DNA of 35,041 bases. It comes from Deltaproteobacteria bacterium (GTDB lineage Bacteria > Desulfobacterota > Syntrophobacteria > BM002). Position 1 is the stretch's first letter, and each line of letters begins with the position of its first letter. This document shows positions 1-35,041 of this stretch, one piece after another. A program made the position numbers and the translations under genes. The notes under the pieces were generated by a model. It did not search any database, had not been told where the DNA came from, and was given only the letters and a program-made list of their open reading frames with translations. The stretch lies in NCBI GenBank assembly GCA_019309045.1, contig JAFDGZ010000030.1, forward strand, positions 1-35,041, given 5' to 3'.

Positions 1-386
1 GTCTGGGCCAAAAGAGTCTTTCCCGAGCCGGTGGGACCGATCATGACGATATTGCTCTTCTGGATCTCCACATCTTCCACTTCCAGCCGGGTTTCAATTC
101 TCTTGTAATGATTGTACACAGCAACTGATAATATCTTTTTCGCCCTCTCCTGGCCTATGACGTAATCGTCGATGGCCGCTTTTATATCAGCCGGCTTGGG
201 TACTCTGTGAATTCTGTCGGCTTCCTCTTTTTCAAATTCTTCTGCAATGATATCATTGCAGAGCTCGATGCACTCATCGCAGATGTATACAGTGGGGCCG
301 GCAATGAGTTTTTTCACCTCATCCTGGCTCTTACCACAGAAAGAGCAGACCAAATCTCCACCCCGGTCGTCTTTCTTTCTGGTCAT
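1..386 (-). CDS. clpX: ATP-dependent Clp protease ATP-binding subunit ClpX (partial, N-terminal part)
   Basis: This is the unfoldase of the ClpXP protease: a hexameric cytosolic AAA+ ATPase that unfolds tagged substrates and feeds them to ClpP. About 128 N-terminal codons are in the window and the rest runs off the left edge. The start is ATG at 386, preceded by a strong AGGAGG (spacing 6). The N-terminal zinc-binding domain is visible, with a CSFCGKSQ pair followed by a second pair in [10 protein letters not shown]. Next come the conserved [12 protein letters not shown] segment and the Walker A motif [12 protein letters not shown] right at the edge. The gene lies downstream of clpP on the same strand after a 110 bp gap, the usual tig-clpP-clpX order. 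Identity is very secure; only the truncation by the window limits it. Confidence 0.97.
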
Positions 387-496
387 CAATATCCTCCTTG
401 GCCAATCGGCGAACCAGCAAAACTTTCTCTCCTGGGTCAGTCAAACCTGCAAAATCATTATACCGCAAGCCCTCACCTGATTCAATGTCAACTGGC

Positions 497-1126
497 TCAG
501 ACTTTGTTCTTCTTCTCCGACTGCTCTGTAAGGTCTGTACGGATTTCCCGCTTGGTGATTACTCGATCTACAATACCGTATTCCTTGGCCTGCTCGCCCG
601 TCATAAAGAAATCGCGGTCCGTGTCCTTCTCGATTTTTTCGATGGGTTGTCCTGTGTGCTTCGCCATGATTTCGTTCAGTTCTGCGCGCATCCGCAGTAT
701 TTCTTTGGCCTGAATTTCCACATCCGTAGCCTGCCCCTGAAATCCTCCTAGAGGCTGGTGAATAAGAATCCGGGAATGGGGCAGAGCAAATCGCTTCCCT
801 TTCGCACCAGCTGCCAACAGCAGTGCTCCCATGCTGGCCGCCTGTCCCAGCGACAGAGTAGCCACATCAGGTTTGATATATTGCATGGTGTCATAAATTG
901 CCAGACCGGAAGTCACCAGACCGCCCGGAGAATTGATGTAAAAGTTGATATCCTTGTCAGGGTCATCCGATTCCAGAAAAAGCATCTGGGCGATGATGAG
1001 GTTTGCCACGTCATCATTCACGGCTGTCCCCAGGAAAATAATGCGGTCTTTCAAGAGCCTGGAGTATATGTCATATGCTCTTTCTCCCCGGCTGCTTTGC
1101 TCCACAACAATTGGTATAAGCGTCAT
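497..1126 (-). CDS. clpP: ATP-dependent Clp protease proteolytic subunit ClpP
   Basis: ClpP is the serine peptidase that forms the tetradecameric degradation chamber used by ClpX. The product is 209 residues, a normal family length. The catalytic triad can be placed at Ser98 (GQAASMGA), His123 (ILIHQP) and Asp172 (DTDRDFF). ATG at 1126 is chosen because GAGAGGG stands just upstream and [10 protein letters not shown] is the typical N-terminus. An in-frame TTG 18 bases earlier, inside the tig stop region, is less likely. The gap to the trigger factor gene is 14 bases, so the two are probably co-transcribed. The last residues (EQSEKKNKV) are a charged tail of the usual kind. Confidence 0.97.
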
Positions 1127-1140
1127 GAACTGCCCTCTCT

Positions 1141-2391
1141 TCAAGCCACGACTTTATCCTGGAGCAACTGGTAGCGCAAGGCTTCCATCAGTCTGTTGGT
1201 CTCGTAAAAGTCTTTCACCTTTTCAAACGACTGTTTGCTTGCCGCTGCTTTCTGCTGCAGACTCTGTTCCACTTCTTCGTCTGTCAGTTCAATGCCTTCT
1301 TGAACTGCAATTTTCTCGAGAATTATTGTCGTCCGAACTTTCCTCTCAGCAACATCGCGATTTCTTTTCTTGAACTCCTCATCTGTTATGCCTGCTTGCT
1401 CCATAGTGACATTTTGTTGGGCAAGGCGAAACCGGAAGGTATCGAGCATCTGCTGCAATTCTTGTTCCACCATGCCCTCAGGCACCTCGAAAGGATTGGC
1501 GGCCAGCAGTTTATCCAGAAGCTGCCTGCGATTGTCCTCTGCAATGCGCTCCCGGTGCTCCTCTTCCAGCTGTTTGGCAACCGCGGTGCGCAGTTCTTCG
1601 AGGTTTTGAAATTCACCAAGATCGCGGGCAAAATCATCATCGAGCTCAGGCAAAACTCTCTCTCTCACATCTTTGATCTCAACCTCGAAGGTTACACTCC
1701 TGCCAGCAATCTCTTTGTTGCCATAGTCGGCAGGAAAAGAAGCTGTAATCTCCCGAAAATCGCCTGCTCGGCTTCCAACCAACCGCTCCTCAAACTCTGC
1801 GTTGAACTTGCCCGCCCCTACCTCCAGCTGAAAACCCTTTACCTCACCACCGCGAATCAAGTGGCCATCGGAGTAGGCCTTGAAATCCAGGGTTACATAG
1901 TCGCCTTGCTGCACGGGCCGTGGCGGCTCGGGGCTTCGAAGGTAACCACTATTCTGGCGTCGGCGTTCTAATTCAGCCTCAATTTCCTCCTCAGTTACCT
2001 GCAGCCGTTCGCTGCGAATCTCCAGGCCATGGTAGTCTGCCATGGCAATATCGGGCTTCACTTCCACCAATACTGAGTAGCGAAACGGCTCTCCCTCCTT
2101 GAGTTCTTTTCTATCCAGCTGCGGCTGAGAAGCCAGTTCTATAGCACTTTCTTCGAGGGCCTCTTTTAAACTATTGTTGATCAGCTCCAGGCCAACTTCG
2201 CTGTGAACCTGGTCTGCATAATATCTTTTCAAGATATTCAGAGGCACCTTTCCGGGCCGAAAGCCTTTCATCTTGACGCTCCTGTTCAACTTGCGGTAGG
2301 CCTTGCGCAGCTCTCGTGAAACGTCTTCCTCCGGGAGTTCAACGTGAACCCTGCGCTTTACTGAGCTAATTTCTTCAACCGATACTTTCAT
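1141..2391 (-). CDS. tig: Trigger factor, ribosome-associated chaperone and peptidyl-prolyl isomerase
   Basis: Trigger factor binds near the ribosomal exit tunnel and protects nascent chains. The 416-residue product has the three expected parts. The N-terminal ribosome-binding domain carries the signature [12 protein letters not shown] (about residues 40-51, near GFRxGxxP). A central FKBP-type domain follows (about 145-240, with GDYVTLDF and a VGSRAGDF stretch). A helical C-terminal substrate-binding domain ends in [12 protein letters not shown] at 2391 ([10 protein letters not shown]) matches the family start, although the Shine-Dalgarno is weak; an in-frame extension 19 codons upstream is possible but does not resemble the family. 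It is the first gene of the tig-clpP-clpX cluster. Confidence 0.95.
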
Positions 2392-2876
2392 GATCACTTT
2401 TTCAACCCGGTAAATTAGTATGTCTCTTCCATGTCTCTGCCCAGTCAACTACCAATACTGGCTCTTTTTCACTGAATAGAAGGCAGCTCTCGGCACCGAG
2501 AGGACAATATAATCACAGGAGCCATTCTGTGGCAACCCCAAGAAGGAAACTTATTATCCCATTTTCTCTTTACTCTATCAACTTGGCCGTAGACAAATTT
2601 TTTTGGAGGGCGGTGGCTCAAACCCAAAGGAACAAGTTTGGCTCCACTCCGACCAGATGGGGACCGTCATTCTATGCATTCTAGAGATTACGAATATGGA
2701 GAGATAATTATCTTTTTGCCAGGCAACCTCAGTAAGAATCAACCATAGTCTGTCACCCTGAAGCCCCTTGGCCAAGCTTATTTTTGGCATCTAGCAAAGT
2801 ATAATGTCAGCAAAATTTTTCTGGGCTCTGGTTTATATCCTCCTTTGCATCACTTGGCAAATAATGAGCAATTGTG

Positions 2877-2890
2877 CCCCACTAGTGGGG
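2877..2890. repeat. Perfect 14 bp palindrome
   Basis: CCCCACTAGTGGGG is perfectly self-complementary and sits in an AT-rich non-coding stretch about 95 bases upstream of the promoter-like element at 2985. Its size and symmetry would suit a dimeric DNA-binding protein. It has no T-run to make it a terminator. No regulator can be named. Confidence 0.4.
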
Positions 2891-2984
2891 GAGGCATCTG
2901 AATAAAGCCAAACATATTGCGACGGCTATCGGACAGCTTTATCATAAATTATATCCACATACATGAAAAAGCAACAGATTCCTT

Positions 2985-3013
2985 TTGACAATACTCGTTT
3001 GCCATTGTATTGT
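2985..3013 (+). promoter_or_regulatory. Sigma-70-like promoter in the tig-lpxC gap
   Basis: A perfect -35 box TTGACA (2985-2990) is followed after 17 bases by TATTGT (3008-3013), which matches the -10 consensus at four of six positions. Transcription would begin near 3020 and read through the foldable stretch at 3020-3205, possibly on into lpxC, whose start is almost 500 bases away. Assignment is by consensus only. Confidence 0.5.
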
Positions 3014-3019
3014 GCCTGT

Positions 3020-3205
3020 CACATAAGTTCTGGTTCTCGGGGGAATGTAAGGTTTCTAGTCGAACCCTTCGACTGAAGGTCTCAGGGCAGGACCAGTCTT
3101 CTGCATGGAGCTCAGCAGAGTTCTGCACCTCAAGGTGAACTACCTGGAGGACTGTCTAGCTAGAGGCCCGTGGCTACCTAGAGAGCATCGTTCCAGCTGC
3201 TCAAG
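3020..3205 (+). ncRNA. Candidate structured RNA (possibly 6S-like), unassigned
   Basis: Directly downstream of a good promoter, about 185 bases can fold into a long branched rod. GTTCTC (about 3032) can pair with GAGAGC (about 3181). GGTTTCTAG can pair with CTAGAGGCC with two G-U pairs. CAGTCTTC can pair with GAGGACTG. AGTCGAA/TTCGACT forms a perfect local hairpin, and CACC-TCAA-GGTG lies near the tip. Length, position behind a lone promoter and the rod with a lopsided internal bubble recall 6S RNA, but no diagnostic 6S sequence was recognised and no terminator follows. It could instead be a long lpxC leader or chance pairing. Confidence 0.3.
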
Positions 3206-3506
3206 AAGTGGGAATACACCTGTTTCAAACTCAAATGAATCATGCCAGCATATTCGAGGGACAATTGTGGAAAAAATCCTATAGTTTGGCCACGATTTGT
3301 GGTATTTTCGCAACAAAAAGCGACAGACAGGGCTCTATGAGGTCGCTGCTATTAGGCAAAATTGAGGAGGTGGAAGAGAAAGCCATTGGGATTTGAGCAT
3401 TATTTCCATCGGTTATGCCGCCCCGCCAAAGTAGCCTGGAGGGAAAAAACTTCATGTAGAAATCAGGCACGTATATTGCTCTACCCGTGGAAAACTGGAG
3501 GACTTG

Positions 3507-4436
3507 ATGCACCTACACCAGCGAACTGTGAACGGTGAAATTTGCTGTACAGGAATCGGACTTCACTCTGGCAAGAAGATCACCCTGTCCATTAAGCCGC
3601 TTCCTCCCAACAGCGGTATTCGATTCTACAGGAAGGACCAACCCAACTGCCCCTATATACCGGCCCGGCTGGAGAACGTAGTAGACACCAGATTGGCAAC
3701 TACCATTGGGGAGAACGGCTACATTGTCTCCACTGTGGAACATCTGCTCTCCGCCTTTGCTGGCATGGGGATTGACAACGCCCTGGTAGAACTGAACGGC
3801 CCGGAGGTGCCAATTATGGATGGTAGCGCCGGGCCGTTCATCTATCTTCTTCGAAACGTGGGAGTGAGGAAACAGGAGGAGATCAAGAAATTTCTGGTCA
3901 TCCGTAAGCCCCTCACACTCAGAAGAGGAGACAAGAGTATAAGTGTATATCCCTCGCGAGAGTTGAAGATCACCTACAGGGTCCATTTCAATCATCCCCT
4001 CGTCTCACATCAGAGCTTTGTCCTCTGTTTTTCTGGTCCCACATATATTAAAGAAATCAGCAGGGCTCGGACGTTCGGTTTTCTTAAAGATGTAGAAACG
4101 TTGAAAAACAATGGCTTCGCCCGCGGCGGCTCCCTGGACAATGCCATTGTCCTTGATAATTACCGGGTTCTAAACACGGATGGCCTCAGATATGAAGATG
4201 AGTTCGTACGCCACAAGATCCTGGATTTGATGGGTGATCTCTATCTTTTTGGCATGCCCATCATCGGACATTTTGTAGCGGACAAATCTGGCCACACCCT
4301 CAATCACGCTCTTTTAAAAAGACTGCACAACCACAGGGCCTGCTGGACCGTTGTCAAATTCACGGACCAGTATGCCTGCACCTTGTCTCAGATAAAAGTC
4401 CCCAAGTTTCCACTACCACATGCTGTGCCGGCCTGA
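3507..4436 (+). CDS. lpxC: UDP-3-O-acyl-N-acetylglucosamine deacetylase
   Basis: LpxC catalyses the committed step of lipid A synthesis, a zinc-dependent deacetylation in the cytosol, so the host is a Gram-negative with LPS. The 309-residue product has the zinc ligands His79 (STVEHLLS), His236 and Asp240 (VRHKILD), catalytic Glu78 and the acid/base His263 (KSGH), all at spacings matching the E. coli enzyme. ATG at 3507 follows GGAGG with five bases between; a TTG one codon earlier is too close to that site. The gene stands alone here, away from the ftsZ or lpxD-fabZ contexts seen in other bacteria. A long upstream region separates it from any neighbour. Confidence 0.96.
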   Translation: MHLHQRTVNGEICCTGIGLHSGKKITLSIKPLPPNSGIRFYRKDQPNCPYIPARLENVVDTRLATTIGENGYIVSTVEHLLSAFAGMGIDNALVELNGPEVPIMDGSAGPFIYLLRNVGVRKQEEIKKFLVIRKPLTLRRGDKSISVYPSRELKITYRVHFNHPLVSHQSFVLCFSGPTYIKEISRARTFGFLKDVETLKNNGFARGGSLDNAIVLDNYRVLNTDGLRYEDEFVRHKILDLMGDLYLFGMPIIGHFVADKSGHTLNHALLKRLHNHRACWTVVKFTDQYACTLSQIKVPKFPLPHAVPA

Positions 4437-4445
4437 TGCCGGTTT
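4428..4445 (+). terminator. Weak hairpin at the lpxC stop codon
   Basis: CCGGC and GCCGG form a five-pair stem around a five-base loop that overlaps the lpxC stop codon, followed by only TTT. The short T-run makes it a poor intrinsic terminator; listed because nothing better follows lpxC. Confidence 0.25.
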
Positions 4446-4979
4446 CTGTGTGACCTTGGTAAAGTTATTTCCAGAAGGCCAATCATCTCCATCCAACAAT
4501 CCTTGTCCGGCAGTGCGATGAGTCGTCGCGCCTTGCCATACTTGCTTGCCAGATTTTGAAATGGAAATGGCAGTGTCAAAGGCAGGGCAACAGCTTGTGC
4601 GCTGGGCCGGAAATTCTACACCTTTGAACCTGAGGCGCAGCAGTGCATTGATTTTTTTGAATTTCCCTGTGCCGCCCTGGTCGCAAGGAGCTTGTTGAAG
4701 TCATAGTCGCTGATTACCATCGGCAAATTCACCGACGCCAGCTGCAGTCTGCCTCTGGCGTCATTTGGCAAAGATGCAAGCCAGCTAACTATCATCTTGA
4801 AAACTTGACATTTCTCCGCTAACATTCCAGGTTGATTATGTTCAAGCAAGCGGAAGTCAGAGATAAAATAGGTCTTCAGATGAAAACGTGAGCAAGAGTT
4901 TGAATGGTAGAGGAAAAGAAAACTGGGATTGCCAGCAGATTAATTTCTTGTGGCAAATGTAATAACGGTGACTAGCTCT
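4437..4979. other. Non-coding stretch between lpxC and the DUF4390 gene
   Basis: About 540 bases with no supported gene. Short minus-strand open frames (4388-4579, 4616-4849, 4857-5114) overlap the neighbours or lack motifs and ribosome binding sites. The base composition of 4500-4800 resembles coding DNA, so a decayed gene is possible, but no family was recognised. The promoter of the downstream cluster presumably lies here. Confidence 0.45.
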
Positions 4980-5558
4980 ATGTGCAGGCACAGGCGCACT
5001 CGAACTCTTATAGCTCTGGTGCTGATTACCTCGCTCCTGTTCTCTTATACCTCTACCCTGGCGGCTGCCGAGGCAACTTTGTCCGAATTCATAGTCACCA
5101 ATACTCGAGATCACTTGCTGATCTATTTTAGAATCAACGGTTGCTTCACTCCCGAGATGGATGAGGCCATTCTCAATGGCATCCCCACTACTTTCACTAT
5201 ACTGATACGGCTCTATAGGACGAGGTCCTTCTGGTTCGACGAGACGATTACCTCACTTGGCATCGAGCACACAATTAAGTATGATGCGCTCAGAAATGAA
5301 TTCAGGGTCACGCGTTCAGAAGCCAATGACGGTGACACCGTGTTCAAGAATTTCGCTGCTGCTAAAAAGGCTATGGCAGAAATAAAGAATATACCGGTCG
5401 CTTCTTTGAGCAGCCTGCGAAAACACATGAAATATCAATTGCGAGTGAAAGCAGAACTGGAAAAGGTACGCTTGCCGTTGTTTCTCCATTATGTCTTCTT
5501 TTTTGTATCTCTTTGGAACTTCGAGACTGACTGGTATACAATAGATTTTACTTATTGA
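4980..5558 (+). CDS. DUF4390 domain-containing secreted protein
   Basis: The product (192 residues from ATG 4980) starts with a positively charged segment and a hydrophobic signal sequence (about residues 10-30, ending near TLAAAEA), so it is probably exported. The mature part, with LSEFIVTNTRDHLLIYFRINGCFTPEM and later ILNGIPTTFTILIRLYRTRSFW, fits the DUF4390 family of beta-rich envelope proteins of unknown function. These are often encoded directly before an NtrY-type sensor kinase, as here (175 base gap). GTG codons at 4950 and 4968 are alternative starts; 4980 is preferred because it gives a clean signal peptide, but no strong Shine-Dalgarno decides it. Its link to the kinase suggests an envelope sensing or accessory role, which is inference. 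Confidence 0.75.
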   Translation: MCRHRRTRTLIALVLITSLLFSYTSTLAAAEATLSEFIVTNTRDHLLIYFRINGCFTPEMDEAILNGIPTTFTILIRLYRTRSFWFDETITSLGIEHTIKYDALRNEFRVTRSEANDGDTVFKNFAAAKKAMAEIKNIPVASLSSLRKHMKYQLRVKAELEKVRLPLFLHYVFFFVSLWNFETDWYTIDFTY

Positions 5559-5733
5559 TTCAGAACTCGGTTTACTGCGGCAACACCTCTTGTGAGTTGG
5601 ATTGTCTATGCTAAAGTACAAACTTGAGCTGAAGACCTTTGTCAACATCAGTCTCAGCAGTCGATAGCAACGACTTTCGAGGTCTTGCCGGAAATGGCAG
5701 TCCATGCCAGTGCCCCGAGACAGAGGCCGCTTC

Positions 5734-8001
5734 ATGATATTTAGCCGAGAAAAAGATCCCAGCAAGGAAACCAGACGGCGGAAACGCGAAGGGTTGATTA
5801 TCCTGGCAACCATACCGGTTATCTTTTTCCTGACCTACCTGGAAAGTCATCTTTTTCAATTCGGCAGCAAGCTCCCCCTGGGCAGCAATATTCTCATCTT
5901 CGCCCTGATGAACGTCAATGTGATTCTGCTGTTGCTTCTTCTTTACCTGGTGACTCGCAATGTGGTGAAACTGATCTTCGAGAGGAAAAGAAACATCTTC
6001 GGTCACCGGGTGCGCACCAAGCTGGTAATCGCCTTCGTGGCCCTTTCTATTGTGCCAACCGTTATCCTGTTTGGCCTGGCCAGTCAATTCATCTCCACCA
6101 GCATGGAATACTGGTACAACATCCAGGTTGAGCAATCACTGAAAAAATCCCTCGAGGTCAGTAAACGGGTATATGACGATGCCATCAAGCACGGCTTCAC
6201 TGCAGGGAAGCTGGTGGCTGACCAACTGGGCAGGAGGGATCACCTGTTTGCCGCAGGTGGCAAACAACTGTCCAGACTGCTCGAACAATTTCGTCCGGGA
6301 CAACAGCTAGATTGTCTTGCTGTCTACAGTACGCCATCCGCAAGGGTTCAGGCTGCTGCTCTTCCTGATACTACTAGCTTCTTCACTGCAAATCAGTCGT
6401 TGCAAACCGCTATCAAAGGTGTATTCAAGACTGGTGAACCTGTCAGTCAGGTCATCTCCAGATCTCAAGGTGATCTGGTCTGTACCTTGACACCGGTATT
6501 CCAACAGGCCCAGAAAAACAAGATCATTGCCCTGGTGCTCACCGGCAGATTACTGCCCCGTGATCTGGTCGACACTATGGCAGAAATCTCCAGAGGCTTT
6601 GAAAATTATCAGCAAATGAAAATGCTGAAAAATCCAATCAAATTCAGTCACCTTGTGATGCTCTCCCTGGTCACATTGCTTATTTTGTTTTCCGCTTCCT
6701 GGTTTGGCTTTTATCTGGCCAAGAGTATTACCGTGCCTATTCAGCGCCTGGCCGAAGGTACTCGACGTATAGCTGGTGGTGACCTCAATGTGCACATTGA
6801 CCAGGACACAGATGATGAAATTGGCTTATTAGTTAATTCTTTCAACAGGATGGCCCTCGATCTCCAGGCGAGTCAGCGAGCTTTGCAAGCAAGCAACCTG
6901 GAACTCAAGAGGAGCAGCGAGGAAATTGAGCGGCGGCGGCGTTACATGGAAATAGTCCTGCGCAATGTTGCTGCTGGTGTAGTTTCCGTAAATCCTGACG
7001 GCCGCATTCAAACTGTGAACGAGTCTGCCGAATCAATGTTCGGCCTGAAAGCTGCGGATGTGCATAATCGACATTACTCACAAATCCTGCAAGGCGAGCA
7101 GCTCGATATCGTCAGGCAATTCATTGAGATGTACAAGGTCAGCAAACAAAAAACCCTCCAACTCCAAGTCCGCTCAGTCATTGGCGGCAGGTTGAGGACC
7201 CTGCTTGTTACTACCTCTATTCTCCATGATGAAGAAGGCCAGTATCTGGGGGTCGTTGTGGTGTTCGACGATCTCACCGAACTGGAGAAGGCACAGAGAA
7301 TGGCGGCCTGGCGTGAAGTAGCTCGCCGAATTGCCCATGAGATCAAGAATCCCCTCACCCCCATTCAGCTCTCAGCTCAGAGACTTAGAAGAAAATACCT
7401 GCACCGCTTTGCTGAGGACGGCAAAGTATTCGATGAGTGTACTCGAACAATAATCAACCAGGTTGATGAGTTGAAGCTTCTCGTCAATGAATTCTCCAGC
7501 TTTGCTCGCATGCCCACAGCTAATCCGGCTCCTACAGACCTGGTGGACATTGTCCGGGAAAGCCTGTCGCTGTATCGTGAAAGTCACCCTGCTACCCATT
7601 TTCATTTTGATTTGCTAACAGCCATTCCCACCATGGAGTTAGACCAGGAACAGATGAAGAGAGTAATGTTGAATTTGCTGGACAATGCCGTGGCTGTTGT
7701 GGGTGTAGGCGGTGAAATACGGGTCACTCTTTCCTACGATGACATTCTCAGGGTAGCCCGCCTTGAAGTGGCTGACAACGGTCCCGGCATCAGCGCCGAG
7801 GACAAAATAAGAATGTTCGAGCCCTACTTCTCCACCAAGGAGAAAGGTACGGGGCTGGGCCTTGCCATTGTCAGCAACATCATCGCAGAACATCATGGCT
7901 TCATTCGTGTGCGAGACAACCACCCACACGGCACTATCATCGTGGTAGAATTGCCTGGTGCCGAAAAAAGGGTTGCAGAGCATCTGGCAGAGCTCGCCTG
8001 A
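5734..8001 (+). CDS. ntrY: NtrY-type membrane sensor histidine kinase
   Basis: A 755-residue sensor kinase that autophosphorylates a histidine and passes phosphate to the response regulator encoded next. Three hydrophobic segments lie in the first 120 residues and a fourth just before the HAMP domain (AKSITVPIQRLAEGTRRIAGGDL), with a roughly 200-residue sensor loop between. A PAS domain follows (GVVSVNPDGRIQTVNESAESMFG), then HisKA with phospho-acceptor His535 (AHEIKNPLTPIQ), and an HATPase domain with N box NLLDNAV, G1 VADNGPGIS and G2 GTGLGLAIV. ATG at 5734 has AGAGG at spacing 7 and is preferred over an ATG ten codons earlier. Architecture matches NtrY of nitrogen or redox sensing systems; the actual signal is unknown. 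Confidence 0.9.
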   Translation: MIFSREKDPSKETRRRKREGLIILATIPVIFFLTYLESHLFQFGSKLPLGSNILIFALMNVNVILLLLLLYLVTRNVVKLIFERKRNIFGHRVRTKLVIAFVALSIVPTVILFGLASQFISTSMEYWYNIQVEQSLKKSLEVSKRVYDDAIKHGFTAGKLVADQLGRRDHLFAAGGKQLSRLLEQFRPGQQLDCLAVYSTPSARVQAAALPDTTSFFTANQSLQTAIKGVFKTGEPVSQVISRSQGDLVCTLTPVFQQAQKNKIIALVLTGRLLPRDLVDTMAEISRGFENYQQMKMLKNPIKFSHLVMLSLVTLLILFSASWFGFYLAKSITVPIQRLAEGTRRIAGGDLNVHIDQDTDDEIGLLVNSFNRMALDLQASQRALQASNLELKRSSEEIERRRRYMEIVLRNVAAGVVSVNPDGRIQTVNESAESMFGLKAADVHNRHYSQILQGEQLDIVRQFIEMYKVSKQKTLQLQVRSVIGGRLRTLLVTTSILHDEEGQYLGVVVVFDDLTELEKAQRMAAWREVARRIAHEIKNPLTPIQLSAQRLRRKYLHRFAEDGKVFDECTRTIINQVDELKLLVNEFSSFARMPTANPAPTDLVDIVRESLSLYRESHPATHFHFDLLTAIPTMELDQEQMKRVMLNLLDNAVAVVGVGGEIRVTLSYDDILRVARLEVADNGPGISAEDKIRMFEPYFSTKEKGTGLGLAIVSNIIAEHHGFIRVRDNHPHGTIIVVELPGAEKRVAEHLAELA

Positions 8002-8030
8002 GATGAATTTGGCCCCGGGAGAAAAGGGAT

Positions 8031-9425
8031 ATGCGCAAGACCATCATGATAGTTGATGACGAGCCGAGTATCCGCAGTTCGCTGGCAGGTGTTCTCGAGG
8101 ACGAGGGCTATAGGGTGGTTGCTTCCAGCAATGGAGCAGAAGCCCTCAAGAGCATAGAGGAACAGATGCCGGATCTGGTCCTTCTGGATATCTGGATGCC
8201 TGGAATGGATGGCATTGAAACTCTGAAAAAGATCCGCTCTTATTATCCTGGCCTACAGGTGGTCATGATTTCAGGGCACGGTACTATAGAGACCGCTGTG
8301 ACTGCAACCAAGCTCGGGGCATTTGACTTTATTGAAAAACCGCTGTCGCTTGAGAAGACGCTGCTTTCCATTCAGAACGCCCTCAATTTCAGACAGCTGA
8401 AAGACGACAATATCATTCTTCGTCAGAAAGCAGAACGGGATTACAAGATCACAGGCTCCAGTCCTGCTATTCGACAACTGCGGGAGACCATCGAACGAGT
8501 GGCACCCACACAGGCAACCGTTCTAATCACGGGCGAGAATGGAACCGGCAAGGAACTGGTAGCCAGAGCAATCCACCGACTCAGCCCTCGAAGCAATCGT
8601 CCGCTGGTAGAGGTGAACTGCGCCGCAATTCCTGAGGAGCTTATTGAAAGTGAACTATTCGGACACGAAAAAGGAGCTTTTACTGGAGCCAACGAACGCC
8701 GACGTGGCCGCTTTGACCTCGCCAACAATGGCACTCTTCTTCTTGACGAAATTGGTGACATGAGTTTGAAAACTCAGGCAAAAATATTGAGAATTCTCCA
8801 GGAGCAACACTTTGAGAGAGTAGGAGGAACCAAAACCATCCAGGTCGACGTACGTATTATTGCGGCAACCAACAAAAATCTGGAGCAACGGATCAAAGAG
8901 GGTAGATTTCGGCAAGACCTTTATTATCGCTTGAATGTCATCCCGATTCACGTGCCGCCGCTGAGAGAAAGGAGTGAAGATATTCCTCTGCTGGTAGAGG
9001 ACTTTATCCAGGAGTTTACCAGGGAGGGGGGGCTGAAAGAGAAACACTTTTCCGAAGCGGCCATCGAGGTAATGAAAAGGCAGCAATGGCCGGGCAATGT
9101 GAGAGAGCTAAAAAACTTCGTGGAACGGTTGGTCATCCTTGTGCCGGACGACATAATAGACACACCTCATCTGCCTGAAAGTTTCCTGCAAGGTTGTCCA
9201 ACGCCACAAACGGCCACGGCCCTGGATCAGCCAACTTTCAGACAGGCGAAGGCGGAATTCGAAAAAGAATACCTTCGAAAAAAACTCGAGGAACACAACT
9301 GGAATATCTCTCAAACAGCAGAATCAATAGGGCTGGAGCGAAGCCATCTGCACCGCAAGATCAAAGCATATGGGGTTCAGCCGATCATAGGGAGGAAACA
9401 GTCTGCAAGCCGTTCACCCTTCTGA
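8031..9425 (+). CDS. ntrX: NtrX-type sigma-54-dependent response regulator
   Basis: A 464-residue NtrC-family activator. The receiver domain (about 1-120) has the acidic pair in IVDDEPS, phospho-acceptor Asp53 (LLDIWMPGMDG) and the conserved Lys of EKPLS. The AAA+ domain has Walker A GENGTGK at 168-174, the sigma-54 contact loop GAFTGA at 215-220 and Walker B TLLLDEIGD. A Fis-type helix-turn-helix closes the protein (NISQTAESIGLERSHLHRKI). It starts 29 bases after ntrY with a purine-rich site (GAGAAAAGGG), so kinase and regulator are a pair. It should activate sigma-54 promoters; no clear -24/-12 element was found in this window. Confidence 0.92.
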   Translation: MRKTIMIVDDEPSIRSSLAGVLEDEGYRVVASSNGAEALKSIEEQMPDLVLLDIWMPGMDGIETLKKIRSYYPGLQVVMISGHGTIETAVTATKLGAFDFIEKPLSLEKTLLSIQNALNFRQLKDDNIILRQKAERDYKITGSSPAIRQLRETIERVAPTQATVLITGENGTGKELVARAIHRLSPRSNRPLVEVNCAAIPEELIESELFGHEKGAFTGANERRRGRFDLANNGTLLLDEIGDMSLKTQAKILRILQEQHFERVGGTKTIQVDVRIIAATNKNLEQRIKEGRFRQDLYYRLNVIPIHVPPLRERSEDIPLLVEDFIQEFTREGGLKEKHFSEAAIEVMKRQQWPGNVRELKNFVERLVILVPDDIIDTPHLPESFLQGCPTPQTATALDQPTFRQAKAEFEKEYLRKKLEEHNWNISQTAESIGLERSHLHRKIKAYGVQPIIGRKQSASRSPF

Positions 9426-9557
9426 CACACCGCACCTGTCTCTCGGGCGGCTGTTCCAGATAGCCGTCGCTGTCTAGCAGACGGCGCAGGCATCAGTTGC
9501 CAACCTGCTAGGCTGCTGCTCATGCTGCCTGCTACACAGTAAAGAATTATCAGGCGA

Positions 9558-9752
9558 TCAATAACCAACTTCTCCCTGATAGTCGGCATAGCTGAGCTCC
9601 TTCTTGAGCCAATCGATATCCGACTTCAGAGTAGCATTCTCTTCTTCTAGAGCCACAATCCTGCTTACGAGCCAATTTATGTCCTCCCGGCACGACTCCG
9701 GCACAGCCTGCAACAAACGCTCCTTGATTTCGGTAAGTTTATCGCTTTCCAC
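9558..9752 (-). CDS. Small predicted coiled-coil protein, unknown function
   Basis: A 64-residue protein starting at GTG 9752, supported by a near-perfect GGAGG seven bases upstream. Residues about 30-55 (VALEEENATLKSDIDWLKKE) carry a leucine/isoleucine heptad pattern typical of a short coiled coil. The N-terminal part is amphipathic with the motif CREDINWLVSRI. There is no signal peptide or membrane segment. It lies 72 bases downstream of the GT81 glycosyltransferase gene on the same strand and may be co-transcribed. I do not recognise a family; a small oligomerisation or adaptor protein is conceivable. Confidence 0.6.
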   Translation of the reverse strand: MESDKLTEIKERLLQAVPESCREDINWLVSRIVALEEENATLKSDIDWLKKELSYADYQGEVGY

Positions 9753-9824
9753 CTGTCTACCTCCGCTGCCTTCGACCTTTATGCCCCCAGCAGCAAATGA
9801 GCAATTATCAAGGCCTTCTTTCGG

Positions 9825-11189
9825 CTAGTAGAGCTTCTTTTCCTCTTCGATAACATCAATTATCTCATACATTATTCTTGGCAATTTCATCATTACTCTA
9901 TCCCACGACACAGTCTGAGGCGTCTCATAGAGGTAATTCCCAATTTTCATGCCTGCCTGGCTGATGGCCTGTCCGAGTCCTTTTTCCAGAAAAGGCCTGA
10001 ACTCCTCATGAGCTGTGACAAAACTCAAAAACCTGTCAGTGAGACGATAAGGCGAGATTAACAGATCTCCTGCGTTGAGTATGGCATCTTTGAATACTGT
10101 CCGTACAATAGATTCCTCCATATTACGGTCGTAGGTAAGACCTGAAAAAGCTGCGTTGTCGGCGTACATCTTGATGAGGTTGTCGGCCACATCCAGGTAG
10201 GTTAGAGTGAGATCTCGAATAAAGTAGTCAGAAATCTCCAGTCCTTCCCCTATCACCAAAGCATTCAACAAAGTGGTAACAATATCCACTCCCATCTTGT
10301 GCAGTCCCTGGCTGCGATCAGCTTCAGACACTGGCTGGTGTTTATGGTCGAAGGGCCCTTCACAAATCTCCACCTGTGCTATGGTGCTCGCCTTGCGATA
10401 CACTTCAATGAGAGTAAAAATCTCGACTCCCCAGTTGGTGGCAAAATGCATCCGCCGCAGCAGGCTGTTGTCGAAGACAACCTCGCCAGAAAGCTGGTAG
10501 TGAAAATTGAGAAGGAAATCCACTATTCTCAAAACCTTCACCTCCTGGGTGTCTGTGAATTTCCTCTTCAAAGCTATCAGCAGCGGATCGAGGAGCAGTC
10601 TTTTTGCTCTGCCATAGAGGGTGTTTCCCTTCAGACGAGCATAGAATGCTTTGGAAAACTGGTAATTGAGGGCCACGGCGGGATAGAAGAGCCTGTCCAG
10701 TTGACGGCGATGAAACGTCCTGATATCCGCATCTATGACGCCAATGCATTGTGCACCGAGGGCAAGGGCAATGCCAAAAGAAAGAAACATGTTTCTGCCT
10801 TTGCCCATTTGATTAACTCCAAAACCTGCTTCGGAAAGCCTTGCGTAAATGCCAGAAAAGCCTGGGCCGTTGTTGTGCTGAATGAGGAAGTTTCTGAGTC
10901 CACAGGATCTGAGAATTTCGCCGAGCTGTTTGGCCTCAGCGTCACTGGCATTGTCGAGTCCAAAAATTATGGAAGAAAGGTATTTTACTTCTTTAAGGTG
11001 CTTGATTATGTTGTCAAACACGGGGCGATTTTCTTCATCTGTAAACTCACTGGCGAGCATTGGCACCACCAACACAGCTTTTTTCCATTTAGAATGAAAA
11101 CGGAGCTGTGCTTTCATATCACGGGGGTTCTGTCTTCTCAGCAGGTGAAAGCTGGTAATCTTCGTATGTTTCTGGGCAAATAAGGACAT
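9825..11189 (-). CDS. GT81-like glycosyltransferase, glucosyl-3-phosphoglycerate synthase-type
   Basis: A 454-residue GT-A-fold glycosyltransferase. The nucleotide-sugar strand VLVVPMLASEF is near residue 40 and the metal-binding DxD is Asp153-Ala-Asp155 (GVIDADIRTF). Further along, LSGEVVFDNSLLRRM and ATNWGVEIFTLIEVYRK resemble the acceptor-site region of GpgS/GT81 enzymes. Such enzymes join glucose from an NDP-sugar to 3-phosphoglycerate (or glycerate) in compatible-solute synthesis. The C-terminal ~150 residues are helical and extend beyond a minimal GpgS. ATG 11189 has a modest GAGAAG site; Met25 is an alternative. Neighbouring HAD and GT4 genes support a glucosylglycerate-like pathway. 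The exact donor and acceptor cannot be read from sequence. Confidence 0.75.
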   Translation of the reverse strand: MSLFAQKHTKITSFHLLRRQNPRDMKAQLRFHSKWKKAVLVVPMLASEFTDEENRPVFDNIIKHLKEVKYLSSIIFGLDNASDAEAKQLGEILRSCGLRNFLIQHNNGPGFSGIYARLSEAGFGVNQMGKGRNMFLSFGIALALGAQCIGVIDADIRTFHRRQLDRLFYPAVALNYQFSKAFYARLKGNTLYGRAKRLLLDPLLIALKRKFTDTQEVKVLRIVDFLLNFHYQLSGEVVFDNSLLRRMHFATNWGVEIFTLIEVYRKASTIAQVEICEGPFDHKHQPVSEADRSQGLHKMGVDIVTTLLNALVIGEGLEISDYFIRDLTLTYLDVADNLIKMYADNAAFSGLTYDRNMEESIVRTVFKDAILNAGDLLISPYRLTDRFLSFVTAHEEFRPFLEKGLGQAISQAGMKIGNYLYETPQTVSWDRVMMKLPRIMYEIIDVIEEEKKLY

Positions 11190-11514
11190 TTTCTTCTCTT
11201 TTCTTTTTCTGGAGTTCCAGTGATTGAAGACAACTATATCTTTACCTTACTAAATTCCCCATGCTTGCACAACCTCTCAGGCATGCCTGGCCTTTCTCTC
11301 TTTTTCATTGTCAACCACGTACATGGCCGCCCTTTCATCCAATCGTCGATGCGCAACGGCTGGCAAGCCCGTATCAGTTGCTGGCTCATGTGAACCGGCT
11401 TATGCGGTTATCGCTTGATGGCAGCACGCTAATCGGCAACTGTAAAGCAAAAGGAATGCGGCGATAGGGGTGTCAGATAAGGTTTTTTCTCTCTGGCGTT
11501 ACATTGACCTGGAG
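11190..11514. other. Non-coding stretch upstream of the GT81 gene
   Basis: No gene is supported here. It must carry the minus-strand promoter and leader of the GT81 gene. A TTGACA occurs on the minus strand near 11316 but no good -10 box follows at the right distance, so no promoter is called. Confidence 0.45.
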
Positions 11515-11562
11515 ACGTGGCCGCAGGACGAAACGGGCCTCGTAACCCTGGCCGTAGCCGAG
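11515..11562 (-). repeat. Dispersed repeat, short partial copy A1
   Basis: About 48 bases matching one end of the dispersed repeat found at 14326-14478 and 34371-34866, including GCCTCGTAACCCTGGCCG, which also occurs in the copy ending at 14478. It directly precedes the longer copy A2 in the same orientation. 'Minus' means inverted relative to the units near 34.4 kb. Confidence 0.75.
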
Positions 11563-11570
11563 CTCCTCTA

Positions 11571-11723
11571 AATGAGTTGTCGGTGGCTCCGAATGTTCTT
11601 TGCTCCGCAGGCATTCCTGCCGTTACACTTGGAGGTTTTTTCCATGAGTTCTCCCGACCAAGTGGATTGGCCGAAAGCCGTGGCCGCCAGCCGAAACAGG
11701 CCTCGTAGCCCTGGCCGTAGCCG
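11571..11723 (-). repeat. Dispersed repeat, long copy A2
   Basis: About 153 bases that, read on the minus strand, follow the same module order as the 34.4-34.8 kb units: GC-rich block (GGCCACGGCTTTCGGC), CAATCCACTTGGTCGGGAG, an A-rich link, then GGCAGGAATGCCTGCGGAGC and CGGAGCCACCGACAACTCAT. It ends about 20 bases from the 3' end of the HAD gene. It is non-coding: open frames through it are short and have no family. Confidence 0.85.
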
Positions 11724-11742
11724 ATAATCCCAGCAACGCCTC

Positions 11743-12588
11743 CTAATATTGCAAAGAAGCCAGGAGAGATTCGTAATTGTAGATCAGCCTTGGGCGCGAT
11801 TCACCTTGACTCAGACGCACACTTTTCTCATTGCCGCAGAAAAGTACAGTTTGAAACCCATGAATTTGCGCTGCCTGTATATCATTTTCTTCATCGTTGC
11901 CAACCACCAGAGTTTCTTCCGGACCTATACCATGGGCCAACAGGGTCGTTCGCACCAGGCGAAAAAAGTGGGGCTCAGGCTTGGCAAAGCCGAGCCTGTA
12001 AGAAAGAAAGACAAAAGGCGCTTCAAAGAGTTCTTCACAGGCAATGCCAAGAGCACGAGCCAGAATGGGCATGGTATAGAACTGCGAGTTGGAGACTATG
12101 CCCAGTCTCAGACCCATGCTTCTCAGCCGTCTCAAGGTCTCTGCCACTCCGGCAAACGGTCTCACAGGATTGGCAATCATTTCCCGATAGGCTGCCAGAG
12201 TTCTAGGTCTATTGACTGCAGGGTCTCCTCCCGCCCGGGTGATCATGGCCTCCCAGATCCTGTCCACCAGAACCTCGGCATGGCCAATGCCTTTCTGCCG
12301 CATGTCTTCGTGCTCAGCAGCAATGGCTTCAAAAAACAACTGATGCCAGAGTCTGCCCGTTTCTCTGGAAAAACCAAAACGGTTCGCCGTTTGCACAAAG
12401 CTGTCTTCGCTTGTGCTCTGCCGCCTCTGGTCGTCGAGATCTCCCAGGACAGAACAGACAAGGGTGCCATAGACGTCGAAGAGCACTGCTCTGGGTCGGG
12501 GTGCCATGCGAAGACTCTTGTGTATACTGCTTGTGGCTGCGGCTGCAGGCATGGGAAATTCTTCCAGTATGGACAGCACTTCTTGCAT
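11743..12588 (-). CDS. HAD superfamily hydrolase, probable sugar-phosphate phosphatase
   Basis: A 281-residue HAD-family protein. Motif I is VLFDVYGTLV with the nucleophile Asp38. Motif II is GIVSNSQ, motif III is the Lys of GFAKPEP and motif IV is VGNDEENDIQAA. A helical cap lies between motifs I and II. The usual second Asp of motif I (DxD) is Tyr40, a pattern seen in haloacid-dehalogenase-like members as well as in some phosphatases. ATG 12588 shares a base with the stop of the upstream GT4 gene (TGATG), with GGGAG at spacing 7, so translation is coupled. The coupling suggests removal of phosphate from the glycosyltransferase product, as GpgP/MggB-type phosphatases do; that role is inference. 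Confidence 0.75.
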   Translation of the reverse strand: MQEVLSILEEFPMPAAAATSSIHKSLRMAPRPRAVLFDVYGTLVCSVLGDLDDQRRQSTSEDSFVQTANRFGFSRETGRLWHQLFFEAIAAEHEDMRQKGIGHAEVLVDRIWEAMITRAGGDPAVNRPRTLAAYREMIANPVRPFAGVAETLRRLRSMGLRLGIVSNSQFYTMPILARALGIACEELFEAPFVFLSYRLGFAKPEPHFFRLVRTTLLAHGIGPEETLVVGNDEENDIQAAQIHGFQTVLFCGNEKSVRLSQGESRPRLIYNYESLLASLQY

Positions 12589-14174
12589 CACCAGTCTCCC
12601 ATGAGAGGTCTATGATATTGCGGAGAAAAATAGAGTTCCACGAGGCGGTCGCTCACGTCATCGGGCACCTGCCTCACACCTTGCCTGTGAAAAAGAGTTT
12701 CAAAAGTTCGGCTGAGACGTTGAGCATGAGCTTCCAGGCCGTACTGTTCCTGGAGTCTGCCAGCAAAGTCCGCTGGGAATATTACCGGTCTGGCAGCGTC
12801 TGGATTGAGAAAGCAAAGTTCTCGTATAAAGGAGGGATCTCGCAAGCGACGTGCCAGGAAAAGCTGTCCTTCCAGATCTAGAAAGCTCAAGTCTACTGTG
12901 TCGCCCTGGTAAAGCGCCTCAATCTCTGCGGCAAATTTCTCTATGGCAGCCTGGGCCATGCCCAACTGCCTGCTGCACTGCCTGGCAAATCTGGTCCCCT
13001 TGTCTGCCAGGGTCTGCCTAATCTTTCTAGGGGCAGGAACCATAAAATTCTCATAAAGACTGCCAGCTGGAAAACCTGCGCCTCTAAAATCTTCTGTAAC
13101 ATCAGAAAGATTCCGCCCGAGCAAAGGCCTGCCTCGATTAGGCCCCTCCAGAAAAGCAAAGCCAAAACCCTCCAGAAACGAGGTGGTCACCACTGCAGCT
13201 GAGCCATAGAGAAGGTCATCCATACTGAAGCTTGTGCCAACGAGATTGTGGCCGAAACCAACCACAGCCGCATGGCCTTCACTTCTGATAAACGCTTTCA
13301 CCGCCTCGGCATAGGGCTTCTCAGGGGCCGAGTTGGCATCCAAAGTCACCAGCAGTTGCACGGGCTCCTTAGCCATAGCAGCAAGAAACAGCGCTTCAAT
13401 CACATTCTTGCGGCGAATGAGTCGAATTGGCATAGTCCACCACTGTCGTTCCGAATGAAATCTATACCCGTGAACACGAGCATATTCTTCTAGCTTGGCA
13501 GCAATAGCCTCCCTGCTACATTGGCGTCCTCCTTTGCTCAAGGCAATGGGGTTGGGAAGGTGACTCACTACCTCGCTGGGGATGCCAGCACTTATCAGCT
13601 TTCTGTAATCACCAGAGTTGAGAACTGCAAAGGCTACATTGTCGCTTACCGGGTAGATCTGCCGCAAGCCACCCTCTTGCCAACAGAGCCGCAACCGCTT
13701 GAGATTCTGCAGCCGACCGCATTCAGCAAAATCGTGAATATGGTAGAGGAATCGAAAAGGCCCATCTAGCCTTGCTGCTTTCTCGACAGCTGCAAAAATG
13801 GCAGCTGTCAGCAAAGGATTCTTGCCCAGCGTAGGATTGTGCACCCAGTAGAGGCTCGAGCCTCTAGCCTGCGCCAGCAGCCAGCGAGCCAGTTCAGCGG
13901 CAGCATCCTGAAAACTCTGGCGATCTGACCATGGACCATCATTGTAGTCAAGCCTGCTGTCTACCTTAACATCTATCTGAAGGCCCAGAGATGCCAGAGA
14001 GGAGACAAAACTCTTTACTCCGCTGTTTCGGCCCACAAGCAACTGCAGGGAACGCCCAGCAAACCAGCCTGCCTGCGCCAGAGCAGCGAGACTAGAATGC
14101 AGCACAGAGCGCACGCCGCCAGGAAGCATGTGGTAGTGCATGACAATCAGTGTTTCAGGTTCCGTTCTCTGCAC
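12588..14174 (-). CDS. GT4-family glycosyltransferase coupled to a HAD hydrolase
   Basis: A 528-residue GT-B retaining glycosyltransferase. The N-terminal half has the glycine-rich acceptor loop MHYHMLPGGVRSVL. The C-terminal half has the donor-site ARRK-like segment PIRLIRRKNVIEAL and the GT4 E-x7-E motif in FLEGFGFAFLEGPNRG. About 130 extra helical residues follow the catalytic part, making it longer than typical GT4 enzymes. GTG at 14174 is chosen because GGAGG stands seven bases upstream; upstream in-frame ATGs lack such a site. Its stop overlaps the HAD start by one base. Together they could act as a sugar transferase on a phosphorylated acceptor plus its phosphatase. Substrates are unknown. 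Confidence 0.75.
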   Translation of the reverse strand: MQRTEPETLIVMHYHMLPGGVRSVLHSSLAALAQAGWFAGRSLQLLVGRNSGVKSFVSSLASLGLQIDVKVDSRLDYNDGPWSDRQSFQDAAAELARWLLAQARGSSLYWVHNPTLGKNPLLTAAIFAAVEKAARLDGPFRFLYHIHDFAECGRLQNLKRLRLCWQEGGLRQIYPVSDNVAFAVLNSGDYRKLISAGIPSEVVSHLPNPIALSKGGRQCSREAIAAKLEEYARVHGYRFHSERQWWTMPIRLIRRKNVIEALFLAAMAKEPVQLLVTLDANSAPEKPYAEAVKAFIRSEGHAAVVGFGHNLVGTSFSMDDLLYGSAAVVTTSFLEGFGFAFLEGPNRGRPLLGRNLSDVTEDFRGAGFPAGSLYENFMVPAPRKIRQTLADKGTRFARQCSRQLGMAQAAIEKFAAEIEALYQGDTVDLSFLDLEGQLFLARRLRDPSFIRELCFLNPDAARPVIFPADFAGRLQEQYGLEAHAQRLSRTFETLFHRQGVRQVPDDVSDRLVELYFSPQYHRPLMGDW

Positions 14175-14325
14175 CTTCTTCCCTCCTTTTTTGGCAACCT
14201 GATGGTACCATACCAGCGGCCAACCATCCAGCAGCCCGAGCATAAGCCAAGCCAAGAAACCAGCGAGGCACCCCGAAGCTCCCCTTGCTTCATCGGTATC
14301 TACCCCCTAAAAGCCGGCAAATCCA

Positions 14326-14478
14326 CAGGCAGAGGTGCCTGGCAGGAAGGCCTGCTCCGCAGTCATTCCTGCCATCACACCATGAGGTTTTTCCCCATGA
14401 GTTCTCCCGGCCAAGTGGATTGACCGAGAGCCGTGGCCGCCAGCCGAAACGGGCCTCGTAACCCTGGCCGTAGCCGAG
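14326..14478 (-). repeat. Dispersed repeat, copy B
   Basis: About 153 bases matching A2 and the 34.4-34.8 kb units; GGCCGCCAGCCGAAACGGGC on the plus strand is one of the conserved blocks. It has the same orientation as A2. Its distal end differs: GGCAGGAA and TTCCTGCC lie close together and form a hairpin, a module also seen near 34591-34619. It lies between the divergent GT4 genes, upstream of the 528-residue one. Confidence 0.85.
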
Positions 14479-14600
14479 GACCCTCTATGAACAAACTCTA
14501 CTGGCATGGATGTTGAATATTATTTGGAGGTGTGCTAAAGGGTACTCCGCGTTGAGTTGATAAAACAGATGCACCAGTTTGACATCGGACGGGATAAAGC

Positions 14601-15869
14601 ATGAACACAGGGAAAAACATTGGGTTTGTTTCTACACGGTTTGCTGGAACAGACGGAGTTTCTCTCGAAGCCAAAAAGTGGGCTGAGGTACTGGAACGAA
14701 GCGGCCATCACTGCTACTGGTTTGCTGGTGAACTGGACCGTGACCCTGACAGGAGCTTCAAAGTAGAGGAGGCTCACTTCGAACACGAGACTGTCAGCTG
14801 GGTCCAGGAAAGAGCCTTTGGCAGAAAGGGACGCAAGGCTCCCCTCACCGAGATGATTCATGCCCTTCGCAGTCTCCTCAAAGTTCGCCTCTACGATTTT
14901 GTGGAAAAATTCTCCATTGATCTGCTAGTGGCGGAGAACTCTTTGACGATACCGATGCACATCGCTCTCGGCCTCGCCCTGACCGAGGTCATCGCAGAAA
15001 CCGAAATCCCCACCATTGCACACCACCACGACTTCTACTGGGAGAGAATCCGTTTTTCAGTAACCGCCGTGCATGACTACCTGCAGATGGCCTTCCCGCC
15101 GAATCTGCCCAATATCCAGCATGTGGTAATCAACACCTCGGCACAGGAAGAACTTGCCCTGCGTACCGGGATTTCATCCACTGTCATTCCAAATGTTCTC
15201 GACTTCGCCCACCCGCCTCAGGTGGATGAAGAGTACACTGCCAATTTCCGCCGCGAAATTGGCCTGGCCGAAGGCGACATTATGATCTTGCAGCCGACCC
15301 GCATTGTGCAGCGCAAGGGCATCGAGCACGCCATTGAATTGGTGCGGGAATTGGGAGACCCGAAATACAAGCTCGTCATATCACACGAGGCAGGTGACGA
15401 GGGATATGATTATGCAAACTGGCTCACTGACTACGCCCGTGAGCAGCACGTTGATCTGCGGCTGATTTCCTGCCGCATTGCCAACCGGCGGCATGTGGAT
15501 ACCAATGGAGAAAAACGCTACACGCTGTGGGATGTATATCCCCACGCCGACTTTATTACCTATCCCAGCATTTACGAGGGCTTTGGCAACGCCTTCCTGG
15601 AAGCAGTCTATTTCAGGAAGCCATTGCTTATCAACAGATATTCTGTCTTTGTCCGCGACATTGAACCGCAGGGATTCGACTTCATTGTCATGGACGGCTT
15701 TCTCACCAAAAAGGTCATTCGTCAGGTTCGCGAGGTCCTGGAAAATCCTCACCTTCTCACCAAGATGGTCAATCACAACTACGAGGTTGCCAAAAGACAC
15801 TACTCGTACGAGGTCCTCAGAAAACGGCTGAACTTCCTGCTCACCAACTTCTTTGGCATCGATCTTTGA
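14601..15869 (+). CDS. GT4-family glycosyltransferase
   Basis: A 422-residue GT-B glycosyltransferase. It begins with FVSTRFAGTDGVSLEAKKWA, a sugar-transferase N-terminal loop, and has HHHDFYWER near residue 135. The donor-binding segment is ILQPTRIVQRKGIEHAIEL and the E-x7-E motif lies in YEGFGNAFLEAVYF. There is no membrane segment, so it is cytosolic. ATG 14601 has only a partial ribosome site (GGGAT). It is transcribed away from the coupled GT4-HAD pair, and with the GT81 gene suggests a multi-sugar product. Mannosylglucosylglycerate-type synthases (MggA/MggS) combine a GT81 enzyme with GT4-type enzymes, so this is a candidate mannosyltransferase, but that is inference. Confidence 0.75.
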   Translation: MNTGKNIGFVSTRFAGTDGVSLEAKKWAEVLERSGHHCYWFAGELDRDPDRSFKVEEAHFEHETVSWVQERAFGRKGRKAPLTEMIHALRSLLKVRLYDFVEKFSIDLLVAENSLTIPMHIALGLALTEVIAETEIPTIAHHHDFYWERIRFSVTAVHDYLQMAFPPNLPNIQHVVINTSAQEELALRTGISSTVIPNVLDFAHPPQVDEEYTANFRREIGLAEGDIMILQPTRIVQRKGIEHAIELVRELGDPKYKLVISHEAGDEGYDYANWLTDYAREQHVDLRLISCRIANRRHVDTNGEKRYTLWDVYPHADFITYPSIYEGFGNAFLEAVYFRKPLLINRYSVFVRDIEPQGFDFIVMDGFLTKKVIRQVREVLENPHLLTKMVNHNYEVAKRHYSYEVLRKRLNFLLTNFFGIDL

Positions 15870-16360
15870 GCCGAGGTGTTCAGCAGCCGCCCCATGGCCC
15901 CATATATCAGCATTCTGGCGGCTGCCATCTCTCTTGCCTCAACTGGCTCCAGGCAGCTGAATGCTGTTGAGAAGCAAGCCCGCATCACTGCAGCCAAATC
16001 CTGCGGCTGAGGCGAAAGAGATGTCTGAACTGCTCATCTTTGCCACCTGACAGTCACCACGAAGGGTATCGAGGGAGGCGCTCGAGCAATTCTACCAGTG
16101 CCCAAAGCCCTGCTCCATGACTTCCCGCTCAGGACAGAGGCTGCCCCTGCCTCTTGACGAGTCAGTCCACGGTTCTCGCCTCCAGCCATTTGCGCCGGGC
16201 ACACCGGGTCAACAATGCTTTTACACGGCGGCTGGAAAATGATAATTTGAGAATGCAGGCATTGTTTTCCCCCAAATACAGCATGCTGCATGCCAACCTC
16301 TGAAGGAGTTCAGGGTTGGCAACCGCAGCAAGAGTTAGCTGGCAGAAAGGAGAAGAGTCC
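15870..16360. other. Non-coding stretch before the universal stress protein gene
   Basis: About 490 bases with no supported gene. A minus-strand open frame at 15800-15997 overlaps the end of the GT4 gene and has no recognisable family. The region presumably holds the promoter of the stress protein gene; no convincing promoter or terminator was seen. Confidence 0.45.
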
Positions 16361-17308
16361 ATGGACCGTACATTGTTCTTTGCAGTGGATGGTTCAGAAA
16401 ACACCATGCAGGCCCTGGACAATGTGGGACGCGCCTTTCTGGACACTGATATTCATCTGTGTCTCTTTCACGCCGTGCCGGAAAGCGCTGCCCTGTATCC
16501 CGGCGAACTTTCCACCATAAGCGGGGAACCTTCTGAGCTGGCACAACATCAACAACGCCTCGCCAATACTGTATTGGAACGGGCTGTGCAACTGCTGCTG
16601 CAATTGGGTTACAATCGCTCACGTCTCCACACTGAAGCTGCACACCGCAGTGCAGATCCTGCCCAGGATATCCTCGGCTTCACTGAAAAAAGACCATATA
16701 CTGCTGTGGTTTTGGCCCGGAAGGGACGATCGCTGGTCAAGCGGTTCCTGGTGGGAAGCACCACCACCAAGGTCTGCCAGTATGGCCAGGGGCGGCATAT
16801 ATGGGCGGTTGGCACTGCCCCTCTGCAACCGCCTCGTGTACTCGCGGCCATAGACGAATCATCCTATGCTGAACGGCTTATCACCCATCTGGCAGAAAAC
16901 TTTGCCTCACTTGCAGGGGCCAGCTTCACTCTCTGCCACATAATGCCGGCCAAACCACCCGGCTACTGGGATGATGGCCACATTCTTGACGACAACGAAC
17001 GAGCAGAGCGTCAGGCCGTGGTTGCTCGCTGGCGGACCGCCTATGAAAACAAGCTGAGATCCCTGTTTGTCCGAGCAAGAGAGCTGTTGCAGAGGGGTGG
17101 AGCCCACGAAGGCAACATACATGAAAGGATGCAGACACAGATGAGTGGGGTTGCCAGAGATATTCTGGCAGAACTCAAACGGGGAAGATACAATGTGCTG
17201 GCGCTTGGCAGGCGCGGCACTTCCACTGCCAATGAGTTCTCGCTGGGCAGCTGTGTAGCCAAACTGCTCCAGAGTCCCTCAAAATGCACCCTGGTGTTGG
17301 TGAATTAG
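16361..17308 (+). CDS. Tandem universal stress protein (two Usp domains)
   Basis: A 315-residue cytosolic protein with two UspA-type domains in tandem, from TLFFAVDGSE (about 4-13) and from VLAAIDESSYA (about 165-175). Usp domains bind ATP through G-x2-G-x9-G-S/T. The second domain has this exactly (GRRGTSTANEFSLGS). In the first domain the first Gly is Ala (ARKGRSLVKRFLVGS), so binding may be weaker there. ATG 16361 has AAAGGAG eight bases upstream. The gene follows the glycosyltransferase block and converges with the complex I operon tail. Tandem Usp proteins are often induced in stress or energy limitation, which would fit a compatible-solute neighbourhood. Confidence 0.88.
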   Translation: MDRTLFFAVDGSENTMQALDNVGRAFLDTDIHLCLFHAVPESAALYPGELSTISGEPSELAQHQQRLANTVLERAVQLLLQLGYNRSRLHTEAAHRSADPAQDILGFTEKRPYTAVVLARKGRSLVKRFLVGSTTTKVCQYGQGRHIWAVGTAPLQPPRVLAAIDESSYAERLITHLAENFASLAGASFTLCHIMPAKPPGYWDDGHILDDNERAERQAVVARWRTAYENKLRSLFVRARELLQRGGAHEGNIHERMQTQMSGVARDILAELKRGRYNVLALGRRGTSTANEFSLGSCVAKLLQSPSKCTLVLVN

Positions 17309-17361
17309 CAGCGCCTCCTGGGCAGAGCAATGGCATGGCACGATTCGCAACCTCGAACTGC

Positions 17362-18150
17362 TCAGTGTGAGGCCACCTTGTCCTCGCCACTGAGAGCTGC
17401 GCAGACACCGGCTGGACAGATGCCGCTTTCCACGTGCGCTTCGAACTCTTCCCGGAAGTGAGTCAGAAGTGAGATTATGGGCCCGCTAGTTGTGCGAGCA
17501 AAGTCACAATAAGGTGCATACTGCATGGCGTGACACACTAGATGCATGCGTTCCAGGTCCTCGGGTGCGCCCCGGCCAGCAATAATTTTTTCTACCAGCT
17601 CGAGAAGTTCAACTGAGCCGACTCTACAGGGCACACATTTGCCGCAAGAGACGCCCTCCTGAAAAGCGAGAAAGTATTTCGCCACATTTACCACGCAGAA
17701 GCTGTCATCTATTGTGGCAAGAAACCCCGTGGCTCGGTCATAGAGTATGGTTGCATCGATTGAATTGTTGGGATCAACGTGAAGCAGGTCGAAAAGGATA
17801 TGTCCTCTTTCAAGGGTTTCAGCAACTATTTCGCCAGCTCGCTCAGGGGTGACTCCGCTGTAATAGAATCTCTTTTGAGGAAAACCAACCAGAACTCCGA
17901 AAGGGCAGTCCCCCTTGCAGCCAACTTTCATGGCAGCCAGTTTGATGCCCAGGCCCCGAGCATCGATTTCCTTTTCCAGGGCCAGGCGAACATCATCGCA
18001 GCCGCATACGCAAGAATTCGCAGGGGAGCACACAGTAATGCAGGGGCGGGCATGACCCTCTTCACAGAACGAAGCCCTCTGCTTCACTATGGCAGGCTCT
18101 TCTGGAGGTCGACGTCTGGTGATTTTTTTCTTCAAAAAGCTCAGTGCCAT
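17362..18150 (-). CDS. Flavin-free NuoE/NuoF-like iron-sulfur protein (thioredoxin-like [2Fe-2S] + NuoF C-terminal [4Fe-4S] domain)
   Basis: A 262-residue protein made of two electron-transfer domains. Residues about 35-120 form a thioredoxin-like ferredoxin with Cys37, 41, 47, 49, 51, 78 and 82 (GCKGDCPFG). Residues about 140-240 match the C-terminal end of NuoF/HoxF, with cluster ligands Cys169, Cys172, Cys175 and Cys215 (C-x2-C-x2-C-x39-C, in SCGKCVPCR) and the SLLTHFREEFE ending. The glycine-rich FMN and NADH site of NuoF (GRGGAGFPTG) is absent, so it cannot oxidise NADH itself. It is the last gene behind nuoN (174 base gap) in an operon lacking nuoE and nuoF. It probably relays electrons between the divergent GltD-NuoG fusion and complex I; that role is inference. 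Confidence 0.8.
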   Translation of the reverse strand: MALSFLKKKITRRRPPEEPAIVKQRASFCEEGHARPCITVCSPANSCVCGCDDVRLALEKEIDARGLGIKLAAMKVGCKGDCPFGVLVGFPQKRFYYSGVTPERAGEIVAETLERGHILFDLLHVDPNNSIDATILYDRATGFLATIDDSFCVVNVAKYFLAFQEGVSCGKCVPCRVGSVELLELVEKIIAGRGAPEDLERMHLVCHAMQYAPYCDFARTTSGPIISLLTHFREEFEAHVESGICPAGVCAALSGEDKVASH

Positions 18151-18324
18151 TCACTCGTCTCTCTTTTCCGTATTAGCCAATCTGCCAGGATCAGGTCCGC
18201 AGGCGAATCTCCTCTCAACACTTGCACTACATTCCCTCTATGTCTCGGCTTGCAGGAAATCCTGGCCTGGAAGCAGGAATCGCGCTGCAGCAGGCTCCCA
18301 GCTTCCCAGCGAATCTCAATTCCT

Positions 18325-19749
18325 TCACATCATTAATCCCTTTGCTGCTGCCCTGGCCACTTCCAGTACGTGGTGAGGATAGATACCAATGACCACCATA
18401 ACAGCAACAAGAGCTCCGGCAAGCACCTTGGTGGGCATAGAGATGTTCAATCTCTCCATCTCCACATCGGGCTCGAGCAGGTAAGCGGCCTTCACCACCA
18501 GGATATAGTAGTACAGGGAGATGGTTGCATTTATCATGGCAATGATTACCAGCACCAGATGTCCCCTGGCCACAGCAGCAGCAAACACCAGAAACTTACC
18601 AGTGAAGCCGATAGTGGGAGGAATGCCGGCAAGCCCAAACACTGCCAGCATCAGCGTCATTGCCAACAAGGGTGATCGACGGTGCAAGCCAGCCAATTGA
18701 GCAATCTTTAAATCACTACCATCATAGGCAACATTCACCACCACCAGAAAGCAGCACAAATTCATTATCAAATATGCCACGGCGTAAAAAATTGCACTGG
18801 CATAGCCGCTAGCACTCATACTCAATATACCGATGAGCACATACCCCGCGTGCGATATACTGGAATAGGCCAGAAGTCTCTTCATGTCCTTCTGGACAAT
18901 GGCAGTAAGATTGCCTATCGTCATGGAGGCAATGGACAGCACCACCAGCACATCCACCAGATACTTGCTGGCGCCTCCAGTCAATGCCACCATGCGCATC
19001 AAGATTGCCACTGCCCCAACTTTGGAAGCCGTGGCAATGAATGCCGTGACCTGATTGCTGGCTCCCTGGTAAACATCAGGAGCCCAGAAGTGAAAGGGAA
19101 ATACTGCCAGTTTGAAAAAGAAGCCACAAAGTGTCAGCAGCAGACCTATCATTGCTGCCGGCGTGGTGATGACTGTAGGCAGTATTTTCATGATTTCAGC
19201 CACGTAGGTGGTATGAGTAACTCCGAATATGTAGGAGAGGCCGAAGAGCATGACGGCTGAAGCCGAAGCACCCACCATGAGGTACTTTATGCCAGCCTCC
19301 ACATCAGTGCCGGGCCCCCGCCGCAGCGGTACCAGTATGTAAAGGGAGTAGCTGGACAGCTCCAGGGCTATATAGATGGTCAACAACTCAACCGCACTTA
19401 CCAGCATCATCATGGCGAAAGTGCAGGTGGTCAGAAAAAGGTAAAATTCTGGATGATATCTCTCCTCCACACCTCTGAGTTCAGTACACAGGCAGATCAC
19501 CAGGAAGAGCCCCATGGCGAGCATGACCTTGAAGACCTGAGAAAAGAGGTCTATCCTGTACGCCTCAAAGAACAGGGTCCCATGCAGTCTCACAGACATC
19601 AGGCTTATAAGCACACCCACAGAGGCCAGCAGCACGGCAACCTGGTAGTCACGCCGGGGATTTGTTCGCGGCAGCATGGCAAGGCCAAAAAAGGCAGCCG
19701 CCATCAGCAAACAATAAATCTCAGGGAGAAAAAGAATCCATTTCATCAT
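18325..19749 (-). CDS. nuoN: NADH-quinone oxidoreductase subunit N
   Basis: A 474-residue multi-helix antiporter-like subunit of the complex I membrane arm, which pumps protons. The proton-antiporter core is visible (VELLTIYIALELSSYSLYIL, then FKLAVFPFHFWAPDVYQGA), with the conserved Glu in IALELSS and lysines in TASKVGA and QKDMKRLLAYSS. The start ATG overlaps the nuoM stop (ATGA), so the genes are translationally coupled; a second ATG follows immediately. It is the last membrane-arm gene; the flavin-free NuoE/F-like gene follows after 174 bases. Confidence 0.95.
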   Translation of the reverse strand: MMKWILFLPEIYCLLMAAAFFGLAMLPRTNPRRDYQVAVLLASVGVLISLMSVRLHGTLFFEAYRIDLFSQVFKVMLAMGLFLVICLCTELRGVEERYHPEFYLFLTTCTFAMMMLVSAVELLTIYIALELSSYSLYILVPLRRGPGTDVEAGIKYLMVGASASAVMLFGLSYIFGVTHTTYVAEIMKILPTVITTPAAMIGLLLTLCGFFFKLAVFPFHFWAPDVYQGASNQVTAFIATASKVGAVAILMRMVALTGGASKYLVDVLVVLSIASMTIGNLTAIVQKDMKRLLAYSSISHAGYVLIGILSMSASGYASAIFYAVAYLIMNLCCFLVVVNVAYDGSDLKIAQLAGLHRRSPLLAMTLMLAVFGLAGIPPTIGFTGKFLVFAAAVARGHLVLVIIAMINATISLYYYILVVKAAYLLEPDVEMERLNISMPTKVLAGALVAVMVVIGIYPHHVLEVARAAAKGLMM

Positions 19750-21218
19750 GGCAACCCGTGAATAAAGGGAATCGAAGAGGTCTGGATCACATCAAGCATC
19801 AGTGAAGGAAACAGTCCAAAAATCACTATTACGGCCACCAGGATCATTCTCGGCAGGCCGAGTCCGAAGGAAACATCTGGCAGATGAGCAAAGCGCTCGT
19901 TTTTCTCGCCATAAAAGGTTCGCTGCACCACCCGCAGCATAAATAAAGCACTAACCACCAGGGCACAGATGGCCAGGGCTCCCCGCACTGGGTATACCTT
20001 GAAGGAGGCTAGAAAGACCAGCAGTTCAGCCCAGAAACTCGCCAGACAGGGCACTCCTATTCCTGCTAGTGCAGCAACTATAAAATAGCCTGAGGCCACG
20101 GGCATTATCTTGCTCATGCCACCAAGCTCGGGAATCATCTTGGTGTGGGTCTTGTCATAGATGTAGCCCACGGATGAAAAGAACAGAGCTGTCATCACCC
20201 CATGAGCAAACATCTGGAACACGGCTCCGTTCAGTCCGTCCACTGTGACTGTGGCCAAACCCAGACCAACAATTCCCATATGAGAGACGCTGGAGTAGCC
20301 AATGACATACTTGAGATCTGTCTGGGCCAGACCAACGAAAGCACCGTAGACGATGCCGCATGTGGCGAGCACGGCCATGAGCTGCGCCCAGTACTGCCAC
20401 CCTTCTGGGCAGAGGAAGATACCCACACGCAGCACGCCGAAGGCACCGAGCTTCATGAGCACCCCCGCGTGGATCATGCTTACCGAGGTAGGCGCCGCAA
20501 CGTGGCCTACCGGCGACCAAGTGTGGAATGGCCACACGCCTGCCAGCACGCCAAATCCCAGGTAAAGAAGAAGGAAGGCAAACTTTTGCTGGAAGGGAGT
20601 AAAGGTGCCCGGCTGCATGAGAGCGGTGATGTCAAAGGTGTTCAACCCTGAATTGACGAACAGATAGAGAATGGCGGGAAGAATCAGGGCGCTGCCTGCA
20701 AGAAGATACAGGGTAAGCTTCATGGCGCCGTATTCTTTGCGAGTGCTGCCCCAGACAGCAATGAGTGGATACATGGGAAATAGCGACACGTCATACCAGA
20801 CAAAAATGAAGAAGAGATCCATGCTCATGAAGACGCCGAACACTCCTGCCACCAGCAGCAGGGTGAGAGCAAAGAACTCCTTGACGCGGTTCTCGAGCTC
20901 CCACATGGTGAGCACGCCAGTGAAGAGCACAATGCTGGTGAGCAGCAGCATGGGAAGGTTGAAGCCGTCCACCGCATTGAAATAGTAGATGCCGAGGGAT
21001 TTGACCCACAGCACCTTTTCAACAAACTGCAGGCCGCCCAGGGTCTTGTTGTATGCAACAAAGAGGTAAAGTGAAATCACCACAGTGACAGCAGAGGCGA
21101 TCAGACTCACCCATTTGATCAACATCTGGCGCTCTTCAGGGATGAAGAGGATCACCAGGAGGCCTATGACACAACTCAAAAGAATAGCCGTCAAATAGGG
21201 GAAGTTGGCAAACTCCAT
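19746..21218 (-). CDS. nuoM: NADH-quinone oxidoreductase subunit M
   Basis: A 490-residue antiporter-like membrane subunit of complex I. Conserved features include TMWELENRVKEFFALTL (near residue 105), FFIFVWYDVSLFPMYPLI, WPFHTWSPVGHVAAPTSVSM and the channel segment AQTDLKYVIGYSSVSHMGIV. The usual Glu of the FFxxFExxLIPM motif reads Asp (VWYDVSLFPMY). ATG 21218 (MEFANFPYL) is preferred: it leaves 19 bases after nuoL, while an earlier in-frame start would overlap nuoL by 41 bases and add a non-homologous leader. It couples to nuoN by an ATGA overlap. Confidence 0.94.
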   Translation of the reverse strand: MEFANFPYLTAILLSCVIGLLVILFIPEERQMLIKWVSLIASAVTVVISLYLFVAYNKTLGGLQFVEKVLWVKSLGIYYFNAVDGFNLPMLLLTSIVLFTGVLTMWELENRVKEFFALTLLLVAGVFGVFMSMDLFFIFVWYDVSLFPMYPLIAVWGSTRKEYGAMKLTLYLLAGSALILPAILYLFVNSGLNTFDITALMQPGTFTPFQQKFAFLLLYLGFGVLAGVWPFHTWSPVGHVAAPTSVSMIHAGVLMKLGAFGVLRVGIFLCPEGWQYWAQLMAVLATCGIVYGAFVGLAQTDLKYVIGYSSVSHMGIVGLGLATVTVDGLNGAVFQMFAHGVMTALFFSSVGYIYDKTHTKMIPELGGMSKIMPVASGYFIVAALAGIGVPCLASFWAELLVFLASFKVYPVRGALAICALVVSALFMLRVVQRTFYGEKNERFAHLPDVSFGLGLPRMILVAVIVIFGLFPSLMLDVIQTSSIPFIHGLP

Positions 21219-21237
21219 GCTCGTGTACTCTCTCTTC

Positions 21238-23148
21238 CTAGAAGAAGAAGTAAAGTGCAACCAGGGCCAGAACAGCAAACATGACCATCAAATTGTACTG
21301 CAACATGCCCGATTGGAGGAACGAAAGTAGCCAGCCTCCCCCAACCGTTGCCCGGCAAATTCCATCAATGCCGCCGTCTATCACCCGCCGGTCGTTCCTG
21401 GTGAACAAATTCGAAAAGACCCCGTAAATCACGTAATCCAGGAACCGCCGCCAGAAAAGATCCATGTACCACCGCTCAGCAAAAAGATCCCGCACCGCTG
21501 GGACTCTCTCCACAAAACCAATCTGGGCAGCTCCTGGTCGACCGAATTCGAACCAGGCCAGCACCACTCCGAACAAGGCCAGGCCCACCGCCGTGTAGAG
21601 CAGCCAGGCATGGTGGCCGCCACCGTGTGCTCCGGCCACCTTGTAGAGCCCCCCGAGAAAATGCTCCAGAGGAGCCTGGAAAAACCCGAGACCTATTGTA
21701 ATGGCGGCGAGTATGATCAACGGCCATGCCATCACCCAGTAGATTTCTGCATGGTGATGGGCGTCATGGTGGCCTTCGTGAACCTCGTGATGTACTGGCT
21801 CGATTTTCTGGGGGAACAGAATAATAAAAATCAACCGGAAGGAATAGTAGGCTGTAAGAAATGCACCTGCCAAACCTGCCACCAGCCAGATGGGATTGTG
21901 AAGTCCGGCCAGGGCTCCCATGATGGCCTCTTTGCTAAAGAAACCAGACAGAGGCGGCAGACCTGAAAGGGCAGCAGCACCGATGGTCATGCAGATGATG
22001 GGGATTTTCAAACCACGTCCTCCCCGGGTTCCTATGTCGTACATGTCATTGGTTTCAAATTCATGAATCAATACCCCGGAGCAGAGAAAGAGAAGCGCCT
22101 TGAATCCGGCATGAGTGGTGAGATGAAAAGTCCCAGCAAAATAACTGCCCGCAGCCAGTCCCATAACCATAAATCCGAGCTGGCTGATGGTAGAGTAGGC
22201 CCACACTTGCTTGATGTCTCTAGTTACCATGGCCATGGTAGATGCCAGCAGCATGGTGATGGTGCCAATAGCCAGAAAGACGCTCATGGCAGTAGCCGAA
22301 TTGCTGAAGAAGGGAAAAAGGCGGCCGAATAAATACACACCAGCAGCAACCATAGTGGCCGAGTGCAGGAGTGCACTTACCGGGGTGGGGCCTTCCATTG
22401 CATCAGGCAGCCAGGTGAGGAGCGGAAACTGGGCACTCTTGCCCACGATGCCCCCGAAAATCAACAGAGAAGCCAGGGTTATCACCGACGGTGACATGCG
22501 GGCCGCGACCATGGTGCTGTTCATCTCCACGATATTGAGATCGCCCAGGCTAAACAGCACCGTCAGTACGCCAAGGAAAAAGGCAACGTCTCCAAACCTG
22601 GTCATGACGAACGCCTTCTTACCTGCTTCAGAAGCACTGAACTTCTCGTACCAGAAGCCGATAAGCAGATAGGAGGCCAGACCCACCAGCTCCCAAAAGA
22701 TGTAGAGCTGCAGCAAAGTGGGGGAAATACATAGAGTCAACATGGCCCAGGCAAAGAGCGACTGGAAGGCGTAATAGCGCGAGAAACCGGGATCGCCGGC
22801 CATATAACCCAGGGAGTACACCTGCACCAGGAAACTGATCACCGCCACAATGGCAAGCATGAGCAAGCTGTGTTGATCCAAGAGAAAGCCAAAGGTGATC
22901 AGATTGGTTCCGGAAAGAAGCCATTTGCCGGTGTATTGAATGGGATGTTGCATGTGCCACTGGGAGGCTAGCAGATAAATGGCACAGAAAAGCGAGATGC
23001 TTGCTGCAGTAAGAGAAATGGCTGCTGACAGTCTGGGATGAGGCCTGGTAAAAACCATGATTACCACTAGACTCAAGAAAGGCAATACCACTGTCAGCAT
23101 AGCTGTGGCCAGGGTTGGGTTGTTGAGTAAGATGGAGGTCATGTTCAT
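21238..23148 (-). CDS. nuoL: NADH-quinone oxidoreductase subunit L
   Basis: The distal antiporter-like subunit of the complex I membrane arm, 636 residues, of normal length with the lateral helix region at its C-terminus. Family blocks are intact: SLFAWAMLTLC, IFWELVGLASYLLIGFWYE, LLTWLPDAMEGPTPVSALLH and TRDIKQVWAYSTISQLG. Near residue 450-470 there is a His-rich loop (HHEVHEGHHDAHHHAEIYW) and near 520 another (GAHGGGHHAW). Such stretches are seen in other bacterial NuoL loops and are unlikely to be catalytic. It overlaps nuoK by four bases. Confidence 0.95.
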   Translation of the reverse strand: MNMTSILLNNPTLATAMLTVVLPFLSLVVIMVFTRPHPRLSAAISLTAASISLFCAIYLLASQWHMQHPIQYTGKWLLSGTNLITFGFLLDQHSLLMLAIVAVISFLVQVYSLGYMAGDPGFSRYYAFQSLFAWAMLTLCISPTLLQLYIFWELVGLASYLLIGFWYEKFSASEAGKKAFVMTRFGDVAFFLGVLTVLFSLGDLNIVEMNSTMVAARMSPSVITLASLLIFGGIVGKSAQFPLLTWLPDAMEGPTPVSALLHSATMVAAGVYLFGRLFPFFSNSATAMSVFLAIGTITMLLASTMAMVTRDIKQVWAYSTISQLGFMVMGLAAGSYFAGTFHLTTHAGFKALLFLCSGVLIHEFETNDMYDIGTRGGRGLKIPIICMTIGAAALSGLPPLSGFFSKEAIMGALAGLHNPIWLVAGLAGAFLTAYYSFRLIFIILFPQKIEPVHHEVHEGHHDAHHHAEIYWVMAWPLIILAAITIGLGFFQAPLEHFLGGLYKVAGAHGGGHHAWLLYTAVGLALFGVVLAWFEFGRPGAAQIGFVERVPAVRDLFAERWYMDLFWRRFLDYVIYGVFSNLFTRNDRRVIDGGIDGICRATVGGGWLLSFLQSGMLQYNLMVMFAVLALVALYFFF

Positions 23149-23453
23149 CCCCGCAGCTCTTGAGCACGTTCAATATTTATGGAGCGCAGCCTTCGGAACA
23201 AGGCCACGATGATACTCAGGGCTATGGCTGCCTCAGCAGCAGCAATACCCATAATAAAGAGGGTGTAAATCTGGCCCACGGCAGGATCTGGGGCCAGAAA
23301 TCTGTTGAATGCCATGAAATTGATGCTGGCGCCGTTGAGCATGAGTTCCACTGCGATGAGCATGCCGATCAGTGATCGGCGCATGAATAGTCCAATGATA
23401 CCCAAACTGAAAAGCAGGGCCCCAATAAAAAGATAGGTATAGAGACTGTTCAC
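23145..23453 (-). CDS. nuoK: NADH-quinone oxidoreductase subunit K
   Basis: A 102-residue, three-helix membrane subunit of complex I. The family pattern is clear: FSLGIIGLFMRRSLIGMLIA, VELMLNGASINFMAF and AAEAAIALSIIVALFRR. The two buried glutamates of the proton path (VELMLN and AAEAAIA) are present. It overlaps nuoJ and nuoL by four bases each, indicating translational coupling. Confidence 0.96.
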   Translation of the reverse strand: MNSLYTYLFIGALLFSLGIIGLFMRRSLIGMLIAVELMLNGASINFMAFNRFLAPDPAVGQIYTLFIMGIAAAEAAIALSIIVALFRRLRSINIERAQELRG

Positions 23454-23980
23454 GACGGCCTCCTGCGAGCATAGCCGGAAATGAGAATGGCACCAATAAT
23501 AGCCACTAGCAGTACCAGAGAAATTACCTCGAATACCAGATCATAGCGGGTGAGGAGGTAGCGGCCAATGGTGGCAATAGACCAGTCGTTGCCGCGCACC
23601 GCCGCCGGCTGCCAGCGGGTGAAAGTGACAACGCTGCACAGCACCATAAACACCAGGATGCCCACGATGGAAGCCAGCCCCACCTTGGCAGGCCGCCGCT
23701 TGGGCAATGACAGGTGCAGCGGTCTGGAAAGCATGATGGCAAAGACGATAGAAATGCATATGGCTCCCACATAGATGAGCAGCTGCATGAGGGCTATAAA
23801 GGGGCTGCCCAGATAGAGAAACAACCCTGCCACCCCGGTGAGGCAAAGGGCCAGTCCGAGAACGTTGTAGAGGATATTTCTGGGACGCAGGGCAATGACC
23901 GCTCCAGTGAGAGTTAGAAGAACCACCAAGGCAAAGCCTAATTCTGCGACTAGGCCGGGATGAAATAGCTGTTGAATCAT
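23450..23980 (-). CDS. nuoJ: NADH-quinone oxidoreductase subunit J
   Basis: A 176-residue membrane subunit of complex I with five predicted helices. The conserved third-helix segment LMQLLIYVGAICISIVFAIML, which undergoes the pi-bulge transition in known structures, is present. The N-terminal ALRPRNILYNVLGLAL is also typical. It begins inside the last codons of nuoI (ATGA overlap) and ends inside nuoK in the same way. Confidence 0.94.
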   Translation of the reverse strand: MIQQLFHPGLVAELGFALVVLLTLTGAVIALRPRNILYNVLGLALCLTGVAGLFLYLGSPFIALMQLLIYVGAICISIVFAIMLSRPLHLSLPKRRPAKVGLASIVGILVFMVLCSVVTFTRWQPAAVRGNDWSIATIGRYLLTRYDLVFEVISLVLLVAIIGAILISGYARRRPS

Positions 23981-24459
23981 GCCGACTCCTGAAGTCGCTG
24001 GACGAGATCCACCACTCCTTCCCAGCGACTGTAATGCGCAAGTTCGTATTCTTCAGAAAATTTCAGAGTCTTGGTGGGGCAGTTCACCACGCACAGGCCA
24101 CAGAGGCTGCAGTGAGAAAAATCAATAAAATAAAGAGTCCCTTTCTTTTCCTCATGGGCTCGGGTTTTCTCGCCCTGCACCTTGATCACCTTTGTTGGAC
24201 AAACTCGCATACAGGTGCCACACGCCACGCAGCGATGGCTGCCAGTTTCAGGAAACTTCTTGAGCTCTATATGACCTCTGTAACTCGGGCTCATCTGCAG
24301 CCGCTTGCGCGGATATTGCAAGGTTACCACCGGTCGATAAATACGTCTGATAGTAACCCCCATGCCCGCAATGAGACTCCAGCCCCCGGAAACGATCTCC
24401 TTGAGCACCCCTTTGAGGGAACCTTCTTTCCCTTCATCGTTATGGAAAAATACTGCCAT
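23977..24459 (-). CDS. nuoI: NADH-quinone oxidoreductase subunit I, two [4Fe-4S] clusters
   Basis: A 160-residue ferredoxin-like subunit that carries clusters N6a and N6b between NuoG and NuoB. Both ligand sets are complete: Cys77, 80, 83, 87 (RCVACGTCMRVCP) and Cys117, 120, 123, 127 (HCSLCGLCVVNCP). The N-terminal part has the amphipathic helix and VTLQYPRKR segment of NuoI. A GAGGG site precedes ATG 24459. A gap of 103 bases separates it from nuoH, where nuoG stands in many other operons. Confidence 0.95.
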   Translation of the reverse strand: MAVFFHNDEGKEGSLKGVLKEIVSGGWSLIAGMGVTIRRIYRPVVTLQYPRKRLQMSPSYRGHIELKKFPETGSHRCVACGTCMRVCPTKVIKVQGEKTRAHEEKKGTLYFIDFSHCSLCGLCVVNCPTKTLKFSEEYELAHYSRWEGVVDLVQRLQESA

Positions 24460-24562
24460 TGAGATATCCCTCTTTGGTTGTCCTGCTCCTGACAGACCCC
24501 TCAGTCAGCTGCCGCCGTCCTGGGCTCCGTCTCCCCTCACTGCCTCTTCACTGTTGTCAGGC

Positions 24563-25561
24563 TCAACGGATCAGTTTGATGATGCCGGCATAGACAATCA
24601 AATGGACAAGGCCCGCCGGGATCATTATCTTCCATGAAAAGTTCATAAGCTGATCGAAACGCAACCGCGGGAATGTCCACCGTACCCACATAACGCAAAA
24701 AATGATTATATAGGTTTTCAACAAGAACCAGATCCAGCCGGGAACGGGGAGGAAATTCAGCAGTGGGGGGCTCTGCCAACCACCGAAAAATATGGTAGTG
24801 GCAACCGCAGCCACTATGAACATGTTTGAATATTCAGCTAGAAAGAAGAGGGCAAAGCGCATGCCGCTGTATTCAGTATGAAACCCCGCCACCAGCTCCG
24901 ACTCGGCCTCTGGAATATCGAACGGCGCCCTGTTGGTCTCAGCAGTAGCGCAGATGAGATAGATCAAAGCAGCCAGCGGCATCCAGAAGACGTTCCAGAC
25001 TTTGGCCTGTACTTTTACAATAGTGGACATTTCCAGGGAATTTGTCCAGAGTAGAACGCTCAAAACACTCAACAGCAGTGGGATCTCATATGCTACATTC
25101 TGGGCAACGGCCCGTACAGCTCCTAGAAGCGAATATTTGTTGTTTGCAGCCCAGCCGCCCATGAGAATGGCAAGCACGTTAAAGGCTGAAAAGGCAAAGA
25201 TCAACAGCAAGCCCACATTGAGATCTCTCACCTGGAGATTCTTGCTGAAAGGAATTACCACAAAGCTGACAAGTACAGGCAGAAAGATCACTATGGGTGC
25301 AAGGGAATAGAGTTTGCGGTCCACATGCCGGGGTGTGATCAGCTCTTTTCCCACCAGTTTGACACCGTCTACTAGAGTTTGCAATATCCCGAAAGGTCCC
25401 ACCTCTTTGGGGCCAATGCGAAGCTGGATGTGGCCAGCCACCTTCCTCTCCAGCCAAACCAAAAACAGGGCATTGATCTGGACCAAAACCAGAATACCTA
25501 CCAGCCCTACCACAATTCTGGCTACGTCAGGGCCTAGTGCACTGACCATATTTTGCCACAT
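24563..25561 (-). CDS. nuoH: NADH-quinone oxidoreductase subunit H
   Basis: A 332-residue membrane subunit that, with NuoB and NuoD, forms the quinone-binding chamber. Conserved features are [34 protein letters not shown], the acidic loop [20 protein letters not shown] and [16 protein letters not shown]. Length and start (ATG 25561, preceded by GGAGCAAGG) are normal. It follows nuoD after 80 bases. Confidence 0.95.
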
Positions 25562-25641
25562 ACCTTGCTCCGTTCATTCCGATATCTGCTGCTTGTCCCC
25601 GCGAGTTTTCCTGGAGGCCCAGCGTCTTTCTTCTTTCTCAA

Positions 25642-26760
25642 CTAGCGGTCCACCTCCGGCACCACTATGTCTATACTTCCCAGAATGGAAATGGTATCGG
25701 CCACCAGAGTACCAGGGAGCACGTCAGTAAGCACCTGGAGGTTGCTGAAGGAGGGCACTCTTACTTTGAGCCGATAAGGATACCGACTGCCGTCGCTTAT
25801 AATGTAATAGCCCAGGGCGCCGCGCGCCGACTCGGCAGCAAAATAGCAATCCCCTTTGGGAGGCGAGACCCTCACCGGGGCGAGCCCTTTATGGGGGCCT
25901 GGAGGCAGCCGGTCCAGTGCCTGTTCAATAATGCGAAGACTCTGTTCCATTTCCTGGAGGCGCACCATGTAGCGATCAAAGGCATCACCGTTGCTGCCCG
26001 TAGGGATGTCAAAATCAAATTCAGGATAGACTGAATAGGGTTCCGCCTTGCGAATGTCATAGGGCACACCAGCAGCACGTAATATGGGACCAGTACAGCC
26101 AAAACGCAGGGCCAGGTCGCGGTCTATTATGCCCACGTCTTTGGTTCTGTGGATGAAGATGACGTTCTTGGTCACCAGATTGTGATAGTCGTGCCAACGG
26201 CTGCGAAGCCTCTTGATGAACTTGCGGGTGCTGCTGATGAACTCTTCATCGATATCTTTAGCCACTCCTCCCAGGCGGCAGTAGCTGTAAGTGAGGCGAG
26301 AGCCGGTTACTCTGTCCAGGATGTCCAGGATGATCTCACGATCGTCAAAGGCATAAAGAAATGGAGTAAAGGCCCCCAGATCCATGATATAGGTGCCAAA
26401 CCAGAGCAGATGACTGGAGATGCGATTGAGTTCTGCGCAAATGACCCGAATATATTCAGCTCTGTATGGCACGGCTATGCCTGCCATTTTCTCTACCGCT
26501 GCCACATAGGCATGGTTGAAAAGCAAACCAGAGAGATAGTCCATCCGGGAAGAGTTGGGAAAGAACTGTTCATACAGATGGCTTTCAGCCATTTTTTCAT
26601 GGCCTCTGTGCCCATAGCCTACAATCGGATCAGCTTCAACGATGTACTCTCCGTCCAATTTGAGGAAGAGCCGCAGGACCCCGTGGGTGCTGGGATGCTG
26701 AGGACCAAGGTTGAGATAGAAGGTTTGCTCGGTAATCGGCTCAAGCATCTGGGTAGCCAT
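25642..26760 (-). CDS. nuoD: NADH-quinone oxidoreductase subunit D
   Basis: A 372-residue subunit of the quinone-reduction module, related to hydrogenase large subunits. The quinone-site His of NLGPQHPSTHGVLR, GYGHRGHEK and LNRISSHLLWFGTYIMDLGA are present; the C-terminus VLGSIDIVVPEVDR-like ending matches the family (IVVPEVDR). It is separate from nuoC, with a 20-base overlap between the two frames, rather than fused as in E. coli. Confidence 0.95.
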   Translation of the reverse strand: MATQMLEPITEQTFYLNLGPQHPSTHGVLRLFLKLDGEYIVEADPIVGYGHRGHEKMAESHLYEQFFPNSSRMDYLSGLLFNHAYVAAVEKMAGIAVPYRAEYIRVICAELNRISSHLLWFGTYIMDLGAFTPFLYAFDDREIILDILDRVTGSRLTYSYCRLGGVAKDIDEEFISSTRKFIKRLRSRWHDYHNLVTKNVIFIHRTKDVGIIDRDLALRFGCTGPILRAAGVPYDIRKAEPYSVYPEFDFDIPTGSNGDAFDRYMVRLQEMEQSLRIIEQALDRLPPGPHKGLAPVRVSPPKGDCYFAAESARGALGYYIISDGSRYPYRLKVRVPSFSNLQVLTDVLPGTLVADTISILGSIDIVVPEVDR

Positions 26761-27223
26761 AGATTTCTTCCGTGCTCTTGTAAGAGTGTACCTTGCCGAA
26801 TTCCTTCAACAGTGGATGAAAGTCGGCATCTTCCGGTAACAGCAAGCGACGCAGGTCAGGATGCCCCTCGAATTCAATGCCGAAAAGGTCGAAGACCTCC
26901 CGTTCATGCCAGAGGGCAGCATTATAGATACTGCTAATGGAAGGCACCGCTTGTCCTTTGCTCAGCTGAAGTCGTACCACCAGACGCGACATCTTGCCGA
27001 AGGAATTGAAGTTGTAGATTACCTGGAGGCCGTCAGTAAAATCGGCTGCAGTGACAAACTCCAGAAATAGATCCTCTTTCCTGGCAACCTCTGCTACAGA
27101 GACGATCTGCGCTGCAGTTGTCCTGACCTCCAGAAGGTAACCTCTTCTACCATAGTCTCGTGGGCTGACCGCCGCTTCATCAACGACTCTGCCCAGCTTT
27201 TCTCTTAAAGCGTCTGAAGACAT
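26741..27223 (-). CDS. nuoC: NADH-quinone oxidoreductase subunit C
   Basis: A 160-residue connecting subunit of complex I. The family signature [20 protein letters not shown], followed by [18 protein letters not shown], is intact. ATG 27223 lies inside the 3' end of nuoB (44-base overlap) and the stop lies inside nuoD, so the block nuoABCD is tightly packed. The ribosome site is weak, in keeping with translational coupling. Confidence 0.95.
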
Positions 27224-27704
27224 TCCGTTTCTCGCCTTTGGTAATCAAATCCTCGAGAGCCAGAAATCCCTGAATCAAACCTTCGGGTCTCGGAGGACAG
27301 CCAGGGACATATACATCTACCGGGATGAGCAAATCTGCACCCGGCACTATGGCATACTGGCCCTCATATTCGAATGGTCCCCCGGAAATGGCGCAATTGC
27401 CCATGGCAATGCACCACTTGGGCGCCGGCATCTGTTCCCACAGGGTAACTATGGTTGTCGCCATTTTTTTGGATATGGTGCCAGCCACAATCATCAAGTC
27501 CGATTGCCGCGGCGAAGGCCGGAACACCCCAGCGCCAAAGCGGTCCAAGTCGAACCGGCTGGCTCCTGCCGCCATCATCTCGATGGCGCAGCAGGCAAGA
27601 CCGAAAGTCATGGGCCACAATGAATTTGCCCGGCACACGTTGAGCACTTGCTCGAGCACAGCAAAGCGAATGCGGGGCCCTGTTTCTAAACCTTTTTCTG
27701 CCAA
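27180..27704 (-). CDS. nuoB: NADH-quinone oxidoreductase subunit B, cluster N2
   Basis: A 174-residue subunit that binds [4Fe-4S] cluster N2, the electron donor to quinone. Ligands are Cys38 and Cys39 ([11 protein letters not shown]), Cys104 (MGNCAISGG) and Cys136 (VPGCPPRPE). The start is read as TTG 27704 because GGGAG stands seven bases upstream and no other early start fits. It overlaps the end of nuoA by 19 bases. A non-ATG start inside a tightly packed operon may tune its level. Confidence 0.95.
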
Positions 27705-28066
27705 TTGAACACTCCCTTACGCCAGGCGAAGACAATTGCCAGGGACAAGATTCCGATAAAAAGCACTATCTCAATAAAGTCACGGATGACAAAACCCTTG
27801 TCATAGGTGAGGGCAACCGGAAACAGATACAGTACATCCACATCAAAGGCCAGAAAGATGAGGGCAAAGACGTAATAGGCCACGCTGAACTGCACCCAGG
27901 CGCTGCCAATTGCTGGCATACCGCTCTCATATGTCTCGGCTCGTTTTTCACCCACGCTTCTGCCGCCAATTAGCCAGCTGATAATAATGGGCGTCACCGC
28001 AAAAAGAAGTGCCACCACCAGGAAGGCGGCAACGTAAAGAAAATCGTGCAATGGATTTACGTCCAT
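27686..28066 (-). CDS. nuoA: NADH-quinone oxidoreductase subunit A
   Basis: A 126-residue, three-helix subunit of complex I and the first gene of nuoABCDHIJKLMN. The conserved loop [20 protein letters not shown] and the helix [20 protein letters not shown], with its acidic pair, are present. ATG 28066 follows GAGAGTGGAG. About 117 bases of leader separate it from a predicted promoter, and the leader contains a terminator-like hairpin (see separate entries). Confidence 0.95.
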
Positions 28067-28114
28067 AGCTCCACTCTCAATATGTGAAATATTGGGGGCG
28101 TCCTGCTGAGTTGT

Positions 28115-28143
28115 TCAGGGTGAAAAAACCCTGATTTTCAGGG
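28115..28143 (-). promoter_or_regulatory. Candidate attenuator in the nuoA leader: terminator and competing hairpin
   Basis: On the minus strand, CCCTGA-AAA-TCAGGG (28143-28129) forms a perfect stem directly followed by six T residues, the form of an intrinsic terminator. The 3' arm can instead pair with the next segment: TCAGGGT with ACCCTGA (28115-28121), seven perfect pairs over a six-base loop. The two hairpins exclude each other. The element lies between the predicted nuo promoter and nuoA, with no other minus-strand gene upstream to terminate, so it may decide whether transcription enters the operon. Read on the plus strand, the second hairpin is followed by TTTT. Confidence 0.55.
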
Positions 28144-28160
28144 CTCTTGTTAGCAGGTCA

Positions 28161-28179
28161 TGTGGTAATATTTATCACA
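28161..28179. promoter_or_regulatory. Imperfect palindrome at the nuo start site, candidate operator
   Basis: TGTGGTAATATTTATCACA is symmetric at seven of nine base pairs and lies just downstream of the predicted nuo -10 box, a place where a bound protein would repress. Outer TGTG/CACA half-sites recall CRP/FNR or Rex operators, but the 11-base spacing is three longer than theirs, so no regulator is assigned. Confidence 0.35.
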
Positions 28180-28189
28180 AACAGGCGGT

Positions 28190-28218
28190 ATTCTCACCGA
28201 AACTTGGACCTGTGTCAA
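28190..28218 (-). promoter_or_regulatory. nuoAp: Predicted sigma-70-type promoter of the nuo operon
   Basis: On the minus strand, a perfect TTGACA (28218-28213) is followed after 17 bases by GAGAAT (28195-28190), matching the -10 consensus at four of six positions. Transcription would begin near 28183, giving a leader of about 117 bases before nuoA. Confidence 0.6.
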
Positions 28219-28322
28219 GCACAAAAGGTGATCATAGTGGAAAAAGTGGATCTCATTAATAGTCACAATCCTTCTAACTAATGAAAGACATATTGATTCT
28301 CGCCTTACAAGCCGATTTTCTG

Positions 28323-28350
28323 TTGACTCGCTAGTTGCCCTGTCTATAAT
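28323..28350 (+). promoter_or_regulatory. Strong sigma-70-type promoter, divergent from nuo
   Basis: TTGACT (28323-28328) and a perfect TATAAT (28345-28350) are separated by 16 bases. It should drive the 66-residue membrane protein gene and the 1238-residue fusion gene. It lies about 105 bases from the predicted nuo promoter, so both sets could share regulation. Confidence 0.7.
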
Positions 28351-28402
28351 AGGTGACTTTGGTGGTCGTGTTTCCTGATTAGGGTGGAGGAGGAATAGAC
28401 AA

Positions 28403-28603
28403 ATGACACAACAGTTGTCCATGCCCAATGGCGACGCGGAAGAAACCTTTAAAATGTATGCTTCAACAGTGGGGGCTCGGTTCATGCGTAGAGCAAACAA
28501 AATTTTCGAGGACTTCCCCACGTCCAAATACCTGCTCTATTTTTGTATCTACACGGTGGAGGTCATAATTGCATTCTGGATCGGCATGCAGCTCGGTCAC
28601 TGA
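28403..28603 (+). CDS. Small single-helix membrane protein, unknown function
   Basis: A 66-residue protein with an excellent ribosome binding site (GGAGGAGGAA, seven bases before ATG 28403) behind a strong promoter. The first 40 residues are polar with a basic patch (ARFMRRANK). Residues about 43-63 (LLYFCIYTVEVIIAFWIGMQ) form one hydrophobic helix with a Glu inside it. No family is recognised. It lies 75 bases before the GltD-NuoG fusion gene and probably shares its transcript. It may anchor the fusion to the membrane or to complex I, but nothing in the sequence proves it. Confidence 0.75.
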   Translation: MTQQLSMPNGDAEETFKMYASTVGARFMRRANKIFEDFPTSKYLLYFCIYTVEVIIAFWIGMQLGH

Positions 28604-28678
28604 TTCTGGCTAGCACTCTAGAATTTCGCTTATCAGCAGCAATCAGACAATCTCCATTGACGGAAAAAGAGGATATTC

Positions 28679-31600
28679 ATGAAGGAAAAAGTTCGACTCA
28701 CCATTGACGGGCAACAGGTGGAGGTGGAGAAAGGTACCACTATCCTGGAAGCGGCCAAACAGCTGCACATCAACATCCCCACCCTTTGCTACAGTGAGAT
28801 CTTGAGGCCCCAAGAGCGGTGCAGGATGTGCGTGGTGAGAGTGGCGGGAGAAGAGCACCTGCAGGCCTCCTGCAGCACAGAGGTTCTAGAAGGCATGGAG
28901 GTCACTACCGACTCGGACGAAATCCGCCAGATGCGCAGACTCATGCTCGAACTCCTGCTCAAGGAGCACTATGGCGACTGTGTTGCACCTTGTCAACTCA
29001 CCTGCCCAGCAGGGATTGATATTCAGGGCTATATTGCCCTCATCGCCCAGGGCCAATATCTAGAAGCACTGAAGCTCATCAGGGAGCGTATTCCCATGCC
29101 CCTGACTATTGGCCGCGTCTGTCCTCACTCCTGCGAGTACAAGTGCAATCGCAACCTTCTGGACGAACCGGTAAACATCAACCACCTGAAGCGGTTTGTG
29201 GCGGACTATGAGATGTTTTCCGGCAAGAGGAATCCACCAGACCTTGCGCCCCTTTCAGGCCGCAAAGTGGCCATTGTAGGCGGCGGCCCTGCAGGGCTTT
29301 CAGCGGCATACTATCTCCGCTGTCTTGGACATGCCAGCACCATATTCGATGTCATGCCCGAACTTGGAGGCATGCTGCGCTACGGCATCCCGGAATATCG
29401 CCTGCCAAAAAAGATCCTCGACTGGGAAATCGACGGCATCCTGGAGCTTGGCAATATCGAGGTGAAACTCGGACAGGCCTGGGGCAAAGATTTCACTCTG
29501 GAATCGCTGAAAAATGAAGGCTACGATGCCATTTTTATAGCCATCGGCGCCTGGAGCACTCGCAAGCTCGGCATACCCGGAGAGGAACTGGAGGGAGTCT
29601 ACGCTGGCGTTGATTTTCTTGTGGACCTTGCCCTGGACAAACCAGTCAAGACGGGACGAAATATTGCCATAATCGGTGGCGGCAATGTGGCCATCGATGC
29701 TGCCCGCAACTGCATCCGCAAAGGTGCGGAAAGCGTCACAATCATCTATCGTAGATCTCGGCAGGAAATGCCTGCCAGTCCAGAGGAAATTCACGGGGCG
29801 GAGGAAGAAGGGGTAAAATTTCATTTTCTGGCCGCACCCGTCCGACTCATTGGCAGCAACGGCAAGCTCAGCAAGCTCGAGTATGTCAAGATGGAACTGG
29901 GAGAACCAGACGCCAGTGGCAGAAGACGTCCAGTGCCCATCGAGGGCTCTGAAACGCAGATTTCTGTGGACACGGTTATTGCTGCCATAGGTCAGTTCCC
30001 GGACCTTTCGCCCATAGATTCAGACTCAGCAGCAGAGGGCATGCCCACCACCAGATGGCACACAATAGGTGCTGACCCGGAGAACATGTACACAGGAATC
30101 GAGGGAGTCTTTACCGGTGGGGATGTGTACCGAGGTCCAGAGACAGTAGTAGGCGCTTTGGCTGACGGCCGCAAAGCTGCCTTTTCCATCCACCAATATT
30201 TTACGGAAGGTCGAGTAAAGCCGCTGCCCGAGCAGTTCAATATCCTGAAGGGAGATCTGGCCAGCATCGATAGGGAGCAGTTCTCCCACGTACCCTCGGA
30301 ACCGCGAGCGTGCATGCCAGAACTGCCGGCAGAGGAACGCAAGAGCCATTATGAACAAATCGAACTGGGTCTTTCAGAGGATGCCGCCCTGCGGGAAGCA
30401 GAACGCTGTTTGTCCTGCGGTTGTCTGGACACCTTCGATTGCAAACTCCGGAGGTATTCTTTCGAGTTTGGCATTGACAGCCTGACACATACCGAGCCGA
30501 TGGTTCCCTTTGCTGAAGTGAGCCAGAAGGATACTCATCCTTTCATACTGGTCGATCCCAACAAGTGTATTCGTTGTAAACAGTGTTACGAAGCCTGCAC
30601 GTACTTTCAATGTTCCGACGCCATTGACTTCGATGATACACCCACGCTCAACCCTCGCTGCGTGTCCTGTGGTCTCTGTGTGGATATGTGTCCCACCGGC
30701 GCTCTCGAAGAAAGAATTCAGGGGAAGCCAGGGCCTTTTCTCTTCGAGCGCCTGGACGCTTTCTGCCCCCATTGCGGCTGCGGCTGCCACATCGTCCTCA
30801 ACATCAAGGGTGGCAGGGTATACAAAGTTACCACACGCCCCAGCGCACCCCCCAATTACGGACAGACCTGCCAGCGAGGAAGGTTCAACAGTTTTAACTA
30901 CCTGCACGCTGATAACAGACTTCATGTGCCTTTGCTGCGTCAAAACGGCGAACTGGTGGAAACCACCTGGGATGATGCCATGGGTCGGGTTGCCTCAGAA
31001 CTGACACGGTTGGCAATTGCCCACGGACCGGAGGCTGTTGCCGCTGCAGGTTCTGCTTACGCCACCAATGAAGCCAACTTTTTGCTGCAAAAAATCTTCC
31101 GCACTCAGTTCGGCAGCAACAATATAGACTATCCAGGCAGCAGCTCTTCTCGAAACACCATGAAGGGGCTCTCTTCTGTTCTCGGCACGGGTTCTATGAC
31201 AAATTCCTACAGGGAGATCGAGAGGGCAGATGTTATCCTGGCCCTAGGCAATACCATTGAAGAATGCAGTCCTATTATTGCCACTGCTCTACGTCGGGCC
31301 AGCCGAACCAATGGCAAGCGTTTGCTGCATTGCAGTTCCAGCGAGTCCCCTTTTGCCTCTTTTAGCCACTCCACCCTGATCATCGAAAAAGGTGCTGAAT
31401 TAGATTTTCTCAACTGCCTTCTCTGGTCGCTGGTTAGAGCAAAGCTCTACAACCAGGAGTTTGTGCGTACAGCCACTGCGGGCTTTGAACTTTTTCTCAA
31501 GGCATTGGAGAAAATGGACGGTGAGCAGCTTGCAGCCCGGGCGGGAATTCCACTGTCAACAGTGGAAGAAATTGCGCGGCTCATTGCCGGGGCCACCTCT

Positions 31601-32395
31601 ATTGCCCTCGTTTATTCAGAAGACGTGCCCGCTCAGACCAATGGAATTGCCACTGTCGAGGCCATAGCCAACCTTTGCCTGTTAACGGGGAACATAGGTC
31701 GAGAACACAGCGGCATATACCCACTTTACTCGCATATCAATGTCCAGGGTGCTCTGGACATGGGAGTATTACCCGATCACTATCCCGGGCATCTCAGCCT
31801 CAAACAAGCAAGCAACCGCAAACAGTTCGAACAGACATGGTCGGCTGAACTTTCTGCAAAGGTGGGTCTCAGCTGGCCTGAAATATTGCAGGCTTGTGCC
31901 GCAAAGAAAATAAAAGGCCTCTACTTCCTGGACGGCAGACTGCCCATGACTGCCGAGGAGATCGAGCAATTGGGCAGCAGCCTCGCAGAAGTTGAGTTCA
32001 TGGTTGTCCAGGCGTTCTCCATCACTGAGATCTGCAAATATGCTGACGTGATCCTGCCTTCTCTGGCCTTCACCGAACAGTCAGGAACATTCACTACCAT
32101 GGAACGGCGGCTGGAAAAACTCAACGAGCTGATCAGCGGACCTGGCCAGGCCATGCCTGACTGGCGGATCCTGGCGGATCTTCTTGCGGCTCTCGACCCG
32201 AAGAGTTCCTACGACAACGTGGATGCCGTCCTGGAGGAGATCACCAGCCTGGTGCCGTTTTATGCCGGTATAACATACCAGAAGCTGGGCAGCAGTGGCT
32301 TGCAATGGCCGCTTTCCAGCGACAGCACCCAGGGAAGCGGAACTTTGCCAGCCCCCCTGTTAAAAGATCGTTATGAATTCGCTGTACCACGTTAG
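28679..32395 (+). CDS. Multi-domain NuoG/GltD fusion: [2Fe-2S], FAD-NAD(P)H oxidoreductase, ferredoxin and molybdopterin-oxidoreductase-like domains
   Basis: A 1238-residue redox protein. Residues 1-80 are a NuoG-type [2Fe-2S] domain with Cys37, 48, 51, 65. His97 and Cys101/105/109, then Cys148/152/156, fit the iron-sulfur entry of GltD-like proteins. Residues about 195-510 are a GltD/NfnB-type oxidoreductase with an FAD fingerprint (VAIVGGGPAGLSAAYYL), an NAD(P)H fingerprint (IAIIGGGNVAIDAARN) and TGGDVYRGPETVVGA. Two [4Fe-4S] sets follow (Cys630/633/636/640 and 661/664/667/671). From about 690 comes a molybdopterin-oxidoreductase-like part with Cys696/699/703/731. At the usual Mo-ligand Cys/Sec position there is a Ser run (821-824), as expected of a cofactor-free NuoG. 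ATG 28679 has GAGGA upstream. It probably replaces NuoF and NuoG for the divergent nuo operon; an independent soluble oxidoreductase is the alternative. Confidence 0.85.
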   Translation: MKEKVRLTIDGQQVEVEKGTTILEAAKQLHINIPTLCYSEILRPQERCRMCVVRVAGEEHLQASCSTEVLEGMEVTTDSDEIRQMRRLMLELLLKEHYGDCVAPCQLTCPAGIDIQGYIALIAQGQYLEALKLIRERIPMPLTIGRVCPHSCEYKCNRNLLDEPVNINHLKRFVADYEMFSGKRNPPDLAPLSGRKVAIVGGGPAGLSAAYYLRCLGHASTIFDVMPELGGMLRYGIPEYRLPKKILDWEIDGILELGNIEVKLGQAWGKDFTLESLKNEGYDAIFIAIGAWSTRKLGIPGEELEGVYAGVDFLVDLALDKPVKTGRNIAIIGGGNVAIDAARNCIRKGAESVTIIYRRSRQEMPASPEEIHGAEEEGVKFHFLAAPVRLIGSNGKLSKLEYVKMELGEPDASGRRRPVPIEGSETQISVDTVIAAIGQFPDLSPIDSDSAAEGMPTTRWHTIGADPENMYTGIEGVFTGGDVYRGPETVVGALADGRKAAFSIHQYFTEGRVKPLPEQFNILKGDLASIDREQFSHVPSEPRACMPELPAEERKSHYEQIELGLSEDAALREAERCLSCGCLDTFDCKLRRYSFEFGIDSLTHTEPMVPFAEVSQKDTHPFILVDPNKCIRCKQCYEACTYFQCSDAIDFDDTPTLNPRCVSCGLCVDMCPTGALEERIQGKPGPFLFERLDAFCPHCGCGCHIVLNIKGGRVYKVTTRPSAPPNYGQTCQRGRFNSFNYLHADNRLHVPLLRQNGELVETTWDDAMGRVASELTRLAIAHGPEAVAAAGSAYATNEANFLLQKIFRTQFGSNNIDYPGSSSSRNTMKGLSSVLGTGSMTNSYREIERADVILALGNTIEECSPIIATALRRASRTNGKRLLHCSSSESPFASFSHSTLIIEKGAELDFLNCLLWSLVRAKLYNQEFVRTATAGFELFLKALEKMDGEQLAARAGIPLSTVEEIARLIAGATSIALVYSEDVPAQTNGIATVEAIANLCLLTGNIGREHSGIYPLYSHINVQGALDMGVLPDHYPGHLSLKQASNRKQFEQTWSAELSAKVGLSWPEILQACAAKKIKGLYFLDGRLPMTAEEIEQLGSSLAEVEFMVVQAFSITEICKYADVILPSLAFTEQSGTFTTMERRLEKLNELISGPGQAMPDWRILADLLAALDPKSSYDNVDAVLEEITSLVPFYAGITYQKLGSSGLQWPLSSDSTQGSGTLPAPLLKDRYEFAVPR

Positions 32396-32408
32396 AGGGC
32401 GCCGGCTC

Positions 32409-32451
32409 ATCAGGTTGGCGAACGGATTTTTTTCCAACAACCTGATTTTTT
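32409..32451 (+). terminator. Intrinsic terminator after the fusion gene
   Basis: ATCAGGTTG (32409-32417) and CAACCTGAT (32438-32446) form a perfect nine-pair stem with a 20-base loop, followed by a run of six T residues. It starts 13 bases past the stop codon and separates the redox operon from the leucine leader. Confidence 0.7.
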
Positions 32452-32521
32452 CTGTTGCATTTTCACTGCAGTTCCGATAAAGAGGATGAAAACACTGTGT
32501 AACGGTGACTTAGAGTCAAAT

Positions 32522-32629
32522 ATGATGCAACAATTAAGGCAAAGGGCTGAACTTCTTAGCGCAGAACTGCTGCTCCTTAGCAGCTTGTTGGGGTTGTGCG
32601 GTCCGCCCATTGCCTTGAGAGTGCGCTGA
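32522..32629 (+). CDS. leuL: Leucine attenuator leader peptide
   Basis: A 35-residue open frame with 11 leucines. Nine of codons 11-25 are Leu, including runs CTT CTT, CTG CTG CTC CTT and TTG TTG. That is the hallmark of a leu operon leader peptide, whose translation senses charged tRNA-Leu. ATG 32522 has a modest site (TTAGAG); an in-frame ATG at 32486 is an alternative start. It ends 22 bases before a terminator hairpin and 195 bases before leuA. A possible weak promoter lies around 32455-32483. Confidence 0.8.
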   Translation: MMQQLRQRAELLSAELLLLSSLLGLCGPPIALRVR

Positions 32630-32684
32630 CCTTAAGAGGTAGACAAATTCCAGGCCATGGGCAAAGCGCTCATGGCCTTTTTTT
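32605..32684 (+). promoter_or_regulatory. Leucine attenuator: antiterminator pairing and terminator hairpin
   Basis: The terminator is AGGCCATG (32652-32659) with CATGGCCT (32671-32678), eight perfect pairs, followed by seven T residues. The competing segment GCCCATTGCC (32605-32614), just past the last clustered Leu codon, can pair with GGCCATGGGC (32653-32662) at nine of ten positions and would block the terminator. A ribosome stalled at the Leu codons leaves this segment free; one reaching the stop codon at 32627 covers it. The layout matches the classical ribosome-mediated attenuation model. Confidence 0.8.
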
Positions 32685-32823
32685 ATGGTCCACAGCCAGG
32701 GACAAAACGGTTGGCCAGTCAGAGGAAGGGAGGTGGTTAGTATGGGGCTACCGCTGTCAACAGCTGAAGCATCAGCCGACGACGAAGGACTTGACCTTAA
32801 AATTTTACAGAATGGAGGTAATC

Positions 32824-34338
32824 ATGGAAACCAGGAAGATAAGGATCTTCGACACGACCCTGAGAGACGGCGAACAAGTACCGGGCGCCAAACTCAATCA
32901 GAAGCAAAAACTGGAAATTGCTCGCCAGCTGGAAAAGCTCGGGGTGGATGTCATCGAGGCAGGCTTTCCCTGCTCCTCACCGGGAGATGCCCAGGCAGTG
33001 AGACTGGTGGCCCAGGAAGTGAGAAAACCTATAATCGCTGGACTTGCCAGGGCGGTGAAATCAGATATCGATATATGCTGGCAGGCTGTGCGTGAGGCTG
33101 AACAGCCAAGGATTCATGTATTTCTAGGGTCCTCTGATATTCACGTCCAGAAGAAGTTGCGTATGGATCGCGACAAGGCTCTCGACTTGGCCGTGGAATC
33201 TGTGCGTTATGCCAAGAAATTCTGTGCCGATGTGGAATATTCCACGGAAGATGCTTCCCGGACCGATTTCGACTACCTTTGTCGGGTAATAGAGGCGGTC
33301 ATCAAGGAAGGAGCCACCACCATAAATGTTCCAGACACAGTCGGATATGCAATTCCAGAAGAGTTCGGCGACCTCATCCGTCGTCTCCGCGAAAGAGTGC
33401 CTGCCCTCGACAAGGTGGTCCTCAGCGTCCATTGTCACAATGATCTGGGTCTGGCGGTCGCCAATTCTCTAGCTGCGGTGCGCAATGGGGCCACCCAGGT
33501 GGAATGCACTGTGAACGGTGTGGGTGAACGAGCGGGGAATGCCTCCATGGAAGAGATCGTCATGGCCATCCGCACCCGCCCCCATGTCTTCAAGGTGCAC
33601 ACAGATATTCGCACGCAGGAAATCTATCGCACCAGCAGGTTGGTCAGCCGCCTGATGAACATCCCGGTGCAACCCAACAAGGCAATTGTCGGCAGCAACG
33701 CTTTTGCTCATTCTTCTGGCATCCATCAGGATGGCATTCTCAAAGATCGGCAAACGTATGAAATCATACGACCGGAAGACGTGGGCATTCAAGACCACAC
33801 CATGGTGCTTACCGCCAGATCTGGCAGAGCCGCTGTACGCCACAAGCTCACGGAGCTCGGCTTTGAATTGGACGAGGAGCTTTTTCAGAGAGTTTTTCAG
33901 CGCTTCATCGATGTGGCAGATAGGAAAAAGGAAATCACTGCCAAAGATCTGAGCAGTATTGTGGAAATCGAAATGGCCAAGGTCCCTGAAACCTATTCCT
34001 TTGTAGGATTGCAGATCATGAGCGGCGACCAGGCCATCCCTATTTCCTCGGTTAAACTCCAGAAAGGCGACGAAATCCTGATGGACGCGGCCACAGGCAA
34101 TGGCCCAGTAGACGCCACTTACCGCTGCATCGACCGCCTGGTAGGACACCGCGGCAAGCTCCTCGACTATGATTTGAAGGCGGTCACCACGGGCAAAGAT
34201 GCCCTCGGAGAGGCAATGGTGCGCGTCGAGGTGGAGGGGCGGGTTTACTCGGGCGTTGGCACCAGTCCGGACGTAATCGAGGCGAGCGCCAGGGCGTATC
34301 TCAACGCCTTCAACCGCTATTTCGCCAATAATCATTAA
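32824..34338 (+). CDS. leuA: 2-isopropylmalate synthase
   Basis: LeuA condenses acetyl-CoA with 2-ketoisovalerate, the first committed step of leucine synthesis. The 504-residue product has the DRE-TIM barrel motif FDTTLRDGEQVPG (metal ligand Asp10), the metal-binding HCHNDLGLAVANS, and VNGVGERAGNASMEE. The FAHSSGIHQDG segment and a C-terminal LeuA regulatory domain follow (from about 390, with FVGLQIMSGDQAIPISSV), which normally gives leucine feedback inhibition. ATG 32824 is preceded by GGAGG at spacing 5; in-frame upstream codons are inside the leader. No other leu genes follow in the window. The Leu-rich leader independently supports leucine rather than citramalate synthesis. Confidence 0.95.
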   Translation: METRKIRIFDTTLRDGEQVPGAKLNQKQKLEIARQLEKLGVDVIEAGFPCSSPGDAQAVRLVAQEVRKPIIAGLARAVKSDIDICWQAVREAEQPRIHVFLGSSDIHVQKKLRMDRDKALDLAVESVRYAKKFCADVEYSTEDASRTDFDYLCRVIEAVIKEGATTINVPDTVGYAIPEEFGDLIRRLRERVPALDKVVLSVHCHNDLGLAVANSLAAVRNGATQVECTVNGVGERAGNASMEEIVMAIRTRPHVFKVHTDIRTQEIYRTSRLVSRLMNIPVQPNKAIVGSNAFAHSSGIHQDGILKDRQTYEIIRPEDVGIQDHTMVLTARSGRAAVRHKLTELGFELDEELFQRVFQRFIDVADRKKEITAKDLSSIVEIEMAKVPETYSFVGLQIMSGDQAIPISSVKLQKGDEILMDAATGNGPVDATYRCIDRLVGHRGKLLDYDLKAVTTGKDALGEAMVRVEVEGRVYSGVGTSPDVIEASARAYLNAFNRYFANNH

Positions 34339-34370
34339 TCTCGATTATGCGTATCTCTCCGCCCGGGAAA

Positions 34371-34580
34371 CTCGGCTGCGGCCAGGGTTACGAGGCCCGT
34401 TTCGGCTGGCGGCCACGGCTTTCGGTCAATCCACTTGGCCGGGAGAACTCATCGGAAAAACTTCGTGGTCTGCGGAGCAAAGAACATTCGGAGCCACCGA
34501 CAACTCATTACCCGCTACCAGAAGAGCCAAGGTTATTATGGAAACATGACTTACCTAGAGGTCAACTGAGGCTACCTGAG
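34371..34580 (+). repeat. Dispersed repeat, tandem unit D1
   Basis: About 210 bases of the dispersed repeat, in direct tandem with D2 at an offset of 269 bases. Shared blocks include GAGGCCCGTTTCGGCTGGCG, CAATCCACTTGGCCGGGAGA (TAATCCACTTGGCCGGGAAA in D2) and GAGCCACCGACAACTCATTA. The tail (TCAACTGAGGCTACCT) is also shared with D2 but was not seen in A or B. D1 lacks the GTGATGGCAGGAAT insert present in D2. It begins 33 bases after leuA. Confidence 0.88.
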
Positions 34581-34590
34581 ATACGCGACT

Positions 34591-34772
34591 ATGTTCTTTG
34601 CGGAGCAGGCCTTCCTGCCCAGCACCTCCGCCTTGGGAGCTCGGCCAGGACCAGGGTCACGAGGCCCGTTTCGGCTGGCGGCCACGGCTTTCGGCTAATC
34701 CACTTGGCCGGGAAAACTCATCGGAAAAACCTCGTGGCGTGATGGCAGGAATGTCTGCGGAGCAAAGAACAT
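34591..34772. mobile_element. Possible MITE-like element with 29 bp imperfect terminal inverted repeats
   Basis: ATGTTCTTTGCGGAGCAGGC at 34591, extending to 34619, is the reverse complement of 34744-34772 at 24 of 29 positions; the mismatches cluster in an inverted GCGGAGC/GCTCCGC core. The 182 bases so bounded contain the GC-rich core of the repeat and no gene. That is the form of a small non-autonomous element, but no transposase or target duplication is visible. Confidence 0.4.
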
Positions 34773-34866
34773 TCGGAGCCACCGACAACTCATTACTCGC
34801 CAGGTGAACAGCCGAGGTTAATATGAAACTATCCCATACCCAGAGATCAACTGAGGCTACCTTAAG
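34640..34866 (+). repeat. Dispersed repeat, tandem unit D2
   Basis: About 227 bases aligned to D1 over nearly its whole length, with the additional GGCAGGAAT module also present in copies A2 and B. It runs up to 29 bases before the inverted-repeat element at 34896. Confidence 0.88.
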
Positions 34867-34895
34867 CTCTCATCTCCCATGACTCTCCGTGACGA

Positions 34896-35017
34896 GACCT
34901 GAAAGATGGCTGTGCCACCGGGCAACCGCAGGGACTCGAACCCGAAGGCGTACTTGAACAGTACGTCGCAGGGGGCGAGGACCGAGGACGCCCGGAAGGA
35001 TAGTCATATTTCAGGTC
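34896..35017. repeat. 122 bp nested inverted-repeat element
   Basis: GACCTGAAAGATGGCT (34896-34911) pairs with AGTCATATTTCAGGTC (35002-35017) at 15 of 16 positions counting one G-T. Inside it, CCGGGC (34918-34923) pairs perfectly with GCCCGG (34990-34995). At the tip, CGTACT-TGAAC-AGTACG (34949-34965) is a perfect hairpin. No protein gene is visible. The nested stems suggest a folded RNA or a palindromic repeat element. GGTTCGAGTCC on the minus strand resembles a tRNA T-loop, but no full tRNA can be built around it. Confidence 0.6.
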
Positions 35018-35041
35018 GCAGTAGGCGAGTTGTGGATGATG

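Follow-up and report, generated by a model that had tools for sequence, protein, structure and literature searches.

A StnC-type FAD/NADPH protein and an FMN-less NuoE/NuoF remnant as a candidate electron-input arm of an 11-subunit complex I

Introduction

Which donor feeds electrons into a complex I that lacks the NADH-oxidizing NuoF? For the 11-subunit enzyme, NuoABCDHIJKLMN, the electron donor has been stated to be an open question, with ferredoxin favored as donor to the Desulfitobacterium enzyme (PMC11238625). The locus analyzed here raises this question anew, as it resembles the published 11-subunit systems in its nuo genes but, unlike them, also encodes a specific candidate input module together with an FMN-less remnant of NuoF. 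It offers a concrete candidate donor arm: one homologue of it has been solved, and a putative docking stub and a further small protein are encoded with it. The window, by which we mean the whole stretch of DNA analyzed (35,041 nucleotides, contig JAFDGZ010000030.1 of assembly GCA_019309045.1), belongs to a draft genome of 211 contigs that is 97% complete. Carriers of the locus are some uncultured relatives of sulfate-reducing bacteria.

We propose that this 11-subunit complex I probably has a replaced electron-input arm, composed of a StnC-type protein and an FMN-less stump, that exchanges electrons with NADPH/NADP+. If true, the input arms of complex I are exchanged as modules, and anaerobes link NADPH, which is energetically unlike cellular NADH, directly to the quinone pool and to proton pumping.

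Results and Discussion

Gene content of the nuo operon

The window operon encodes 11 subunits on the minus strand (Table 1), and the gene map bears out a preliminary description of this DNA in placing the fusion gene divergently from nuoABCDHIJKLMN. Like the canonical 14-subunit complex I (NuoA-N), the locus specifies Q and P modules with the ligands of N6a, N6b and N2, NuoG-type clusters on the fusion and, in a remnant gene, the NuoF C-terminal 4Fe-4S domain. It differs from the canonical enzyme in that the FMN/NADH domain is missing and a GltD-bearing relative replaces NuoG. An open reading frame upstream of nuoA (28150-28527, minus strand) gave no family match.

Table 1. Features of the nuo/StnC-type locus, in window coordinates
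Feature	Position	Strand	Evidence
FMN-less NuoE/NuoF remnant ("mini-EF", HydB/StnB type), 262 aa	17362..18150	-	PF10589 E 1e-23
nuoN	18325..19749	-	70% identical to C61-operon nuoN
nuoM	19746..21278	-	homology; true start probably inside ORF
nuoL	21238..23148	-	homology
nuoK	23145..23453	-	homology
nuoJ	23450..23980	-	homology to nuoJ of C61 and C21 operons
nuoI	23977..24459	-	family match; both CxxCxxCxxxCP motifs, N6a/N6b
nuoH	24563..25561	-	family match
nuoD	25642..26760	-	family match; no NiFe CxxC ligands, HPSTHG present
nuoC	26741..27223	-	family match
nuoB	27180..27704	-	family match; CC and further Cys for N2 present
nuoA	27686..28066	-	family match
sigma70-like promoter, ahead of small gene	28323..28350	+	11/12 consensus matches, consensus only
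small gene, 66 aa, one probable transmembrane helix, between nuoA and fusion	28403..28603	+	conservation, RBS
StnC-type fusion protein, 1238 aa	28679..32395	+	9bov_A E 3e-225; 8oh5_C StnC E 9e-202
NuoG-type [2Fe-2S] domain, aa 3-79, Cys 37, 48, 51, 65	28685..28915	+	Pfam Fer2_4 E 1.4e-21
GltD-type FAD/NADPH module, aa 101-510	28979..30208	+	domain matches and alignment
two 4Fe-4S ferredoxin motifs, aa 625-677	30551..30709	+	domain matches; Cys conserved in StnC
FdhA/NuoG-like domain, aa 694-1169, inactive	30758..32185	+	domain matches, alignment

Neither NuoE, nor a NuoF with an FMN site, nor NuoG is encoded with the window operon. The earlier view that nuoE, nuoF and nuoG are lacking stands in that there is no complete set, but for nuoE and nuoF it holds only in part, as nuoN is followed by an FMN-less remnant of both. 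Absence of these genes from the genome as a whole is ruled out, as a standard nuoEFG set occurs on contig C61. A standard set elsewhere in the genome that co-purifies with this complex I had been named as contrary evidence; the first part of this holds, although the set lies within its own nuo operon (A-BCD-E-F-G-H-I-J-K-N), which is without nuoL and nuoM. A third nuo set, on contig C21, is without EFG.

These additional genes raise the alternative that the 11-subunit complex borrows the C61 NuoEFG while the fusion and remnant serve some other job. C61 encodes full NuoE, NuoF and NuoG; its operon is without nuoL and nuoM, and its NuoN has 70% identity to that of the window, so the two systems may share subunits. 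Such borrowing nevertheless appears improbable, as EFG genes of the C61 type are flanked by their own BCD on one side and by their own H, I, J, K, N on the other, and it leaves the conserved remnant and StnC-type gene beside the window operon without a role.

The fusion is a StnC-type protein

Domain searches confirmed that a single uninterrupted frame carries a NuoG [2Fe-2S] domain, a GltD module, two ferredoxin clusters and a NuoG/FdhA domain. In addition to the matches in Table 1, Fer4_20 was matched at residues 101-179, Pyr_redox_2 at 196-497 (E 1e-32), Molybdop_Fe4S4 at 694-736 and Molybdopterin at 747-1169 (E 1e-45), with no match in the fusion to the C-terminal molybdopterin-binding domain. 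Alignment indicates that the [2Fe-2S] ligands are common to the fusion, StnC and two NuoGs. The NuoG N5 ligands, H-x3-C and C-x5-C, are also present and are split by the GltD module, which sits inside the N5-cluster loop with H97-x3-C101 upstream and C582-x5-C588 downstream. Independently assembled genomes of this family contain full-length homologues with 64-66% identity, so the fusion is not an assembly chimera. An AlphaFold model covering 1188 residues has a pLDDT of 80 and a pTM of 0.55 and is weak around the clusters.

The preliminary description took this protein for a novel megafusion. That uniqueness is ruled out by StnC, which shows an identical architecture; judged by sequence, the fusion is of an already known type, the StnC subunit of Sporomusa-type NADPH transhydrogenases. 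Its full-length order of [2Fe-2S], GltD, two 4Fe-4S and FdhF-like domains is shared over about 1170-1240 residues with StnC of the Sporomusa ovata StnABC complex (PDB 8oh5; PMC10482914) and with Nfn-ABC of Caldicellulosiruptor (9bov), and the likeness to both extends to the FAD/NADPH site, the K170 and R239 equivalents, the iron-sulfur relay and an inactive FdhF-like domain. StnC K170, a C7 cluster ligand, and R239 align with K171 and R241 of the fusion, while StnC Cys114 corresponds to Ile115, a position replaced in other homologues too. A GltD-like and NuoG/FdhA-like pair also occurs in SfrAB, the soluble NADPH:Fe(III) reductase of Geobacter, where it comprises two separate subunits rather than one fused chain; the StnC N-terminal domain is reported to be 39.9% identical to SfrB (PMC7483475).

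The nearest solved homologues of the fusion are thus NADPH-oxidizing StnC/Nfn-ABC subunits, and homology suggests that the FAD of the fusion oxidizes NADPH. The earlier proposal of NADPH as donor gains from this comparison: with a close homologue, StnC, that is an NADPH enzyme of solved structure, and with K171 and R241 conserved, NADPH is the likely partner.

The resemblance of the C-terminal half to FdhA (TIGR01591, 405 bits), together with close relatives in the phylum that are Sec- or Cys-containing fusions with an intact CARLU/C motif, could suggest a formate dehydrogenase that passes formate electrons to NADP+ or complex I. We reject this identity as scarcely credible because Ser823 stands where the catalytic Sec/Cys would be, with the motif lost, and the C-terminal part is missing, the frame stopping about 150 residues short of its relatives. 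Moreover, the TIGR01591 score falls short of the 666-bit family cut-off, and StnC, which has decayed likewise, showed no formate oxidation (PMC7483475).

An FMN-less remnant follows nuoN

The gene directly after nuoN encodes a thioredoxin-like domain joined to the NuoF C-terminal 4Fe-4S domain, an N3-type CxxCxxC plus Cys arrangement (C169, C172, C175, C215). HydB of bifurcating hydrogenases aligns with both of these domains, and HydB and StnB match the remnant at both ends with the intervening FMN domain missing. Only PF10589 was matched in the remnant, with no PF01512 (the FMN/NADH-binding domain), and a motif scan found no FMN-loop motif. Control Stn operons carry full StnAB, and the gene that precedes StnC in these ordinary operons is a full FMN-bearing StnB (L232-L237, L242, L245, L249); the remnant therefore takes the slot of StnB. 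In contrast to StnABC, the StnC-type protein is here paired with an 11-subunit complex I operon, and StnA as well as the FMN and ferredoxin domains of StnB are all missing, with nuo genes and the FMN-less remnant in their place. What is new is the setting of the StnC-type gene and not its architecture. A search of largely open-access literature found no work that connects StnC or GltD to nuo operons.

Reduced ferredoxin had also been put forward as a plausible donor. The remnant has no counterpart of the ferredoxin-binding C-terminal domain of StnB/HydB, which makes such a donor less likely. The same absence bears on the idea that the remnant rather than StnC is the entry point, with its iron-sulfur domains taking ferredoxin electrons and StnC as a secondary exchange partner. 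Some genomes do contain the remnant without StnC (for example G026, G027 and G030), but in the alignment the thioredoxin-like domain does not conserve its first cysteine pair, and we consider this arrangement very improbable.

Synteny and co-occurrence

In 12/12 genomes of the family that hold the fusion, its gene adjoins nuoA and is divergent from an 11-subunit nuo operon. A colinear order of nuoN, FMN-less remnant and StnC is found in another, distant family (G142, G170, G222), whose fusions are 36-39% identical to that of the window, and in one further MAG (L060). The remnant lies 8-263 bp after nuoN on the same strand in 28/29 loci. Across the class, a nuoN-linked remnant is carried by 27/27 genomes with the fusion, and the fusion is found in 0/19 genomes without the remnant, counts that are uncorrected for shared ancestry. 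Elsewhere in the class an ordinary NuoG occupies the slot following the remnant; the window's family has no NuoG of this type. In one genome (G193) a NuoF-GltD fusion, the remnant and NuoG occur within one nuo operon. Another (G028) has NuoE, full NuoF, remnant, NuoG and StnC at the same locus, and their roles are therefore not simply exclusive. Homologues occurring mostly in genomes without complex I, an outcome named earlier as contrary to a nuo connection, are not what the class counts show, but across the phylum StnC-like proteins are for the most part Stn subunits or formate dehydrogenases without a nuo connection.

The main competing explanation is that the fusion is a soluble Stn-like enzyme, working between NADPH and ferredoxin, NAD+ or another carrier, whose gene simply lies next to nuo, with complex I fed otherwise, for example by ferredoxin as favored in Desulfitobacterium. 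StnC homologues do occur in ordinary Stn operons and stand alone in several sister families, where they do not adjoin nuo, and in the window's family the fusion lies outside the operon and is transcribed divergently. Stand-alone occurrence and divergent transcription count against the input-arm reading as well, as do the complete EFG operon in the genome and the GltD insert, which could block NuoI docking. However, this 97% complete genome showed no recognizable HydB/StnB-type protein with which a standard Stn enzyme could be built, the only candidates being the C61 NuoF, an unusual 1314-aa frame and an RnfC-like protein. Together with the nuo synteny throughout the family and the colinear operon with remnant in a distant one, this makes a soluble enzyme unlikely.

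Proposed NADPH input arm

On the basis of sequence comparison and gene order, we infer a StnC arm docked via the FMN-less stump, and with it the exact route, donor and direction. NADPH would reduce the FAD of the StnC-type protein, from which the GltD 4Fe-4S clusters would carry electrons on to the NuoG-type cluster relay; the simplest exit point would be the N5-like cluster, whose ligand loop bears the GltD insert. The remnant would sit where NuoF or StnB would otherwise contact the NuoG-like surface; its N3-type 4Fe-4S domain would be a structural and perhaps also a redox bridge, and it would offer neither NADH entry nor a ferredoxin domain. Beyond the NuoG-type relay, the path would run by way of NuoI (N6a, N6b) and NuoB (N2) to quinone, with proton pumping coupled to the transfer. 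In net terms the enzyme would act as an NADPH:quinone oxidoreductase, or else use the pmf to reduce NADP+ with quinol. The preliminary claim that the FAD module of the fusion takes over NAD(P)H oxidation thus survives in that a non-NuoF flavin module probably feeds complex I, as judged from StnC homology, K171/R241 and synteny in two families, but it had missed the NuoE/F remnant and the small membrane protein.

The small gene between nuoA and the fusion encodes a previously unannotated one-helix membrane protein with an "ANKIFEDFP" motif and with no Pfam and no credible NCBIfam match. It has equal length in 8 loci, is preceded by an RBS and shows codon-position differences of 0.20/0.18/0.46. 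Its product may aid in holding or assembling the arm. We give even chances to the broader view that complex I occurs here as a natural NADPH:quinone enzyme, in which the FMN-dependent entry of NADH has been cut to a stump and replaced, in at least two separate lineages, by a transhydrogenase-derived FAD/NADPH arm accompanied by this undescribed small protein. Relatives of the small protein adjoin other nuo-linked StnC genes in all three arrangements.

The fusion is an StnC-type protein

The preliminary description had reported a GltD-NuoG fusion beside a complex I operon lacking nuoE, nuoF and nuoG, and its reading frame is borne out (Table). The closest solved homologues, both also retrieved by fold search, are chain A of Nfn-ABC from Caldicellulosiruptor (9bov, E 3e-225) and StnC, the NADPH subunit of the Sporomusa ovata StnABC transhydrogenase (8oh5, E 9e-202). 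StnC, 1172 aa long, joins NuoG-like to GltD-like parts and conducts electrons from NADPH via FAD and iron-sulfur clusters to the FMN-containing StnAB bifurcating module (PMC10482914). Its K170 and R239 are preserved here as K171 and R241, and the architecture of the fusion is already known as that of StnC. The GltD module interrupts the N5-cluster loop of NuoG, with H97-x3-C101 upstream and C582-x5-C588 downstream, a split motif that aligns with the uninterrupted one of true NuoGs; such an insertion has already been proposed for the family (PMC7483475). A working formate dehydrogenase in the FdhA-like part was rejected, as Ser823 stands where Sec or Cys would be needed and the score falls under the family cut-off.

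Features of the locus and of related loci
Feature	Position	Strand	Remarks
Fusion	28679-32395	+	1238 aa; Pfam Fer2_4, Fer4_20, Pyr_redox_2, two 4Fe-4S motifs, Molybdop_Fe4S4, Molybdopterin
Small gene	28403-28603	+	66 aa, one probable membrane helix; between nuoA and fusion
nuoABCDHIJKLMN	28066 down to 18325	-	genes overlap from A to D
Remnant	17362-18150	-	262 aa; ~178 bp past nuoN; PF10589, E 1e-23
Histidine kinase (PAS/HAMP)	5704-9425	+	then sigma54 response regulator
C21 nuo set			ABCDHIJKLM...
C61 nuo set (L028, G000:C61)	3395-15060		A, fused BCD, E, F, G, H, I, J, K, N; also L132, L133
L140 (G000:C59)	~18060-19286	+	1314-aa frame, NuoE-like and NuoF-like parts
L167	18586-18747	+	53-aa small membrane protein relative
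L200	9134-10777	-	extended remnant
L201	8741-10705	-	extended remnant
L203	1858-4968	-	1036-aa NuoF(HydB)-GltD fusion
L248	4211-7909	-	GltD-formate dehydrogenase chain

Complex I and two additional genes

In the window, NuoI carries the two CxxCxxCxxxCP motifs and NuoB the cysteines for N2, and hydrogenase CxxC ligands are absent from NuoD. These features together identify a quinone-type complex I. An 11-subunit complex I is already known, its donor being an open question (PMC11238625).

Two parts of the locus had been overlooked previously, an FMN-less NuoE/NuoF remnant and a small membrane protein gene. The sole Pfam match of the remnant is the NuoF C-terminal 4Fe-4S domain, and an AlphaFold model (pLDDT 84) retrieves HydB, StnB and NuoF of complex I in a fold search. 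All four N3 ligands are present. A [2Fe-2S] cluster in its thioredoxin-like domain is uncertain, because only the second cysteine pair is invariant in the alignment. At L200 and L201 the remnant is extended at its C-terminus by ~250-370 aa that have no Pfam match.

Ahead of the small gene lie a sigma70-like promoter and a strong ribosome-binding site. The gene has 66 codons in eight loci, and its differences by codon position are 0.20, 0.18 and 0.46; its product has no Pfam match and no credible NCBIfam match. Genomes G142, G170 and G222, from another family of the phylum, encode a related 52-53-aa membrane ORF directly 3' of the fusion. Another relative (L167, E about 6e-9) lies ~7 kb from an StnC-type gene with no nuo genes nearby.

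Conservation and distribution

The order of the window comprises 13 genomes in one family. The fusion occurs in 12 of these, adjoining nuoA divergently in 12/12, an arrangement also seen in CP070735, CP070692, JAJDNB010000103, JAJDNL010000245 and others. The remnant occurs in 13/13 (a fragment in G003), 3' of nuoN wherever the contig permits reading. A 771-aa-type NuoG is missing from this family, where its best matches are the fusion and proteins resembling formate dehydrogenase. The nuo operon of G011 and of G004 is divided between distant sites of the chromosome assembly; at L042 and L134 (G011, CP070692) nuo A-K and N-remnant lie ~60 kb apart, by either rearrangement or misassembly, and NuoL was not found in the genome.

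Across the class, the remnant is present in 27/27 genomes with the fusion and the fusion in 0/19 genomes without the remnant (Fisher p 5e-8, ignoring shared ancestry). Other arrangements occur elsewhere. The order nuoM-nuoN-remnant-fusion, all in one direction, occurs at L060 (JALOOS010000131, MAG Prado109), where the fusion has a frameshift near residue 850, and nuoN-remnant-StnC-type in G142, G170 and G222, whose fusion is 36-39% identical to that of the window. Sister family f4 and part of f5 have nuoN, the remnant and then an ordinary 771-aa NuoG with PF10588, the StnC-type gene being located elsewhere, while one nuo operon of G193 encodes NuoE, a 1036-aa NuoF-GltD fusion, the remnant and NuoG. 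The remnant is therefore accompanied, in the adjoining slot, by either NuoG or an StnC-type protein. The nuo operon at L203 (with NuoE, remnant and NuoG) and the related operons L204-L206 have two NuoL-like genes in addition to M and N.

At nine phylum-sample loci (L232-L237, L242, L245, L249) a full StnB/HydB-type FMN gene, usually preceded by StnA, stands immediately before StnC, an arrangement that resembles ordinary Stn enzymes. Among the remaining phylum fusions, many are ~1380 aa with one in-frame TGA, a probable selenocysteine. Consequently, the StnC fold is widespread, mostly without nuo connection, and the nuo link is clade-specific. The L248 and L243 fusions have CARLU/CARLC, the motif found in working formate dehydrogenases; L248 and many genomes join the GltD NADPH module and a formate dehydrogenase bearing this motif in a single ~1380-aa chain.

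In a tree of the first 700 fusion residues the window family groups with L060 (87/91) and the G142/G170 pair is separate. The nuo linkage needs two changes on this tree; deeper placement is unsure because of long branches, and one origin followed by losses is possible.

A proposed NADPH arm

In canonical complex I, N5 passes electrons to N6a of NuoI, so a NADPH flavin module grafted at the N5 loop would adjoin the complex I core. With the parts, conserved ligands and conserved neighbourhoods observed here, we consider it probable that the locus encodes a NADPH arm. NADPH would reduce the FAD of the fusion, and electrons would pass through the GltD clusters, the NuoG-type relay, NuoI and NuoB to quinone. 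The remnant would take the docking position of NuoF or StnB but admit no electrons from NADH, and a supporting role would fall to the small membrane protein. The arm could run in either direction, oxidising NADPH with pumping or reducing NADP+ at the expense of the pmf. No description of StnC combined with an 11-subunit complex I, of the remnant as a conserved nuoN neighbour or of the small protein was found in the literature searched; this absence carries little weight, as most subscription papers lay outside the search.

Other nuo sets in the genome

Three nuo sets, those of the window, C21 and C61, occur in the genome, which is 97% complete at 3.9 Mb in 211 contigs. EFG genes were not found near the C21 set. 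The expectation that the genome has no EFG elsewhere fails, as C61 encodes normal NuoF and NuoG, though these belong to a separate operon. There, nuoL and nuoM are absent alongside in the three genomes read, NuoL of the window's genome occurs only in C30 and C21, and NuoN is 70% identical to that of the window; the C61-type operon may draw on the L and M subunits of another set, or its complex may pump less. The NuoE/NuoF-like frame at L140 has no adjacent StnC-type gene.
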